A stretch of DNA of 64,000 bases from Hyphomicrobium sp. CS1BSMeth3. Lineage in GTDB: Bacteria; Pseudomonadota; Alphaproteobacteria; Rhizobiales; Hyphomicrobiaceae. Positions 1 to 64,000 of this stretch are shown piece after piece. Each line of letters starts with the position of its first letter. The stretch's first letter is position 1. Both the position numbers and the translations under genes were made by a program. The notes beneath the pieces were generated by a model that was given only the letters and a program-made list of their open reading frames with translations, had not been told where the DNA came from and did not search any database. The DNA is taken from NCBI RefSeq assembly GCF_900117415.1, contig NZ_FPEI01000004.1:434001-498000 (forward strand), in the 5' to 3' direction.

Positions 1-470
1 ACGTGACTGAGTTCCGACGCTTCATGGAAACTTGCCTAGCCTCCCGCGTAACTGAGCTTATCCGGCTGGACAATGGTCGAATCGGCGGGTGCTGGTTCAC
101 CGTCAACAACAAGACCTATGACCTCGCCTGCGCCGAGGAGCACGGTCGAGGCCGCGGCCGGCTGCACCATGTGACCTATGCGACAGACCAGCGCGAGGAC
201 ATCCTACGTGCCGCGGACATCTTCCTCGAGAACGGCGTGCACATTGAACAGGGGCCGCACAAACACGCGATCCAGGGCACGTTCTTCCTCTATGTGTGGG
301 AGCCGGCGGGCAATCGCATCGAGCTCGCCAACGCGGGCGCACGGTTGATACTCCAACCGGACTGGGAGCCGGTGATATGGACCGAGACCGATCGGAAAAA
401 AGGCCAGGCTTGGGGCCTCAAGCTTGTTGAGACTTTCCACACGCACGCAACGCCACCGGTCAAGCCCTGA
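1..470 (+). CDS. Extradiol (catechol 2,3-type) dioxygenase, C-terminal part
   Basis: The reading frame runs in from the left edge. A GTG at position 3 could start it, but the 155 residues match only the C-terminal half of a VOC-fold extradiol dioxygenase of about 300 residues, so the gene is judged 5' truncated by the window. The segment LHHVTYA carries a metal-ligand His, and GNRIELAN carries the Glu ligand typical of metapyrocatechases. The family opens catechols beside the hydroxyl pair using Fe(II) and O2, in the cytoplasm. No partner genes of a meta-cleavage pathway follow on this side, so its operon must lie to the left. The substrate cannot be inferred. Confidence 0.8.
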   Translation, partial: VTEFRRFMETCLASRVTELIRLDNGRIGGCWFTVNNKTYDLACAEEHGRGRGRLHHVTYATDQREDILRAADIFLENGVHIEQGPHKHAIQGTFFLYVWEPAGNRIELANAGARLILQPDWEPVIWTETDRKKGQAWGLKLVETFHTHATPPVKP

Positions 471-914
471 ACAGGTCCTTGTCATGCGCGCGCCTAAGCT
501 GAACGCTCTGTTGGCGATGATGCGATCATGCTGCCCCGGAAACGTAGCCGGATCTCCTCGCCGTTCGTCGCTCGAGGGCGGCTCGGGGTCATCAGCGTCG
601 AATTTACGATGTCGGCGATAGGTCCGCTCTTACCCCAGCTGCAGACACTTCCGCTCGCCCACCGCAATTACTACTCTGGGCCCACGAGCGGACACCATCA
701 GCCATCACGCGCCCGCGCCGACGCGGCGCCCCGTAGGGGAATCGAACCCGTCTTTTCAGATTGAAAGCGGCTATATACGCCAATGATTTCAAGGTCCATG
801 TCGACTCTTCTTGAGGGTCCGGAATTTAGAGAGAAAAAATCAAATGTATTAGAGACGAGTAGTGCGGCGGCAAAACAGCCATATCGGCGTAGCGACCCAA
901 CGAACGTTGCAGCG
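471..914. other. Intergenic region without a gene
   Basis: 444 bases between the dioxygenase and the GntR gene, both ending into it (convergent). Short open frames here have no recognisable protein. The only structured element is the tRNA-3'-end-like segment at 728-752. No terminator with a clear T-run was found. Confidence 0.6.
728..752 (-). other. tRNA 3'-end-like fragment (T-arm plus acceptor half)
   Basis: Read on the minus strand, this contains GGTTCGATTCC, the classic T-loop sequence, followed by CTACGGGGCGCC, which resembles an acceptor strand with discriminator and CC end. No complementary 5' acceptor half (GCCCCGT) or D-arm lies at the right distance upstream, so this is not a complete tRNA. 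Such fragments are often left as attachment-site duplications by integrative elements, but no integrase is nearby. It could be chance. Confidence 0.3.
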
Positions 915-1616
915 CTAGATCTGATGGATCCGGAACGCCGTCATCACGTCGATCTGCTCCCTTAGCCCGCGTTCACGGTGGCGACGGTAAAGTCGGCGTG
1001 CCGCACTGGCATCGCCCCGGCGGATAGCCTCGATGATCTCGTAGTGCTCCTCGATCGACTTCGAGGGCCGCGGATGCTGACGGAGCCGCAATGTGAAATA
1101 GCGGGCGCGATGAACCTGGTCCCAGCAGTTGAGTACGATATCGACGAGACGCCGGTTGTTGCTGAGCTGCACGATGTCCAGGTGGAATTCTTCGTCGGCG
1201 AGCGCCCATTTCTCCATCTCACCACGCGCGAGGGTGTCGGCCATCCTCTCGCAGGAAGCCTCGAGCTTGCGTAGCTCCTTCGGCGATGCTCCGCGCGCCG
1301 CCAGCAGCTCGGCGGCGCGCGGCTCCAGACTGATGAGAACGTCGTAGATCTCACGCATGTCGGATACGGCGATGGGAACGATGCGTACGCCATGCCGTGG
1401 AACGATCTCCAGCAGCCCCTCATTCTGGAGTCGTATTACGGCCTCGCGAACGGGTGTCCGGCTCACGCCGAGCATGACGGCGAGCTCCTGCTCAAGGATC
1501 TGCGACCCCGGCGCAAGCTCGCTATCGAGGATCTTCTTGCGGATGCGCTCATAGATGCTGTCGATCGGGGTGCGGCGCGGCAACTTCAGCTCCGACTTCT
1601 GATTGGCATCAGCCAT
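915..1616 (-). CDS. GntR-family (FCD subfamily) transcriptional regulator
   Basis: 233 residues. The N-terminal winged helix (about residues 15-80) holds the GntR signature around SRTPVREAVIRLQNEG. The C-terminal all-helical FCD domain (about 90-220) has the EEFHLDIVQLSNNR stretch that carries metal or ligand contacts in FadR/VanR-type proteins. It is the last gene of the minus-strand operon, 21 bases after the lyase-like gene, with GAGAGGTG upstream of its ATG. It probably represses the operon and releases DNA when a pathway acid or acyl-CoA binds. Palindromic candidate operators lie at 3913-3922 and 7573-7582. Confidence 0.9.
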   Translation of the reverse strand: MADANQKSELKLPRRTPIDSIYERIRKKILDSELAPGSQILEQELAVMLGVSRTPVREAVIRLQNEGLLEIVPRHGVRIVPIAVSDMREIYDVLISLEPRAAELLAARGASPKELRKLEASCERMADTLARGEMEKWALADEEFHLDIVQLSNNRRLVDIVLNCWDQVHRARYFTLRLRQHPRPSKSIEEHYEIIEAIRRGDASAARRLYRRHRERGLREQIDVMTAFRIHQI

Positions 1617-1637
1617 GGCTCAGCACCTCTCTAGACC

Positions 1638-2594
1638 CTAAACGGGATGGGACCGGGCGCTGTTCTTGGCGCTCTTCAGGACCTCCGCGCGCGTTCCCGC
1701 CGCTGTCACGTAGCTCTGTGGTTTGATATCGAGCATGGCCGCGACATCTCGGGCCGCGGCAACGACGTCTTCCGTCTTGATACCCGTCTCAACGCCCGTC
1801 TCGTTCAGCAGGTGGACAACATCCTCGCTGGCGAGGTTGCCAACCGCACCCATGGTGGTCGGCGTCATGATGCCGCCGCCAATGCCGCAGATGGCGCCCT
1901 CGATGAAGGACGCGCCGGCATCCAGCGCGGCTATGATGTTGGCGGGACCGTTGCCGGAGAGATTGTGGACGTGGAAGCCGACCTCGATGTCGGGGAAGCG
2001 ATCAAGTGTCTGGCTAAAGAGACTGCTCACATGGCGCGGGTCCTCCATGCCGAGCGAGCCAGCGAAATAATAGCGCTTGATGCCGCCGTTACGGAACTTT
2101 CCGACAAGATCGAGTACGTGGCTCTCCGGAATGCGGCCCTCATAGGCGCACCACATGGTCATGCCCATCGCCAGCACGAAGGGAATATGCGCCGCATCGG
2201 CGATCCGAAACGTCTCGATGGCCGCCGTGACACCCTGCTCGAGCGTCATGTTCTGGTTCTTGAGGTTGTAGGCCTCACTCGCCGTGATGAGGCCGAGGAT
2301 CTCCTGCGATTTTGCGGCGACGGCGCGCTGCGCACCGCGCGGGTTTGGCGCCTGGGCCCGATAGACGATGCCGGGGCGGCGCTTGATCCGCTCCATGACC
2401 TCCTCGGCGTCCTTGAGATGAGGAATGACGCGCGGATGAGCGAAGTTCGTCACCTCGACGACCGGAAAGCCGACCTCGGAAAGGCGATCGACCATCGCCA
2501 CCTTGGTGTCCGTATCGACCCAGCGGTGGAAGCTCTGCAGGCCGTCGCGCGGGCCAACTTCGACGACAGTCGTGCGAGCGGGGAGAGTCAGCAT
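1638..2594 (-). CDS. HMG-CoA lyase-like enzyme (HMGL/DRE-TIM family)
   Basis: 318 residues, about full length for hydroxymethylglutaryl-CoA lyases. VEVGPRDGLQS at residues 11-21 is the DRE-type N-terminal motif with the catalytic Arg-Asp pair. GFHVHN carries the two metal-binding His. The family splits 3-hydroxy-3-methyl acyl-CoAs by a retro-Claisen reaction. In true HMG-CoA lyases the loop reads GLGGCPYA, with the Cys catalytic. Here it reads CGIGGGIMTP, so that Cys is Gly. The enzyme may therefore use a different acyl-CoA, such as a citramalyl-CoA-like compound. It follows the CoA-transferase gene by 25 bases in one operon, which supports activation to a CoA thioester and then cleavage. Confidence 0.8.
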   Translation of the reverse strand: MLTLPARTTVVEVGPRDGLQSFHRWVDTDTKVAMVDRLSEVGFPVVEVTNFAHPRVIPHLKDAEEVMERIKRRPGIVYRAQAPNPRGAQRAVAAKSQEILGLITASEAYNLKNQNMTLEQGVTAAIETFRIADAAHIPFVLAMGMTMWCAYEGRIPESHVLDLVGKFRNGGIKRYYFAGSLGMEDPRHVSSLFSQTLDRFPDIEVGFHVHNLSGNGPANIIAALDAGASFIEGAICGIGGGIMTPTTMGAVGNLASEDVVHLLNETGVETGIKTEDVVAAARDVAAMLDIKPQSYVTAAGTRAEVLKSAKNSARSHPV

Positions 2595-2619
2595 GTCAGT
2601 CCTCTATCCTTGAAGCCGT

Positions 2620-3870
2620 TCAGGCGCGCGCTCGCTCAGTCGAAAGCTTGCCCGTGCGCAATTCCTCCTCAGAGAATCCGAGTTCCCCGATCAGGATGTC
2701 CTCGTTGCTCGACCCAAGCCGAGGGCCTGCGTGCTTGACGTGGCCCGGCGTCGCCGAGAGCTTGCCCGCGATGTTCTGGAAGCGCACCGGCCCGCCGAGC
2801 TCATCGTCGAAAACTGTGACGATGTTCTCGCGTGCCTGGAAGTGCGGATCGTCGAATACCTGGGCGATGTCATTGACCGGCGCCACTGCCGCCTCGAGCT
2901 TGATGAACTGCTCCATGAGCTCGTCAAGCGTGAAACGGGCAACGGCAACCTGCAGCAGCGGATCCATCTCCTTATTGTTCTGGATGCGCAGGCGGTTGTC
3001 CTTGAAGCGCGGGTCCTCGGGAATCTCCGGTACGCCGAGCGCGGCGCACATGCGCTCGAAGGTCGACTGCGAAGCGCCGGCAATGGCGACGTACTTTCCG
3101 TCCTTGGTGCGGTAGCAGTTCCGCGGCGCGGTGAACGAGTGCAGGCTGCCGTTGCGCTGCTGGATAAGGCCGAGCTGGTCGTAGTTGACAGCTTGCGGCC
3201 CGAGCAGCGTGAAGAGCGGCTCGTAGAGCGCGAGGTCGATGTACTGCCCCTTGCCACCGTTCACCTCGCGCCCCTTGAGCGCGACCATGGCGAGGTAGGC
3301 ACCCATGAGACCAGCGGTGGAATCGGCGAGGCCGAACGCAGGTAGGATCGGCGGCTGCTCGGGAAAGCCATTGATGAAGGCAAACCCGCTGTAGGCCTCA
3401 GCGAGCGTGCCGAAGCCAGGGCGCGACGAATTGGGGCCGGTCTGCCCGAAGCCCGTGATGCGCAGCATGATGAGACCGGGGTTGATCTTCGAGAGGACAT
3501 CCCAGCCGAGGCCCCACTTCTCCAGTGTCCCTGGACGGAAGTTCTCGACGAGAATGTCAGCCGTCTTGACCAGCCGCTTGACAATCTCGACGCCCATCGG
3601 CGTGCGCAGGTCCGCCGTAACGGAGCGCTTGTTGCGGTTGAGGACCTTGTAATAGAGGCCGACGCCGTTCTTGCTGTTGCCCCAGTAGCGCGACTCGTCG
3701 CCCGTGTCCGGGCGCTCGACCTTCACGACGTCGGCGCCAAAATCCGCAAGAAACATGGCACCAATCGGCGCGGCGAGGAACGACGCAATGTCGACCACGC
3801 GGACCCCTTCGAGCGGCAGACGCGGCCCGGCGTTGCCTGAAGTCGATGCCCTGCCTGCTGCCTCCGCCAT
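2620..3870 (-). CDS. Class III CoA-transferase (CaiB/BaiF family)
   Basis: 416 residues, normal for the family. The N-terminal Rossmann part has VRVVDIASFLAAPIGAM and DFGADVVKVERP. Asp183 in FGLADSTAGLMGAYL is the expected catalytic Asp that forms the acyl-anhydride and enzyme-CoA intermediates. It moves CoA between two carboxylic acids in the cytoplasm. The ATG is preceded by GAGGAGG. A 96-base gap upstream, with a palindrome and promoter-like bases, separates it from the DUF4387 gene, so it may have its own promoter. Its neighbours suggest it activates the imported acid for the lyase-like enzyme. The donor and acceptor are unknown. Confidence 0.9.
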   Translation of the reverse strand: MAEAAGRASTSGNAGPRLPLEGVRVVDIASFLAAPIGAMFLADFGADVVKVERPDTGDESRYWGNSKNGVGLYYKVLNRNKRSVTADLRTPMGVEIVKRLVKTADILVENFRPGTLEKWGLGWDVLSKINPGLIMLRITGFGQTGPNSSRPGFGTLAEAYSGFAFINGFPEQPPILPAFGLADSTAGLMGAYLAMVALKGREVNGGKGQYIDLALYEPLFTLLGPQAVNYDQLGLIQQRNGSLHSFTAPRNCYRTKDGKYVAIAGASQSTFERMCAALGVPEIPEDPRFKDNRLRIQNNKEMDPLLQVAVARFTLDELMEQFIKLEAAVAPVNDIAQVFDDPHFQARENIVTVFDDELGGPVRFQNIAGKLSATPGHVKHAGPRLGSSNEDILIGELGFSEEELRTGKLSTERARA

Positions 3871-3912
3871 GATAATCCTCCTCGGTCGTTTCTCGTGTTT
3901 GCGATCCGATCT

Positions 3913-3922
3913 ATGTATACAT
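3913..3922. promoter_or_regulatory. Candidate GntR operator ATGTATACAT with overlapping promoter
   Basis: A perfect 10-base palindrome in the 96-base gap before the CoA-transferase gene. On the minus strand a TCGACA-like -35 lies 16 bases before TATACA, which would place the -10 inside the palindrome, an arrangement suited to repression. FCD-type GntR regulators commonly bind palindromes with a TGTATACA-like core. A one-mismatch copy lies in the divergent promoter at 7573-7582. Confidence 0.45.
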
Positions 3923-3966
3923 TAAATTATTTATTGTCGAATCCGCAGTCACCTTTTTTGCGCGCA

Positions 3967-4314
3967 TCAAGGGATGAGAATGTCGATCAGCGGCACGTGC
4001 TGCTGGGCGCCGTAGACGTCTCTGTCTCCTGGCGCCCCCGACGTTGGGCCTGTACGAGGGATCGTGATCTTGATCGCGTTCGCGGCCTCGAATGCCATGA
4101 TCTGCACGTCGGCCGGTGGGAGATCGTAGAGCCTGCCGATCAGCTCAGGCGTCAGCACCTCGCTCTCGACAACCCGACGGTAGGTGGCGGCATCCGGCAG
4201 GATCACATCGAAGGTAATGAGGAGCGGGCCGGCATTCTTGCTGCGCAGGACCTCCGCGAGATCGTAGAGGCGCTCGCCGCGCGCATTCGGAAGGATGCGT
4301 GTATCGGCGTCCAT
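3967..4314 (-). CDS. DUF4387 protein, partner of the AtuA-like protein
   Basis: 115 residues. YDLAEVLRSKNAGPLLITFD near the N-terminus and ITIPRTGPTSG near the C-terminus are characteristic of DUF4387. This small domain is encoded beside, or fused to, AtuA-like (DUF1446) proteins. No catalytic role is established that I know of. Its start lies 2 bases after the stop of the AtuA-like gene, so the two are probably translated together and may form a complex. No signal peptide or membrane segment is visible, so it is likely cytoplasmic. Confidence 0.85.
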   Translation of the reverse strand: MDADTRILPNARGERLYDLAEVLRSKNAGPLLITFDVILPDAATYRRVVESEVLTPELIGRLYDLPPADVQIMAFEAANAIKITIPRTGPTSGAPGDRDVYGAQQHVPLIDILIP

Positions 4315-4316
4315 GT

Positions 4317-5675
4317 TCAGGCGACCTCCCTGATATCGACCGGAAAGAGCGCGTCCGGGTCGTCCACTTCCATCACGTGGTAGATCGTGAATTCGTAGAC
4401 AGGGCCGCCCTCGAAATCCGACGGCGAGAAGGGAAAGGCGAGGTTGCCTGCAGTGGCCTTGCGGCCATCGAAGTAGCCGTGCAGGAACGAGCTGCGCGCA
4501 AGCGACAACACCGTATTCGCCGCCTGCTGCGTCGCCGCGATTGCCTCGATCACGATGCCGACCTCGTGCGGATGAGCGACGGCGCCGCGAATGGGCCGAA
4601 CACCATCACAGCCGTAGTAGATGAAGCGCAGCTCGTAGTCCTCGGGCCTGAGCGTCCCCTGGACAAGTCGCGCGACGCCATCGCGCACGCGCTTCTCGAC
4701 CTCGTCGACGCTACGAATGAGGCGCGGATCGGTCATGCCGGCGATGGTGATCGTGCGATAGCCGCGCAGCTTCACGCCTTCGAGCTTGATCGTCGGCTTG
4801 CCCGTCGAGACGAGGCGGCTGCCGGTCACCTTCACACGGCGCGGATCGAGCGAGACGATGTGACTCCTCTCGAGATCGACCATGCCTTCGGGCTCGAAGA
4901 AATGGTGCGGGTCCGGCTGCTCGTACATCATGTGCGCGGCGACCGAGGTCGGCGTGAGCCGCATGTCGAGATTCATCGGCTCGAGCTCGAAATGATCGCG
5001 CCTGAGCGTCCCGAGAATGCAGTCGTTGGCAGCGAGCGGAATAGCGCACTGCGCGCCGCATTCGATGATCTTCGCCATGTGAAAGGCGAGGCCCATGTCG
5101 AGCCCCTTGTAGGCAGCGAAAGACGCGTAGATGGCCGTGTCGCAGGCGCGGCCGGCGATGATCACGTCGGCGCCCGCCTCGAGCGCATTGACGAACGGCC
5201 CCGTCCCCATCTGTCCGACGATCCGCGCGCTCTCGTCGACCATCTGCTCGGTCAGTTCGGGCAGCGGCCCGAGCGGCCGCACGCGCCCTTCACGCACGGC
5301 TTTCTTCACCAGCTCCTTGTCCAACTCAGCCTGGATGGTGGCGAGGCGGTAGCGATGACCATCGCGCTTCGACACTTCGTCGAGAATGTCGAGAAAGCCG
5401 TCGAGATGCGGACGGCCGCCCGCTGTGCCGGCCGTGCCGATCACGTAGGGCACGCCAAGACGCCGCGCCGCCGCAAGCGACAACCCGAGATCGCGCCGCA
5501 CCTGCTCGCGCTTCGTGAGATGCTGGCCGCTGCCGAGGTAGTAGGGGCCGGGATCGGATGAACCGTTGTCGGCGCCGATCATGTGCGGATTGCGGGACGC
5601 GCCTTCCAGGAGAGATTTTTCGGGGAAGCCATAGCCGAGGTTCCCCGTCACCGAGAGAATGCGCACTTCATCCAT
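4317..5675 (-). CDS. AtuA-like acyclic-terpene-utilisation family protein (DUF1446)
   Basis: 452 residues. Recognised by the N-terminal RILSVTGNLGYGFPEKSL and the IGADNGSSDPGPYYLGSG stretch, typical of the AtuA/DUF1446 family. The family is named after a gene needed for growth on acyclic terpenes in Pseudomonas; its biochemical activity is poorly defined. GAGGAACGG precedes the ATG. It follows the ABC permease gene by 42 bases and is followed directly by DUF4387, the usual pairing. In this operon a role at a CoA-ester or hydroxy-acid step is plausible, but that is inference from the neighbours. Confidence 0.85.
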   Translation of the reverse strand: MDEVRILSVTGNLGYGFPEKSLLEGASRNPHMIGADNGSSDPGPYYLGSGQHLTKREQVRRDLGLSLAAARRLGVPYVIGTAGTAGGRPHLDGFLDILDEVSKRDGHRYRLATIQAELDKELVKKAVREGRVRPLGPLPELTEQMVDESARIVGQMGTGPFVNALEAGADVIIAGRACDTAIYASFAAYKGLDMGLAFHMAKIIECGAQCAIPLAANDCILGTLRRDHFELEPMNLDMRLTPTSVAAHMMYEQPDPHHFFEPEGMVDLERSHIVSLDPRRVKVTGSRLVSTGKPTIKLEGVKLRGYRTITIAGMTDPRLIRSVDEVEKRVRDGVARLVQGTLRPEDYELRFIYYGCDGVRPIRGAVAHPHEVGIVIEAIAATQQAANTVLSLARSSFLHGYFDGRKATAGNLAFPFSPSDFEGGPVYEFTIYHVMEVDDPDALFPVDIREVA

Positions 5676-5717
5676 GGTCGCCGTTCCTCAGGTATTTGCG
5701 CTCTAAGCCTGTGTTTC

Positions 5718-7472
5718 TCACCGCACCGTCGTCATTCGTCCGAGCAGGTTCGCGCCGCCCACGATGAAGAGCAGGAGCACGACCTGAAGCACGCTGAATG
5801 CAGCGGTGGCACCGGTATGGCCGCCCTCGTGGAAATCGAGCAGCAGCACCGGCATGACGATCGTGCTGTTCGTGAAAAGGAAGAGCGACGAGCCAAGCTC
5901 TCTGATCGAGAGGATGAACAGTAGGCTCATCGCCGATATGAGGCCCGGAAGCGTCAGCGGTACGATGATGCGGAGGATTGTCTGCAGCGTTCCGGTACCG
6001 CAGATCTTCGAGGCCTCCTCGAGCTCTCGATGGATCTGCATGAGCGATCCGCCGAGGACCTTCAGCGTATCGGGCAGGAAGCGGGCAACAAGCGCCAGCG
6101 CGATGATCCACGTCGTTCCCCACAGGAAGCCGGAGAAGGCAACCCAGGCCCACAGGTAGGCGACGCCGATGACGAGGCCCGGCACAGCCACGGGCGCGGT
6201 GCCCATCATGTCGAGCGTGCGCCGGAATGGCAGGTTGGTACGGTGGATCGTGTACGAGAGCGCGAAGGCCAGCAGACCACCGATGAGCGCGCTGATTATG
6301 CCGACCTCGAGTGTATTCCAGAACGAGCGCCACACGAGTGCGCTGTCGAAGAGATTCTGAAAATGGCCGAGCGAGTATTGTTTGGGATCGAACAGGCTCG
6401 CGAGGTTCGGCACAAACAGAAACTTGCGGAAAGCGGCGACAAGAAGCCCGATGCACGGCACGACGACAGCCACCAGCGCATAGAGGCACGCAAGGCCGAA
6501 CGTGACCCAGCGCCACGGACCGAGCTTCAGCGTGCGCGGCTTGAACGACTTGCCCGTGACCGTCACGAAGCTGCGGCCCGAAAGCGCCCAGTGCTGCACT
6601 GCGACGCAAAGCGTCGTAACGACGACCATGATGATGGCAACAGCCGCGGCAGCATTGAAAAGCGGCGGCGTCCATGAGGTGAGCTTGAAGAGATAGGTCG
6701 TCAGCACGTCGATGCGCGCCGGCGCGCCGAGGGCAGCCGGTATGCCGTAGATGCCGAACATCACAACGAAGGCGAGCAGGCTACCCGAGAGGATGGCTGG
6801 CGCGACGAGCGGCAGCGTGATGGTGAGCATCGTGCGCACCGGGCCGGCGCCGGACATCTGCGCGGCTTCCTCGAGCGCAGGGTCCATGTTCTTCAGTGCC
6901 GCCGAAACGAACATGTAGACATAGGGCGCATAGTACATCGCGAAAACCGCGACCATGCCCGTCATGCTGTACATGTTGAGACGGAACTCCCAGTCGAGCT
7001 CCTTGAAGAACATGTTGATGAGACCCGTCGTCGGCGAGCCGACGTAGGACCATGCGACAGCGGCCACGAGCGGCGGCATGAACAGCGGCATGATGCTCGC
7101 CGTCTCGACCCAGCCCCGCATGGGCGTATCGGTGCGAGCGACAATCCACGACAGGCCCACGCCGATGATCACCGCAAAAAAAGTGCCGAGACCGCATGAG
7201 ATCAGCGAGTTCACTGCGGCCGTGCGCACCTGCTCGTTGCCGAGCGTCTCCTGGAAGTTCTGCAGCGTCAGGATGCTGGAGAGCCCTTCGAGCGCCGGGT
7301 TCGTCGTCGTCAAGGCCCCGAGGACGAGCATCGCCAGCGGATAGACGACAAGAACGATGAGAGTCAGGATCAGAAATCCGGCCCACGCATAGCGCCGCCA
7401 GAAATAGGCGAAGCGCAATGCGGTGCGGTCGGTCCGCGCATCCGCAGACTTGGCCACGGCAATCTCGGCCAT
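5718..7472 (-). CDS. Fbp/Sfu-type ABC transporter permease (two fused permease domains)
   Basis: 584 residues with about twelve membrane segments, being two tandem inner-membrane permease domains as in iron(III)/thiamine-type FbpB or ThiP proteins. Two EAA loops that dock the ATPase are visible, around EEAAQMSGAGPVRTML and EEASKICGTGTLQTIL. An upstream in-frame extension exists to 7547, but the ATG at 7472 is preceded by GAGGAGATG, so it was chosen. It is the first gene of the minus-strand operon and divergent from its binding protein and ATPase. The family carries ferric iron, but also phosphonates, sugars and carboxylates; the operon context favours an organic acid. Confidence 0.88.
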   Translation of the reverse strand: MAEIAVAKSADARTDRTALRFAYFWRRYAWAGFLILTLIVLVVYPLAMLVLGALTTTNPALEGLSSILTLQNFQETLGNEQVRTAAVNSLISCGLGTFFAVIIGVGLSWIVARTDTPMRGWVETASIMPLFMPPLVAAVAWSYVGSPTTGLINMFFKELDWEFRLNMYSMTGMVAVFAMYYAPYVYMFVSAALKNMDPALEEAAQMSGAGPVRTMLTITLPLVAPAILSGSLLAFVVMFGIYGIPAALGAPARIDVLTTYLFKLTSWTPPLFNAAAAVAIIMVVVTTLCVAVQHWALSGRSFVTVTGKSFKPRTLKLGPWRWVTFGLACLYALVAVVVPCIGLLVAAFRKFLFVPNLASLFDPKQYSLGHFQNLFDSALVWRSFWNTLEVGIISALIGGLLAFALSYTIHRTNLPFRRTLDMMGTAPVAVPGLVIGVAYLWAWVAFSGFLWGTTWIIALALVARFLPDTLKVLGGSLMQIHRELEEASKICGTGTLQTILRIIVPLTLPGLISAMSLLFILSIRELGSSLFLFTNSTIVMPVLLLDFHEGGHTGATAAFSVLQVVLLLFIVGGANLLGRMTTVR

Positions 7473-7572
7473 ACAGGCATCTCCTCGTGCGGCCGATCTG
7501 CGTCGGCTCGAAGCCTGCGCCGGCGGTCGCGCCGGCAGGCGCGACATTCAATCCAGTGCTGGCGCGGCAATA

Positions 7573-7582
7573 ATGTATGCAT
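7573..7582. promoter_or_regulatory. Second candidate GntR operator, ATGTATGCAT
   Basis: Lies between the divergent permease (start 7472) and binding-protein (start 7745) genes. It differs by one base from the perfect palindrome ATGTATACAT at 3913-3922. One GntR repressor could thus control both arms of the module. This 272-base divergent region contains no gene. Confidence 0.4.
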
Positions 7583-7744
7583 AGTAGCGTTTATCAAGTG
7601 ATTTTTTGAGCGCCATGATCCGCGTATCCGCAATTTGACTCCCGGTCATTGCTTGCTATAGTTCGGGCGCTCAAAGGCGCCTCAGTCGCGGCAAACCATG
7701 CTTGCCGGGCTTCACAGAACCGGCGCCGGCACCAGGAGGAAACG

Positions 7745-8758
7745 ATGATCCCGGCCTTGCGAGCAGCTTTGGCTGCCGTCTCCGTTTTTGCTTTTTCCCA
7801 TACCGCCACCGCGCAGGACTGCTGCCCAAAGGAGCTCGTCGACGCCGCGACGAAGGAAGGCAAGCTGCTGCTCTACAGCGCCGTCGTGCTGGACAACGAG
7901 CAGATCCTGGCCAAAGCATTTTCCGAACGCTTTCCGGGCGTGAAGGTCGATATCGTCCGCGCGCCAGGCGGCCGCCTCTTCACGCGCATCGAGACCGAAG
8001 CTGCTGCCGGCAAGCTGACCGCCGACGTCGTAGACCTGACTGACCGCATGCTCGCGGTTCGCATCAAGCATCTCTTCGCCGACTACGCCCCGCCGAACGC
8101 AGCCAAGTGGGACACCACGTCGATGCCGCTGCCGAACCTCTGGCCGCGCACACTCTTCGTCTACGCGCTTGCCTACAATTCGGCCCTGATCAAGCCGCCG
8201 GCACCCACCTGGAAGGAGATCGAGGATCCGAAGAACAAGGGCAAGGTCGGTGTGATCCTTGCGGGCTCCGGCGGCAGCGCCTGGGCACTCACGATGTTCC
8301 AGCGGAAAGTGATGGGCGAAGGCACCTGGAAAGCAATCGCTGACCAGTCCCCACGCCTCTTTGAGTCGAATGGTCCGATGTCGAGCGCCGTCGTCCGCGG
8401 CGAAGTCACAATGGCAACGGTGCTCACCGCCACAGCCCTCGCGCTGAAGTTCCAGGGCGCACCGATCGATGTCGTGTATCCCAAGGAAGGCCTGCCCGCG
8501 GCGCCAGGTGCAGCCGGCATCTTCAAGGATGCACCGAACCCCAATGCGGCGCGATTGTTCATGAACTGGTCGCTCTCCGAGGAAGGGCAGAACGCCATTG
8601 TCGAGCGTCTTGGCGGTATGTCGCTCCTTGCCGGCGCCAAGAAGCCCGTCGGCGCGCCGGATGACATCAAGATCTGGATTCCCGCAAACGACGAGTTCGA
8701 CGCCCTCCGCGACCCGTGGGTCAAGGAATGGGACGCGACCTTCGGCTACCGCAAGTAA
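7745..8758 (+). CDS. Periplasmic substrate-binding protein, Fbp-type ABC importer
   Basis: 337 residues with a signal peptide of about 23 residues ending ...HTATA before QDCCPKELVDA. The start at 7745 has AGGAGGAAACG just upstream; an in-frame ATG at 7649 would add a 32-residue extension without a signal character. The fold is that of family 1 or 6 extracellular binding proteins (FbpA-like), with TWKEIEDPKNKGKVG and the C-terminal WSLSEEGQNAI segment. The adjacent cysteines after the cleavage site are unusual. It captures the solute for the permease encoded divergently. I see no clear run of the Tyr ligands used for iron, so an organic anion is as likely. Confidence 0.85.
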   Translation: MIPALRAALAAVSVFAFSHTATAQDCCPKELVDAATKEGKLLLYSAVVLDNEQILAKAFSERFPGVKVDIVRAPGGRLFTRIETEAAAGKLTADVVDLTDRMLAVRIKHLFADYAPPNAAKWDTTSMPLPNLWPRTLFVYALAYNSALIKPPAPTWKEIEDPKNKGKVGVILAGSGGSAWALTMFQRKVMGEGTWKAIADQSPRLFESNGPMSSAVVRGEVTMATVLTATALALKFQGAPIDVVYPKEGLPAAPGAAGIFKDAPNPNAARLFMNWSLSEEGQNAIVERLGGMSLLAGAKKPVGAPDDIKIWIPANDEFDALRDPWVKEWDATFGYRK

Positions 8759-8775
8759 GCGGAGGGAGCACGACT

Positions 8776-9909
8776 GTGTCGGTTGCACTTACTGTCGGAA
8801 ACCTGAGCAAGTCCTTCTCGCCTGATCTCCCACCCGCCGTCGACGACGTGAGCTTTGTCGCGGCGCCGGGAGAGATCATCGTGCTGCTCGGCCCCTCGGG
8901 CTGCGGCAAGACAACGACACTCCGAATGGTCGCTGGGCTCGAGCAACCGACCCAGGGCCTGATCCGCATCAACGATCAGGCCGTCTACGAATCGGCAACA
9001 GGCGCGCTCGTCGCCCCGCAACACCGCCAGATCGGCATGGTGTTTCAGTCCTATGCCGTCTGGCCGCACATGACGGTCTTCGAGAACGTTGCCTACCCGC
9101 TGCGACGGCGGCGCCTCACCAAAATGGAGCTGCGCGACCGCGTCACCGATACGCTGAAACTCGTCGGGCTCGAAGACTATGCTGGGCGCTCGGTCGTTGC
9201 GCTGTCCGGCGGGCAGATGCAGCGCGTTGCGCTCGCACGTGCGCTCGTCTACCAGCCGCGCATCGTGCTGCTCGACGAGCCGCTGTCGAACCTCGATGCC
9301 AAGCTCCGCATCCGCCTGCGTGACGATCTTCGCGCGATCATCAAGCAGCTCGGCCTGACCGCCCTCTACGTCACGCACGACCAAGAGGAGGCTGTCGTGA
9401 TCGGCGACCGCATCGGCGTCATGCGGGATGGAAAGCTCCTGCAGATGTCGGCCGCTGTCGACCTCTACAATAATCCCGCGGACCTCTTTGTCGCGAACTT
9501 CACGGGCGTGACGAACACGCTGAGCGGCCGCATGGTCAACCGCAATGGCGTGTACGGGCGCGTGAACCTCGACGGCAGCACGGCTCACATTCTTGCGAAA
9601 GTGCCGGAGGCTCTGCGCGACGGCGAGGCCGTTCTCGTGGGGCTCAGGCCGGAGAACATCATGCTGTCTGAGCCGACGGCGGCGGGTTCAGCCCCTCAGC
9701 AGTTTGCCGGGAAGATCATGCGTCGTCGCTTCCACGGCGGACAGAGCGTCTACACCGTGGCGCTCCTCGGCACGAAGCTCGACGTCGTAGAGCTCGGAAC
9801 GGCGCCGCGCTTCGCCCCCGACGCCGACGTCCTGGTCGGTATTCCGCCTGATCTGTGCTGGGCGTTCCCGGCTGCCGGGCTCGACGCTGTTGCAGAAGAG
9901 TATGTCTAA
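8776..9909 (+). CDS. ABC transporter ATP-binding protein (FbpC/PotA type)
   Basis: 377 residues. Walker [11 protein letters not shown], signature LSGGQMQRVALARAL, Walker [15 protein letters not shown] and switch His in YVTHDQEEA are intact, followed by a C-terminal TOBE region (about 280-370). A GTG start at 8776 is chosen because GGAGGGAG sits eight bases upstream; the longer frame from 8716 overlaps the binding-protein gene. It powers the importer whose permease is at 5718-7472. It is the last gene on this arm, followed by remnant DNA. Confidence 0.9.
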   Translation: MSVALTVGNLSKSFSPDLPPAVDDVSFVAAPGEIIVLLGPSGCGKTTTLRMVAGLEQPTQGLIRINDQAVYESATGALVAPQHRQIGMVFQSYAVWPHMTVFENVAYPLRRRRLTKMELRDRVTDTLKLVGLEDYAGRSVVALSGGQMQRVALARALVYQPRIVLLDEPLSNLDAKLRIRLRDDLRAIIKQLGLTALYVTHDQEEAVVIGDRIGVMRDGKLLQMSAAVDLYNNPADLFVANFTGVTNTLSGRMVNRNGVYGRVNLDGSTAHILAKVPEALRDGEAVLVGLRPENIMLSEPTAAGSAPQQFAGKIMRRRFHGGQSVYTVALLGTKLDVVELGTAPRFAPDADVLVGIPPDLCWAFPAAGLDAVAEEYV

Positions 9910-10135
9910 TAGCTGTCGAGACGATTTTCAGGGCAAGGCCCCGGCTCGGCTCGACGACGAACAGCGCACGCGCGATCGATACCATCTGCATCTCGCTGCC
10001 CGAGAGGCTCTCGGCTTCTCGAAGCATGAGATATTCGATCGGCAAGAAGATCGAGAAGGTCGCGTCGATCACCCAGATGCGGAAAAACATCGTTTTGAGC
10101 GCAATACGCAGGTTTTTGGCGACTGTGAGCGTCGG
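9908..10135 (-). pseudogene. Degenerate LivF-type ABC ATPase fragment
   Basis: About 75 codons read like the middle of a branched-chain amino-acid transporter ATPase (LivF). LTVAKNLRIAL matches the TVxENLxxG segment. ESLSGSEMQMVSIARAL matches the LSGGEQQMLAIARAL signature with a Gly-to-Ser change. EPSRGLALKIV matches the EPSxGLAPxxV segment after Walker B, whose LLLD is deleted. Walker A and both gene ends are gone, so it cannot be functional. It is a leftover of a third ABC importer, presumably of the HAAT type, once located here. It slightly overlaps the 3' end of the plus-strand ATPase gene. Confidence 0.65.
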
Positions 10136-10653
10136 GCACTCAGCGCAATCTCGACTAGGACTTGCTCTGCTCCATGTGGGCGGCGGCCATGGCGCACATG
10201 CTCGTGAAATAGCAATCGTACTTCGGTAGATCTCCGAGGTGCATGGTCGCCCCGAAGCCCTCCTTCTCGTGCCGCCGATGGATCCAGCATGAGCGCAAAC
10301 GATGGGCGTTCGCAGGCTTGTGATCGTGAAACAGGCTCTCGGCGGTGTGCAAGATCTCAGCCTTTTGAATTCCGTTCCTGCCATCACCTCCGTCAAACAT
10401 TCGAAGTTCAGAGGGCCTGGCCAGTGCGATGCGAGAACCCGCGCGCCACCTTGGAAGCAAGCTCGACCACCGCTGATCAGCTCTTTCGCGCAGGATCTTC
10501 TTTGCCGGTTCTGTCGAGGCACGATATGCGGCGCTATTGATCACAGCCCGCGACACAAACAGATCAGCTCGCGTCAACAAGCCTACCGCTTGACACGCCT
10601 AATTGGGTTTGACACCATAATTGAAACATTGTGCCACATAGTGAAACACGAGC
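9910..10653. other. Non-coding stretch with gene remnants
   Basis: 744 bases between the ATPase and IclR genes. A decayed LivF lies at 9908-10135 on the minus strand. Immediately upstream of it, also minus, an open frame ending near 10155 (about 10155-10330) has a gene-like C-terminal end, around MHLGDLPKYDCYFTSM, that I cannot assign. The right end carries the repeats before the IclR gene. Confidence 0.5.
10590..10623 (+). promoter_or_regulatory. Tandem direct repeat before the IclR gene
   Basis: TTGACACGCCTAATTG (10590) and TTGACACCATAATTG (10609) repeat 19 bases apart, about two helical turns, 31 bases before the GTG start of the IclR regulator. Either copy could act as a -35 element or half of a tandem operator for autoregulation. 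Two GAAACA copies (10623 and 10643) follow. Confidence 0.4.
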
Positions 10654-11439
10654 GTGACTTCAAAAACAGTCGAGAAGAGCCTCTCTGTTCTCGAGTTCCT
10701 CGCCCGTAGCGGCGAGGCGTGTGGCGTTTCCGATCTCAGTCGCGAACTCAAGATGCCGAAGAGCAACGTGTTTCGCTTGCTCGATACGCTCGTCAGTTGC
10801 GGGTATCTTCGCCGCCGGCCCGACACCGGGCGCTACGAGCTGACATTCAGGCTCTGGGAGCTCGGCAACCTCGCCTTCTCACAGAAGAGCCTCGTTGAGG
10901 TAGCCGGACCGTTCCTGGGCCGGATCGTCGACGAGATTGGCGAGTCGGCTCATCTCGCGGTCTTCGACGACGGCGACTCCGTCTTCATCGACAAGAGGGA
11001 CGGCAAGCAACCAATCCGAGGCTTCACGGAGATTGGAAGCCGCGCGCCAGCCTATTGCTGCGCGACAGGTAAAGCGGCTCTTGCCTTTCAACCAGACGCA
11101 GAGATCGCACGCAGTACGAAGCAGCTCAAGAAATTCACGAAGACGACTGTCATATCGGTCGCGGCCCTGCGACGTGAACTCGAGGAGATCGCGAGCAGAG
11201 GGTACGCGGTCAATCGCGGCGAGTGGTATGAGGACGTTTGGGGCGTCGCGTCGCCGGTCCTCTCTGGCGACGACACCGTTTGCGCGACGATTGGTATCTG
11301 GGCACCGAAGCATCGGATCGAAGGCAGAGTTACTGCCATGGGGGAAGCGGTTCGTGCAGTAGCGGCCGATCTGTCGATCGCGCTTGGCTGCACACCAGGG
11401 AGCCTACGTGCGTCAAGTAAACAGAGAGGACGGAAATGA
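10654..11439 (+). CDS. IclR-family transcriptional regulator
   Basis: 261 residues starting with GTG. The N-terminal winged helix (about 1-70) contains VSDLSRELKMPKSNVFRLLDTL. The C-terminal effector domain (about 80-250) has the usual GSRAPAYCCATGKA and RGYAVNRGEW segments. Its stop overlaps the start of the downstream binding-protein gene as ATGA, so it belongs to the same transcript as the transporter and catabolic genes to 18717. It therefore probably controls its own operon in response to the transported compound or a breakdown product. Confidence 0.92.
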   Translation: MTSKTVEKSLSVLEFLARSGEACGVSDLSRELKMPKSNVFRLLDTLVSCGYLRRRPDTGRYELTFRLWELGNLAFSQKSLVEVAGPFLGRIVDEIGESAHLAVFDDGDSVFIDKRDGKQPIRGFTEIGSRAPAYCCATGKAALAFQPDAEIARSTKQLKKFTKTTVISVAALRRELEEIASRGYAVNRGEWYEDVWGVASPVLSGDDTVCATIGIWAPKHRIEGRVTAMGEAVRAVAADLSIALGCTPGSLRASSKQRGRK

Positions 11440-12467
11440 AAGCAGCTCTTGCCTCCCTCGCTATCGCTCTCGGAGTGCCTCTGATCTCCTCGGCCAATGC
11501 GAACGAACTGCACGTTTACATGCCTCAGGGCGCTGTCGCTCCGGTCGAGAAGGTCGTTGCGCCCATTATGCGCGACAAGTTCGGAACCAAATTGGTCATT
11601 ACGCCCGCGCTCAGTGGTCAGGCTCTAACGAAGGCCATTGCGCAGCGAAATAAACCCGAGATCAGCGTATTCATGCTCGATCAAGGGCCATGGTTGCAAG
11701 GCAAGCAGGCCGGACTGTGGGAGAAGATCGACGGCCTTCCCAATCTCAGCCAGATACCCGAGAAGCTGAAGGATGCCGATGGGCAAGGAAGCGCATTCCT
11801 GCTCTATCTTCTGGGATTGATATACGATGAGAAGGCATTCGCGGATGCGAAGTTGCCGGTTCCGAGTTCCTACGAGGATCTCTGGAACCCAGCACTCAAG
11901 GGCAAAGTCACCATACCCGACGCAAACAGCACCTTCTCCTATGCGCTTCTCTTCAAAATAAACGAACTCCAGGGAGGCGACGCAGCAACAACCGTCGATC
12001 CTGGCTTCAGTAAGCTGGCTCGGCTCGCTCCCAGCATCGGCACGTTCCACGGAGGTGCTTCGACGCTCATTCCACTGTTTTCTCAGCGACAGCAGTGGAT
12101 CGGCTTCAATGCGAGTTTTCCGGCGCAGCGTCTCGCCAACGATGGCCTGCCAATCCGATGGGTGGCGCCAAAGGAAGGTGCAATCGCTATTGCGGCTTAC
12201 GTGACGATTGCGAAGAACGCACCAAACCTGGAAGCGGCCCGGCACTTCGTCGACATTCTTCTCTCTGCCGAATATCAGTCCGTTCAAACTCAGATGGCTT
12301 TCGGCGGATACGTGAATCCCAACACGAAGCTCCCTGAGGCCTTTGCCAAGACCTTCCTCGTGAAGCCGGACGACATTGCAAAGGCATCGGGCATGCCTTG
12401 GGAAACGTTTCTCGCAAAGCGCGCAGAGCTGAGCGGCCGCTGGCAGCGCCAGATCGAAAGCAAATAG
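11436..12467 (+). CDS. Periplasmic substrate-binding protein, Pot-type ABC importer
   Basis: 343 residues with a signal peptide of about 23 residues (ending SSANA before NELHVY). The mature part resembles polyamine/2-aminoethylphosphonate/iron-type binding proteins, with LSGQALTKAIAQRNKP and the segment YVTIAKNAPNLEAARHFVD near the C-terminus. Its ATG overlaps the IclR stop, a sign of translational coupling. It feeds the ATPase and the two permeases encoded next. The ligand is unknown; the downstream dihydroorotase-family hydrolase suggests a small nitrogen compound such as a cyclic amide, which is inference. Confidence 0.85.
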   Translation: MKAALASLAIALGVPLISSANANELHVYMPQGAVAPVEKVVAPIMRDKFGTKLVITPALSGQALTKAIAQRNKPEISVFMLDQGPWLQGKQAGLWEKIDGLPNLSQIPEKLKDADGQGSAFLLYLLGLIYDEKAFADAKLPVPSSYEDLWNPALKGKVTIPDANSTFSYALLFKINELQGGDAATTVDPGFSKLARLAPSIGTFHGGASTLIPLFSQRQQWIGFNASFPAQRLANDGLPIRWVAPKEGAIAIAAYVTIAKNAPNLEAARHFVDILLSAEYQSVQTQMAFGGYVNPNTKLPEAFAKTFLVKPDDIAKASGMPWETFLAKRAELSGRWQRQIESK

Positions 12468-12468
12468 C

Positions 12469-13548
12469 ATGTCAGGCGCAACGACGCTGTCTCTGCGCAA
12501 GGCATCCAAGGTCTATGCGGGAGCGACGATCCTCCAATCGATCGACCTCGATGTTCAGGAGGGTGAGTTTATTTCCCTCTTAGGTCCGTCCGGATGTGGC
12601 AAGACGACGACGCTGAATATTATCGCGGGCTTCGTTCGGCCTGATGAAGGCGAAGTTCTTATCGGAGGGCAGTGTGTCAACGACGTTCCGCCCTACCAAC
12701 GCAACCTCGGCATGGTCTTTCAAGGCCATGCCCTTTTTCCGCATTTGACCTGCTTCGACAATGTGGCCTTCGGATTGAGAATGCGCAATCTGGATGAGGC
12801 CACAATACGCGCACGCGTGGCTCAGGCTCTCGATCTCGTGCGACTTAACGGATTTGACGAGCGCTTCCCGCGCCAACTCTCCGGGGGGCAGCAACAGCGC
12901 GTTGGCCTCGCTCGCGCGCTCGTCATTGAGCCGCGCGTGCTCCTTCTCGATGAACCGCTCAGCAACCTGGACGCCAAACTGAGGCGCGCGATGCAGAGTG
13001 AGCTCAGAGCGATTCACACCAAGACCGGCACCACAATGATCTACGTCACTCACGATCAGGAGGAGGCTCTAACGCTCTCGGATCGCGTGGCCGTCATGAA
13101 TGCCGGGCGCATTGAGCAGCTCGATACGCCTGAAGGTATCTATCGACACCCGAGAACGCGCTTCGTTGCCGACTTCATCGGCTCGTCCGCGTTCTTGCGG
13201 GGAGAGGTGGGGGAGAAGCGCTCCGACAGCATCCTCGTTCGAATTGGCGAGGCAGGGTACGTCGCAGTGCCGCACTATCATCAAATCGCACAGGGTTCCG
13301 CGGTCCATCTGGGCATCCGATCGGATCAGATCCGCATCGACACTGGCGCGACAGCATCCTCTCCTGAACTTTCACTGCAGGGGCGTATCGTCGACCGAGC
13401 ATTCGCGGGATCGGTATCGCATATCACCATCGAACTGACGGATAGGCAAACCATCGTTGTGCACCTGTCGAACCCTCCAGACGACGCGATTCCAGGGGCG
13501 GCTGTGCACTTGGGGGGCGCTGTCGCGAATTGGATGGTTCTGCCATGA
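12469..13548 (+). CDS. ABC transporter ATP-binding protein (PotA type)
   Basis: 359 residues. Walker [11 protein letters not shown], signature [15 protein letters not shown], Walker [15 protein letters not shown] and switch His YVTHDQEEA are intact. The C-terminal 120 residues form a TOBE-like regulatory domain. The gene starts one base after the binding-protein stop. Its own stop overlaps the first permease start (ATGA at 13545). Confidence 0.93.
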
Positions 13549-14405
13549 ACGGGCGTTCGCCGCTCACGCTGGTCCTTCCGGCTACACTATGGCTCGCGGT
13601 CGCCTGGGGATGGCCATTGGTTCTGGTGCTCAGCATGAGTTTCCGGAACATGGACCCCATGACATTCGAGCTCAGCGGCTTCACGCTGAAACACTTCCGT
13701 GAGGTCCTGACCGACTCCTTCTATCTCGATGCGATCTTCCGATCTCTCCGCATCGCTACAATTGTGACCATCCTCTCCTGCGTTCTTGGCTATCCGGCCG
13801 CCCTGCATATTGCCAGGACGACGTCTCAACGCGCGCGGGCAGCATACACGCTTATCTTGCTGATCCCGGTCATGATCAGCCTGGTCGTGACGGCGTTCGC
13901 CTGGATCCTCATTCTGGGTCCCAGTGGCTTCATCAATCGGGCGCTCGCCTCGCTGCACCTGACGAGCGAGCCGCTGCAGTTTCTGAACTCCGAGGCTGGG
14001 ATTATCGCCGTTTTAGTCTACAGCTTTGGCCCCTATATGATCATCAACATCTGCACGGCACTCGAGAAAATCGATCCGGCGATTCTCAGAGCTGCTGAAC
14101 TTCACGGTGCCAACCCGCGACGCGTGTTTGCACGAGTGACGTTGCCGCTGAGCTTTCCCGGTATCCTTTCCGGGGGCCTGATCGTGTTCTCGCTGTCGGC
14201 CGCAGCGTTCGTCACGCCCTACGTAATCGGTGGCAATCGAGTCAAGGTCGTACCTCTGCAGATATACAATGCAGCCGTCACAACCTTCGACTGGCCTATG
14301 GCTGCGACGCTAAGCATCGTCTTGCTCATCCTATCCATTCTTCTGACGACAGCAGTCGCTCGCCTCACGGAGCGGCGCTTTGCGGCGTGGCTGGGGGGCT
14401 CATGA
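13545..14405 (+). CDS. ABC transporter permease, PotB type
   Basis: 286 residues with about six membrane segments. The EAA-like cytoplasmic loop around RAAELHGANPRRVFARVTLP contacts the ATPase. The ATG at 13545 overlaps the preceding stop; an earlier ATG at 13530 lies inside the ATPase gene and has no better ribosome site. It pairs with the following permease to form the channel. Confidence 0.9.
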   Translation: MNGRSPLTLVLPATLWLAVAWGWPLVLVLSMSFRNMDPMTFELSGFTLKHFREVLTDSFYLDAIFRSLRIATIVTILSCVLGYPAALHIARTTSQRARAAYTLILLIPVMISLVVTAFAWILILGPSGFINRALASLHLTSEPLQFLNSEAGIIAVLVYSFGPYMIINICTALEKIDPAILRAAELHGANPRRVFARVTLPLSFPGILSGGLIVFSLSAAAFVTPYVIGGNRVKVVPLQIYNAAVTTFDWPMAATLSIVLLILSILLTTAVARLTERRFAAWLGGS

Positions 14406-15181
14406 AGCTGTCTGTCATCCCTCTCCTCGCGTGGATTACGTACGCGATCATCGTCGTGCCCATCATCATGGTTCTGGGCGCGTCGTTCACCGAGACCCGC
14501 TTCATAACATTTCCACCTGCAGGCTTCACGCTGGATTGGTACAGCGCCGCAATCGCTGATCGCGCGTTGATGGGTGGGTTGTGGCTCAGCACCACCGTCG
14601 CACTGGCATCTGTGTTGATTTCAGTCTGCCTTGGCACGGCAGCCGCGCTCTATCTGTCCCGCCCTCGTGCTTTCCTGCGTGGCCTACTATCCAGCTTCTT
14701 CCTCGCCCCCTTGAATGTTCCATCAGTTATGACGGCATTTGCTCTACTGCTTGCCTTCACGCAGTGGCATCTCATCAACTGGTATGGTCTGGTCATCGCT
14801 CATGTCATTCTAACATTGCCCTACATCGTTCGATCGGTGCTCGTCAGTCTTGCGGGGCAGGATCAATCCATCGAGCGTGCTGCCTCCATTCTTGGTGCGA
14901 GTCCATTCCGTGTTTTTTGGCTGATTACCTTACCGCTGATCCGCCCGGGCGTGCTTGCAGGCGCGACATTCGCCTTCCTCATCTCGTTCAACAACGTACC
15001 TGTGTCCGTCTTCATATCGACGCCGGGCTCGGCACCGCTACCCGTCGTGCTCTTCAACCGCATGCAATGGCTCGCGGAGCCATCTGTAGCAGCCGCGGCC
15101 GCCCTGACTATCGTTGCAACGATCACGGTGATGCTCATTCTTGAGCAACGGTTCTCCATCTATCGGTCGATGTTCCGATAA
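14402..15181 (+). CDS. ABC transporter permease, PotC type
   Basis: 259 residues, about six membrane segments, with an EAA-like loop around ERAASILGASPFRVFWLITLP. It begins with an ATGA overlap with the first permease. As in spermidine-type systems, it is the shorter second permease. The hydrolase gene follows 19 bases later, so transporter and enzyme are almost certainly co-transcribed. Confidence 0.9.
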   Translation: MKLSVIPLLAWITYAIIVVPIIMVLGASFTETRFITFPPAGFTLDWYSAAIADRALMGGLWLSTTVALASVLISVCLGTAAALYLSRPRAFLRGLLSSFFLAPLNVPSVMTAFALLLAFTQWHLINWYGLVIAHVILTLPYIVRSVLVSLAGQDQSIERAASILGASPFRVFWLITLPLIRPGVLAGATFAFLISFNNVPVSVFISTPGSAPLPVVLFNRMQWLAEPSVAAAAALTIVATITVMLILEQRFSIYRSMFR

Positions 15182-15200
15182 ATGCCAAAGAGGAGTGAAC

Positions 15201-16613
15201 ATGAAAGCTGATCTGGTTTTATCGGGCGCCGATGTCGTGACGCCGGGGGGCGTCGTTCGAGCGGATATTGCCGTGAAAAACGGTAAGATCGTTTGCCTGA
15301 CGGCTGGCGAGATGACGCCGGCTGCAGACGAACGCATCGATGTGGGCGGCAAGATCGTGCTGCCGGGGGGCGTCGACACGCATACACATTTGCGAGAGCC
15401 GGGCTTCACTCACAAGGAGGACATTCTGTCGGGCACGCGCACAGCCGCCGCCGGTGGATATACGACAGTGTCCGGCATGCCAAATGTCGAGCCGGTGACG
15501 ACGACCGTCGAGAGGTATCTCGATGCCATCGAAATGTATAAGCGAAGCTCGCTGGTCGACTTCAATCACAATCCTTCACCGACTAGGCTCGAGGAAATAC
15601 CGAAGCTGGCAGCAGCGGGCGCACTCGGATTCAAGGTCTACATGATCACCGACAAGGGCGTGAGCTATCCTCATATGCCCGAGCTCGGTGTGCACCATCA
15701 AGGTAAGCTGTTCGAGATTGGCGAAGCAGTCCAGAAGACGGGCCTCCCGTTGATGGTGCATCCAAACAATCAGGAGCTGATCGACACGCTTTCGGATCGA
15801 GCCATTGCTGCCGGTGACACAAGCTATCAGACCGTCGCGCGTCTCTCCGCTTCCTACGACGGCATCGTATTCGATTCAGCCATCAGCTATCTGTGTCGTA
15901 TGCAGGAAGTTCTCGGCTTCCATCTGCATGTACTGCATGTGAGGTCGCCGCGCTCCGTCGAGGTCATTCGGACCGCCAAGCGCAACAAGCAGAAGGTCTC
16001 GGCCGAGATCAATCCGCACATGATCTTCCTCTGCAATGATTGGGATGAGATCGAGCGCCTCGGGCCCTATGCATTGAACCTGTGGAACGGCCCCGACACC
16101 ACCGAGATGCTCTGGGAAGCCATTCGCGACGGCTCGATTGACGTGATTGGCTCTGACCACGCACCGCATCTGCGCGAGGAGAAGGAGATCGGCTGGACGA
16201 ACATGTTCGTTGCGGCCAACGGCACACCGAAGATCCAGGAGACGTTGCCACTTTTCCTCGATCAGGTTCATGCGGGTCGTCTTTCACTTGAGCGGCTGGT
16301 CGAAATCTTCTCGAGCACGCCGGCCAAGCTCTTCGGTCTCTATCCGCGCAAGGGCGCCATTCAGGTGGGATCTGATGCCGATCTCGTGGTTGTCGATCCT
16401 CAGAAAAAGCAGGTTCTGCGCAACGAAGACATGCTGAGCAAATGTGGATGGTCGTCGTGGGATGGGCGTGAAGTGACGGGAGCGACGCTCCATACGCTTG
16501 TGCGTGGCACGTTCGTCTATCGGGATGGCGAGGTCGTCGGCAAGCCGGGACATGGTGAACATGCAAAGCCGCTGCACCGAGAGATTGCGGCTCAGATGGC
16601 CGAGGCAAGCTGA
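15201..16613 (+). CDS. Dihydroorotase/hydantoinase-family cyclic amidohydrolase
   Basis: 470 residues from the ATG at 15201, preceded by AGAGGAGTGAAC. It is an amidohydrolase TIM barrel. DTHTHLREPG near residue 59 gives the first two His ligands. GFKVYM supplies a Lys at the place of the carbamylated bridging Lys. MVHPNN and HVLHVRS give later His ligands, and GSDHAPH the catalytic Asp. The family opens cyclic amides (dihydroorotate, hydantoins, allantoin). Its place in an importer operon under IclR, rather than with pyr genes, argues for catabolism of an imported cyclic ureide or imide. The CobW protein two genes downstream could supply its metal. Confidence 0.85.
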   Translation: MKADLVLSGADVVTPGGVVRADIAVKNGKIVCLTAGEMTPAADERIDVGGKIVLPGGVDTHTHLREPGFTHKEDILSGTRTAAAGGYTTVSGMPNVEPVTTTVERYLDAIEMYKRSSLVDFNHNPSPTRLEEIPKLAAAGALGFKVYMITDKGVSYPHMPELGVHHQGKLFEIGEAVQKTGLPLMVHPNNQELIDTLSDRAIAAGDTSYQTVARLSASYDGIVFDSAISYLCRMQEVLGFHLHVLHVRSPRSVEVIRTAKRNKQKVSAEINPHMIFLCNDWDEIERLGPYALNLWNGPDTTEMLWEAIRDGSIDVIGSDHAPHLREEKEIGWTNMFVAANGTPKIQETLPLFLDQVHAGRLSLERLVEIFSSTPAKLFGLYPRKGAIQVGSDADLVVVDPQKKQVLRNEDMLSKCGWSSWDGREVTGATLHTLVRGTFVYRDGEVVGKPGHGEHAKPLHREIAAQMAEAS

Positions 16614-16626
16614 GATCCGAGCATCC

Positions 16627-17640
16627 ATGCGCAAGATCATCATGCATCGCACGGGTGGGCCGGAGGTACTGGAGCTCATCAAAGCGCCGGCACCACAAGC
16701 TGCACCCGGACATGTCGTCGTTGAGGCTGAGGCCATCGGTGTGGGGTGGCCGGATATCCTCATCCGGCGCGGCATCTATCGCTGGATGCCGCCACTGCCG
16801 ACGAGCCCTGGGAGTGACCTAGCCGGCCATGTCATCGATGTTGGCGAAGGCGTGGACAGCGCTCTCATCGGAAGCCCGGTACTGGTGACAGCACGGGAGC
16901 TGCCGGTGCGTGGCGGCTGCTATGCCGAGCAGATTACCGTACCCGTAGATGCTCTGTTTAGATTGCCTACGCACGTCGCTCTCGACGCTGCTGTGTGCTT
17001 GCCGAATTACCAAGTTGCGTGGAACCTGCTTCACGAGGCACCGCGCGGACAACCCGTGCAAAGCGTGTTCATTCGCGGCATAGCGGGCGGAGTCGGCAGT
17101 GCTCTTGCACAACTCGCCAAATCTGCCGGGATGAAGGTGTTTGGCAGCGTCAGCTCGGAACAGAAGGCAGCATTTGCGCGTCAGATCGGCGCCGATCACA
17201 CGATCAACTATACCACTGAGAATGTTGCCGACCGCGTGCTGGCACTGACGGAAGGGCAAGGCGTGGATCTTGCCGTCGATCACATTGGCGGCCCGGACCT
17301 GCCTGATCTGCTACGCACGCTAGGCCGCTGGGGGCTGCTTGTATCGTACAACGCCAGTGGCGGAATGCCTGAGAAGAACCTGCTCGCCGCCTTGCGCGAG
17401 AATGGCGTACGTTGCCCCGCGGTGCGTATCTTCGAGATGCACGTTTATGATGATGACCGCGTCAATCGCCGACGCACGATGCAGAGCGTCATCGATCTTC
17501 TTGCGTCCGGCGAGATCAAGCCCATGATTTCCGACCGCCTCGAGCTCGCCGACGCGGGGCGCGCGCACACCATGGTCGAGGCCGGGCACGGTCTCGGGAA
17601 GGTCGTCCTAATGCCGTCGCTCGATCGCGGGAAAGCATAG
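16627..17640 (+). CDS. Zinc-free MDR oxidoreductase (quinone oxidoreductase-like)
   Basis: 337 residues. The long frame begins at 16498, but the protein homology starts at the ATG at 16627. N-terminal GroES-like domain (about 1-120) with TSPGSDLAGHVIDVGEGV, then a Rossmann domain with GIAGGVGSALAQLAKSAGM for NADPH. The catalytic-zinc Cys/His set of alcohol dehydrogenases is not apparent, pointing to the quinone-oxidoreductase/enoyl-reductase branch. It lies 13 bases after the hydrolase and 3 bases before the CobW gene, so it probably reduces or oxidises a product of the same pathway. Confidence 0.87.
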   Translation: MRKIIMHRTGGPEVLELIKAPAPQAAPGHVVVEAEAIGVGWPDILIRRGIYRWMPPLPTSPGSDLAGHVIDVGEGVDSALIGSPVLVTARELPVRGGCYAEQITVPVDALFRLPTHVALDAAVCLPNYQVAWNLLHEAPRGQPVQSVFIRGIAGGVGSALAQLAKSAGMKVFGSVSSEQKAAFARQIGADHTINYTTENVADRVLALTEGQGVDLAVDHIGGPDLPDLLRTLGRWGLLVSYNASGGMPEKNLLAALRENGVRCPAVRIFEMHVYDDDRVNRRRTMQSVIDLLASGEIKPMISDRLELADAGRAHTMVEAGHGLGKVVLMPSLDRGKA

Positions 17641-17643
17641 ATC

Positions 17644-18717
17644 ATGACCGGCGAAGGCCTCATTCCAGCCAGTGTGATTACCGGCTTTCTCGGGAGCGGC
17701 AAGACGACACTCCTCTCGCACCTGCTCCATAAGCCGGAAATGAGCGACGCGGCAGTCATCATCAACGAGTTCGGCGAGATTGGCCTGGACCATCACCTGA
17801 TCGAATCTTCCGATGATAACATCGTGCTTCTCAGCAGTGGCTGTTTGTGCTGCACCGTGCGCAATGACTTGGTCGATACGCTGCGGGATCTATTCGAAAG
17901 GCGCGAGCGTGGGGAGGTCCCACGCTTCCGCCGCGTGATGATCGAGACCACTGGCCTGGCTGATCCGGCACCAATTCTACATACGTTGATGGATGATGCC
18001 TTTGTGCGTCGTCATTTCCGACTTGACGGCGTTCTGACGACCGTCGACGCGCTGCACGGTCTTGGGCAACTCCGCGAGCATCCGGAATCCGTCAAACAGG
18101 TCGCCGTCGCCGATCGGGTGATCCTCACAAAGCGTGACCTTGTGGGCAGCAGCACGATCAGTGATCTCACAAATCGGTTGAGCGCCATCAATCCTGGAGC
18201 TCCGACTATCATCGCCGATCATGGCGAAGTTGATCCGGCCGGGCTTTTCAATGTCGGCGTCTACGATCCTGCCTCAAAGGGCCCTGAGGTCGCATTGTGG
18301 ATCAATGCCGAAGCCTACGGCGGACACAACGATGTAGGGCACCATCGTCATGGTGACGCTCACGATGTCAATCGTCACGACGAGAACATACGCGCTCACT
18401 GCCTCGTGTATGATCAGCCGCTGAATTGGCGATACTTCAGCCCCAATCTAGCGTCTCTTGTGAGCCGTCATGCCGAAAAGCTGCTTCGGGTCAAAGGCAT
18501 TCTCAACGTCGACGGCGAACCATCACCCATTGTTATTCATGGCGTGCAGCACCAGTTCGCACGAATGCGGCTCAAATCCTGGCCGAGCGATGATCGCCGC
18601 TCCAAGCTGGTCCTCATTGTGCGTGGGCTCGATCGTGAGCTCCTTGCGGATTGGCTACGTGCGGACAGCCTGACCGCGCTGAACACGATACAAGTCGCAC
18701 CCGACGTCAAGCTATGA
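17644..18717 (+). CDS. CobW/COG0523 GTPase, putative metallochaperone
   Basis: 357 residues. P-loop GFLGSGKTT at 14-22; the metal-binding GCLCCTVRNDL motif with Cys67, Cys69 and Cys70; and a TKRD guanine-specificity motif. A His-rich stretch at about residues 222-247 is a further metal site, and a CobW C-terminal domain follows. The family uses GTP hydrolysis to deliver Zn(II), Co(II) or Fe to client enzymes. It is the last gene of the IclR operon, and the obvious client is the dihydroorotase-family hydrolase. I see no sign of a Zur box, so zinc-starvation control is not supported. Confidence 0.9.
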   Translation: MTGEGLIPASVITGFLGSGKTTLLSHLLHKPEMSDAAVIINEFGEIGLDHHLIESSDDNIVLLSSGCLCCTVRNDLVDTLRDLFERRERGEVPRFRRVMIETTGLADPAPILHTLMDDAFVRRHFRLDGVLTTVDALHGLGQLREHPESVKQVAVADRVILTKRDLVGSSTISDLTNRLSAINPGAPTIIADHGEVDPAGLFNVGVYDPASKGPEVALWINAEAYGGHNDVGHHRHGDAHDVNRHDENIRAHCLVYDQPLNWRYFSPNLASLVSRHAEKLLRVKGILNVDGEPSPIVIHGVQHQFARMRLKSWPSDDRRSKLVLIVRGLDRELLADWLRADSLTALNTIQVAPDVKL

Positions 18718-18851
18718 TGCCGCAAGCTCGGCGCGATACTGCACTGCCTATCAATGCACGCACGAAGCATGAGCTCGCTCACCGAGACCTCCAGGCGAAC
18801 ACGCACCCGGCGCACGAGAGAGGATGTCGCTATGACTTGCTTGCCTCGCGC

Positions 18852-20021
18852 TCACTCCCGCTCAAGTATCACCGTCGCGTGGTTCTGTCCGGTGCCCATG
18901 ACCAAGCCCGGCCCCGACGCCAGAGCAAGATCGCAATTGCGGACTTGGACAGCAGGATGGGCCTCGCCGCGGAGTTGCCTGACTGCCTCGATTGCCTTTG
19001 TCATGCCTCCGCGATTGGCCGGGTGATTGTTGCATAGTCCGCCGCCATCCGTGTTCCATGGCAGCTTGCCGACACCGGAAATCAGATTTCCGTCGGCCAC
19101 GAAGCATCCACCCTTGCCGTGCTCGCAGAAGCCGAGGTCCTCGAGCTGGATCAGGACCATGATCGTGAAGTTGTCGTACACGGACGCGTACTTCACGTCT
19201 GCAGGCTTGACACCTGCCTCCGCAAAGGCTGCCGCGCCGGACGCCGCCGCTCCCGTACGTGTCAGGTCTATGTATCCGCCGGTTTGAGTCTTCACGGTCT
19301 CGCCACAGCCCGCGATCCTGACCAACGGCCGTTTGAGGCTCTTTGCGATCTCCGGCCTCGTTACGACAAGCGCACCGCCGCCGTCCGTAATCACACAACA
19401 GTCGAGGCGATGCAGTGGATCGGCAATCACCGGCGAATTCAGCACGTCCTCGACCGTCACGACGTTTCGCAGCAATGCGTGCTCGTTATGTTGAGCGTGG
19501 TGCGAGGCGGCGACTTTGATCCATGCAAGCTGCTCGCGCGTCGTGCCGAACTCGTACATGTGCCGTTTCGCGAACATGGCATTCACGGCAACGATCGTGG
19601 GCTGATAGGCGATCTCCCAAGGCGCGTCCGGTCGCTCTGGCGGAATCTGCCGAACTGCCGTGCCTGTTGCGACACCGAGGCTGCGGGGCTTTCCGGAGAG
19701 AGTAATCAGCGCGACGGAGCACTTGTTGGCCGCGATGGCTTCTGCGGCGTGCGCAATATGAAGTAGATAGGAGCAGCCGCCTGCCTCGGTTCCATCCAAA
19801 TGGCGGAGCCGAAGATTCATATAGTCGGCGAGCCACGCTGGACTGGCGCCCGGCACGTCGCCTGCGCAAAAATAGCCGTCCACATCAGCAAATGTCAGCC
19901 CGGCGTCAGCCAGCGCACCTTGCGCACATTCGAAGTGCAGATCCGCAATGGACTTGGTCGACGCATATCGCGTGGGGTGCTCGAACGCTCCCGCTATGTA
20001 GGCCTTGCCGGTGGCGCTCAT
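18852..20021 (-). CDS. SCP-x/SCP2-type thiolase (acetyl-CoA acetyltransferase family)
   Basis: 389 residues. EAGGCSYLLHIAHAAEAI carries the likely nucleophilic Cys near residue 83, and the C-terminal NNHPANRGG contributes the active-site His region. Thiolases of this branch, encoded with a DUF35 protein, act on acyl-CoAs in side-chain or aromatic degradation. It is the last gene of a minus-strand operon beginning at the TRAP genes (25230) and is convergent with CobW. It would complete beta-oxidation-like shortening of the acyl-CoA made by the ligase at 20553-22115; no hydratase or dehydrogenase is present between them. Confidence 0.87.
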   Translation of the reverse strand: MSATGKAYIAGAFEHPTRYASTKSIADLHFECAQGALADAGLTFADVDGYFCAGDVPGASPAWLADYMNLRLRHLDGTEAGGCSYLLHIAHAAEAIAANKCSVALITLSGKPRSLGVATGTAVRQIPPERPDAPWEIAYQPTIVAVNAMFAKRHMYEFGTTREQLAWIKVAASHHAQHNEHALLRNVVTVEDVLNSPVIADPLHRLDCCVITDGGGALVVTRPEIAKSLKRPLVRIAGCGETVKTQTGGYIDLTRTGAAASGAAAFAEAGVKPADVKYASVYDNFTIMVLIQLEDLGFCEHGKGGCFVADGNLISGVGKLPWNTDGGGLCNNHPANRGGMTKAIEAVRQLRGEAHPAVQVRNCDLALASGPGLVMGTGQNHATVILERE

Positions 20022-20079
20022 TGTCTACCTGCGTTTGTTCATCCGTTCCCAAACTCGGTGAGCAGAGACGTACTTGCGC

Positions 20080-20481
20080 TCATATCGGCGTAAAGACGGG
20101 AACACTTCGACCGGTCTCGGCTCTTCTGAATGCCACCTTGACTGGTTGTCCCACATGGATGCTGTCGAACTCGGCGTCGACGATATTGGTCATCATGGCA
20201 GGCCCCTCCGCCAATTGCACATAGGCGAGGACGTAGGGTTGTTCAGCCTTGCGCATCACGCTGAACGAATACACCACGCCATGGCCGGATGCAGGCACCC
20301 AGTCTACGCTCTGGCTCTTGCACAGCGGACAAAACGGCCGAGGGTACCAATGTACGCGCTCGCAGGAATTGCAGCGCGGCAACAGGAACTGCCCGTGCGC
20401 AGCCGCAGCCCAAAAGGGACGGGTTTGCGGATGATTGGCTACGTAAGGATCGCTCTCGAAATCAAGTGTTGCTTCGCTCAT
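20080..20481 (-). CDS. DUF35 zinc-ribbon/OB-fold protein, thiolase partner
   Basis: 133 residues. An N-terminal rubredoxin-like zinc ribbon has two CxxC pairs (CNSC and CPLC). An OB-fold acyl-CoA-associated domain follows (about 65-125), with GVVYSFSVM and PVKVAFR. These proteins form complexes with SCP-x-type thiolases and are needed for their activity or acyl-CoA handling. It lies 58 bases before the thiolase gene. Confidence 0.9.
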   Translation of the reverse strand: MSEATLDFESDPYVANHPQTRPFWAAAAHGQFLLPRCNSCERVHWYPRPFCPLCKSQSVDWVPASGHGVVYSFSVMRKAEQPYVLAYVQLAEGPAMMTNIVDAEFDSIHVGQPVKVAFRRAETGRSVPVFTPI

Positions 20482-20552
20482 CTGCTTCGTCCCTTCGAGG
20501 CACGCCCAAATGCAACTTCCTAGCCTCGACTCACTGCGATCTTCCGACGGTG

Positions 20553-22115
20553 CTATCCGATCTGCCGATCCGATTGCGTCCAGTATTGCGCGCGAAGTGC
20601 CTTCTTGTCGGGCTTACCAAGGCCCGTCAACGGAAGCGACGTGAGGAACTCGACCGTCTTGGGAGCATAGACGGGTCCCTTCTTTTCTCTCACCCATTGG
20701 ATGAGCTCATCGGGTGTCGCGACGGCGTTCGTCCGTAGCACGACCAGCGCCTTCACCGCCTCACCCCATTTGGGATCCGGGATGCCGATGACGGCCGCCG
20801 TCATGACCGCAGCGTGCTGCGTCAGGGCGTCCTCCACCTCGCGCGGATACACGTTGAAACCGCCGGAGATGATCATATCCTTGCTGCGATCGACAATGAA
20901 TATGAACCCTTCATCGTCCATGCGTGCAAGATCGCCCGTGTGCAGCCATCCCATGCGCCAGAGCTGCTCGTTCTCCTCGGGCCGTTTCCAATAGCCTTCG
21001 GAGACCAGGTTGCCGCGGATGCAGATCTCGCCGATCTCTCCGCGCGGAACCTCGACGCCATCCTCGTTCAGCAGCTTGATCTGCGTTCCGATCGTGGCGC
21101 GACCGCACGCGCCCAGTCGATCCGGCTTGCCGAGATCGTGCTCGCCGCGCGCCAGAATTGTGGCCACCATCGGTGCCTCGGCTTGGCCGTAGTACTGAAG
21201 AAAGACCTTTCCAAATCGTTCGATCCCCTCGCCGAGGCGCGCGGGAGACATCGGTGCGGCGCCATACAGCATGACTTCGAGGCTCGAGGTGTCGAAATCT
21301 CTCAGATTTGGGAGGTCGAGGATCACGTAGAGCATCGTTGGAATGAGCGATGCCATCGTGATGTGGTGCTTCTCGATGTCGGCGAGGAAGCCCGCGGGAT
21401 CAAATCCGTCCACGATGTAGAAGGCGCCACCTACAAACAGCGTCGGATAGAATGTGGCTCCGGCGGCGTGAGTGACAGGAGTGACCGCGAGCATGCGGAC
21501 CTCGCTCGGCCACTCCCAATGCATAACGCTAATCTTTATTTGCTCGAGACGTGTTCGCGACCTGACGATCACACCCTTTGATCGGCCTGTCGTCCCACCG
21601 GTATAACTGATCTGAACGATATCGTCCGGTTTGGCCTCGACAATAAGCCTCTGGGGTTCAAAGCGCTGAGCGAGTTCGTTGAGCGATGCGAACTGCGGAT
21701 CTGGATCATAGGACAGCACTGCCTTTAGGTTCGGCGCCCTCTTCGAAAGCGCCTCCGCGCGCTGTGCGTATCGCCTTTCATCAGCGATCAGCACTGTCGC
21801 CTCACAATCCTGCAAGACGAAAGCATGATCGTCTTCCGACCCCTTCGGATGCAGTAGCGTGATGCGGACACCAAGTATTGCGCAGGCGATATTCACCAGA
21901 AGAATGTCCGGGCGATTGGACGAAATCTGCGTGAGCGCATCGCCTCTGTTCAGGCCAAGGGACTTTAGGGCTTGGCAGTAGCGGCTAACCCGCCGCTCCA
22001 TCTCCCGATACGTGATCTCCTCGCCCTCGCATACGATGGCGATCCGATCGGCATACCGCTCAATGATCTGAACCAGCGCCTCGCCAAACGGGGCAGCCTC
22101 ATAGATATCCTTCAT
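20553..22115 (-). CDS. AMP-forming acyl-CoA ligase
   Basis: 520 residues. ATP-binding loop SYTGGTTGRSKGV, the adenylate motif LHTGDLARMDDEGF, hinge DRSKDMIISGGFNVYP, and the C-terminal catalytic Lys in GLGKPDKKALR. It activates a carboxylic acid with ATP and CoA. The ATG at 22115 was preferred over a TTG at 22169, since the extra 18 residues are low-complexity. It sits between the TRAP transporter and the DUF35/thiolase pair, so the imported acid is probably its substrate. Confidence 0.88.
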   Translation of the reverse strand: MKDIYEAAPFGEALVQIIERYADRIAIVCEGEEITYREMERRVSRYCQALKSLGLNRGDALTQISSNRPDILLVNIACAILGVRITLLHPKGSEDDHAFVLQDCEATVLIADERRYAQRAEALSKRAPNLKAVLSYDPDPQFASLNELAQRFEPQRLIVEAKPDDIVQISYTGGTTGRSKGVIVRSRTRLEQIKISVMHWEWPSEVRMLAVTPVTHAAGATFYPTLFVGGAFYIVDGFDPAGFLADIEKHHITMASLIPTMLYVILDLPNLRDFDTSSLEVMLYGAAPMSPARLGEGIERFGKVFLQYYGQAEAPMVATILARGEHDLGKPDRLGACGRATIGTQIKLLNEDGVEVPRGEIGEICIRGNLVSEGYWKRPEENEQLWRMGWLHTGDLARMDDEGFIFIVDRSKDMIISGGFNVYPREVEDALTQHAAVMTAAVIGIPDPKWGEAVKALVVLRTNAVATPDELIQWVREKKGPVYAPKTVEFLTSLPLTGLGKPDKKALRAQYWTQSDRQIG

Positions 22116-22254
22116 CGCATCTCTCGCTGGTGGCGGCTCCGGCAAGCTGGTTCTCTGTGGTAGCCGCAATCATGAAGCGGTTCTCGTCGGCGCCCAGGAC
22201 AATGCCCTGGGCGCCCACTTCTGTGTGGTCCAAGGGGCAACGACCAGGAAGCGA

Positions 22255-23286
22255 CTACTTGGCCCGCAGCTCCTTCATGGCCTCGGCGAAAGCGGCGAGG
22301 CCAGCTTTCGCAGGCTTGCCGCGACTTTCCACGCCCTTGGCCCACTCCTCGCTCACATTTGCAAGACGCTCCTTGAGTTTCGCCCTCTCTTCGTCGTTGA
22401 AACTGATCTTCTTGATGCCGAGCTCCTGGAACTTGGCGTACGACTTGGCGACATCGGCATCGGTCATTTCGCAGCCACGCCGGGTGGCTGCCTCGCCGAC
22501 TTCATCCAGGGCAGCTCTTACGCCCTCGGGAAGGGAACGCCACTTGGCTTCACTTATGACGTAGGCATTCGAGGCGCTGCCAAAGTTCAGCCCTTCGGTG
22601 TAGAATTTGATGTGCGCCTGAAGGTCGTACGACAGCACGGTCGGCACGGGGAAGAGAAGCCCGTCGACGGTGCCACGCGACAGTGCCTCGTAGGTTTCGG
22701 TGGTCGACGTGCGCACGGGTACGGCGCCGAGCTTCTGCACAACAATGGACAGGAGCCCCGGCGGCGAGCGGAGCTTCATTCCCGATAGATCAGAGAGGGC
22801 GCGAATTTCGCGCTTTCCGCTATAGAGCTGATAGGGCGGATTCACGTAGGCGAGTACCAGCCGCACGCCATTGGCGGCAAACTCATGCTTCTCAAGAAAA
22901 CCGCTCCTACCCAGCTTTAGATACGTGAGTGTGGCCTCACACGAGGTGGTAAACGTGTCGGGTTGCTCCACGATGGCCGACAGCGAGAGCTTTTGCGAGA
23001 TGATGGCCGGCGTGACGAGCCCGATGTCGGTAACGCCATTCTGGACCAACGTGAGCATGTCTGCGGCTTTGCCGAGCTGCTCCGAGGGGTAGTAGTCGAA
23101 GGTCACTTGCCCGCCCGTTCGCTTTGTCACTTCCTCCATGAAGAAGCGTGTTGCGAAGTTCGCGAGAAAATGAGTTGGCGGTAGGTTGTCCGCAAGCCTG
23201 AGTTTAATCGATTGCGCCGACGCTGGCGCTACCGACGCCGCGATCAGCACCCCAACCATCAACGCCCTGGGCCACTTGGCTGGCAT
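22255..23286 (-). CDS. TRAP transporter periplasmic binding protein (DctP family)
   Basis: 343 residues with a signal peptide ending APASAQ. The start at 23286 has GGAGGAGAAGAA upstream; the longer frame to 23391 overlaps the gap region without support. The mature DctP fold shows LADNLPPTHFLANFATRFFMEEV and GMKLRSPPGLLSI, the conserved region that includes the Arg contacting the ligand carboxylate. It delivers an organic acid to the DctQM pair encoded just upstream in the same operon. Here DctP follows Q and M, an order opposite to the second TRAP system at 28568. Confidence 0.87.
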   Translation of the reverse strand: MPAKWPRALMVGVLIAASVAPASAQSIKLRLADNLPPTHFLANFATRFFMEEVTKRTGGQVTFDYYPSEQLGKAADMLTLVQNGVTDIGLVTPAIISQKLSLSAIVEQPDTFTTSCEATLTYLKLGRSGFLEKHEFAANGVRLVLAYVNPPYQLYSGKREIRALSDLSGMKLRSPPGLLSIVVQKLGAVPVRTSTTETYEALSRGTVDGLLFPVPTVLSYDLQAHIKFYTEGLNFGSASNAYVISEAKWRSLPEGVRAALDEVGEAATRRGCEMTDADVAKSYAKFQELGIKKISFNDEERAKLKERLANVSEEWAKGVESRGKPAKAGLAAFAEAMKELRAK

Positions 23287-23392
23287 TTCTTCTCCTCCTT
23301 CGGATTTCTCTGCTTCGCCCGTCAGTTTCCAAGTTCTGTCTTCTTCGCGTGCTTCGACAACATCCAGTTGGCGTGCGGAGCCGCGAGGCACA

Positions 23393-24676
23393 TCACATTC
23401 GGCTCGGCAGCCAAAGCACGATCTCGGGCCAGATCGTAAAGATGACCATCACGCCGATGATGAGGAATATGTACGGAAACACGCCGGCGAAGATTTCGTG
23501 CACCGGGCGATTTGCATACTTCGCGACGATGTAGACGTTGATCCCCGTCGGCGGCGTCAAGATGCCGAGCTGAGCCATCATGATCATCATGATGCCGTAC
23601 CAGACGGGGTCGTAGCCCAGGCGGATGATCACCGGGAGCACGATGGGTACGGTGAGAATGATCATCGCTATGGTGTCGAGGAACGTGCCGAGCACGAGAT
23701 AGAAGAGGCCAAGGGCCGACAAGATGACATATGGCGAGGAATGGAGAGCCAGGATCCACTCGCCGAGTGCCTGCGTGGTGCGCGTCAACGTGAAGAACTG
23801 AGAGAAGATATAGCTGCCGAGGAGCATGAAACCGATCATGCAGCTCGTCTGCGTCGCCTTCGTGAGCGCCGTGACAATAATGCTGAACGTGAGCCTGCGC
23901 TTCAACACCGCGATAATCATCGCCCCTATCGCGCCGACCGCTGAAACCTCTGTGGGTGTAGCGATCCCCGTGTAGAGACAGCCGGTGATCAGCGCGAACA
24001 AGGACATGATCGGCCCGGTCGACTTAAGGACGCGAATTTTCTCGCTGAATGAATACGGCTGTCCGGGTGGAACTCTCTGCGGTCTCAGAATGGCTATGGT
24101 CATGATGTAGCCGACGAGGACCATCGCCACGACAATGCCCGGGATCACACCGGCAATCAGCAGCTTGCCGATACTGACGTCAGCGACGAGACCAAAGAAG
24201 ACAAGGGCTATGCTCGGCGGTATGAGCATGTCGAGGGTGCCAGTGACGACAACTATGCCTCCGGCAAATTTTGGCGAGTAACCTCTGTCGACCATCGCTG
24301 GAAGGCTGGTCGAGGAGAGAGTGACGGCCGCGGCGGTGGTTGAACCGGAAATGGCTCCGAACAAGGAGCCGCCGAGCACGGTTGCAACACCGAGACCGCC
24401 GGGCAGACGACCTACCCATACTGTTGCCGCATCGAAGAGATCATCCGCGATGCGCGAGACGATGATGAACTCGGCCATCAGAATGAACATCGGGACGGCC
24501 AGTAGCTCGTAGTTCGAGCCGGCCGAAAGCGTCGTCGTTCCGATCAGGCCGATGACGAGCGTGGAGCCCCCTATCAGATACAGTCCGGCCGCGCTCGCGA
24601 TAATCAAAGCGAACGCGATCGGCGACCCAAGCGCCAGAAGCGCAAGCAGGAGAACGCAGGCTGCAAGCGCTATCAT
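23393..24676 (-). CDS. TRAP transporter large membrane subunit (DctM family)
   Basis: 427 residues, hydrophobic throughout with about twelve membrane segments. Typical DctM features include GSLFGAISGSTTAAAVTL and IPPSIALVFFGLVADVSIG. It is the ion-driven transport subunit. Its start overlaps the DctQ stop as ATGA at 24673-24676. Confidence 0.92.
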   Translation of the reverse strand: MIALAACVLLLALLALGSPIAFALIIASAAGLYLIGGSTLVIGLIGTTTLSAGSNYELLAVPMFILMAEFIIVSRIADDLFDAATVWVGRLPGGLGVATVLGGSLFGAISGSTTAAAVTLSSTSLPAMVDRGYSPKFAGGIVVVTGTLDMLIPPSIALVFFGLVADVSIGKLLIAGVIPGIVVAMVLVGYIMTIAILRPQRVPPGQPYSFSEKIRVLKSTGPIMSLFALITGCLYTGIATPTEVSAVGAIGAMIIAVLKRRLTFSIIVTALTKATQTSCMIGFMLLGSYIFSQFFTLTRTTQALGEWILALHSSPYVILSALGLFYLVLGTFLDTIAMIILTVPIVLPVIIRLGYDPVWYGIMMIMMAQLGILTPPTGINVYIVAKYANRPVHEIFAGVFPYIFLIIGVMVIFTIWPEIVLWLPSRM

Positions 24677-25230
24677 ATGCCGTCATCCTGCGGTTCAGCA
24701 TTCTCAGCCGCAAGGTCCGCGGCCTTGCCGAGTACCAGCTCAATGGTTCGGATGACGACACGAATGCAGAGGATGCCAATGCCGATTGGGACGAGAATAT
24801 TGGATAGCCACACCGGCCAATCCACCGCACCCGAGAAGATGTCGTTTTCGTTATAGGCTCGCACGGTCGTCAGCAGACCTGTGATGCCCATCGTCAGCAG
24901 CACCGGCAATACCATCAAGTTGACGGCCGCCTCCGAGAGCATCCGCATTCTCGGCGTCATCAACCGGCAGAAGAAGTCGACTGAGATATGCCCGCCCGCC
25001 TTGAACGTGCTCGACACGGCGAGGAAAAAGGCGGCAACCATGAGGTAGCGGGAAATGAGCTCATAGCTCAGCTCGATCGGCGCGTTGAATACGTACCGCA
25101 TGAATACGTCGCTACCGACGACCAGCATGATGACGAAGATGGCGAAGGCAGCGCAGAGCATTGCGCCTCTCTCGACCACATCGAAAATGTGAAGCGCACG
25201 ATCAAGCACGGCTCTATCTTCCACCCTCAT
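24673..25230 (-). CDS. TRAP transporter small membrane subunit (DctQ family)
   Basis: 185 residues with four membrane segments and the DctQ signature around FNAPIELSYELISRYLM, followed by a Gly-His-Ile-Ser-Val-Asp stretch. It is the first gene of the minus-strand operon running to 18852, so the operon promoter lies in the region shared with the LysR gene at 25805. Confidence 0.9.
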   Translation of the reverse strand: MRVEDRAVLDRALHIFDVVERGAMLCAAFAIFVIMLVVGSDVFMRYVFNAPIELSYELISRYLMVAAFFLAVSSTFKAGGHISVDFFCRLMTPRMRMLSEAAVNLMVLPVLLTMGITGLLTTVRAYNENDIFSGAVDWPVWLSNILVPIGIGILCIRVVIRTIELVLGKAADLAAENAEPQDDGI

Positions 25231-25804
25231 TCGCAGCCCTGTCGCAGGATCGCGACTTCTTCCGTAACCCCTGGAGCCTGGTGAGCCTTAGGCGAGAGAC
25301 GCCGACGTGCTGAATGTGAGATCGCTATTCGTGCTGCTTGGCCAATGTAGTTGGCCAGACACGACTCGCACGCGCCATCAGACGGCAGTGGCCTGCCGCG
25401 AGACCTCGGTGCTCGTCGCTATGGTGATCTCGCCGAGCGTGATCGGGCCGGCCTCAGGACAACCACTGGATCAATCCGATATCCAGAGGCCTGGAAGCCT
25501 CAGCAGCAGCCCCGGCGTCCGCTAGGACTGGCTGCTGGTACGGGGCTATCGTGGTTTGCCAGCCCCGACGTCATGCCAAGCATCCTGTGTCCTCCCATCA
25601 AGTGCGCGGCCTAAGCATGTGCAGCGCCTGTCGATTATTGCGTCCTAAACGAAGACGTCGACTAGGGGAAACTTGAGGGTAAAGGCTGTCGAATTGCAAG
25701 TTCCAAACCCTTAGGGAACAATAACCTTTTGGAATGGGCTCGAGGCGAGAACTACCCGGTCGGGGGGAGCTGGCTACGTAGTCCTGCCTACCGGACAGGC
25801 CAGA
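25231..25804. other. Divergent control region of the first TRAP operon and LysR gene
   Basis: 574 bases with no recognisable gene. Short open frames have no family resemblance. The inverted repeats at 25700-25734 are the only clear structure. Confidence 0.6.
25700..25734. promoter_or_regulatory. Candidate LysR operator with nested inverted repeats
   Basis: TTCCAAA (25701-25707) and TTTGGAA (25728-25734) form a 7-base inverted repeat. GTTCC (25700-25704) and GGAAC (25715-25719) form a second one with a 10-base spacer. They lie 71-105 bases before the LysR start and between it and the divergent TRAP operon, the usual position for a LysR recognition and activation site. Confidence 0.45.
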
Positions 25805-26713
25805 ATGAACCTGAGACAGCTCGAAGTCTTCAATGCGGTCATGCAGGCCGGCTCGATCACCGGAGCTGCTCATATGCTGAACCTGTCGCAGCCAGCCGTA
25901 AGCAAGCTTTTGCAGAGGACGGAGGATCAGCTTCGCATGCCGCTTTTCAAGCGGATCGGCGGGCGTTTGCGGCCCACGCCCGAAGCCCTTGCGCTCGTGC
26001 CCGAGGTTGAGCGTGTCTTCAGTCGTTTGCGGGCGATACGGCAGCTCTCGTCCGATCTGAGGCGCAACGTATGGGGGCGCATCTCGTTGGCCGCGTCGGT
26101 ATCTTTGGCTGCGACCGTAGTCTCCCCGGCCATTGCGAGCTTTCGGAAAGTTCAGCCGGACATATCATTCTCTGTTCATACACTACCGAACCAAAGCATC
26201 GTTACTTCGGTCGTCGAGGGCGAGGTTGAGATTGGCTTGGTCGCCGCGCCATTCACTCATGCGCTCACAACCTTCCAGGAGATAGGAAAGGCCGAGCTGG
26301 TCTGCGTCATGCCGAGAGATCACGCGCTCGCAGATGCCGAGGTTATTACGCCCGCCTTACTGAGAGGGCATCCGCTAATTGCAGGGTACGGAAGCCACGG
26401 CCTCGGGGTTCTGCTTGAAAAGGCCTTCGGCTCCGAGGGGGAGCTTCTCGACGTACCTATGCAGGTTACGAACTCCACACTCGCGTGCGCGCTTGTAACG
26501 CGTGGTGCAGGCCTTGCTCTGACGGATCCATTCACAGCAATGCAATATTTTCCCGAGCTCGCGGTCAGAAAGTTTCATCCGCAGATCCCCCTGAACCCGC
26601 GTGTCATCTATCGTGTCGATCGGCCGCTCTCGCAGGTGGCGCTTGCATTCATTGAGGTACTGAAGAAGGAAACGACCGCCATTCAGGGCAGCGTAAGCGA
26701 AGATGCGAGTTGA
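25805..26713 (+). CDS. LysR-family transcriptional regulator
   Basis: 302 residues. N-terminal winged helix (about 1-60) with MNLRQLEVFNAVMQAGSIT and LSQPAVSKLLQRTEDQL. The C-terminal periplasmic-binding-like effector domain spans about 90-295. It is transcribed divergently from the TRAP/ligase/thiolase operon, and also lies upstream of the Rieske/amidohydrolase operon, so it could control either. Divergence from 25230 and the palindrome between them favour the former. Confidence 0.92.
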   Translation: MNLRQLEVFNAVMQAGSITGAAHMLNLSQPAVSKLLQRTEDQLRMPLFKRIGGRLRPTPEALALVPEVERVFSRLRAIRQLSSDLRRNVWGRISLAASVSLAATVVSPAIASFRKVQPDISFSVHTLPNQSIVTSVVEGEVEIGLVAAPFTHALTTFQEIGKAELVCVMPRDHALADAEVITPALLRGHPLIAGYGSHGLGVLLEKAFGSEGELLDVPMQVTNSTLACALVTRGAGLALTDPFTAMQYFPELAVRKFHPQIPLNPRVIYRVDRPLSQVALAFIEVLKKETTAIQGSVSEDAS

Positions 26714-26965
26714 CAGGAGATAAGTCTTCTCCCCCGCCCCGTCGGCCGAGAGGCGACCCAGCAGTACGCGGCCCAACTCTACGTTCACGCCTCCGATAGC
26801 GGGAGAAAAGTGCCGTCCACGGGGGCTCACTCGAGACAGGCAGGGGTGACGTGGCGTCCCTGTGTGCATTATCAACCATCTGGTGTGCAAGTTTGCGCAT
26901 AGATCAGACAGCCTTCCTACGGAATGATCCCCTCATAGAACACTTCAAAAACGCGAGCTGTGGGG

Positions 26966-27328
26966 ATGAAACAAGAGGAGGCGCACGTCGGCGCGCTGAG
27001 CACGTTCGACGCGGGGGTGATGCGCATCGTGCAGGTCGGTCGCTGGCAGGTCGGCATCCTGCGCGGGGCCGACGATGTCGTTCACGCCGTGCTGAACATC
27101 TGCCCGCACAAGGGTGCGCCAGTATGCAGGGGCACCGTTGGGGGGACAATGCTCCCGAGTGCTCCCGGTGAACTCATCTTTGCCAACGACGGCAAAGTCC
27201 TCAAATGCCCGTGGCATGGCTATGAGTTCGATATCGAAACGGGCACGAGCCTGTTCGGGATCACGCGTGGAAAATTGCGCAAATTTCCCACCGAAGTTCG
27301 CGACGGGGAAGTCTACGTGAAGATCTAG
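26966..27328 (+). CDS. Rieske [2Fe-2S] ferredoxin-like protein
   Basis: 120 residues. The cluster ligands are Cys46 and His48 in CPHKGAP and Cys81 and His84 in CPWHGYEFD, a complete Rieske set. No catalytic mononuclear-iron domain follows, so it is a stand-alone ferredoxin-type protein, like those feeding ring-hydroxylating oxygenases. ATG 26966 is taken as start; a GTG at 26960 is in frame and neither has a strong ribosome site. It starts an operon with the amidohydrolase and second TRAP system. No oxygenase or reductase partner is nearby. Confidence 0.85.
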   Translation: MKQEEAHVGALSTFDAGVMRIVQVGRWQVGILRGADDVVHAVLNICPHKGAPVCRGTVGGTMLPSAPGELIFANDGKVLKCPWHGYEFDIETGTSLFGITRGKLRKFPTEVRDGEVYVKI

Positions 27329-27367
27329 CCGTGCCTGGATCGCAAGCTGACAGCAAGGGGCAGGAAA

Positions 27368-28495
27368 ATGATCGCTGACACACTGGCGGCTGAGCGCCCG
27401 GCATCCTCCAAAGGCGATCGCCTGGGGATCATCGACTGCGACATCCACCCGATCGTGAAGGGTGGGATGAAATCGCTCTATCCGTACATGCCGCTAAGCT
27501 GGCAGAAGCGCCTCAAGCAGAAGTCGGCCGAGGTCGTCACAGTGGCGCCGCTGACGCTGCGCTTCGAGCACCCTAATGGCTCGGCCCTCAGAAGCGACGC
27601 CAAGACTCCCGATGGAGGCCCTGGCGGCTCGGACCCAGCCTATATCAAGTCGGATTTTCTCGATCCCAACGGCGTCGAGATCGGCGTCCTCAATTGCCTG
27701 CAGCCCGGCGCCATGGCGGCGGCCCTTGCAGGTCCTGAGGAGAGCGCGGTGCTCTGCTCGGCTTTCAATGACTTCTTTCTCGACAACTGGAAGCTGACCG
27801 GCAACGGGCCGCTACGGCTCGCGATCTCTGTCCCCGTGCAGAACCCCGAGGCCGGCGCTGCGGAGATCCGCCGCCTCGCCTCCAATCCGGCGGTCGCCGC
27901 GGTGTCTCTCCCCATGCTCAACATCCGCATGGGCAACCGGCACTACGACCCGATCTATGCGGAAGCGCATCGCCAGGGCCTGCCGATCATGAACCACCTA
28001 ACAGGCGCCGACAGCGTTTACTACGGCGCCCCACACACCGCCGTCGGTTGGCCGGAGAGCTACATCGAGCGCTACGTCTCTCTCTCGCAGATCGGCGAGG
28101 CGAGCCTCACCAGCCTCGTGTTCAATGGCACATTCGAGAAATTTCCCGGACTCAAGTTCCTCTACGTCGAGTATGGCTTCAACTGGCTCCTCCCACTGCT
28201 CTGGCGCATGGACCGCACATGGCGAAGCCTGCGCCACGAGACCCCGTGGGTGAAGAAATCACCGATCGACTACATCCACGACAATGTCCGGCTCTCGACG
28301 CAGCCGCTCGACGAGCCCCAGCGCACCGAGGATCTGCACACGCTGGTCAAGCTCCTTGGATACGACCTGCTCATGTTCAGCTCTGACTACCCCCACTGGG
28401 ACAACGACATGCCAGCGCAGAGCCTTGCCTTCCTGCCCGAGGAAGCGCGCCGCATGATCTTCCGCGAGAATGCCCTCAAAGTGATGCGCCTGTAG
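27368..28495 (+). CDS. Amidohydrolase-2 family metal enzyme (decarboxylase-like)
   Basis: 375 residues, preceded by AAGGGGCAGGAAA. It resembles the PF04909 group (ACMSD and related decarboxylases/hydrolases). IDCDIHP at about 22-28 carries the DxH metal pair. PIMNHLTG and VEYGFNW mark the middle of the barrel, and SSDYPHWDND near the end holds the catalytic Asp. Members decarboxylate aromatic or unsaturated acids, or hydrolyse C-C or C-N bonds. Its position between a Rieske ferredoxin and a TRAP importer suggests breakdown of an imported aromatic or heterocyclic acid, as inference. Confidence 0.83.
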   Translation: MIADTLAAERPASSKGDRLGIIDCDIHPIVKGGMKSLYPYMPLSWQKRLKQKSAEVVTVAPLTLRFEHPNGSALRSDAKTPDGGPGGSDPAYIKSDFLDPNGVEIGVLNCLQPGAMAAALAGPEESAVLCSAFNDFFLDNWKLTGNGPLRLAISVPVQNPEAGAAEIRRLASNPAVAAVSLPMLNIRMGNRHYDPIYAEAHRQGLPIMNHLTGADSVYYGAPHTAVGWPESYIERYVSLSQIGEASLTSLVFNGTFEKFPGLKFLYVEYGFNWLLPLLWRMDRTWRSLRHETPWVKKSPIDYIHDNVRLSTQPLDEPQRTEDLHTLVKLLGYDLLMFSSDYPHWDNDMPAQSLAFLPEEARRMIFRENALKVMRL

Positions 28496-28531
28496 GCGCG
28501 AAGAATTGCAACAAGATAACAACGAAAAACA

Positions 28532-28548
28532 TGGAGCCGAAGGCTCCA
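28532..28548 (+). repeat. Intercistronic hairpin before the binding-protein gene
   Basis: TGGAGCCGAAGGCTCCA is a perfect 7-base-pair stem with a GAA loop, in the 72-base gap between the amidohydrolase stop and the DctP start. It has no T-run, so it is not a classical terminator. It may stabilise the downstream message so the binding protein is made in excess, or set expression between enzyme and transporter genes. Confidence 0.6.
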
Positions 28549-28567
28549 GGACAGGGTGGAGGAAACG

Positions 28568-29566
28568 ATGAAGATTGCCTTCAGTGCAGCGGCGATTGCC
28601 GTTGCAGGCGGACTTTCGATCGCGCCAGCGCAGGCGCAGTCCAAAATCGAAATCATCATGACGAACGAGGTTGCATCGACGCACTGGAAAACGTCGGAGA
28701 TGAACCAGTACGCCGAGATGCTGGCAAAGAAATCGAACGGCCGCATCACCGCGAAGGTCTTCCCGGCATCGCAGCTCTACAATGATCGTGACGCCGTCGG
28801 CGCACTCGGCACGGGCGCCGTGCACATCACGTGGCCGGCGAGCGTCAATCTCGAAGCGATTGACCAGCGCGTCGGCCTGCTCATTCTTCCCTTCGCCCTC
28901 AGCGACGAGCTGATGATGAAGCCGGCCTTTGCCAAGGACGTGACCAAGCTCGTCTCGTCCTTCACGGAGCCGAAGAACATCGAGGTGCTGGCCCTCCTGC
29001 GCACGACGGATCTCTTCTTCCTGTTCAAGGAACGGCCGATCCGCAAGCTCTCCGACCTCAAGGGCCAGAAGGTGCGCGTCACCGGCGGCCGCATCCAGTC
29101 GGACATCATCCGCTCTTATGGCGGCAGCCCGACATCCATCGCCGCGAGCGAAATGAGCATGGCGCTGGCAACGGGGGCGATTGACGGCATCGTGACCTCC
29201 GGCTCGGCATGGGCCCGCATTGTCGGCATCTCGGCCAAGCAGGCGAGCCTCGTTCCCGGGCTTGGCCTTCTGACCTATGCCGTTGCGGTCGACAAGAAGT
29301 GGCTCGATGGTCTCAGTGCCGAGGACCAGAAGATCATTCGCGAGACCATGGCGGAGTTCGCGTCCACCCAATGGGCGCAGGCCATCAAGAAGGATCGCGA
29401 AGAAATCGAGGTCATGACCAAGCAGGGCGGCACCTTCTGGGCGGCCAACGCCGAGGAAGCCGCGCCTTTCCGCAAGGCCGTCGAAAGCGTCGTCAAGGGA
29501 TTTGAGGGACGTTTCCCCGACGCCATGAAGGCCTACAGCGAGATCGTCAAGCGTCATGGCGGTTGA
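28568..29566 (+). CDS. TRAP transporter periplasmic binding protein (DctP family), second system
   Basis: 332 residues with signal peptide ending IAPAQAQ. GGAGGAAACG precedes the ATG at 28568. The mature part has the DctP layout with LSDLKGQKVRVTGGRIQSD (Arg contacting the acid group) and the C-terminal QGGTFWAANAEE. It overlaps the DctQ start by 11 bases. It supplies the second TRAP transporter, probably with the acid consumed by the amidohydrolase. Confidence 0.9.
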   Translation: MKIAFSAAAIAVAGGLSIAPAQAQSKIEIIMTNEVASTHWKTSEMNQYAEMLAKKSNGRITAKVFPASQLYNDRDAVGALGTGAVHITWPASVNLEAIDQRVGLLILPFALSDELMMKPAFAKDVTKLVSSFTEPKNIEVLALLRTTDLFFLFKERPIRKLSDLKGQKVRVTGGRIQSDIIRSYGGSPTSIAASEMSMALATGAIDGIVTSGSAWARIVGISAKQASLVPGLGLLTYAVAVDKKWLDGLSAEDQKIIRETMAEFASTQWAQAIKKDREEIEVMTKQGGTFWAANAEEAAPFRKAVESVVKGFEGRFPDAMKAYSEIVKRHGG

Positions 29567-30119
29567 TCCCGCCAAAGGGGTGGTGCCGTCTTCGCCGCCC
29601 CCAGCAAGCCGCTTCTTCCGGGCTTGGGAATGGTTCGAGGACAAGGTCGTCCTCAACCTCGGCGTCCTGTGCTTCGTCGTGGCGATGTCGCTTATGCTCT
29701 TCGAGGCCTGCCTCCGCATCACGATCGGCGCGAGCTACCACGGGGCCGAAGAGTTGGTTCGCTACGCGATAGTGTGGGCCTTCTTCCTCTGCCTCGCGCT
29801 GTCGGCTCGGCGCGGCTTCCACATCCGTGCGGACTTCGTGCACCGTAAGCTGCCGCCCCGCATCCAGCATTTCTGCGACGTGATCTCGGCCATCTGCGGC
29901 GTGCTGTTCGCGGGCTTCCTCTGTTACGCGGGCACCCTGCAGACGATGCAGCTCTATCGGAATGGCATGCTTACTGAGTCGGAGTTGGATCTGGAGATGT
30001 GGCGCATCCAGATCATGTTGCCGATCGGCGCGGCCATGCTCCTGATCTTCTATCTCGGCGCACTCTGGCGCGGCCTGACCCGTCGAACTGTCTTCGCGGA
30101 AGCGATCGAGATCGAATAG
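29556..30119 (+). CDS. TRAP transporter small membrane subunit (DctQ family), second system
   Basis: 187 residues, four membrane segments, with the DctQ signature around GAEELVRYAIVWAFFLCLAL. It overlaps the binding-protein gene by 11 bases and is followed 3 bases later by DctM. Confidence 0.9.
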   Translation: MAVDPAKGVVPSSPPPASRFFRAWEWFEDKVVLNLGVLCFVVAMSLMLFEACLRITIGASYHGAEELVRYAIVWAFFLCLALSARRGFHIRADFVHRKLPPRIQHFCDVISAICGVLFAGFLCYAGTLQTMQLYRNGMLTESELDLEMWRIQIMLPIGAAMLLIFYLGALWRGLTRRTVFAEAIEIE

Positions 30120-30122
30120 CCA

Positions 30123-31397
30123 ATGACCCTGATCGTTGCCGTCATTCTTTTGATGCTGGTACTCTTCACGATCGGCGTGCACATGGCCGTCGCCATGGCC
30201 GTGAGCGGGGCGCTACTCGTGCTTTTCGCCTCGGGCGTACCGCTGCACACCATCGCTCAGAACGCCTTCACCTCCGTCGACAGCTTCGCTCTTGTCGCCA
30301 TTCCGTTCTTCATCTGGACGGGCGACCTCATGATGCGCGGTCGAATTGCGACCGTGATCGTGGAGCTGATCGGCACGGTTGTCCGCGCGGTTCGGGGCGG
30401 TCTCGCTGTCACTGTTCTCCTAGCGTGCGTGTTCTTTGCCGCAATCAGCGGTTCCTCCGTCGCGACGGCCGCTGCCGTCGGCGCTTCATCTGTCGAGAGC
30501 CTGAAGAAGGAAGGCTATCCGGCGCAGTTCGCGGCAGCCTTGGCAGCGGTGGGCGGCACGCTCGGCGTGATGATCCCGCCTTCTCTCTCTTTCATCGTCA
30601 TCGGCGCCGTGGTCGGCCTGCCTGTCGATAAACTCTTCCTGGCCGGCATCATTCCGGGATTGCTCGAAGCCTTCCTTCTGATCGTCACCGCCTATGTGAT
30701 CTCGCAGCGGCGCGGCTACGGCGTGGTGTCGCAGCGTCCCGACTTCTGCGGCTTTGCGCGCCGCTTGCCAGCAGCAGTACCGGCGCTCGTCATGCCGATC
30801 ATCATCCTGGGCTCGATCTATGGCGGCTTCCTCACGCCGACCGAGGTTTCGGCCATAGCGCTCGTCTACGCAATCGTCCTCGGCCTCCTCGTCTATCGCA
30901 GCGCCACATTCGTCGATGTCTGGCGCTCGGGACAGAATGCCGTCATGCAGAGCTGCATGATCTTTCTGGTGATCATCGGCGGCAACATCCTGAGCTTCAT
31001 GCTCGCACGCCTCGGAATTGCCGCGGACATCGCGACCTTTTTCCGCGAGTCAGGGATGACCAAGGCGCAGTTCCTGTTCATGGTGAACGTGCTGCTCTTC
31101 ATCCTCGGCGGGCCGCTCGAAGGCATCTCGATGATCGTCCTCACTGCGCCGATCATCTTCCCGATCGGCATGGCACTGGGCGTCGATCCCATCCACCTCG
31201 CCGTGATCTACGTCGCCAACGTCGAGATCGCGACGCTGACGCCGCCCATCGGCCTCAACTTGTTCGTCATGGCGGGCATCGCGAAGATGCCCGTTGGGGA
31301 GGTCATTCGAGGCGTGACACCCTTCTGGTTCGCGCGCCTGTTCGCCCTCATGCTCATCACGTACATCCCCGAGATAAGCCTGTTCCTGGTCCGCTAG
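30123..31397 (+). CDS. TRAP transporter large membrane subunit (DctM family), second system
   Basis: 424 residues, about twelve membrane segments, with DctM motifs ACVFFAAISGSSVATAAAVG and GVMIPPSLSFIVIGAVVGLP. It is the last gene of the Rieske/amidohydrolase operon and is convergent with the LysR gene at 31464. No clear terminator with a T-run is visible in the 66-base gap. Confidence 0.92.
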   Translation: MTLIVAVILLMLVLFTIGVHMAVAMAVSGALLVLFASGVPLHTIAQNAFTSVDSFALVAIPFFIWTGDLMMRGRIATVIVELIGTVVRAVRGGLAVTVLLACVFFAAISGSSVATAAAVGASSVESLKKEGYPAQFAAALAAVGGTLGVMIPPSLSFIVIGAVVGLPVDKLFLAGIIPGLLEAFLLIVTAYVISQRRGYGVVSQRPDFCGFARRLPAAVPALVMPIIILGSIYGGFLTPTEVSAIALVYAIVLGLLVYRSATFVDVWRSGQNAVMQSCMIFLVIIGGNILSFMLARLGIAADIATFFRESGMTKAQFLFMVNVLLFILGGPLEGISMIVLTAPIIFPIGMALGVDPIHLAVIYVANVEIATLTPPIGLNLFVMAGIAKMPVGEVIRGVTPFWFARLFALMLITYIPEISLFLVR

Positions 31398-31463
31398 GCA
31401 GACCGGCATCCTTGGTGACCTGAAAGCCAGAGCAGAGCCGTGCAGCCCTAACAGCCGCGCACT

Positions 31464-32375
31464 CTAGTTCGCAACGGCTGAGGGCAGAAAGAGCGCTCGC
31501 TCGGCGTTGACCTCACGGTAGATGAAATCTGCAACTGTCCTCACGCGAGAAAGCCTGCGCAGATCCGCATGCGTGATCAGCCAGAATGTGTTGTGCAAGA
31601 CGACTTTGTCCGCGAGTACACGTCGGAGTAGCGGCTCAGGATCCGCCATGAAGCACGGCAGAACGCCAAGGCCGAAACCGCTGACAATAGCCTTGAGCTG
31701 CGCGATAGGATTCGAGCTCTTGAGAGACGGCCGTATAGCGGGATCAACCCGTGGAATGTAGTTGAGCTCCTTGGCATAGATCAGTTCATCGACGTAGCTG
31801 ACGAATGGATGGCAGCGGAGATCCTCGACCTTCACTACCGCCTTACTCCGATCGAGATACTCTCCCGACGCATAGACTCCGAGCTCGTATTCCATGAGCT
31901 TGCGCGAGTAGAGCCGGCCTTCCTCTGGCTGTGCCAGTCCAATTGCGAGATCAGCCTCGCGTCGCGACAAGCTGAAGATCCGAGGCATTGCGAGAAGCTG
32001 AATCTCGAGGCTCGGATGCAGGTTGCTGAGCTTGCCCAACCGCGGTGCTATGAAGTACGCGCCGAAGCCATCCGTCGCGCCAATACGCACCAGGCCGGAC
32101 ATCGGACGATTGATTTCCTCGATAATAGCTTGTGCTGAGATTGCGACCGCTTCCATGCGTTCGGCGTGCTGCAGCAGCGCATGTCCGAGTGGGGCTAGTG
32201 TGTAGCCGGTTGTATGGCGATCAAATAGCTTAGCAACCAGACTCTCTTCCAACCCGCGTATGCGGCGCCCCACAGTCGTGTGATCTGTGCGGAGGCGACG
32301 CGCAGCGCCGGTAAGTGTTCCTTCCCGCGCGACTGCAAGAAAGAAGCGTAGATCGTCCCACCCAAATCCGTGCAC
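31464..32375 (-). CDS. LysR-family transcriptional regulator (second)
   Basis: 303 residues from a GTG at 32375, preceded by GGAGG seven bases upstream. A longer frame to 32531 exists but has no domain content. The winged helix contains DLRFFLAVAREGTLTGAARR and TTVGRRIRGLEESL. The Thr-Thr-Val-Gly-Arg-Arg-Ile form of the recognition helix is common in the branch of small LysR proteins controlling nearby metabolic genes. It could regulate the convergent TRAP operon in trans, but no operator evidence ties them. Confidence 0.87.
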   Translation of the reverse strand: MHGFGWDDLRFFLAVAREGTLTGAARRLRTDHTTVGRRIRGLEESLVAKLFDRHTTGYTLAPLGHALLQHAERMEAVAISAQAIIEEINRPMSGLVRIGATDGFGAYFIAPRLGKLSNLHPSLEIQLLAMPRIFSLSRREADLAIGLAQPEEGRLYSRKLMEYELGVYASGEYLDRSKAVVKVEDLRCHPFVSYVDELIYAKELNYIPRVDPAIRPSLKSSNPIAQLKAIVSGFGLGVLPCFMADPEPLLRRVLADKVVLHNTFWLITHADLRRLSRVRTVADFIYREVNAERALFLPSAVAN

Positions 32376-32633
32376 GACTAGCCTCCAGGGGTCCAAGCAG
32401 CAGCTTACTTCGAATGTCTTGAGCCACCCTCCGACGGCACTGTACACCGCATGGAGCATCAATCGGCTAGGCGCCCTGTCGGAATGCTCCTGATCAAATC
32501 TCCGACGATCGTCTCGATCACCCGTGGCCATCTCAAGGGGGAGAAGAGAAGGTGCGAGGCACTATTGAACTTGTGCCACACTAAGGTAGCCCTATAAAAG
32601 TCGGCAACTACATGTGAGCGCCCGCATCACCTT

Positions 32634-34022
32634 CTACTCAAAACGATAGGCAGCAGCAGGAGCTGCTTGCCGAAGCGGGAACTGCATCGAGAAATCTGCG
32701 CCACCAACCAGGCGATTTTTGACCTTTATTGTCCCACCATGCGCTTGGACAATGCGCTTCACGATCGACAACCCGAGGCCGGCTGCGCCAATGCGACGGT
32801 CTCGCCGCCAGAACCGTTCGAAGATGATCTCGCGTTCTTCGGCAGGAACGCCTGGGCCACGATCGAGCACGCTTATCAGGCCATCCGCCGTTACCATGAT
32901 CTCAACTGTCGACCCCTCACTCGTATGATTAAGGGCGTTCTCGACAAGATTTCGGACCGCCCGACGCAGCATCTCCGCATTTCCTTGGATGATAACGGGA
33001 TCTTCAGTGCCGATGACCGCAACCCTCTTACCCCTCGAAATGGCGAGCGGCGCGATGAAACTTGCGATATCGACACATACGCCGCGGAGGTCGACATTTT
33101 CGATCGGATATATGCTGATCGTCTCCAACTCGGCAGCGTCGAGTAGCTGATTGACAACGCGCGTCATGCCGGCGACGTCCTCGGACAACGCCTGAGCGAC
33201 CTCCCTGTCCGGAAGTGTCTCTATTCGGGTGCGAAGAACTGCGAGCGGCGTTCGTAGTTCGTGCGCAGCGTCCGCAGCGAACTCGCGCTGCGCTCGAAAA
33301 CCGCGCTCAAGTCTGTCGAGAGCGTGATTGACGGCGACGACCAGGGGCAGGATCTCATTGGGGATGTCATTGATTGGCAACCTGACGTCGATGCGCATGG
33401 GGCTTATGCCTCGAGCTCGCTCGGAGGCGTGCAGCAGCGGACGCATCGCGCGACGGAAGATCGCAATATCGATCGCCAGCAGCAGGAGCAGGGTCGGGAT
33501 CGTTATCCAGCGCACGCGATGAAAATAGTTCGCGACCACGTCGTCCAGCAGGACATCCCGATGAGACAAATCTTCCGCTACCTGTATCCAAACCGTCTTG
33601 TTATCGATGCTGTGCTTCAGGGTTGCGCCCAAAATCATTCGACTGCCGCGCTGCACCGGCGTCTCAAAAAAGGTGATAGGGGCGGAGGCATCGCTGATCG
33701 GGTAGAGTGGTGAGTGCTCCGATCTCGACGACAACACCACGTTCATCGAACCGTCCAGCACTACGTACGAATAGCGCCCATACGCCTGAGAATATTGGTC
33801 GCGCAGGCTCGCCGGGAGTTCGATCGTCCAAGTGCCCGCTGGCGAAACCTTCAGGTACCGCGCGAGGCGCACGGCTTGCTCCCGCATCGCCCCCTGCTGC
33901 AATCGTTCGACATCGGCATCCAAGGACCAGTAGAGAGCGAGTGGAAGAAGAATGGCCGTGACGAGGAGTGCCACGGCGTGCAGAAAAATGATGCGCATCA
34001 TGATGGAGTGGAAGCGGGGCAT
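32634..34022 (-). CDS. Sensor histidine kinase (TctE/QseC-like)
   Basis: 462 residues. N-terminal membrane segment (about 10-33), periplasmic sensor (about 35-170), second membrane segment (about 172-190), HAMP-like linker, phospho-acceptor His254 in DAAHELRTPLAVL, then an ATPase domain with the NLVENALNHT, DRGPGVP and GLGLSIVKR boxes. It is encoded one base after the response regulator. It probably senses a periplasmic signal related to the efflux pump encoded divergently. The ligand is unknown. Confidence 0.92.
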   Translation of the reverse strand: MPRFHSIMMRIIFLHAVALLVTAILLPLALYWSLDADVERLQQGAMREQAVRLARYLKVSPAGTWTIELPASLRDQYSQAYGRYSYVVLDGSMNVVLSSRSEHSPLYPISDASAPITFFETPVQRGSRMILGATLKHSIDNKTVWIQVAEDLSHRDVLLDDVVANYFHRVRWITIPTLLLLLAIDIAIFRRAMRPLLHASERARGISPMRIDVRLPINDIPNEILPLVVAVNHALDRLERGFRAQREFAADAAHELRTPLAVLRTRIETLPDREVAQALSEDVAGMTRVVNQLLDAAELETISIYPIENVDLRGVCVDIASFIAPLAISRGKRVAVIGTEDPVIIQGNAEMLRRAVRNLVENALNHTSEGSTVEIMVTADGLISVLDRGPGVPAEEREIIFERFWRRDRRIGAAGLGLSIVKRIVQAHGGTIKVKNRLVGGADFSMQFPLRQAAPAAAYRFE

Positions 34023-34023
34023 T

Positions 34024-34698
34024 CTAATCGTCTCCGGTCATGATGTAGCCGACACCACGCACGGTGCTGATCTTCACCAGAGCGCCGATATCGGCGAGCT
34101 GCTTTCGCAGACGATGCACATAGACCTCAACGGCGTTTGACCCGACGTCGCCTTCCAGGCCGAAGATCTGATCTTCCAAGTGCTTCTTGGAAACGACGCT
34201 TCCCTTGCGCCTCAGCAGCAGTTCCAAAACCACCAATTCGCGCGCAGATAGGATCCGCGGCTTGCCGTCCACAAACATCTGGTGGCTTTCAGTATCGAAG
34301 ACGATGTTCGAAAGCTGCAAGGCTTTCCCCAGAAGTTGTCCAGGGCGCCGCAGGAGCGCTTCGAGGCGCGCCACCAATTCCTCGAACGAGAACGGTTTGA
34401 CGAGATAATCATCGGCTCCAGCCCGTAGACCGATGACCCTGTCGTTCACGCCGCCGCGTGCTGTCAGCACCAGGACCGGAATCGGATCCTTGCGCGCTCT
34501 CAGCTCGCGTAGGATCGCCAGCCCGTCGCCGTCAGGCAAGCCGAGATCGAGTATGAGCGCAGCATAGCGCGTTACGGCCAGCGCTTCCCGCGCGGCAATG
34601 GCACTGTTGAGATGGTCGGTATCGAAGCTCGCCGACTTCAGACCTCTAGTGAGAAGCAGAGCAAGCTCCGGGTTGTCTTCTACGACCAACACCCTCAT
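34024..34698 (-). CDS. OmpR-family response regulator
   Basis: 224 residues. Receiver domain with Asp51 (phosphorylation site, in LILDLGLPDGDG) and Lys101 in VKPF, then a winged-helix domain with SNAVEVYVHRLRKQL. The ATG at 34698 has AGGAGGGTCGG upstream; the longer frame to 34728 is unnecessary. It is divergent from the Fis-type regulator and efflux operon. TGTAA direct repeats 11 bases apart in the shared promoter (34771 on) fit OmpR-type binding. Confidence 0.93.
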   Translation of the reverse strand: MRVLVVEDNPELALLLTRGLKSASFDTDHLNSAIAAREALAVTRYAALILDLGLPDGDGLAILRELRARKDPIPVLVLTARGGVNDRVIGLRAGADDYLVKPFSFEELVARLEALLRRPGQLLGKALQLSNIVFDTESHQMFVDGKPRILSARELVVLELLLRRKGSVVSKKHLEDQIFGLEGDVGSNAVEVYVHRLRKQLADIGALVKISTVRGVGYIMTGDD

Positions 34699-34770
34699 TT
34701 CCGACCCTCCTGCGAACCGCGCGGACATAGCGCAAAAGTCCCGTGCGTGTCATCCGCAGTGATTTTGATC

Positions 34771-34832
34771 TGTAATGCTCGTGTAAGCTTTCGAAGCCGC
34801 GCAGATTAGTATCGCGCGTAAGGCAGGTGTAA
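34771..34832. promoter_or_regulatory. Candidate response-regulator box: TGTAA direct repeats
   Basis: TGTAA occurs at 34771 and 34782 (11-base period, as for tandem OmpR-family half-sites) and again at 34828, in the 251-base region between the divergent response-regulator gene and the efflux operon. It may serve both autoregulation and pump induction. Confidence 0.4.
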
Positions 34833-34949
34833 TTTGCTTGATTTATAAGTTCGGCGAAGAATCGCTTTTGCGTGATCTAAATTTTGTCGCGAGAGAGCGC
34901 TGCGCTCGTGAATTCAAACGACGTACACGCATTTGGGGAAGGCGGAGGA

Positions 34950-35492
34950 ATGCCTGGGATTAGTCAGCCAATGTTTCGAGTCTATGCAGCGGTACCCGGC
35001 CAAGATGGACGGGAGGAACTGCTCGACATTGGCCTCGCTCAATTTCACGGTGACTACAAGGGATTGAACATTTCCCTCCAAGCTCTGCCGCTGGGGGGAA
35101 AGCTCGTTCTGCGCGAAGTGGGAGACCAGCAGTCCCTGCTTTTTCGCTGCGACGAATTTGACAGTGCCACGGGCAAGCCGCTTTCCCTCAGGCAGCGCAT
35201 GGACGCCTATGAGAGCGCCGTAATCAAGCAATGTCTGTGCGATGCCGGTGGGCGCGTCAGCACGGTAATGAAATGGCTCGGCATTCCACGGAGAACCCTG
35301 AGCGACAAGATCGCTCGTTTCGGAATTGATCGTAAGGCTTGCCTCGATCGTACAAGCCGCACGACTGGTTCGGATGGATATCAGAATGCCTTCGGCGACT
35401 TGCACACGATCGCCGGACTCGGCTGCACATCGCCAGCAACAGATACAGCGCCCCTGAATACCTGCGTACGCACTCAAGGTAACAGAGCATGA
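34950..35492 (+). CDS. Small Fis-type helix-turn-helix regulator with an N-terminal alpha-proteobacterial domain
   Basis: 180 residues from ATG 34950, with GGCGGAGGA directly upstream; longer starts (TTG 34884, GTG 34908) lack such a site. Residues 10-56 contain LDIGLAQFHGDYKGLNISLQ, resembling small rhizobial proteins with an IGxAxxHxDGKGF motif. Residues 86-127 form a Fis/HTH_8 helix-turn-helix (VIKQCLCDAGGRVSTVM and IPRRTLSDKIARFG), the DNA-binding end of NtrC-type activators. There is no AAA+ domain. The stop overlaps the efflux adaptor start (ATGA), so it is made together with the pump. Function unknown; a local or nucleoid-type regulator is plausible. Confidence 0.75.
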   Translation: MPGISQPMFRVYAAVPGQDGREELLDIGLAQFHGDYKGLNISLQALPLGGKLVLREVGDQQSLLFRCDEFDSATGKPLSLRQRMDAYESAVIKQCLCDAGGRVSTVMKWLGIPRRTLSDKIARFGIDRKACLDRTSRTTGSDGYQNAFGDLHTIAGLGCTSPATDTAPLNTCVRTQGNRA

Positions 35493-36736
35493 GCTATTTC
35501 ATCACGGCTCGCGGGTGCGGGCGCGCAGCCCGGCTGGCGATCGGGCTGGCCGTCCTCAGTTCGGTGTCGGGCGCCGTCTACCTTACTTTGAAGCCCGGTG
35601 ACGCCAGCACGCCAACAGTCACGACCAACGAGGCAAAAGGCGAGAATGGTTTCTTCCGCCCAACTTCAGCGCAATGGGGTGCACTGTCGGTCGAGCCGGT
35701 ACAGCTCATGCCGTTCCGATCGGAAATCTCTACCGAAGGTAAAATTGCGATCGACGACGACCGGGCCACCCGAATTTATTCGCGATATGCGGGCCGCATC
35801 ATAAATCTCGCTGTTGGAATTGGCGATACTGTCGAGAAAGGCCAGCTCCTATTTGTGATCGAGGCGACGGACTCAATCGAAACTCAAAAAGACTTCATCT
35901 CCGCACTGGGCGATCTCAACAAAGCCCGCTCCCATGTCAACCTGACGACGATAGTCGAGCGCCGACTCGGCAATCTCTACAAAGACAAGGCAATGTCCTT
36001 GAAGGATTGGGAGGAGGCGCAAGCCAACCTGACGGCAGCAAAGAACGACCTGCGAACGGCAGAGATTGCGCTGCAGGCCGCACGCAACCGCCTGCGCCTT
36101 CTCGGCAAGACCAACACTGAAGTCGAGACCTTCGAGAACACGGGGGTCATCACACCGGATGCGCCGGTCTATTCGCCGATCGCAGGAACAGTGCTGCAGC
36201 GCCGGATTGGGCCCGGTCAGTATGTCGACGCTGGAGCAAGCGACTCCGCGCCGCCCATCCTGATCGGCGATGTCTCAAAGGTGTGGCTCGTCGCCTACGT
36301 TCGCGAAGCCGATGCCGATCGCGTCAAGCTCAATCAGGCGCTCGCGTTCTCGGTGCTCACGCTGCCCGGAGAAGTGTTTGAGGCACGTTTGAACTTCGTT
36401 GCATCGTCACTTGATTCAGCCAGCCGTCGCCTGCTGGTCCGCGCCACCGTGGACAATCCCAATGGCCGCCTCAAGCCCGATATGTTCGCGAGCACTCGCA
36501 TCACGATCGATGAAACGCCTGCCTCGCCCGCGGTTCCGCGCAGCGCGATCATCTATGAGGGCGATGCCGCGCGCGTGTGGATCTCACGCGAGGATGGCAC
36601 CATCGAACTGCGCCACATCAAGATCGGCGTGAGCAACGGCGACTTCGTCCAGGTGACGAGAGGTATTTCCGCGGGCGAGAAGGTCATAACCCGCGGCAGC
36701 CTCTTTATCGACCGCGCCGCGGCGCTCGGCAGCTAG
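35489..36736 (+). CDS. RND efflux periplasmic adaptor (CzcB/CusB type)
   Basis: 415 residues. An N-terminal membrane or signal segment (about 12-32); barrel-sandwich, lipoyl-like halves around AGRIINLAVGIGDTVEKGQL and YSPIAGTVLQRRIGPGQYVD; a coiled-coil hairpin (about 130-200); then beta-barrel and membrane-proximal domains. It bridges the inner-membrane pump and the outer-membrane channel. It is translationally coupled to the Fis-type regulator and followed 49 bases later by the pump gene. Confidence 0.9.
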   Translation: MSYFITARGCGRAARLAIGLAVLSSVSGAVYLTLKPGDASTPTVTTNEAKGENGFFRPTSAQWGALSVEPVQLMPFRSEISTEGKIAIDDDRATRIYSRYAGRIINLAVGIGDTVEKGQLLFVIEATDSIETQKDFISALGDLNKARSHVNLTTIVERRLGNLYKDKAMSLKDWEEAQANLTAAKNDLRTAEIALQAARNRLRLLGKTNTEVETFENTGVITPDAPVYSPIAGTVLQRRIGPGQYVDAGASDSAPPILIGDVSKVWLVAYVREADADRVKLNQALAFSVLTLPGEVFEARLNFVASSLDSASRRLLVRATVDNPNGRLKPDMFASTRITIDETPASPAVPRSAIIYEGDAARVWISREDGTIELRHIKIGVSNGDFVQVTRGISAGEKVITRGSLFIDRAAALGS

Positions 36737-36785
36737 CCCCATTGTCCCGCGCCAGCTTCCCTGGTCGCCAGAAAGCGTTGAGATA

Positions 36786-39700
36786 ATGCGCGCCCTCATC
36801 GATGCCGTTCTGAGACTGCGAGCGCTTGTCGTCGTCCTGTTTGGGATGATGCTCCTTGTCGGCGGCATAACGTTCGGCCGATTGAATATCGAGGCCTATC
36901 CCGATCCGGTGCCGCCGCTGGTTCAGATCATCACGCAGAATCCGGGCCAGTCGGCCGAGGACATCGAGCGCTACATCACGGTCCCGATCGAGACCGGGGT
37001 AATGACGGCTCAGCATCTGACGTCCGTGCGCTCGATCTCGCTCTTCGGCCTGTCGGATATCCGGCTGCAGTTCACCTACGACTTCACCTACGACGAGGCC
37101 CTGCAGCGCGTGCTCAATCTGCTCGGGCAACTGCCGGCGCTGCAGAATGACGCCAAGCCGGAGATATCGCCCTGGAGCCCGATCGGCGAGGTCTATCGCT
37201 ACCAACTCGTCGGCCCGCCAGGCTACAGCGTGATGGATCTCCGCACTTTGCAGGACTGGGTCGTTGCGCGCCGCTTCCGCGCCATACCGGGTGTTCTCGA
37301 CGTGTCGAGCTGGGGCGGCAAGACCAAGACCTTCGAGGCTCAGATCGACTTGAACAAGTTGACGGCCTACGGCCTCACCTTGCCCGAGGTCGTCGAGACG
37401 CTCAAGAAGAGCAACGTCAACGTCGGTGGGCAAACCGTCAACGTCGGCATGCAATCAGCAGTCGTGCGCGGCGTCGGTCTCATTCAGACCATCGACGACA
37501 TCCGCAATACCATGCTGAGCCAGTCCGGCGCGAACCCCGTGCGTATTCGCGATATAGCCGAGGTGACCGTCTCCCATCTGCCTCGTCTCGGCATCGCCGG
37601 TCGGGACAGCGTCGACGATATCGTGCAGGGCACGGTGCTGATGCGGCGCGGCGAGCAAAGCACGCCAGTGATCCAGCGCGTGAAGGCAGAGGTGGAGCGG
37701 ATAAACAATTCCGACCTTCTGCCGCCCGGCGTGCATGTCGTCCGCATCTACGATCGTAGTGAACTGATCAGCGTCACGACGCGCACCGTTATGTTCAATG
37801 TTCTGTTCGGTATCGCGCTTGTCTTCTTCGTGCAGTGGATATTCCTGGGCGACCTGCGGAGCGCAGTCGTAGTCGCCTCAGCCATTCCATTCGCGTTCTC
37901 GTTCGCCATCATGATTATGATCTTGCGAGGCGAGTCCGCGAATCTGCTGTCGATCGGGGCCATCGACTTCGGATTGATCATCGATGCCACGGTCATCATG
38001 GTCGAGAATATCTTCCGACATCTGGCCAACGCAGCACACCGACGAGAACTTCAGGGAGACACGTCGGCGTCTTCTGAAACACAGTTGTCGATCATCTTAC
38101 GCGCCGCAACGGAGGTCAGCAGGCCGATTCTGTTCTCTGCAGCCATCATCGTGGCGGGCTTTCTGCCGCTGTTCACGTTGAGCGGCGTCGAAGGCCATAT
38201 CTTCGGTCCGATGGCGAAGACCTACGCCTACGCGCTTGCCGGCGGCCTGATCGCGACATTCACGATAGCACCGGCGCTCAGTGCCTTCCTGCTATCCATG
38301 GATGCCGCTCACTCTGAGACCATCGTCGTGCGCCTCATGCGCCGCACGTATCTGCCCGTGCTCCGAAGTGCACTGCGGAACCGTTTGAAGACGATAGGGA
38401 TCGCGTTGGCCATTGCCGTGCTGTCGATCGTTGGCGGCCGTTCGCTCGGCTTGGAGTTTCTGCCGACACTCGAGGAGGGCAATCTTTGGCTGCGGGCGAC
38501 GATGCCGTCGTCGATCTCGCTGGAAGCTGGCAACGAGTCGGTCAACCGCATCCGGAACTACCTCTCGCAGCTACCCGAGGTGGAAACGGTCGTTTCCCAA
38601 CAGGGACGCACGGACGATGGCACCGATTCAAACGGCTTCTTCAATGCCGAATTCAATGTGCCGCTCGCCCCCAAAGCGAAGTGGCGCCGCGGAATGGACA
38701 AGCCAGTGTTGATCCGCGAGCTCAGCGAGCACCTGAGAGCGAAGTTCCCTGGTATCGAGTTCAATTTCTCGCAGTATCTGCAGGACAACGTGGCCGAAGC
38801 CATCTCCGGAGTGAAGGGCGACAACACCGTCAAGGTGTACGGCCATGACCTCAACACGCTGAAAGACATTGCCGAAAAGATCAAAGCTGCCATGAGCACG
38901 GTGCCGGGTATCACCGACCTCAGTGTCTACACGATGCTTGGTCAGCCGACAGTCACCATCGAGATCGATCGCTTCGCTGCCGGGCGCTATGGCCTCGCGC
39001 CTGGCGACATCAATACGGCCATTCACGCCGCTATCGGCGGCGAGGAAGCCGGAAATCTCTACGAGCCGTCGAGCGATCGCTTCTTCCCGATCGTTGTCCG
39101 CCTCGCACCCAAGTACCGCACGAACATCGAGGCGATCAATCAACTGACGATCGGCGTGAAGAACGAGGAGAGCGGCCAGCTCATGCAGGTGCCGCTGCGC
39201 GAGGTCGCGAAGGTGAGCCTCGTATCCGGGCCGTCCTTCATCTATCGCGAGCAACAGCAGCGCTACATCCCGATCAAATTCAGCGTGCGCGATCGCGATC
39301 TCGGCAGTGCAATCTACGAGGCACAGCAACGGGTCGCGGAACTGACGATTCCCCACGGCTATCGCCTGGAATGGGCGGGGCAATTCAGCAATCTGAAGGA
39401 TGCTATCGAGCGGCTGCAAATTATCGTGCCGATCACGCTGCTCCTGATCGCGATGTTGCTATTCGCGAACTTCTCCTCGCTGACGGACACGCTGTTGTGC
39501 CTGAGCGTGATCCCGATGGCGATGGTGGGCGGTATCCTGACGCTGCTGATCACAGGAACCCCATTCAGCATCTCGGCAGCCGTTGGCTTCATCGCTCTGT
39601 TCGGCATCTCGGTCATGGAGGGCATCATCCTGCTCTCGCAGTACAACCAATTGATCGAGCGAGGCGTTGAGCGGTCTGCGGCCATCTACGAAGCTTGCGA

Positions 39701-39938
39701 GGTGCGATTCCGCCCCGTGATGATGACCTGCATGGCCGCCGGCGTCGGCCTGCTGCCGGCAGCGCTCTCGACAGAGATCGGCGCGCAGGTGCAGCGCCCC
39801 CTGGCGCTCGTGATCGTCGGCGGCATCATGCTCGCCCCAATACTCGTCCTCGTCGTGTTTCCTGTGCTGGTCCAACAGTTTTCGCGGCGCACTGTACCGG
39901 CTCAAAACACTGAGGGCGTTGCCGAACCGGCCGAGTAA
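36786..39938 (+). CDS. RND efflux pump, heavy-metal (CzcA/CusA) type
   Basis: 1050 residues, full length, with twelve membrane segments and two large periplasmic loops. The proton-relay motif of heavy-metal RND pumps is present in helix 4 as Asp394, Asp400 and Glu407 (AIDFGLIIDATVIMVEN), with spacing as in CzcA. The family consensus DGA is DAT here. It exports substrate from periplasm or cytoplasm using the proton gradient. The relay supports metal export, but the metal cannot be told, and the adaptor lacks an obvious Met- or His-rich extension. Confidence 0.9.
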   Translation: MRALIDAVLRLRALVVVLFGMMLLVGGITFGRLNIEAYPDPVPPLVQIITQNPGQSAEDIERYITVPIETGVMTAQHLTSVRSISLFGLSDIRLQFTYDFTYDEALQRVLNLLGQLPALQNDAKPEISPWSPIGEVYRYQLVGPPGYSVMDLRTLQDWVVARRFRAIPGVLDVSSWGGKTKTFEAQIDLNKLTAYGLTLPEVVETLKKSNVNVGGQTVNVGMQSAVVRGVGLIQTIDDIRNTMLSQSGANPVRIRDIAEVTVSHLPRLGIAGRDSVDDIVQGTVLMRRGEQSTPVIQRVKAEVERINNSDLLPPGVHVVRIYDRSELISVTTRTVMFNVLFGIALVFFVQWIFLGDLRSAVVVASAIPFAFSFAIMIMILRGESANLLSIGAIDFGLIIDATVIMVENIFRHLANAAHRRELQGDTSASSETQLSIILRAATEVSRPILFSAAIIVAGFLPLFTLSGVEGHIFGPMAKTYAYALAGGLIATFTIAPALSAFLLSMDAAHSETIVVRLMRRTYLPVLRSALRNRLKTIGIALAIAVLSIVGGRSLGLEFLPTLEEGNLWLRATMPSSISLEAGNESVNRIRNYLSQLPEVETVVSQQGRTDDGTDSNGFFNAEFNVPLAPKAKWRRGMDKPVLIRELSEHLRAKFPGIEFNFSQYLQDNVAEAISGVKGDNTVKVYGHDLNTLKDIAEKIKAAMSTVPGITDLSVYTMLGQPTVTIEIDRFAAGRYGLAPGDINTAIHAAIGGEEAGNLYEPSSDRFFPIVVRLAPKYRTNIEAINQLTIGVKNEESGQLMQVPLREVAKVSLVSGPSFIYREQQQRYIPIKFSVRDRDLGSAIYEAQQRVAELTIPHGYRLEWAGQFSNLKDAIERLQIIVPITLLLIAMLLFANFSSLTDTLLCLSVIPMAMVGGILTLLITGTPFSISAAVGFIALFGISVMEGIILLSQYNQLIERGVERSAAIYEACEVRFRPVMMTCMAAGVGLLPAALSTEIGAQVQRPLALVIVGGIMLAPILVLVVFPVLVQQFSRRTVPAQNTEGVAEPAE

Positions 39939-39960
39939 TCGGCCCTTAGGCCAAGCACGA

Positions 39961-39993
39961 GGCCCAAGGCGGATCCACGAAAAGCTTTGGGCC
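39961..39993 (+). repeat. Inverted repeat between pump and outer-membrane genes
   Basis: GGCCCAA (39961-39967) pairs with TTGGGCC (39987-39993), giving a 7-base-pair stem with a 19-base loop. An overlapping alternative pairs TCGGCCC (39939-39945) with GGGCCGA (39989-39995). It lies between stop and start of adjacent operon genes and may tune the level of the outer-membrane component. Confidence 0.4.
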
Positions 39994-40013
39994 GATACCA
40001 AAACGGGGGGGCG

Positions 40014-41471
40014 ATGATCAACGCTGGGATGAGATCGAGCGTCGTGTTGGCGGCGCTGCTCGCAGGCTGTGCCGTAGGACCTGATTTTCGGCCTCCCGAT
40101 GCACCGCATGTCAGCAAGTTTCTGCCGGATCATGCCGCGGATCTGCCGAACGGCGCGAGCACTCAGGGCCACACCATTGCTCGCGGCGCCGTGGTCCCAG
40201 CCGCATGGTGGGAGCTCCTCCGCTCTCCTGCGCTCAATCAGCTCGTGCGCGACGGCATCACGCACAATCCCGAGCTCGCGGCCGCAGAGGTGGCAGTACG
40301 TGTTGCCCAGGCGAATGCGATGGCGGAACGCGGCGCGCTCTTTCCAGCCGTTGACGCAAATGCGCAGGGCACGCGGCAGCGCCCCGCGGGTCAAGTGAGC
40401 GATCCCGTTACGGGGCAAGTGTCGAAGGCGCCGCTCTACAATGTCACGACCCGCCAGGTCAGCATCTCCTACATACCGGACGTTTGGGGCGGCACGCGTC
40501 GGCTTGTCGAGGCTGCGGACGCAGAGACCGAAGCGCAGATGTTCCAGCGTGAAGCGGTCTATCTGACTCTTGCCTCGAACATCGCGCTCGCGGCCATCGA
40601 GGAGGCACGCCTGCGTGGGCAAATAACAACGACCCAGAACGTCATTCGCGTACAGAGCCGGTTTCTCGATATTCTGCGGCGTCAGCATGAACAGGGGCTG
40701 ATCCCGTTGCCGGACGTGGCAACCCAGGAGACCGCGGTTGCTCAAGCGCGGATGTTGCTGCCGCCGCTGCAGAAGGAGCTGGCACAGCAGCGCAATCTGC
40801 TCGCAGTGCTGACCGGCCGCTTTCCAAGTGAATTGGACAAACCCTACTTCCGGTTGGGCGACTTCCAATTGCTCCGCCAGCTACCTCTGAGCCTTCCCGC
40901 TGAACTTGTGCGGCAGCGCCCCGATGTCCGCACAGCCGAGGCGAAAGTGCGAGCGGCAAATGCCCAGATCGGCGCGGCATTGGCAGCGCGATTGCCGCAA
41001 ATCACTCTCTCCGGCGATATTGGAAGAACGCGCTCGAACATACCGGATCTGTCACCGAGCGGGGTTTTCTGGATGGTCGCGGGAAATGTGGGCCAGAAGG
41101 TATTCGATGCAGGAACGTTGTATTTCAAGCAACAGGCGGCCGAGGAGGCGACCAATCAAGCCGTCGCCGAGTACCGCAGTGTCGTACTCGCAGCATTCCA
41201 AAATGTCGGAGACGTGCTGCGCGCATTGCAGGCTGACGCCGCTACGCTGCGGGCCGCCGAGGCCGCCGAGCGTAGTGCGGCACGCAACATCGATCTTATC
41301 CGGCGGCAGTTCGAGCAAGGCGAAGTCAGCGTGCCCATCCTACTCGCAGCCCAGGACGCCTATCTGCACACCTCCCTTGCGCGCAACGATGCGCAGGCCG
41401 CGCGCCTGGCCGATGCGGTCGCCCTCTTTCAGGCATTGGGGGCGGCTGGTGGAACAGAGGCGAGACGGTGA
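40014..41471 (+). CDS. Outer-membrane efflux lipoprotein (NodT/OprM type)
   Basis: 485 residues from ATG 40014. A lipoprotein signal ends in LLAGC (Cys19), followed by VGPDFRPPDAP, the usual start of NodT-family channels. Two repeats of the TolC-fold outer-membrane factor domain follow, each with long coiled-coil helices. It forms the exit duct for the RND pump. The gene end abuts remnant DNA of a LOG-family gene on the other strand, suggesting that the efflux cluster was joined here by a recombination event. Confidence 0.9.
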   Translation: MINAGMRSSVVLAALLAGCAVGPDFRPPDAPHVSKFLPDHAADLPNGASTQGHTIARGAVVPAAWWELLRSPALNQLVRDGITHNPELAAAEVAVRVAQANAMAERGALFPAVDANAQGTRQRPAGQVSDPVTGQVSKAPLYNVTTRQVSISYIPDVWGGTRRLVEAADAETEAQMFQREAVYLTLASNIALAAIEEARLRGQITTTQNVIRVQSRFLDILRRQHEQGLIPLPDVATQETAVAQARMLLPPLQKELAQQRNLLAVLTGRFPSELDKPYFRLGDFQLLRQLPLSLPAELVRQRPDVRTAEAKVRAANAQIGAALAARLPQITLSGDIGRTRSNIPDLSPSGVFWMVAGNVGQKVFDAGTLYFKQQAAEEATNQAVAEYRSVVLAAFQNVGDVLRALQADAATLRAAEAAERSAARNIDLIRRQFEQGEVSVPILLAAQDAYLHTSLARNDAQAARLADAVALFQALGAAGGTEARR

Positions 41472-41913
41472 CTGCAGACGCAGGACGATCATAGGCGAAG
41501 GGATGCGCGCTCCGCCAAACACGATGATGGTCGAGCGTATTCCCCAGTCGCGCAGCAGGAATTCGGTCCTCGACGGCGAGCAGCGTGCTTCGCGAACCGT
41601 TCCGGGTTGTCGGTTGGCTCATATGAGTTTCATCCATCTCCGGCGCGGGATTATCCGCGCGGGTTGTATCTTCTCGCGCAACGCTACGCGGAAACTACCG
41701 CAAGATCAGAGGCCGCGTGTCATCTCGCGGACTGTATACCTTGAGCCCTCTCTCCGTGCACCCGTTGGCGGGGGCGGTACATACGACACCGGTCTGCTGC
41801 GTGAGATGGCTCTGCGTAAAAGTCTATTATTGAGAAGTCGCGAATTGTGATGGGCCGACTGCCAAGGACGACTGTATCCTAGACGTCTCATATTCCGATC
41901 GGCAGCACGCTCC
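41472..41913. other. Gap with a LOG-family gene remnant
   Basis: 442 bases between the outer-membrane channel and a hypothetical membrane-protein gene. A LOG-family fragment lies at about 41496-41580 on the minus strand. The rest has no recognisable coding sequence. Confidence 0.5.
41496..41580 (-). pseudogene. Remnant of a LOG-family (lysine-decarboxylase-like) gene
   Basis: On the minus strand one frame reads EFLLRDWGIRSTIIVFGGAR followed by IPSP. That is close to the first beta strand and nucleotide-binding loop of TIGR00730/LOG-family nucleoside 5'-monophosphate phosphoribohydrolases (typically GIxSTIVVFGSARIPSP). The similarity stops about 25 bases before the end of the NodT gene, and a stop codon lies 26 codons upstream. 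Only about 25 codons remain, so it is a fragment. Confidence 0.5.
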
Positions 41914-42465
41914 ATGAGCAGAATATCGCCACCACCTCGTGAGGCCGTGGTTGAGGTCCGCATCCGAGAGCTCGGTCAGATCTTCAACTCTCTCGATCCC
42001 TCACCCTTCACGGAACGCGACCTTGACGATGAAGCCGAGGCCTACATTGTCGGCTGGGCTCGAGAAGTCGACACCGGCGCGCCCTTCCGTATAGTCGTGC
42101 ACCTGCCGGAAGGGGAGGTTCGAAGTGCCCGGGAGCGCGGCCTGGAATCCGCCATCGGCAACTACTTCACCTATCGCGCCGGCATGCTGGAGCGCGACAT
42201 GCGCGATTTGCTCCGCGTCGGGCGCTGGTCTCTTGGCATGGGTATTGCCGTTCTTGCGGTATGCATGGGCTTGAGCCAGACCCTGCGTACAGCCTTTCCA
42301 CATTCGGCATTGAGCCAATTGCTTGCCGAAGGCATCATTATTTTTGGATGGGTCGCCAATTGGCGCCCGGCCGAGATCTTCCTCTACGACATCTGGGCCA
42401 TCAGGCGTCGCGTGGATCTCTACCATCGACTCGCCAAAGCCCAGATCGAGCTCAAGTCGTTCTGA
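41914..42465 (+). CDS. Hypothetical protein with two membrane segments
   Basis: 183 residues. The N-terminal 100 residues are soluble and acidic, with FNSLDPSPFTERDLDDEAEA. Two hydrophobic segments follow (about 110-128 and 138-153), then a basic C-terminal tail (AIRRRVDLYHRLAKAQIELK). The FTERDLDDEAEAYIVGWARE stretch recurs in uncharacterised alphaproteobacterial proteins, but I know no function. It stands alone between remnants, and the ribosome site is weak. Codon use looks like its neighbours, so it is judged real. Confidence 0.65.
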   Translation: MSRISPPPREAVVEVRIRELGQIFNSLDPSPFTERDLDDEAEAYIVGWAREVDTGAPFRIVVHLPEGEVRSARERGLESAIGNYFTYRAGMLERDMRDLLRVGRWSLGMGIAVLAVCMGLSQTLRTAFPHSALSQLLAEGIIIFGWVANWRPAEIFLYDIWAIRRRVDLYHRLAKAQIELKSF

Positions 42466-42676
42466 ATGCGGGGCAGCCTGCTGCGGCGGATGATCCTCGC
42501 TTGTCAGTCTTGGACTTGTGGCTGAAGTCGACGATCGTGGTCCACGAGATGGTCATGACATTGTTTCTCTCTCCGTCGAACGTCGCGACGAGAACCACCG
42601 GGCCCGGCTCAATAAGGGTAAACACTTCATTCAGCCTCAAACGGCGCATGCCGCTGGCCACGTGCCTCCTTTGCAT
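42452..42676 (-). pseudogene. Truncated flavin reductase-like gene (N-terminal fragment)
   Basis: From an ATG at 42676 the minus-strand frame reads RLRLNEVFTLIEPGPVVLVA, then NNVMTISWTTIVDF. This matches the first 50 residues of the flavin-reductase-like FMN-binding family (usual form VYxLLEPGPVVLxTT...NxMTMSWHTMxEF). After that the similarity ends and a stop follows within about 20 codons. A complete protein would be about 180-200 residues. The 3' part is lost next to the hypothetical gene, whose end it overlaps by 14 bases. Confidence 0.6.
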
Positions 42677-43147
42677 CACCCCGCGTGGCCTGCTATCGGG
42701 CGCTGCGATCACTAGATTGCAACCTCACGCCTTAAAGCCAAACTACTAACTAGGCGACTGAAGCGAGGTGGGGACCTATGTCGTATGCGCAAACAACGCT
42801 AGCACACGTGGCGCTAGCGACATGCAGTCTACTGTTCTGGACGAGCGCAAGCGCCGCGCAGCCAACGTTGGAATTGACCCGGGAGCGCTCGCAGAGGTCA
42901 CCGAGACGCTTGCAGCATTTCTGATGCCGAATGCCGATGCGGCGCGCCGCCTGTGAATTCACCATCGGGCGCCGTCAGCTCGCCGCACTCGTTCGCTGCT
43001 TGTCTCAATATCAGAGATGGTCGCACAGCGAAATCAGTGCCAGTTGACGACCTCAGCTTCATCGACGAAACGGTCGAGACCGATATTGTAATTCGGGGAT
43101 CAGCTTGATACACGGCACCACATGAAGAGCATGAGCCCGCGCAAGAC
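42466..43147. other. Gap with a flavin-reductase remnant
   Basis: 682 bases. The left third holds a truncated flavin-reductase gene on the minus strand (42452-42676). A 62-codon plus-strand frame at 42768-42956 is not recognised. The remainder shows nothing definite. Confidence 0.5.
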
Positions 43148-43498
43148 ATGACCGACACTCTCCATTGCCCGAAATGCCAGTCCTCCTACGCGTACGAAAA
43201 CAGCGGACTGTTTTGCTGCCCTGAGTGTGGCCACGAATGGTCGGATATGGAGAGCGGCGAGGAAGGCAGGGCCGAAGAACGACTCGTGCGCGACGCGCAC
43301 GGTACCGTTCTCAGAGACGGCGATACCGTGACAGTTATCAAGGATTTGAAGATCAAAGGATCTTCAAGCGTGGTCAAAGTGGGAACCAAAGTCAGGAACA
43401 TTCGCCTCGTCGACGGCGATCACGACATCGATTGCAAGATCCCCGGAATTGGCTCCATGGGCTTGAAGTCCGAGTTCGTTAGAAAAGTCTCCGACTGA
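43148..43498 (+). CDS. phnA: PhnA/YjdM-type zinc-ribbon protein
   Basis: 116 residues, normal length. An N-terminal zinc ribbon has Cys7, Cys10 (CPKC) and Cys24, Cys27 (CPEC). The conserved PhnA C-terminal domain carries [18 protein letters not shown] and [18 protein letters not shown]. Despite the name the family is not part of the phosphonate lyase pathway, and its function is uncertain. It stands alone, with no phn genes in the window. The ATG at 43148 lacks a strong ribosome site. Confidence 0.93.
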
Positions 43499-43857
43499 GA
43501 GAACACCCCTTCTCCTGGATCGGCGAAAGGCGCAAATTCCAACTTTGATCATCGGCCCTGGCTCCGATCCGAAGACCATGCCGCCTTTCTCTGCCCTTTC
43601 GCAGATCCAGTGCATTGACGAAAAATCCCACTAGCGGAAGTCGGACGCTACGGAGTCGGCGACGCGTACTCCATCAAACGTTACGTCCGCTTGATGAAGC
43701 GTCGCGTCGAGCTTTCGGCAGCATCAGTGGATAGTTGAGCGAACAAGTGCGGCGAGCTTGGGTCTAATGACCTCGTCCGTGATGTCGTCACCTACAACGG
43801 CATGAAGAACGTTGCGACCGCCTGCCCTTGGGGCACATCAAGCAGGCCGAGCGAGAG
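43499..43857. other. Gap between convergent phnA and soxG
   Basis: 359 bases. A plus-strand frame around 43640-43730 reads somewhat like coding sequence but is short, interrupted by stops and unassigned. No terminator with a T-run is visible. Confidence 0.5.
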
Positions 43858-44457
43858 CTATCTCACTGTCTCACAACCGTACTCGGCGAAGGCAGCAAGC
43901 AACGCCTTCCAAAGGCTCAGCCCATACGAGCGGGAAGCGGTAATCTCGTAAGTCGGGCCTTCGTCGGTCTGCCAAATCTGGACAGGCATGCGGACGGCCA
44001 CAGTTGAGGCGGCAGAGCCGACGCAGAATGCATCTTCGTGAAGATCGATCGGCAATAGCTTCATCAGGCCATCGCGCGCGCGAGTTCCACTTATGCGCAC
44101 AACCGTGCGCGATCCCGTGAGGTCCGTGACGTAGCCCGACTCGCCGACACATGAAGCGAGCCTGGGCAGAAGTTCGCCGGATGCGCCTCCGACAACCAGC
44201 CATTGATGGCGCCCAGAACAGACGAATGCCGTCGTGCCATGCGCGCTACGACCGGGGCGCAGCGGAAGTGCCGCGCCGAACTCACGTTCCACCGCCGCAC
44301 GAAAGCCGTCGATATCGGCGCCTCGAGCCGCCAGCGACGCAAGTCGCAAGCCACCTAGCTCGGTGAGCGTAACACCGGGCGTTCCGGCAGCACCGTGGTG
44401 GCTCGGCATTGCAACGGTCGCGAGTGCCGACCGCCGCGCTAGAATGGGCTCAAGCAC
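43858..44457 (-). CDS. soxG: Sarcosine oxidase gamma subunit
   Basis: 199 residues from a GTG at 44457, which has GGGAGG eight bases upstream and overlaps the soxA stop; an ATG at 44514 would lie deep within soxA. Gamma-subunit features include GVTLTELGGLRLASLAARG, WLVVGG and YVTDLTGSRTVVRISG, resembling a GcvT-like half domain. It is the structural subunit of the tetrameric enzyme and last in the soxBDAG operon. Confidence 0.85.
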   Translation of the reverse strand: MLEPILARRSALATVAMPSHHGAAGTPGVTLTELGGLRLASLAARGADIDGFRAAVEREFGAALPLRPGRSAHGTTAFVCSGRHQWLVVGGASGELLPRLASCVGESGYVTDLTGSRTVVRISGTRARDGLMKLLPIDLHEDAFCVGSAASTVAVRMPVQIWQTDEGPTYEITASRSYGLSLWKALLAAFAEYGCETVR

Positions 44458-47434
44458 GTGCGCGGCCTCCCGATGGATCAAATCTGCAGGCGTGCCCGAC
44501 CTCCACTTCCACATCGCGGTTGCGGACAGGGTCGTAAGCCCGCACGCGCGATCCGATCCGTTCGCGACCGCGCTTGAGGAAGCCTAGCCCGATGTAGTGC
44601 CCGAAGGTCGGCGAATACACGATCGAGGTCATATAACCCTGATCATTCTCAAGGCTTGCTGGCGCACCGATATTGAGAAAGTGACTTCCGGCCGACAGCG
44701 GCGCGGCATGGTCGACGGGTGCAAAGGACACGAGTATCGGCCGATCGGGGTCGATGAATGCCGGTCGGCCGATCAGGGCGCGACCGACGTAGTCCTTCTT
44801 CGTCGACATGAGCTCGGCGAGACCGAGATCGCGCGCGGTAGTTTGGCCGTTGAGCTCACCCGAGGCGGCAAAGCCCTTCTCGACTCGCAGCACCGTCATG
44901 GCCTCCGTACCGTAGGGCGTGAGGCCGAGCGGCTCGCCGAGTTCCTCCAGACGCCGGACCAGAGCATCGGCGAAGTCAGCGGGGATGCCGAGCTCGTAAC
45001 CGAGTTCGCCCGAGAACGAAATCCTATAGAGCCGCGCCGGTACGTCACCGATCGTCAGCTTCGAGACCGAGAGGTAGGGAACGCTCTCGGACGACATGTC
45101 GAAGCCACTGCCGAGAAGCTTGCCGAGCAATTCCCGCGATTTCGGACCGGCGATCGCAAGTTGCGCCCAGCGATCGGTGACATCGATGAAGGATACGTCG
45201 AATGAGGGCGCGAGAACCTGATGGCAGAATTCCATGTGGCGCAGCACAGCCTCGGCGTGCGCGGTCGTGGTTGTGAGGAAGAAGCGATCGGGTGCGACGC
45301 GGGCGACAGTGCCATCATCGAAAACGTGGCCATCCTCGCGAAGCATGACGCCATAGCGGACACGGCCGACTTTCAGGCCGGACATGGCGTTGGCATAGAC
45401 GAGATCAAGCAATCGGCCACTGTCCGGGCCTGTCACTTCGATCTTGCCGAGCGTCGACACATCGCAGATGCCGACCGCGGTTCGCACGGCTGTTGCCTCG
45501 CGATTGACGCTCTCCAGCCAGTCTTTCTCGCCACGCCGCGGATACCATTGTGCGCGATACCACTGGCCCACCTCGACGAACACTGCACCCCGCTCCGCCG
45601 CCCAGTCGTGCGTCGGCGTGTATCGCGAAGGGCGAAATTCCTTGCCGCGCTCATATCCGGCGATAGCGCCGATCGCGACGGGCGTGAATGGCGGGCGGTA
45701 TGTCGTTGTCCCGGTCTCGGCAATCGTGCGGTTCGTAGCCTCTGCCAAGAGTGCCAGACCGTTGACGCCTGAGCTTTTGCCCTGATCGGTCGCCATGCCG
45801 AGGGTTGTATAGCGTTTCAGATGCTCGACCGAGCGATAGCCCTCGCACGCCGCGAGAGAGATGTCGGCAGCGGTCACGTCGTTCTGGAAATCGACGAAGC
45901 ACTTCTTGGCAACGTGGCCGAGATGCCAAAACGGCGCGCCGTTGGCGGGGCCGCTGGCAGCTTCGACTGTGGACACGGTATCGGCGTTGGCGGCGTAGCC
46001 GCAATTGCGCGCGGCCTCATTGCCGGCGCGCTGCCCGTCACCAAGAGCGCCTGCGATGGTGAACCGGCCGCCCGCAGCACCTGCAACGGCAATCTCAGCA
46101 GGCAACCGTCCCGGCACGAACGCCCCGATTTCGTCGCTCCATTGCGGCTTACCGCCGAGATGGCACGTCAAATGAACTGCTGGATCCCAGCCGCCGCCCA
46201 TCGCCAGAAGATCCGCATCGATCTCCCGCTTGCGTCCGTCGCCATCGACGATCTCGATCTTGCGAAGTTGCAGACGCCCGCGCGTGGCGGTCACCGCGCC
46301 GCCGTGCACGATGGGCGCATCCACAGATTCGGCAGCACCCCGCTGCACAGATTTCGGCCGGCTATCGACCACAGCCGCGACCTCGGCGCCTGCGCGCTTC
46401 AGGGCCTGCGCCGTTGCATAACCGCTGTCGTTGGCCGTGAAGACGACGGCCCGGCGGCCCGGCAGCACCGCGAAACGTTCGATGTAGCTGCGGACGGCGC
46501 TGGACATCATGATGCCTGGCCGATCATTGCCCGGAAAAACGATCGGCCGTTCGATCGCACCCGCCGCCAGCACGATACGGCGCGCGACGATCTTCCAGTA
46601 GCGCTGGCGGACGGCGTGCGGCGCCGGCGCTTCGAGGTGATCGCTGACACGCTCGACGGCGCCGCAGACACCGTGATCGAAGAGCCCGAATGCGGTGGTG
46701 CGCGTCAGAATGCGGACGCGGCGCGCAGCCTCGAGCTCGCGAGTCGCATCTTGCACCCACGACCGTGCGGGCTTCCCGTCGATCTCATCGTTGCACGAGA
46801 GGCTTTGCCCGCCGAGCAGGAAATCCTGCTCGCAGAGGACGACGCGCGCACCGCTGCGGCTCGCCGCGAGAGCAGCCGCGAGTCCTGCAGTGCCGCCGCC
46901 AACCACCAGAACGTCGCAGAAAAGATGCGAGCGGTCGTATTTGTCGGGGTCCGCTTCGCGAGCGGCGCGCCCTAGTCCTGCCGCACGCCGGATCAGCGGC
47001 TCGTAGACCTTCTCCCAGAAAGATGCGGGCCACATGAATGTCTTGTAGTAAAAGCCCGCGCTGAAGAGCGGCCCAGCGAGACCGTTCACCGACATCATGT
47101 CGAAGGCGAGCGACGGCCATCGGTTCTGGCTCGTGGCAGTCAATCCGTCATAAAGCTCGGCGACCGTAGCGCGCGTATTGGGCTCTCGACGTGCGCCCGT
47201 TCGCAGCTCGACGAGCGCGTTCGGCTCCTCGGGTCCCGCCGACAGGATGCCGCGAGGCCGATGATATTTGAATGAGCGACCGACGAGCGTTACGCCATTG
47301 GCCAGCAGCGCGGAGGCGAGCGTATCGCCCGCTTGGCCCTGGTACGACCTGCCGTCGAAGGTGAACGGCAGGATGCGTTCGCGATCGATCAGTCCACCAC
47401 CCGCGAGACGGTTTGGTTGCAGCGTGCGTGTCAT
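44450..47434 (-). CDS. soxA: Sarcosine oxidase alpha subunit
   Basis: 994 residues, full length. An N-terminal 2Fe-2S-ferredoxin-like region (about 15-80) has GDTLASALLANGV and FKYHRPRG. A Rossmann domain with VLVVGGGTAGLAAALAA near residue 175 binds NAD+. A C-terminal GcvT-like folate domain (about 610-990) contains ICDVSTLGKIEVTGPD and ends with HACRFDP. With the beta subunit it oxidatively demethylates sarcosine to glycine, passing the one-carbon unit to tetrahydrofolate and making H2O2. Overlaps soxD by four bases and soxG by eight. Confidence 0.95.
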   Translation of the reverse strand: MTRTLQPNRLAGGGLIDRERILPFTFDGRSYQGQAGDTLASALLANGVTLVGRSFKYHRPRGILSAGPEEPNALVELRTGARREPNTRATVAELYDGLTATSQNRWPSLAFDMMSVNGLAGPLFSAGFYYKTFMWPASFWEKVYEPLIRRAAGLGRAAREADPDKYDRSHLFCDVLVVGGGTAGLAAALAASRSGARVVLCEQDFLLGGQSLSCNDEIDGKPARSWVQDATRELEAARRVRILTRTTAFGLFDHGVCGAVERVSDHLEAPAPHAVRQRYWKIVARRIVLAAGAIERPIVFPGNDRPGIMMSSAVRSYIERFAVLPGRRAVVFTANDSGYATAQALKRAGAEVAAVVDSRPKSVQRGAAESVDAPIVHGGAVTATRGRLQLRKIEIVDGDGRKREIDADLLAMGGGWDPAVHLTCHLGGKPQWSDEIGAFVPGRLPAEIAVAGAAGGRFTIAGALGDGQRAGNEAARNCGYAANADTVSTVEAASGPANGAPFWHLGHVAKKCFVDFQNDVTAADISLAACEGYRSVEHLKRYTTLGMATDQGKSSGVNGLALLAEATNRTIAETGTTTYRPPFTPVAIGAIAGYERGKEFRPSRYTPTHDWAAERGAVFVEVGQWYRAQWYPRRGEKDWLESVNREATAVRTAVGICDVSTLGKIEVTGPDSGRLLDLVYANAMSGLKVGRVRYGVMLREDGHVFDDGTVARVAPDRFFLTTTTAHAEAVLRHMEFCHQVLAPSFDVSFIDVTDRWAQLAIAGPKSRELLGKLLGSGFDMSSESVPYLSVSKLTIGDVPARLYRISFSGELGYELGIPADFADALVRRLEELGEPLGLTPYGTEAMTVLRVEKGFAASGELNGQTTARDLGLAELMSTKKDYVGRALIGRPAFIDPDRPILVSFAPVDHAAPLSAGSHFLNIGAPASLENDQGYMTSIVYSPTFGHYIGLGFLKRGRERIGSRVRAYDPVRNRDVEVEVGHACRFDPSGGRARA

Positions 47435-47718
47435 GGGACGGCGACCTCTGACGAGGTATGGGCGGCGTCGCGCGCCGGCTCGGTCTTCAGCACCTCGTGC
47501 GTGCGGGTGTCGCGCGTCACGATCAGCCAGCTACGGCATCCGAAGCTGTGGTGCCACAGTTCGCGATGGGCGCCGGCAGGATTGGTGCGCTCGTACACAT
47601 ACGCGGTCCACTGTTCGGCTGGCGCGTCATGGTGCGAGGGGCGCACGGGATCGGCGCTCCCGAGATACACGAACTCGTCGTTGCCGCGCGATCCGCAGTA
47701 AGGGCAGGTCAGGCGCAT
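47431..47718 (-). CDS. soxD: Sarcosine oxidase delta subunit
   Basis: 95 residues from ATG 47718. The zinc site uses Cys5 and Cys8 in CPYCGSRGNDEF and a later His and Cys in WHHSFGCRSW. This small subunit is typical of the heterotetrameric enzyme. Starts 13 bases after soxB and overlaps soxA by ATGA. Confidence 0.95.
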   Translation of the reverse strand: MRLTCPYCGSRGNDEFVYLGSADPVRPSHHDAPAEQWTAYVYERTNPAGAHRELWHHSFGCRSWLIVTRDTRTHEVLKTEPARDAAHTSSEVAVP

Positions 47719-47731
47719 CGGGACATCTCTC

Positions 47732-48982
47732 TCAGTGGAGGTTCGGCACGGCGCCCTTGCCACCTTCGTCGATGACGTGACCGCTGGCGAAGCGGTCTAG
47801 GCGATAGGCGGCATTGAAGGCGTGCGGCTGGCCGGTGGCTATCGTGTGTGCGAAACACCAGCCCGAGGCCGGCGTCGCCTTGAAGCCGCCGTAGCACCAG
47901 CCGGCGTTGAGGTAGAGGCCCTCGATCGGCGTCCGGTCGATGATGGGCGAGCCGTCCATGGACATATCCATGATGCCGCCCCACTGGCGCAGGTAGCGTA
48001 GGCGGCCGAGCGATGGAAAGAGCGCCAGCGCACAGCTCATCACGTCTTCGACGATCGGCAGGCTCCCGCGCTGTGCGTAGGAATTGTAGCCGTCGATGTC
48101 ACCGCCGAATACCAGCCCGCCCTTGTCGGACTGGCTGATGTAGAAGTGCGCAGCCCCGAACGTGACGACCTGATCGATCAGCGGCTTCACGCCCTCAGAG
48201 ACGAAAGCCTGGAGCACATGGCTCTCAATCGGCAGGCGCATGCCCGCCATCGCCGCGAGCCGCGACGAGTTGCCGGCCACCGCCAGCCCTATTCGCTTTG
48301 CGTGGATCGTGCCGCGCGTGGTCTCGACGCCGATGATCCGGCCGCTCTCGATACGTAGTCCGGTGACCTCGCAGTTCTGGATGATATCGACGCCGCGACG
48401 ATCCGCGGCGCGCGCATAGCCCCAGGCGACCGCGTCGTGGCGGACGGTGCCGCCGCGGCGCTGGAGAAGACCGCCTTTGACGGGAAAGCGCGGATTATCG
48501 AGATCAAGCAGCGGATGCAGCCGTCGCACCTCATTGGGGCCGAGCAGCTCGGCATCGACGCCATTCAGGCGCATGGCATTGCCGCGGCGCGCGAACGCAT
48601 CGCGCTGGCCGTCGGAATGAAACAGGTTCAACACGCCGCGCTGAGACACCATGGCGTTGAAATTGATGTCCTGCTCCAGCCCTTCCCAGAGCTTAAGCGA
48701 CCACTCGTAGAACGGCGTGTTGCCCGGCAGCAGATAGTTGGAGCGGATGATTGTCGTGTTGCGGCCGACATTACCGGAGCCGATGTAGGCCTTCTCCAGG
48801 ACCGCGACGTCCGTGATCCCGTGCTCCTTGGCCAGAAAATAGGCCGTAGCCAGACCATGCCCACCACCACCGATGATGATGGTGTCGTAGGAAGGCTTGG
48901 GCTGGGGATCACGCCAAGCCGGCGACCAGTGGGTATTGCCCGAAAGCGCATTTCGGAGGAGCGCCGCAAGCGAGTATTGCAT
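47732..48982 (-). CDS. soxB: Sarcosine oxidase beta subunit
   Basis: 416 residues. FAD-binding GGGGHGLATAYFLAKEHG (38-55). The region TVRHDAVAWGYARAA carries His182, at the position of the His that bonds FMN covalently in the beta subunit. C-terminal GGFKATPASGW and FNAAYRLDRF are typical. It holds the sarcosine-oxidising flavin site. First gene of soxBDAG; its promoter lies in the 83 bases shared with the GlxA-type regulator at 49066. Confidence 0.95.
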   Translation of the reverse strand: MQYSLAALLRNALSGNTHWSPAWRDPQPKPSYDTIIIGGGGHGLATAYFLAKEHGITDVAVLEKAYIGSGNVGRNTTIIRSNYLLPGNTPFYEWSLKLWEGLEQDINFNAMVSQRGVLNLFHSDGQRDAFARRGNAMRLNGVDAELLGPNEVRRLHPLLDLDNPRFPVKGGLLQRRGGTVRHDAVAWGYARAADRRGVDIIQNCEVTGLRIESGRIIGVETTRGTIHAKRIGLAVAGNSSRLAAMAGMRLPIESHVLQAFVSEGVKPLIDQVVTFGAAHFYISQSDKGGLVFGGDIDGYNSYAQRGSLPIVEDVMSCALALFPSLGRLRYLRQWGGIMDMSMDGSPIIDRTPIEGLYLNAGWCYGGFKATPASGWCFAHTIATGQPHAFNAAYRLDRFASGHVIDEGGKGAVPNLH

Positions 48983-49065
48983 GGCTGGAGGCTCGGGTTT
49001 GGGCAGACCGCATGGAAAGCGGGCTTGTCACGGAGCGCAAATCTGGCACGATCCGCTGGACGGTC

Positions 49066-50115
49066 ATGACCCAGAGCGACTTTTTCTTGAGCAAGAGCGA
49101 CTCTCTCAGGAGGCGGGGCGCGCCCCGAAAGGATCCCGCCTCGAACGGTTCCGGCGCTGCCGCTGCGGAGGCGGAGCCCTACCGCATCGGCTTTCTGCTC
49201 GTGCCAGGCTTCGCCCTCATGAGCTACAGCTGCGCCATGGAGCCCTATCGCGCGGCGAATACCCTCTCGGGTCGCGAACTCTATCGCTGGAAGCATGCTT
49301 CGCCCGACGGCAAGCCTGTCGCTGCCTCCAATGGCGTGGCCATAGTGCCGGATCAGGGTCTCGAGACCCCGCTCGACGTGGACGATCTCTTCATCTGCGC
49401 GGGCGGCAATCCTACGCTCTTCAATTCGGCTGCGACGCTCGCGTGGCTGAGAGCGCAGAGCCGCCGCGGCACGCGCATGGGTGGCGTCGCCGGTGGACCG
49501 GTTATTCTCGGCCGGGCCGGCCTTCTCGATGGCTACCATTGCACGATGCACTGGGAATACATACCAGCGTTCCGCGAGAGCTTCCCGAACCACGCGGTCA
49601 CCAGCACGCGTTACGAAATCGATCGCAATCGCTGCACCAGTGCCGGTGGTACGGCTGCCTTCGACATGATGCTTTCCCTGATCAGCCGACGTCACGGGCG
49701 TGAGTTGGTGAGTGCAGTCAGCGAATGGTTCCTGCACACGCGATTGGGGCTGAGCCCGGAGCCGCAGCGCATGTCGCTCCGCGACCGGTACGGGGTCAGC
49801 CATGCCCCACTTCTCAGCGTCCTCGAGCATCTCGAGGCCGCGCCCGAGGACGCGCCGAGCCGGCGAAACCTCGCCGAGTCGGCCGGAATTTCCGTGCGTC
49901 AACTCGAGCGCCTGTTCCAGAGCAATCTCGGCTGCACGATCGGTCAGCACACGGCCTCTCTTCGCCTCGAGCGGGCGCGCATGCTGCTGCGGCAGACGTC
50001 GCTCTCGGTGCTCGAGGTGGCAGTTGCGAGCGGCTTCAACAGTGCCGCGCACTTCTCAAGGGCCTACCGGGGGCGCTATGGCTATCCACCGCGGTCGGAA
50101 CGCAAACAGGCGTAG
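49066..50115 (+). CDS. GlxA/AraC-family transcriptional regulator
   Basis: 349 residues from ATG 49066 (an in-frame ATG at 49012 would add 18 residues). The N-terminal DJ-1/PfpI-like domain (about 38-205) has FLLVPGFALMSYSCAMEP and GGVAGGPVILGRAGLL, where the amidotransferase Cys is absent, as usual in GlxA-type regulators. The C-terminal double helix-turn-helix (about 260-345) holds LAESAGISVRQLERLFQSN and GFNSAAHFSRAYR. This subfamily includes the glycine-betaine and sarcosine regulators GbdR and SouR of Pseudomonas. Divergence from soxB strongly suggests a sarcosine-responsive activator here, perhaps also of the downstream importer. Confidence 0.92.
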   Translation: MTQSDFFLSKSDSLRRRGAPRKDPASNGSGAAAAEAEPYRIGFLLVPGFALMSYSCAMEPYRAANTLSGRELYRWKHASPDGKPVAASNGVAIVPDQGLETPLDVDDLFICAGGNPTLFNSAATLAWLRAQSRRGTRMGGVAGGPVILGRAGLLDGYHCTMHWEYIPAFRESFPNHAVTSTRYEIDRNRCTSAGGTAAFDMMLSLISRRHGRELVSAVSEWFLHTRLGLSPEPQRMSLRDRYGVSHAPLLSVLEHLEAAPEDAPSRRNLAESAGISVRQLERLFQSNLGCTIGQHTASLRLERARMLLRQTSLSVLEVAVASGFNSAAHFSRAYRGRYGYPPRSERKQA

Positions 50116-50211
50116 TGGTGGCAGTGTCGCCACCAGTCAAGAAGGCGTCGGTGCGGAGCAAACCGCGACACTGAGTGCACTGCATCTTTGACAGGTGGCG
50201 ACACCGTCGCC
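50116..50211. promoter_or_regulatory. Repeat-rich leader before the peptide importer operon
   Basis: TGGTGGCAGTGTCGCCACCA (50116-50135) is a hairpin with a 7-base stem directly after the regulator stop. GGTGGCGACACCGTCGCC (50194-50211) carries the same 11 bases, GGTGGCGACAC, in the opposite orientation plus its own GGCGAC/GTCGCC stem. A further GCGACACT lies near 50165. The set forms a 130-base leader before the binding-protein start at 50246 and may be an operator cluster, a terminator-like structure, or both. Confidence 0.5.
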
Positions 50212-50245
50212 GTGGCGCGTCCCGCGATGCAACGGAGTGGATGAA

Positions 50246-51841
50246 ATGATTGCCCGCCTTCGTACGATTGCCATCGCATCCGCAGTGTTTGCCGCCTTTT
50301 CGGTCGGTGTTCCGCCAGCGGAGGCTCAAACTCCGAAGCGCGGCGGCACGCTCATCGTCGCTCTCGAGAACGAGCCACAGGCGCTGGCGCCGCATCTAAC
50401 GACCGACACGCCGACGTTCACGACCGTCTCCAACGTCTACAACACCCTCGTCCTGCTGGATGAGAAGCTCGGCATCATTCCCGATCTCGCGAAGAGCTGG
50501 ACGGTCTCGCCCGATGGTCTGGTCTACACCTTCGAGATCGTCGAGAACGCGAAGTGGCACGATGGCAAGCCGCTCACCTCGGACGATGTCGAGTACAGCT
50601 TCAACGAGCTGATCTCGAAAAACCATCCCCGCGCCGGGACCTGGTGGAACAACGTCGCCTCCGCCAAGGCGACAGGAAAGTACACCTTCGTCTTCACGCT
50701 GAAAGCGCCTTACGTGCCGTTCCTCTCGGTGCTGGCGAGCCCGCTCGCGAGCGGCGCCTTCATCATGCCGAAGCACGTCTATGAGGGCAAAGACCCGAAA
50801 ACCAATGCGGCCAACCAGGCCCCGATCGGCAGCGGACCGTTCAAGTTCGTGCGCTGGCAGCGTGGCAGCCACGTCGAGCTCGTCCGCAACGATCAGTACT
50901 GGAAGGAGGGCAAGCCGTATCTCGATCGTCTGGTGCTACAGATCATGCCGGACGCGGCCGCGCGTTTCCTTGCCTTCGAGCGCGGCGAAGTCGACTTCCT
51001 GCACTGGTACATCGTTCCCTATGATCAGGTTGCCAAGCTGCGCAAGGACAAGCGCTTCCAGCTCCTCAGCCGAGGCGATGCAGCGGGTACCAACGGCCTG
51101 ATGCTCATGAACCATCGCCACTCGGTCCTGAAGAACGTAAAGGTCCGCCAGGCGCTGGCCCATGCGATCAACCGCGAGACCATCAATCAGCGAGCGCTCT
51201 TCGGCGAGGCCAAGGTCGCGCGCAGCCACGTTTCAAGTAACGTCGCCTGGGCGTTTACGGATGAGTACGACTACAAGCTCGATCCCGCACTCGCCAACAA
51301 GCTCCTCGACGAGGCAGGGTTCCCCCGCGGCGCAGACGGCAAGAGGTTCCCGCTGCGCCTGTTCTGGGCCGCTGGACGCGACTACGAAGGCCGCGGCGCC
51401 GAGATCATCAAGGACAACCTGCGCGACCTCGGCATCGACGTGACGGTTCAGGTCTTCGATCGCGCCTCGTTCACTGATCGCGTGTTCCGCCAGTGGGAAT
51501 TCGATCTGGCGATGCAGCTCTTCACGACCGGTCCCGACCCCACGTTCGCCGTTACCGCGCGGTATCACACGAAGCAGATCCTCAAGGTGCCGTTCGTCAA
51601 CGGCATGGGCTACTCGAACCCCGAAGTGGACGCGATCTTCGATACCGAGTTCAAGGAGGCGGATGTCGCCAAGCGCGCGGCCATGTGGCGCGACATCCAG
51701 AAGATACTCATGCACGATCTGCCGGCGCTTCCCTTGTTCGAGCTCCCGGCGATCCATGCCGCCTCGGCGAAGTTCAAGGACGTGGTCACCGGTCCGCAGG
51801 GCTACATCGAGTCCCGCGAAAGCGCTTACGAGATCAAGTGA
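50246..51841 (+). CDS. Periplasmic peptide/oligopeptide-type binding protein (SBP family 5)
   Basis: 531 residues from ATG 50246 (GGAG eight bases upstream). Signal peptide to about residue 27 (PPAEAQ). The mature family 5 fold shows LTSDDVEYSFNEL, GPFKFVRWQRGSHVELVRN and VRQALAHAINRETINQ. It captures peptides or similar solutes for the DppBCDF proteins encoded next. The sarcosine-oxidase and dipeptidase-like neighbours suggest an N-methylated amino acid derivative or peptide as ligand, which is inference. Confidence 0.9.
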   Translation: MIARLRTIAIASAVFAAFSVGVPPAEAQTPKRGGTLIVALENEPQALAPHLTTDTPTFTTVSNVYNTLVLLDEKLGIIPDLAKSWTVSPDGLVYTFEIVENAKWHDGKPLTSDDVEYSFNELISKNHPRAGTWWNNVASAKATGKYTFVFTLKAPYVPFLSVLASPLASGAFIMPKHVYEGKDPKTNAANQAPIGSGPFKFVRWQRGSHVELVRNDQYWKEGKPYLDRLVLQIMPDAAARFLAFERGEVDFLHWYIVPYDQVAKLRKDKRFQLLSRGDAAGTNGLMLMNHRHSVLKNVKVRQALAHAINRETINQRALFGEAKVARSHVSSNVAWAFTDEYDYKLDPALANKLLDEAGFPRGADGKRFPLRLFWAAGRDYEGRGAEIIKDNLRDLGIDVTVQVFDRASFTDRVFRQWEFDLAMQLFTTGPDPTFAVTARYHTKQILKVPFVNGMGYSNPEVDAIFDTEFKEADVAKRAAMWRDIQKILMHDLPALPLFELPAIHAASAKFKDVVTGPQGYIESRESAYEIK

Positions 51842-51872
51842 GGTCGCCGCACGCAGCACGAACAGGTGACGA

Positions 51873-52853
51873 GTGCCGACCAAGTCGCTCCTGATCTATG
51901 TCGGTGGCCGCCTTCTCCAGGCGGTTCCGATCATGTTCGTGATCATCCTCATCAACTTCGCGCTCATTCATGCCGCGCCGGGCGATCCGGTGGACATCCT
52001 CATCGGCGGCGCGGATGCCACGCCGGAATACATCGAAGGTCTGCGCCGTGAGTTCGGTCTCGATCAGCCGCTGTGGCAGCAGTTCGTCACCTACATCAGC
52101 AAGATCGTGCAATTCGATCTCGGCTACTCGCTGCGCTACCGAGAGCCGGTGCTCTCGCTCATTCTCGGGCGGATGCCGGCGACGCTGCTGCTGATGGGCA
52201 CGGCGCTGTTCTTCTCGAGCCTCATCGGCATCCTGCTCGGCGTGTTCGCTGCGCGCCGGCCCTACTCGGTGGGGGACTATACAGCAACCTTCGTGTCGCT
52301 CGCTGGATACTCGATGCCAGTGTTCTGGCTCGGGCAGATCATGCTCGTCATCTTCGCGCTGCATCTGGCATGGTTCCCCACCCAGGGCATGTACAGCCTG
52401 CGTGCGCCGTCGCAGGGGTTCGGCCGCATTCTCGACGTCGCGCACCATCTCGTGCTGCCGGCCATCACCTACAGCTTCTATCACCTCGCGCTGATCTATC
52501 GCCTGACCCGGATCAAGATGCAGGAGGTGCTGGCGCTCGACTTCATCACGACAGCGCGCGCCAAGGGCGTCGCGGAGGGACGGGTCGTCTATCGGCACGC
52601 GCTGCGCAACGCCATCCTTCCGGTCGTCACGGTGATCGGTCTCAACTTCGGCTTCATGCTTGCGGGCTCCGTGCTGACCGAGACCGTATTCGCGTGGCCG
52701 GGCATGGGCCGCCTGCTCTACGAGGCCGTCGGCGCGCGCGATTATCCCGTTCTCATGGGACTTTTCACCGTGCTTTCGGTGATGGTGATCTGCGCAAACG
52801 TCATCACCGACGTCGTGTATGCGCTGGTCGATCCGCGCGTGGTCTACCGGTAG
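51873..52853 (+). CDS. Peptide-type ABC permease, DppB-like
   Basis: 326 residues, GTG start at 51873 with AGGTGA upstream. Six membrane segments, N-terminal MFVIILINFALIHAAPGDPV typical of DppB, and the EAA-like loop around FITTARAKGVAEGRVVYRHA. It forms the channel with the next gene product. Confidence 0.92.
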   Translation: MPTKSLLIYVGGRLLQAVPIMFVIILINFALIHAAPGDPVDILIGGADATPEYIEGLRREFGLDQPLWQQFVTYISKIVQFDLGYSLRYREPVLSLILGRMPATLLLMGTALFFSSLIGILLGVFAARRPYSVGDYTATFVSLAGYSMPVFWLGQIMLVIFALHLAWFPTQGMYSLRAPSQGFGRILDVAHHLVLPAITYSFYHLALIYRLTRIKMQEVLALDFITTARAKGVAEGRVVYRHALRNAILPVVTVIGLNFGFMLAGSVLTETVFAWPGMGRLLYEAVGARDYPVLMGLFTVLSVMVICANVITDVVYALVDPRVVYR

Positions 52854-52857
52854 GCCC

Positions 52858-53715
52858 ATGACAACGATCACCCACATACCGGCTGAGCCAAGCTGGTGGC
52901 GCATCTTCAGCCGGAATCGCGGATCGGTAGTCGGCGCAGTCGTTCTTGTCGTGCTGTTCGCGCTCGCCATCGTGGCGCCGATGCTGTTGCGCTTCGAAGC
53001 CGGGCGCATCGATGTCGGGCCCAGCATGGCGCCGCCCAGCCTCGTTCACCTCATGGGCACCGACGAACTCGGCCGCGATGTCTTTGCCCGTGCCGCCGCC
53101 GGCTTGAGCGTATCGCTCATGGTCGGCTTCGGCGCTGCGACCATATCCACGTTCCTTGGCGTCGTGATCGGGGGACTCGCGGGATTCTTCGGTCGCAGTA
53201 TCGACGCACTGCTCATGCGCCTGACCGAGATCTTCCAGGTCATTCCGCGCTTCTTCCTCGCCGTGCTGCTGGTCGCCTTCTTTGGCGCGAGTATTTTCAA
53301 CATCCTGATCGCCATCGCGGTGCTGAGCTGGCCCGAGATCGCGCGCCTCGTCCGCGGCGAGTTCCTGAGCCTGCGCTCGCGCCAATTCGTCGATGCCGCC
53401 CGCGTCGCCGGCGCGTCGCGCACGAGCCTGATCTTCGGCGAGATCCTGCCGAACGCGCTCGGCCCGGTGGTCGTCAACGCGACACTGATGGTTGGACAGG
53501 CCATGCTTTTGGAAGCCGGATTGAGCTATCTCGGCCTCGGCGATCCGACCAAGGCGAGCCTTGGACAGATGCTGCAGGAGGCGCAACAGATCATGCGCTC
53601 GGCCTGGTGGACGACGGCCTTTCCCGGGATGTTCATCTTCCTCGCCGTGCTGAGCCTCAACCTGGTTGGTGACGGCCTCACCGACGTCCTCAATCCCAGG
53701 GCCCGGGGGCGGTGA
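52858..53715 (+). CDS. Peptide-type ABC permease, DppC-like
   Basis: 285 residues from ATG 52858, four bases after the DppB-like stop. About six membrane segments. MGTDELGRDVFARAAAGLSV and the EAA-like loop FVDAARVAGASRTSLIFGEI are characteristic of DppC. Its stop overlaps the next start as TGATG. Confidence 0.92.
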   Translation: MTTITHIPAEPSWWRIFSRNRGSVVGAVVLVVLFALAIVAPMLLRFEAGRIDVGPSMAPPSLVHLMGTDELGRDVFARAAAGLSVSLMVGFGAATISTFLGVVIGGLAGFFGRSIDALLMRLTEIFQVIPRFFLAVLLVAFFGASIFNILIAIAVLSWPEIARLVRGEFLSLRSRQFVDAARVAGASRTSLIFGEILPNALGPVVVNATLMVGQAMLLEAGLSYLGLGDPTKASLGQMLQEAQQIMRSAWWTTAFPGMFIFLAVLSLNLVGDGLTDVLNPRARGR

Positions 53716-54704
53716 TGAGCAAGCCGCTTCTGACTGCCACGAACCTCGTCACGAAGCTGTTTACCGACAGCGGCACAGTACAGGCCGTCGATGGTGTGTC
53801 GCTCCACATTGGTCACGGCGAGGCCGTCGCACTCGTCGGCGAATCCGGCTGCGGCAAGAGCATGACGGCGCTCTCCCTGATGCGGCTGGTGCGCCCTCCG
53901 GGCCAGATCGTTTCCGGCAGCGTGAACTTCGATGGCGCTGATCTTCTCTCCCTCTCCGAGCGGGAGATGCGCGCGGTGCGCGGCGGCCGCCTGGCGATGG
54001 TCTTCCAGGACCCGATGACGTTTCTCAATCCGCTGATGCGTGTCGGCGAGCAGATCGTCGAAGCCATCATGCTGCATCAGCGCGTCGGCAGCAGCGAGGC
54101 ACGGCGAACTGCGCTCGAAGCATTGGAGCGCGTCGGCATTCCGGCTGCAGCAACGGTCATCGAGTACTTTCCCCATCAACTCTCGGGCGGCATGCGCCAG
54201 CGCGTGCTGATCGCGATGGCGATCTCGTCGAAGCCGACGCTTCTGATCGCCGACGAGCCGACAACCGCGCTCGACGTCACGATCCAGGCGCAGATCATGC
54301 GGCTGCTGGCAAAGCTCCGCGGCGAGCTCTCCTCGTCGATGCTGCTGATCACGCACGACCTCGGCCTCGTCGCCGAGTATTGCGATCGCGTCTACGTCAT
54401 GTATGCGGGGCGGATCGTCGAGGAAGGCGATGTCTACGGCATCTTCGCCAATCCGCGCCATCCCTATACGCGCGCGTTGCTCAGCTCGACGCTCTCGCCC
54501 GATCGACGCATCGAGAAGCTCGCGCCCATCGATGGCCAACCGCCCAATCTCATCACACCGCCGCCGGGCTGCCGCTTCCATCCGCGCTGCCGCGAGCGCA
54601 TGGCGCGATGCTCGGAAGAAGCGCCGCCCAACTTCGACATCGCCCCGGGCGCCTCTGCTCGTTGCTGGCTCTATGAGGAGGCTGCACGTGTCGGCGCTCC
54701 TTGA
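53715..54704 (+). CDS. Peptide-type ABC ATPase, DppD-like
   Basis: 329 residues. Walker [11 protein letters not shown], signature [15 protein letters not shown], Walker [15 protein letters not shown]. The C-terminal oligopeptide-transporter extension has the Cys-bearing [15 protein letters not shown], which in related ATPases binds an iron-sulphur cluster. It drives import together with the following ATPase. Confidence 0.93.
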
Positions 54705-55719
54705 GATCCAGGATCTGGAAGTGCACTTCCCCGTCGGCGGGGGATGGTTCAGCGGTCCGCGCGCAGTCGTGCACGCGGTCGACGGCGTCGACCTCAGCGT
54801 CGAGCCAGGCGAGATCGTCGCCGTCGTCGGCGAAAGCGGATGCGGGAAGACGACACTGGCGCGGTCGGTTCTCGGGCTCAATCAACCGACCGCCGGCACC
54901 ATACGCTTCCGCGGAAAGGATGTGCGCGGCGCCCGGTCGGCACAGGAGATGCGCGCCTATCGCCGTGCCATCCAGATGATCTTCCAGGATCCGTTCGACT
55001 CACTCAATCCGCGCAAGACAGTCCTGCAGACGCTTGCCCAGCCGCTGCGCATACATGGCATCGTGCCGCGCAGCGAGATCCGCGCCGAAGTAGTCCGCCT
55101 GCTCAATCTTGTCGGTCTCAGCCCGGGCGAAAGCTATCTGGGCCGCTATCCGCATCAGTTCTCCGGCGGACAGCGCCAGCGCATCTGCATCGCCCGCGCG
55201 ATTGCACTGCGGCCGTCTCTGATCGTCGCCGACGAAGCGGTCTCTGCTCTCGACATCTCGATACGCGCTCAGATTCTTGCGCTTCTGCAGAAGCTGCGCA
55301 CCGATCTCGGTCTCAGCTATCTGTTCATCACGCATGACCTCGGCGTCGTGCGCTCCTTCTGCGAGCGCGTCGTCGTCATGTACCTCGGACATGTGGTCGA
55401 GGAGGGCCCGACCGAGCAGATATTCGAGCGCCCGCGACATCCCTATACGACGGCACTTCTCGAAGCCTGCCCGCTGGCCGACCCCATCGTCGCGCGGCGG
55501 CGAACGTCGGCACCACTGACGGGCGACATCCCCTCTCCCGTCAGGCCGCCGAAAGCATGCCGGTTCCACACGCGCTGCCCCATGGCGGAGGAAATATGCG
55601 GCACCGTCGCACCGCCGATCGTCGATTGCGGCAATGGACAGAAGTCCCGCTGCCACTTTGCCGGCGACCTCGACAGATGGCCCAAGTTCGACTTCAGTTC
55701 AGCGAAGGCATCCGCATGA
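54688..55719 (+). CDS. Peptide-type ABC ATPase, DppF-like
   Basis: 343 residues from GTG 54688, with GAGGAG seven bases upstream; it overlaps the DppD-like gene by 17 bases. Walker A GESGCGKTTLA, signature FSGGQRQRICIARAI, Walker B LIVADEAVSALDIS (the usual Pro after Asp-Glu is Ala). C-terminal KACRFHTRCPMAEEIC gives the Cys-rich tail. Its stop overlaps the PrpD-type gene by ATGA, linking transporter and enzyme genes. Confidence 0.92.
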   Translation: MSALLEIQDLEVHFPVGGGWFSGPRAVVHAVDGVDLSVEPGEIVAVVGESGCGKTTLARSVLGLNQPTAGTIRFRGKDVRGARSAQEMRAYRRAIQMIFQDPFDSLNPRKTVLQTLAQPLRIHGIVPRSEIRAEVVRLLNLVGLSPGESYLGRYPHQFSGGQRQRICIARAIALRPSLIVADEAVSALDISIRAQILALLQKLRTDLGLSYLFITHDLGVVRSFCERVVVMYLGHVVEEGPTEQIFERPRHPYTTALLEACPLADPIVARRRTSAPLTGDIPSPVRPPKACRFHTRCPMAEEICGTVAPPIVDCGNGQKSRCHFAGDLDRWPKFDFSSAKASA

Positions 55720-57083
55720 CGATCACCACGGCGCTCGCCCGGCATACGGCTGAAGCCTCCCGCATTTGGCCAGCGGAAGTCCAGCAGTCGGCGCTGCGTG
55801 CGGTGATCGATACATGTGCCTGCATGATTGCGGGGAGGAACGACGCTGCGGCCCGCACGATCTCCGCCACCTTGTCGCGCTGGCAAAGCGGAACTGCTGT
55901 CGATCTCGTCTCGCTCGAGCACACAGCTGCGCCCTGGGCGGCGATGGTGAACGCCACCGCAGCGCACGCGCTCGACTACGACGATGTTCTGGAGACGGCG
56001 GCAGCGCACGCGAGCGCCGTGTTCGTACCCGCTCTCCTAGCCCTCGCACAGGAACGCAAGGCATCGGGTGCGCAGGTGCTCGATGCACTCGCGATCTCGT
56101 TCGACGTGATGAACGCGCTCGCCGCCGCAGTGAACTACCCGCACTATTCTCGCGGCTGGCATACGACGCTGACGCTCGGCGCGCCCGCAGCCGCGGCCGG
56201 ATGCGCCCGCCTCCTAGGTCTCGATACGGCCGGCGCAGCGCGGGCGATCAGCACGGCCACGAGTTTCTCGAGCGGCAGCAAGCTGCAGTTCGGCACGCAG
56301 ATGAAGCCGACGCACGCGGGCATCGCCGCGCAGGCCGGTATTCTGGCGGCATCTTTCGCCGAGCAGGGTTTGACTGCTGCACCGGAAATCTTCGAAGGAC
56401 CATGGTCGTTCGAAACACTGTTCGGTGCAGAAGGCATGCCGGGCTTCAGGGTCGCCGAAGAGCGCTTGAAAGGTCCGCCGGCGCTGGCCGAGCCGGGTGC
56501 CTGGATCAAGGCCTATCCCTGCTGCGCGAGCGCGCACCGACCGATCGATGCCATGCTTCACCTACGGCAGAGCTCCGGTACTGCGGCGCGCGACATCGAG
56601 CGCGTCGACACCTACGTATCGACCGTCGTCCAGAAAAATCTCATGTACGAAGTCCCCCGCGACGAGATGGAAGGCCGCTTCAGCCTGAACCATTGTCTGG
56701 CTGCTGCCGCCTGTCGTGGGAGTGCCGATCTCGCAGACTTCACGCTCGAAGCCTTGGCTGATCCGGAGCTTATCGCTTTCTGGCCGAAGGTTTTCATGCA
56801 TCTGGATCCTGAGATCCCCGCGAACCTGGCTCCTGCCTCGGGTGAGGAGCGTTGCCGCCTCCGCCTGACGCTCACCGGCGGCAGGACGCTCGAGCACACT
56901 GTGGTGTTTCCAAGCGGCCATCCGCAGGCGCCCATGTCCGACGCCGACCTAGCACGAAAATTCAAGGATTGCGCTACGGGCGTCCTCGCGCCTGCTGCAA
57001 CCGATGCGGCACTCGATGGGCTGCTTTCGCTCCCGCACGCAAACGATGTCGATGCCGCGCTGAAAGCGCTCGTGCCCTCCTGA
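55716..57083 (+). CDS. MmgE/PrpD family protein
   Basis: 455 residues. Starts at ATG 55716 overlapping the previous stop. MmgE/PrpD features: ATAAHALDYDDVLETAAAH near residue 85, FSSGSKLQFGTQMKPTHAG around 185-203, and AYPCCASAHRPIDAM around 265-280. The family includes 2-methylcitrate dehydratase and iminodisuccinate epimerase (Ids)-like enzymes, so it may be a dehydratase, isomerase or epimerase of a carboxylate. No propionate pathway genes are near, so a methylcitrate role is unlikely. Confidence 0.9.
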   Translation: MTITTALARHTAEASRIWPAEVQQSALRAVIDTCACMIAGRNDAAARTISATLSRWQSGTAVDLVSLEHTAAPWAAMVNATAAHALDYDDVLETAAAHASAVFVPALLALAQERKASGAQVLDALAISFDVMNALAAAVNYPHYSRGWHTTLTLGAPAAAAGCARLLGLDTAGAARAISTATSFSSGSKLQFGTQMKPTHAGIAAQAGILAASFAEQGLTAAPEIFEGPWSFETLFGAEGMPGFRVAEERLKGPPALAEPGAWIKAYPCCASAHRPIDAMLHLRQSSGTAARDIERVDTYVSTVVQKNLMYEVPRDEMEGRFSLNHCLAAAACRGSADLADFTLEALADPELIAFWPKVFMHLDPEIPANLAPASGEERCRLRLTLTGGRTLEHTVVFPSGHPQAPMSDADLARKFKDCATGVLAPAATDAALDGLLSLPHANDVDAALKALVPS

Positions 57084-57140
57084 CGCGCTACGCGCGCCAG
57101 AACCCAAACTCAACAAAAAGTGGAATGGAGCTCAAAGGAA

Positions 57141-57926
57141 ATGGCCAACGATTTTCCCGTAGTGATCGGCATTTGCCTCGATGCCGAAGCCAGCTGGCTC
57201 GGACGCAATCCGGACAACATCCGGCGCCCGGTGCTGCTTTCGCACGGTACGTTCGCGATCCGCGAAGGTCTGGCACCACTGCTGGCCCTGCTGGATGAGA
57301 ACAAGATCCGCACGACCTTCTTCATTCCCGGCATCACGGCCGAGCGCTATCCCGAGGCCGTCAAGGAGATCGCGAAGCACGACCACGAGATCGCGAGCCA
57401 CACTTACGGTCATCGGTCAGTGCTCGTCATCAAGCCCGAGGAAGAGGAACCCGAGCTGGTCCGCGGCATCGAAGCGCTGGAGAAGATCACGGGCGTGAGG
57501 CCGACCACGTGGCGCTCGGCATCCTGGGAATGGAGTCCGCGCACGCTCCAGCTTCTGCTCGACCACGGCGTCAAGGTCTCGACCAACTTCCACGATCGCG
57601 TTCGCCCGTATCGCCATCAGCAGAACGGCAAGCCGACATCCGTCGTTGAGCTGCCGGTCCAGTGGCATCTCGCGGATGCGCCGTACTTCGTTTATGGCGG
57701 CGAGGTCGCGCGCACGATCCGCGTCGCCGGTGATGTGCAGACCATCTGGCAGGACGAATTCGACGGCCTCATGGAGTGGCCAGGCGCCTTCTATCACCTG
57801 ACGCTGCATGTCGAGCTGATCGGCCACCCCGGTCGCCTCCGCATGCTGGCGCGGCATCTCCAGTACCTCAAATCGCGCTCGGTGAAGTTCCTGACATCGG
57901 ACGAAATTGCGGCAACGGTAGCCTAA
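57141..57926 (+). CDS. Polysaccharide deacetylase-family hydrolase (PuuE/HpPgdA-like)
   Basis: 261 residues from ATG 57141, with AAAGGAA adjacent; a longer ATG at 57120 adds seven residues. NodB-type fold. ICLDAEASW supplies Asp14, and SHTYGH gives zinc ligands His87 and His91. It belongs to the cytoplasmic branch with PuuE allantoinases and HpPgdA-like proteins, which in several cases act on cyclic amides or imides rather than on sugars. There is no signal peptide. Placed between the PrpD-type and dipeptidase-like genes, it probably hydrolyses an amide of the imported solute. Confidence 0.85.
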   Translation: MANDFPVVIGICLDAEASWLGRNPDNIRRPVLLSHGTFAIREGLAPLLALLDENKIRTTFFIPGITAERYPEAVKEIAKHDHEIASHTYGHRSVLVIKPEEEEPELVRGIEALEKITGVRPTTWRSASWEWSPRTLQLLLDHGVKVSTNFHDRVRPYRHQQNGKPTSVVELPVQWHLADAPYFVYGGEVARTIRVAGDVQTIWQDEFDGLMEWPGAFYHLTLHVELIGHPGRLRMLARHLQYLKSRSVKFLTSDEIAATVA

Positions 57927-57961
57927 GCCGCCTACCCATCATCTGCTGACGAGTCTTAGCC

Positions 57962-58942
57962 ATGACATCAAACATCCATTCTCGCTCCATCGTCATCGAC
58001 GGTCTCGTCGTCTCGCGCTGGAGCCGCAGCGTCTTCGAGCACATGCAGCGCGGTGGTCTCACCGCAGCCAATTGCACGTGCTGCGTCTGGGAGAATACGC
58101 GCAGTACTATGCAGAACATCGCCAACTGGAAGCGATGGCTGCACGAGCACAGCGACCTGATCATGCCGGTGAAGACGACGGCCGATATCAAGCGCGCCAA
58201 GGAAGCCGAGAAGGTCGGGATCATCCTCGGCTTTCAGAACACCGCCGCACTCGAAGACCGCCTCGATACGCTGCCCCTGTTCAAGGAACTCGGCGTCGGC
58301 GTCATCCAGATCACCTACAATACGCAGAACCTCGTCGGCAGCGGCTGCTGGGAGGAGAACGATGGCGGTCTCTCGGGCTTCGGCCGCGAAGTCATATCAG
58401 AAATGAACCGGCTCGGGATCCTCGTCGATCTATCGCACGTCGGCTCCAAGACCGCCGATGACGCAATCAAGTACTCGGCGCGCCCTTGCGCCTATTCGCA
58501 CGTCTGTCCGACCGGCCTCCTCGATCACCCGCGCAACAAGACCGACGAGCAGCTCCGCACGATCGTCAACAAAGGCGGCTTCGTCGGCGTCGCCACCTAC
58601 GCGCCATTCATGCCGAAAGGCGGCGCCTCGACGCTCGACGACTGCATCGACATGTTCGAGTACATGATCAACGTGTGCGGCGAAGGTAATATCGGCATCG
58701 GCACCGACTTCACCCAGGATCAGGACGAGGCCTTCTTCGATTGGCTCCGGCACGACAAGGGTTATGCACGCCGTATGGTACCCTCGCGCGGGACCGCGCC
58801 ATTAATCGCCGGACTAGAGAATCTCGCGCAATATCCTAATCTCACTCAGGCAATGGAGCGGCGCGGCTGGAGCGAGACCCGCATTCGCGGTGTCCTCGGC
58901 GAGAACTGGCTGCGGTTTCTTGGAGAAGTCTGGAGTGTTTAG
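57962..58942 (+). CDS. M19 membrane-dipeptidase homologue lacking metal ligands
   Basis: 326 residues. M19 fold recognised from ILVDLSHVGSKTADDAI, DHPRNKTDEQLRTIV and GVLGENWLRFL. Renal-dipeptidase ligands are only partly kept: His159 (LSH) and His180 (YSH) remain. The N-terminal HxD pair is Leu15/Val17 (IDGLVVSRW), and the bridging-Glu segment reads GFQN. It is therefore unlikely to hold the binuclear zinc site of a dipeptidase. M19-like genes are also found near dimethylglycine/sarcosine catabolism genes in Pseudomonas, so a shared non-dipeptidase role is possible. It ends the operon that starts at 50246. Confidence 0.87.
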   Translation: MTSNIHSRSIVIDGLVVSRWSRSVFEHMQRGGLTAANCTCCVWENTRSTMQNIANWKRWLHEHSDLIMPVKTTADIKRAKEAEKVGIILGFQNTAALEDRLDTLPLFKELGVGVIQITYNTQNLVGSGCWEENDGGLSGFGREVISEMNRLGILVDLSHVGSKTADDAIKYSARPCAYSHVCPTGLLDHPRNKTDEQLRTIVNKGGFVGVATYAPFMPKGGASTLDDCIDMFEYMINVCGEGNIGIGTDFTQDQDEAFFDWLRHDKGYARRMVPSRGTAPLIAGLENLAQYPNLTQAMERRGWSETRIRGVLGENWLRFLGEVWSV

Positions 58943-59028
58943 CGAAGCGCTGAGCGCCATCATTATGTTCCGAGCATCGCACCCTGGCTGTCGCCAATGC
59001 TCAGCTGGCCAAAGACAGGAGGATGAGA

Positions 59029-59760
59029 TGACCGAGGTACAGGCCGCGGCGCATGGCTATGCCGATGTCGGAGTGCCGTACTACACTACGTGACGGCGGG
59101 AAGCGGTCGGTCGCGCAGACATTTAGGGTTTGGTCCACGACAAGCTCGGCCACCGCCAGTTTTATCTAGCCGGTCACGACTGGGGCGGCCCAACCGCATC
59201 GCGCTAGCGACCGCCCACCGGGCGGCCGTTCGCCGCTTGGCGATCATGGATGTTATTCCCGGCGACGGCGGCGACTTCAGCCGAGGCGGCCTGCGTTGGC
59301 ACCACCATTTCCATAAGACGCCGGATCTGCCGGAAGCACAGGTGCAACGCCGCGAGGACATCTATCTCGGCTTGTTCTATCGTACCTTCGCGTTCCGGCC
59401 GGATGCGACGGGGCCGGACGACGTGGCGGAATATCTGCGCACCTACCGCCAACCAGGAGCGATGCGGGCGAGCTTTGAATTCTACCGTGCTTTCGAACGC
59501 GACGCCGCGGACAACGTGGCCGAGATCGCAGCAAACGGCCCGCTTGCGATGCCAGTGCTCGCGATCGGCGGCGGCGTGGACTACCCGCATTCGCGCAGCC
59601 GCGGCACCGAGCCCGAACAATCACTGCGACGGGTCGCAACAAACGTGCGCGGCATTGTCATTCCCGACTGCGGCCACCAGGTTCCCGAGGAGCAGCCCGA
59701 TATTCTCGCCGACGCGCTCGAACGCTTCTTCGCGGAGGACAAGTCCCGAGGCAGATCGGT
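59029..59760 (+). pseudogene. Alpha/beta-hydrolase (epoxide hydrolase/dehalogenase-like) pseudogene
   Basis: An ATG at 59029 opens HGYADVGVPYY and stops at 59091. A shifted frame then gives VTAGSGR, the usual next segment. The sequence that should carry the oxyanion HGFP motif is deleted. A third frame holds HRQFYLAGHDWGG, the nucleophile elbow with Asp. After another shift, the cap and C-terminal half continue intact from about 59190 (RIALATAHRAAVRRLAIMD ... VIPDCGHQVPEEQPD, with the catalytic His). At least two frameshifts and an internal deletion of about 70 codons make it non-functional. An open frame from 59090 to 59995 covers the C-terminal part but runs on past the homology. Confidence 0.8.
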
Positions 59761-59898
59761 CACGCAACTGCTTTGGTCGTGTCAAGGAACGCCAGCAGCC
59801 CCGGCCTCTATGCGCGCGTCGATATCCTCGCTGTCAGCCAACCGCGCGCATGGCACCCTAGTTGAGTTTCACTACTGCAAACCAAGGCCTGTCTCCCG

Positions 59899-61101
59899 TT
59901 ACTTTCCTCCAAGCGGCGCGTTGGCTCTGGCGAGTTCGAGGCCTTCTCGCGCGAGCAGGGTTAGTTGGCCGCGCGTCTCGACGGCTTCCATGTAGTCGTG
60001 CTCGAAGTTCGGGTAATCGGGCGTCGTGATGACGAAGGCGTCCTCTTTCATCCAGCGGTCGAAGCGGCGGTTGTAGGCGCGCTCGGCAGCGAGCCTGTCA
60101 GCTGGCGAGCGACCGGCATTGTGGGCGTATCCGGGTGGGATCGGCGTCTTGCGGCACAGCCCCGTGAATTCCTGGAAGCGCGCGACCTCGGCATTGCGAG
60201 GTATCTTTGGCTCGGGCGACTTCATAACGTTCCGCCAGCTGCGGATAATGCGCGATGCTCGGCGGCAGGCGCTGCGCGTGTGCCCACGGTCGGCGGCCGC
60301 CTCCAGCCAGCCGTCCTCAGACCTCTCCCGGATGCGCGCAGCGAGTGCGCCGCCGCCTAGACTGTCACCTAGCCTCGAGAGCTGGCTGTAACCGAGGAGC
60401 GCGGAGATCTCGCCCGCTGCCTCGGCCGCCGCGAAGTGCTGCATAGCCGCCTCGGCGAGCTTCGGGAAGATGTTGCGGAGCCCAGAAGCATCAACTTCGC
60501 CGGCGGCGGCGCGGGTGACCACCGTCGCCAGCTTGAAGCCCGCGTGCAAATGCTCGTCGGGATCCCCGCCGGCGGTCGCGATGCGGGCAGCCTCGATCAA
60601 GCGCTCACCGGGATTGTCGACTTCGATCACCCGACCCGAAGTCTGTCCATCCGCCTTGGCTAGGCAATCCTCGAGGTACGAGGCAGCGAGGCGATCACCG
60701 GCCGCGATCAACGCCTCGAGCTCACCCGCGCGACGCCGGTTGTTGTCGCGCCCCGAGTTCCGGCAGGCGTATGTGGTGGCAAGCAGAATGTTGAGCCGAG
60801 CTCGCACCAGGCCGAGCCGGGCCGCGCGCCCGAACAGCCGCGCAGCCTCCGCGCCGTCCCTGTCGACGCCCTTGCCGCGATACTTGAGCACCGCGAGGTT
60901 GTTGAGCGCGACCGCATCATCGCTCTCGCCGAGGCGCGCATAGATCTCCGCCGCCTCGGCGATATCGTTGTTGGCAAGCAGCGCCCGTGCGCGGCCATGC
61001 TCAGCGCCGAGCGGGTGCGACGGCACGAGCGCCATGAACAATAGCGCGGCGACGCACACTACGGCGAGCGTCGCGACGGCAAGCCTGATCGCATCACTCA
61101 T
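59899..61101 (-). CDS. Membrane-anchored Sel1-like repeat protein (paralogue 2)
   Basis: 400 residues. An N-terminal membrane anchor (about 5-27) precedes helical repeats; VALNNLAVLKYRGKGV and GAEAARLFGRAARLGLVRAR at about 58-95 form a recognisable Sel1 unit. The C-terminal part (about 290-400) is unassigned, with a short His/Pro-containing stretch. It resembles the gene 27 bases upstream in layout (anchor, NNLAVL, one Cys-bearing NL...Y.C segment). Sel1 repeats mediate protein binding, often in envelope or secretion complexes. No function is assigned. Confidence 0.75.
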   Translation of the reverse strand: MSDAIRLAVATLAVVCVAALLFMALVPSHPLGAEHGRARALLANNDIAEAAEIYARLGESDDAVALNNLAVLKYRGKGVDRDGAEAARLFGRAARLGLVRARLNILLATTYACRNSGRDNNRRRAGELEALIAAGDRLAASYLEDCLAKADGQTSGRVIEVDNPGERLIEAARIATAGGDPDEHLHAGFKLATVVTRAAAGEVDASGLRNIFPKLAEAAMQHFAAAEAAGEISALLGYSQLSRLGDSLGGGALAARIRERSEDGWLEAAADRGHTRSACRRASRIIRSWRNVMKSPEPKIPRNAEVARFQEFTGLCRKTPIPPGYAHNAGRSPADRLAAERAYNRRFDRWMKEDAFVITTPDYPNFEHDYMEAVETRGQLTLLAREGLELARANAPLGGK

Positions 61102-61128
61102 GGCGCTGCTCCGACTGGTTCCGCGGTC

Positions 61129-62217
61129 TCATGGATTGAGGGACTTGATGAAACGCACTTCCTCGAGCAGCCGCTTGACGGCGTGCCAAGTCGGTGGCGG
61201 CACCGGCTCCTTGAGGGTGCGCGGCTGGTACGCGAGATAAATCTTGTCAAACCTCCGTACGGACCGGGGCGGCCGCCGATCGAGGCAGTCGTGAGCCTCA
61301 TCGACGGCGGAGTTGTATTGCTCGGCACTCGTCTTGGGCCTGCTGCGGATGCGCGAGAGGCTGTCCTCGGCCATCCGGCAGACCGTATTCCAGTCACCCA
61401 CTGCAGCAGCAGTGCCCACCCACTGTGAATGCGTTCGCGCGCGAATGGCCACGGACATCGCGTCGTTCCCAAGGTAACCGGAGAACTCCTGCGAAATGGC
61501 ACCGATCCATTCGTAGGCTTCAGGCCGGCCGCGCCCGGCGGCAGCAAACAGCAGCTGCTTTGACTTTTCGATGAGCGGCGCCACGGCGCGGTCGTAGTCA
61601 GCGCGCTCCTGGTCGGTGCTCGGCTGGCGCGTCGTGCGTGCGAAATCGAGAATGGTCCGGCCGGCCTTGAGCAACAGGTCGGGTGAGCCCGCTGCCAGGA
61701 TGTCGTCAGCGACCGCTGTCAGCGTCTCGGTCACATCGGCGATCTTTTGGCGGGCCTCAATGAAATAGAGGCAATCGAGCAGCTGCGAGGCGGCGACCAT
61801 GTCGCCCTCACCGGCGAGATCGCGCAGCATCAGCGAGGCACGTGCGTTGTTGCTGGTGTTGAAGCGGCAGCGGCCGTACTGGACCGTGACGAGATTTAGC
61901 TTGGCGCGCGGAAGGCCATTTGCCGCCGCGCCGTGCAGTAGTTGCTCCGCGACCCGAAGCTCATCAGCCGATCGAGCCTGGCGATAGATGAGGACGGCGA
62001 GGTTGTTCTGGGCGATCGGGTCGCCGGCATTGGCGAGCGGACGGAGCAGCCAGTGGGCGATGAACGGCCGCTCGGATTGAACCGCCCTGTCGGCCCAGTC
62101 GCGAATGGTGTTCGGCGCAACGACGAAGGCAAGAAAATAGGGCAGAAGCGCGAGCGCGATGATGCCGCCAACGGCAGCGGCGAGAACGATGGTAAGCAGC
62201 CGGCGCGACTTCCACAT
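61129..62217 (-). CDS. Membrane-anchored Sel1-like repeat protein (paralogue 1)
   Basis: 362 residues from ATG 62217; an in-frame GTG at 62235 is an alternative, and neither has a strong ribosome site. The N-terminal membrane anchor is LLTIVLAAAVGGIIALALL. Helical repeat region includes IAQNNLAVLIYRQARS and ANGLPRAKLNLVTVQYGRC, closely matching the layout of the next gene. The C-terminal 150 residues (RAVAPLIEKSKQLLFAAAGR and beyond) look helical and are unassigned. It probably forms an envelope protein pair with the downstream paralogue. Confidence 0.72.
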   Translation of the reverse strand: MWKSRRLLTIVLAAAVGGIIALALLPYFLAFVVAPNTIRDWADRAVQSERPFIAHWLLRPLANAGDPIAQNNLAVLIYRQARSADELRVAEQLLHGAAANGLPRAKLNLVTVQYGRCRFNTSNNARASLMLRDLAGEGDMVAASQLLDCLYFIEARQKIADVTETLTAVADDILAAGSPDLLLKAGRTILDFARTTRQPSTDQERADYDRAVAPLIEKSKQLLFAAAGRGRPEAYEWIGAISQEFSGYLGNDAMSVAIRARTHSQWVGTAAAVGDWNTVCRMAEDSLSRIRSRPKTSAEQYNSAVDEAHDCLDRRPPRSVRRFDKIYLAYQPRTLKEPVPPPTWHAVKRLLEEVRFIKSLNP

Positions 62218-62833
62218 TGTTCTGCCCACGGCCACGAGTTGTCAGAGCAAATGGATTTCCGTCTATGCCTCTCGACGCTATGTGAGAACCACTTAGGAGT
62301 TCGTTGCGCATTGTCACGCTCGAACACAAGTCATTGGACATGGTGACGGCGAGATTAATGCCAATCTCAGGATCGTACGGCGGTGCGCGGAACGCACCGG
62401 CTCGGCCGCGGAAGTCAAAAGAAGATTAGCTTGGGCGTTCCCGAGACCTTGATCTCGCTTGATTGCCGTTCGGTTGCTTCAACTCGCGGAGCACGCCGAA
62501 GGTGGGCGCGCCGAAGCCGTTGGCCCAGACGTGCGTCTGGCGGTCATGCAGGGCAAGCTGAGCTCTTTCGCCGAATTGGTTTGCATTGTGTAGCCGTTGT
62601 CGCGCGGGCGTGGCCGCCGCTACGGCATCGATCATAAGCGGCAATACCAGATGGGCCGTTGATGACGCGCGATCAGCATTTGATCATGCCTAGGAGGAAG
62701 CAGAACGCGCGGCCGGTCGGCCGCGCTTCCACGCCCGCTATCGTCAGTACGGAAAATGATCCAGGCTGCCTAGTGGTGGCGCTGCATCGCATGAGAAATG
62801 CGCGCCTGACCACATTGGCGCTCGATGCCCAAA
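62218..62833. other. Gap without a recognised gene
   Basis: 616 bases upstream of the Sel1-like pair and downstream of the Cys-rich peptide gene. Short frames on both strands (such as 62426-62644 minus) have no recognisable family. It must contain the promoter of the pair, but no clear -35/-10 was singled out. Confidence 0.5.
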
Positions 62834-63106
62834 TTATTTTGCAAGCTTACAATGGGTTTGCCCGCCGTATTGCGCCCCTTCGGTCCAGCAGCCCGTACGA
62901 CGGCAAGTGGAAAGCTTGGGTGAGCAGTGGTCGGCCGTGCACTTTGCCTTGGATTCCCCCTTGGGGTTGTTTGCACAGCGTGCCGAGCATTGGTTGAAGA
63001 AGCCCCGGCATGATGACTGCGCCGCAGCGGTGTCGAGCGCTGCAGTGCCAAGAAGGAACCCAAGAAGGAACAGAAGACATCCACAGCAGGCAACAACTTT
63101 TCTCAT
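62834..63106 (-). CDS. Small secreted Cys-rich protein
   Basis: 90 residues. A signal peptide (MRKVVACCGCLLFLLGFLLG and on) ends about residue 29 (TAAAQ). The mature 60 residues hold seven Cys (CRGFFNQC, ARC, KC, HC, TC, GC, HC) and a basic, Gly/Asn-rich composition, which suggests disulphides in the periplasm or outside. GGAGG lies upstream of the ATG at 63106. Similar short proteins are common in Rhizobiales but I know no function. It is divergent from the winged-helix regulator at 63400. Confidence 0.75.
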   Translation of the reverse strand: MRKVVACCGCLLFLLGFLLGTAALDTAAAQSSCRGFFNQCSARCANNPKGESKAKCTADHCSPKLSTCRRTGCWTEGAQYGGQTHCKLAK

Positions 63107-63399
63107 CCCGATCCTCCGACGCCCGTTGCGGGCTTAAGATGTTTTTGGCTGCGGGAGTCGCATCCCGGTGACGGCAATGAGCGATGCTCACCCGAACGCC
63201 TGCTGGTCAGGGAGGCCTGGGAGATTGATGGCAATGCGTTCAGAAGCCCCCGCAGCCCTAGTCATACTTGCCGTCACCGGAACCAGTTTGGCCCCCGCAG
63301 GATACGGCCTACGGACACGGTCGGCATATCGCAACGGCGATGTGCTGATCCTTGCTGAAGGTGTTCTGAAATTGCTATTGTCGCATGGGGTTACTGGTG
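63107..63399. promoter_or_regulatory. Divergent control region
   Basis: 293 bases between the Cys-rich peptide gene (minus) and the winged-helix regulator (plus). Open frames here (63168-63407) have no recognisable family. No confident promoter elements were identified. Confidence 0.35.
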
Positions 63400-64000
63400 A
63401 TGGATGAAATTGCGATGGGGGCATTGCGCTTTGACGCTTTCACCTTGGAGCTGTCGGATGAGCCGCAACTGAAGCGAAAAGGTGAGCTCATCACCCTCCG
63501 GCCGCAGTGCCTGAAGGTGCTTGCTTATCTGGCGCGGCATCCTGGCAAGGTGATCTCGAACGCAGATCTCATAGAGTCCTGTTGGGAAAATCCCAAACAG
63601 ACGAACGTCAATTCCGTTGCCCAGTGCATCAGGGAAATCCGCGAGGCGCTAGGGCAGACGAACCACGCCGTCATCCGCACGGTTCCCCGGCGAGGCTATC
63701 TGTTCGCGGCTTCAGTGGTGGCTGTCCCGGACATGCCGTCCGATGATGCTCATCCGAATAATGTGATCGGCAAGCCATCTACGAACGCACGGCCAGCCAC
63801 AGCCGCGGCGCGATGGATCCGCGAGCTCGGTCAGAGATGGCTGGCATTCGCAGCTGGGGCGATGGCTGTGATCGGCGTGGTGGGCTGGCTGGTCTGGGCA
63901 TGGTCGGGGCGATCGGCGGAGCCCACTATGATGGCAATGCCATCGATCGTGATGACACCCGTGAAGGCGTCGGGCGCTGATGCCGATAAGCTGGTGGCGG
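63400..64000 (+). CDS. CadC/ToxR-type winged-helix regulator, cut by window end
   Basis: The frame from ATG 63400 stays open to the window end (200 codons seen). Residues about 8-105 form an OmpR/CadC-type winged helix: LRPQCLKVLAYLARHPGKV, the helix around SVAQCIREIREALGQ, and the wing RTVPRRGYLFA. A membrane segment follows at about 148-170 (WLAFAAGAMAVIGVVGWLVW), then the start of a periplasmic or TPR-type sensor region. Such proteins bind DNA from the membrane without a kinase. GTG 63397 is an alternative start. The 3' end is outside the window. Confidence 0.82.
   Translation, partial: MDEIAMGALRFDAFTLELSDEPQLKRKGELITLRPQCLKVLAYLARHPGKVISNADLIESCWENPKQTNVNSVAQCIREIREALGQTNHAVIRTVPRRGYLFAASVVAVPDMPSDDAHPNNVIGKPSTNARPATAAARWIRELGQRWLAFAAGAMAVIGVVGWLVWAWSGRSAEPTMMAMPSIVMTPVKASGADADKLVA

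Follow-up and report, generated by a model that had tools for sequence, protein, structure and literature searches.

The window analysed here is the whole stretch of 64,000 nucleotides from Hyphomicrobium sp. CS1BSMeth3, and the gene of interest encodes a member of the M19 (renal dipeptidase) family that lacks most of the metal ligands of that family. It lies in an operon with genes for an ABC transporter, an MmgE/PrpD family protein and a deacetylase-family protein. The genes and features of the region, each with its position and strand in the window, are as follows.

43858-44514, minus strand: soxG, sarcosine oxidase gamma family (PF04268)
44450-47434, minus strand: soxA, sarcosine oxidase alpha family (TIGR01372, over cut-off)
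47431-47718, minus strand: soxD, sarcosine oxidase delta family (TIGR01374, 105.1 bits against a cut-off of 116.5)
47732-48982, minus strand: soxB, heterotetrameric sarcosine oxidase beta family (TIGR01373, over cut-off)
49012-50115, plus strand: GlxA/GbdR-like AraC-family regulator with a DJ-1/PfpI domain (best NCBIfam model GbdR)
50195-51841, plus strand: family 5 solute-binding protein (PF00496), whose start is perhaps slightly downstream
51873-52853, plus strand: ABC permease 1 (profile match to BPD_transp_1)
52819-53715, plus strand: ABC permease 2 (open reading frame with an uncertain start codon; gene order as in the relatives' loci L006-L008)
53712-54704, plus strand: first oligopeptide/dipeptide-type ABC ATPase (profile match)
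54688-55719, plus strand: second oligopeptide/dipeptide-type ABC ATPase (open reading frame, clustered with ABC ATPases)
55716-57083, plus strand: MmgE/PrpD family protein, for which the nearest solved structure is iminodisuccinate (IDS) epimerase
57141-57926, plus strand: PuuE-like protein of the polysaccharide-deacetylase family (PF01522), whose PDB relatives include PuuE allantoinase; adjacent to the M19 gene in L006, L007 and L008
57962-58942, plus strand: ligand-poor M19 gene (Q-type, 326 amino acids), assigned by Pfam M19 and residue alignments

The M19 reading frame begins with an ATG at 57962 and its stop codon ends at 58942, and these coordinates are exact. Only 36 bp separate it from the deacetylase-family gene on the same strand. 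Further upstream, the start of the MmgE/PrpD gene overlaps the stop codon of the second ATPase gene by four bases (ATGA). The soxBDAG genes (43858-48982, minus strand) and the GbdR-like gene adjoin this operon, with the sox genes located divergently upstream. The regulator scores 331.7 bits with the GbdR model, which is below the cut-off of 480. Directly 3' of the M19 gene is the remnant of an epoxide-hydrolase-type alpha/beta hydrolase (59090-59800, plus strand), wherein approximately 170 C-terminal residues match solved structures and the N-terminal part is absent. Beyond this, two adjacent proteins of similar appearance are encoded on the minus strand (59899-62235), and the first of these has a weak Sel1-repeat match.

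Membership in the M19 family is indicated by both sequence and fold. The protein matches Pfam Peptidase_M19 (PF01244) over profile positions 36-318 with an E-value of 3.4e-84 and 283 bits, compared to a cut-off of 26. An AlphaFold2 (AF2) model built from an alignment of 34 sequences has a pLDDT of 93, and its fold matches those of the solved structures 2i5g, 1itq and 3id7. The closest of these is 2i5g from Pseudomonas aeruginosa (E-value 7e-121; TM-score 0.96-0.97), whereas the TM-score to canonical dipeptidases is about 0.8. The M19 fold is therefore intact, as an earlier sequence-only reading of this DNA had proposed when it described the rest of the fold as well kept.

Canonical M19 proteins in the alignment carry the pattern H.D, E, H, H, H, R, D. 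Within the same class, H.D is present in all 13 canonical sequences with a readable N-terminus, the Glu in 15 of 16 and the His at the next site in 14 of 16. In the window protein, L15 and V17 occupy the His-x-Asp site of strand 1, Q92 replaces the bridging Glu, and Y119 replaces the pocket His that we take to be His152 of human DPEP1. The retained residues are H159 and H180, which form the beta-site His pair, R191, the Arg that binds the substrate carboxylate, and D249 of strand 8. An active dinuclear zinc dipeptidase would carry the HxD pair and the bridging Glu, neither of which is present here, in addition to the His pair, Asp and Arg, which are. Thus, the loss of ligands is confirmed. The sequence-only reading was correct that two of the five ligands remain (His159 and His180), that the N-terminal pair is Leu/Val and that GFQN stands at the position of the bridging Glu. 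What it had missed is that R191 and D249 are also retained and that one more canonical His has become Tyr.

The altered site is not a peculiarity of this one gene. Relatives were fetched from a collection of 84,980 genomes, and every close relative carries this ligand-poor pattern, with the dinuclear ligand set absent from all of them. All 121 ligand-poor relatives carry Q92, H159, R191 and D249, whereas H180 and Y119 each occur in 119 (98%). Because the columns of Q92 and Y119 served to delimit the clade, the conservation of these two is partly circular. The columns of H159, H180, R191 and D249 were not used, and these four rank among the 11 most conserved of the 326 positions. In addition, the clade has gained Q92, Q116, Y119, N120, E131, D134 and P183, wherein Q116, N120, E131, D134 and P183 are nearly specific to it; of these, E131 and D134 each occupy their position in 98% of its members but are rare in canonical M19 proteins. 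The window protein shares the clade motifs G(F/W)QN, YNTQN, DLSHVG, HPRNK and GTDFTQ, and it groups in the tree with 2i5g and the dipeptidases of dgc operons.

This tree was built by a quick method with the metal-ligand and Tyr119 columns excluded, and the position of some long rows is unsure. It places the ligand-poor sequences apart from canonical M19 proteins (94% SH-aLRT) and the window protein within a subclade of 52 rows (99% SH-aLRT). One sequence labelled canonical (L172), whose N-terminus is incomplete, falls among the ligand-poor rows. Comparisons of the window gene with five relatives give dN/dS values of 0.20-0.31. The possibilities that the substitutions are peculiar to the window protein or are signs of decay are ruled out by the alignments with 34 and 121 relatives and by these dN/dS values. 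A pocket that is fixed throughout the clade and under purifying selection leads us to expect a working altered site rather than a decaying gene, which supports the earlier suggestion of selection for another function. Judged from the sequences compared, the ligand-poor clade is an ancient M19 subfamily with a rewired pocket.

Other departures from the canonical site were also encountered. A second wide group (GFQN/YNNQ/SHANP), found within the order to which the window belongs, is likewise ligand-poor. A third group keeps the His of HxD and the Glu but not the Asp. Its members (L175, L177, L179, L180, L183, L185, L188 and L191) form one clade in the tree, carry the Glu together with Tyr-Asn and, where the N-terminus is complete, have Cys, Gly or other residues in place of the Asp. 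This third group is a possible intermediate of ligand loss. The window genome also encodes a tandem pair of ligand-poor M19 proteins (L054:8421-9374 and 9384-10361; C2:388429-390354), and L044 carries the same pair. The first copy has lost His180 as well (FFAQT) and has Phe in place of Tyr119, so at least one member of the clade seems not to depend on the His pair.

The gene neighbourhoods of the relatives are diverse. The order of ABC transporter, PrpD, deacetylase and M19 genes is shared by L006, L007 and L008, with a second M19 gene between those for PrpD and the deacetylase in L006. An FAD enzyme of the monomeric sarcosine-oxidase type is encoded next after M19 in L007 and L008. In Azospirillum, soxBDAG is followed by an M19 coding sequence that overlaps soxG. 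Burkholderiales have the order glyA-M19-DUF5943-dgcA-dgcB, accompanied by etf genes and by a ring-hydroxylating oxygenase as in gbcA, and in Bradyrhizobium and Tardiphaga sdaA, glyA, purU, a branched-chain-type ABC transporter, M19 and DUF5943 stand in a row. Overall, the most common neighbour is DUF5943, a family with a weak V4R match, which is found beside 27 of the 67 flanked relatives and mostly starts right after M19. However, a DUF5943-V4R protein can be ruled out as an obligatory partner in the window genome, in which a profile search gave no match to DUF5943 or to DgcB (PF11982). The same search finds DUF5943 where it is known to occur, and it likewise gave no DUF5943 match in the genomes of L006, L008 and L047. 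Transporters beside other relatives are of the branched-chain amino-acid, TRAP, betaine, polyamine-type and MFS kinds.

Several of these neighbourhoods are located on plasmids. Paracoccus plasmids keep genes for an MFS transporter, DUF5943-V4R and M19 together, and on the 95 kb plasmid pKON1 of Paracoccus kondratievae (L064) this trio is found among several IS elements, which suggests that it may move as a unit. On plasmids of Phaeobacter and Aminobacter (L101 and L102), M19 is clustered with genes for an aldehyde dehydrogenase, DUF3726, Ldh_2 and a 563-residue protein without a Pfam match. These clusters are near BCCT or glycine betaine ABC transporters, and that of Phaeobacter is also near soxA and soxG. 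Their make-up suggests operons for the breakdown of a methylated nitrogen compound. The homarine operon, on which PMC13390433 cites a key paper, is a lead only for the source of these clusters.

The association with demethylation genes was evaluated in several ways. Genes for sarcosine or dimethylglycine demethylation are near 23 of the 67 flanked relatives compared to none of 16 canonical M19 genes (Fisher p 0.004), and of the genomes that encode a close relative 9 of 10 have SoxA, compared to about 35% of the others (p 0.0007), although both p-values are optimistic because the loci tested are related to each other. In the class-wide sample alone, sox genes are within 11 kb of 1 of 12 flanked relatives versus 0 of 15 (p 0.44), which rules out the idea that the M19 gene is always tied to sox or dgc. 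Most relatives in that sample are instead found beside genes for hydantoinase A/B, branched-chain ABC transporters, TRAP transporters, MFS transporters or URO-D, and at one locus (L152:5315-9977) hydantoinase A, hydantoinase B and a ligand-poor M19 gene form a row. With soxBDAG alongside, the window gene has the demethylation neighbourhood of the 2i5g/dgc clade, which only part of that clade has, and it lacks the adjacent DUF5943-V4R gene that is common but not universal there.

The pseudomonad dgc operon is documented to hold an M19 homologue that is co-expressed with dgcAB and gbc genes (PMC8079746, PMC10963909), and the Vibrio natriegens homologue is pepD (PMC12093977). The earlier suggestion of a link to N-methylglycine catabolism is therefore supported with respect to neighbourhood, given soxBDAG and the GbdR-like gene in the window, the dgc and sox operons of relatives and this pseudomonad homologue, but the link is not an exclusive one. 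The association is real for several lineages and is not universal. Given the single case among the 12 class-wide relatives, the link to sarcosine may be one of several uses of the clade.

The rewired and conserved pocket, together with an operon beside genes for N-methylglycine breakdown, indicates that the window protein is probably a repurposed catabolic enzyme and not a peptidase. We give roughly even chances to a more specific version, in which it is a working enzyme, other than a dipeptidase, that uses one beta-site metal or none and acts on an N-substituted amino-acid derivative. Its catalysis, metal content and substrate class are all inferred. The alpha-metal site (His-x-Asp) has been erased and the bridging Glu converted to Gln, while both His of the beta site, the Asp of the barrel and the Arg that grips the substrate are retained, and Tyr-Asn and Glu/Asp have been newly fixed, putatively near the pocket. 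The adjacent peptide-type ABC transporter might import a small N-substituted amino acid or a related amide, imine or ureide. Perhaps the M19 protein then works on this compound in the cytoplasm, together with the PuuE-like and PrpD-like proteins, to give sarcosine or another N-methyl amino acid that would be passed to the neighbouring SoxBDAG.

The absence of the dinuclear site and the pocket His could instead reflect the loss of catalysis, such that the protein would support or regulate the demethylation enzymes as their partner, or sense a ligand for them, for example with the DUF5943-V4R protein. The frequency of DUF5943 among the neighbours and the tandem paralogue without His180 would suit this role, and a large conserved pocket is compatible with ligand binding in a non-catalytic protein. 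However, a scaffold would have no need of H159, R191, D249 and Q92, the residues on which conservation in the clade is strongest. Likewise, the pocket stays constant while the transporter types vary, and the genomes without a DUF5943 match indicate that this partner is dispensable. The conservation of the pocket and the absence of a DUF5943 match from the window genome weaken the case for a pseudoenzyme, which we consider rather unlikely.

Less probable still is a complete alternative metal site, formed by the His pair and Asp249 plus E131, D134, Y119 and Q92, in a metallo-hydrolase that might even be a dipeptidase for N-methylated peptides such as sarcosine dipeptides. The near-fixation of E131 and D134 in the clade and their rarity in canonical M19 proteins favour this, the Arg for the substrate carboxylate is retained and the window transporter is of the oligopeptide type, but the varied transporters of relatives argue against peptides as the general substrate. 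Finally, the Pfam class Peptidase_M19 and the automatic annotation of relatives as 'dipeptidase' would favour an ordinary M19 dipeptidase, or else a decaying paralogue without special function. This is very improbable, since the ligand set is absent in all close relatives and the rewired pocket is conserved under purifying selection.

The clade as a whole might constitute an undescribed catabolic class, although we advance this only tentatively. Its members would be M19 barrels without a dinuclear site, with one metal or none, that catalyse a missed step common to the pathways for glycine betaine, dimethylglycine, sarcosine and other N-methylated nitrogen compounds, such as N-acyl, N-formyl or imine/enamine hydrolysis. 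To our knowledge, every known step from glycine betaine to glycine already has an enzyme, and thus the textbook pathway leaves no gap that a further catalytic step in dgc operons would have to fill. The altered site is present in many proteins annotated as 'dipeptidase' or 'membrane dipeptidase' across Alpha-, Beta- and Gammaproteobacteria, including the product of the pseudomonad glycine betaine operon gene, for which our literature search found no role. If the pocket is catalytic, then the catabolism of N-methyl amino acids includes a step or repair reaction that has escaped notice, and if it is not, then the dipeptidase annotations mislead. In both cases, the residue pattern provides a simple rule for the re-annotation of such genes.

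Comparisons with known systems place the protein more precisely. Human DPEP1 (1itq), SCO3058 (3id7), GliJ (5lwz) and Lmo2462 (3neh) share its fold, beta-site His pair, Arg and Asp, but the HxD, bridging Glu and pocket His of these enzymes are replaced in the window protein, and identity over the fold alignment is only 17-24%. Escherichia coli NagA and other mononuclear amidohydrolases lack the HxH pair, and a single beta-site metal suffices for them. This likeness is one of analogy only, and the site of the window protein, where even the Glu ligand that NagA keeps is Gln, may be free of metal. The 'membrane dipeptidase' of the Pseudomonas dgc operon (PP_0308) has the same operon position as the M19 genes of the Burkholderiales operons found here, whereas the window genome has no DgcB (PF11982) or DUF5943 match and its M19 gene is linked to soxBDAG instead.

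The closest solved structure is 2i5g, an 'amidohydrolase' of P. aeruginosa released in 2006, which is presumably PA5396. A literature search for function papers on PA5396, 2i5g or DUF5943 found none. Among the sequences compared here, 2i5g is nearest to members of dgc operons (88% to L095 and 70% to L098), whereas the window gene resides in its ABC-PrpD-deacetylase operon by soxBDAG. Where 2i5g has NCTVSVWE, the window protein has NCTCCVWE. However, the two proteins are 53% identical and share L/I at the HxD site, GFQN, YNTQN, both His, the Arg and the Asp. The window protein thus adds a member to a clade that is already known and for which a structure has been solved.
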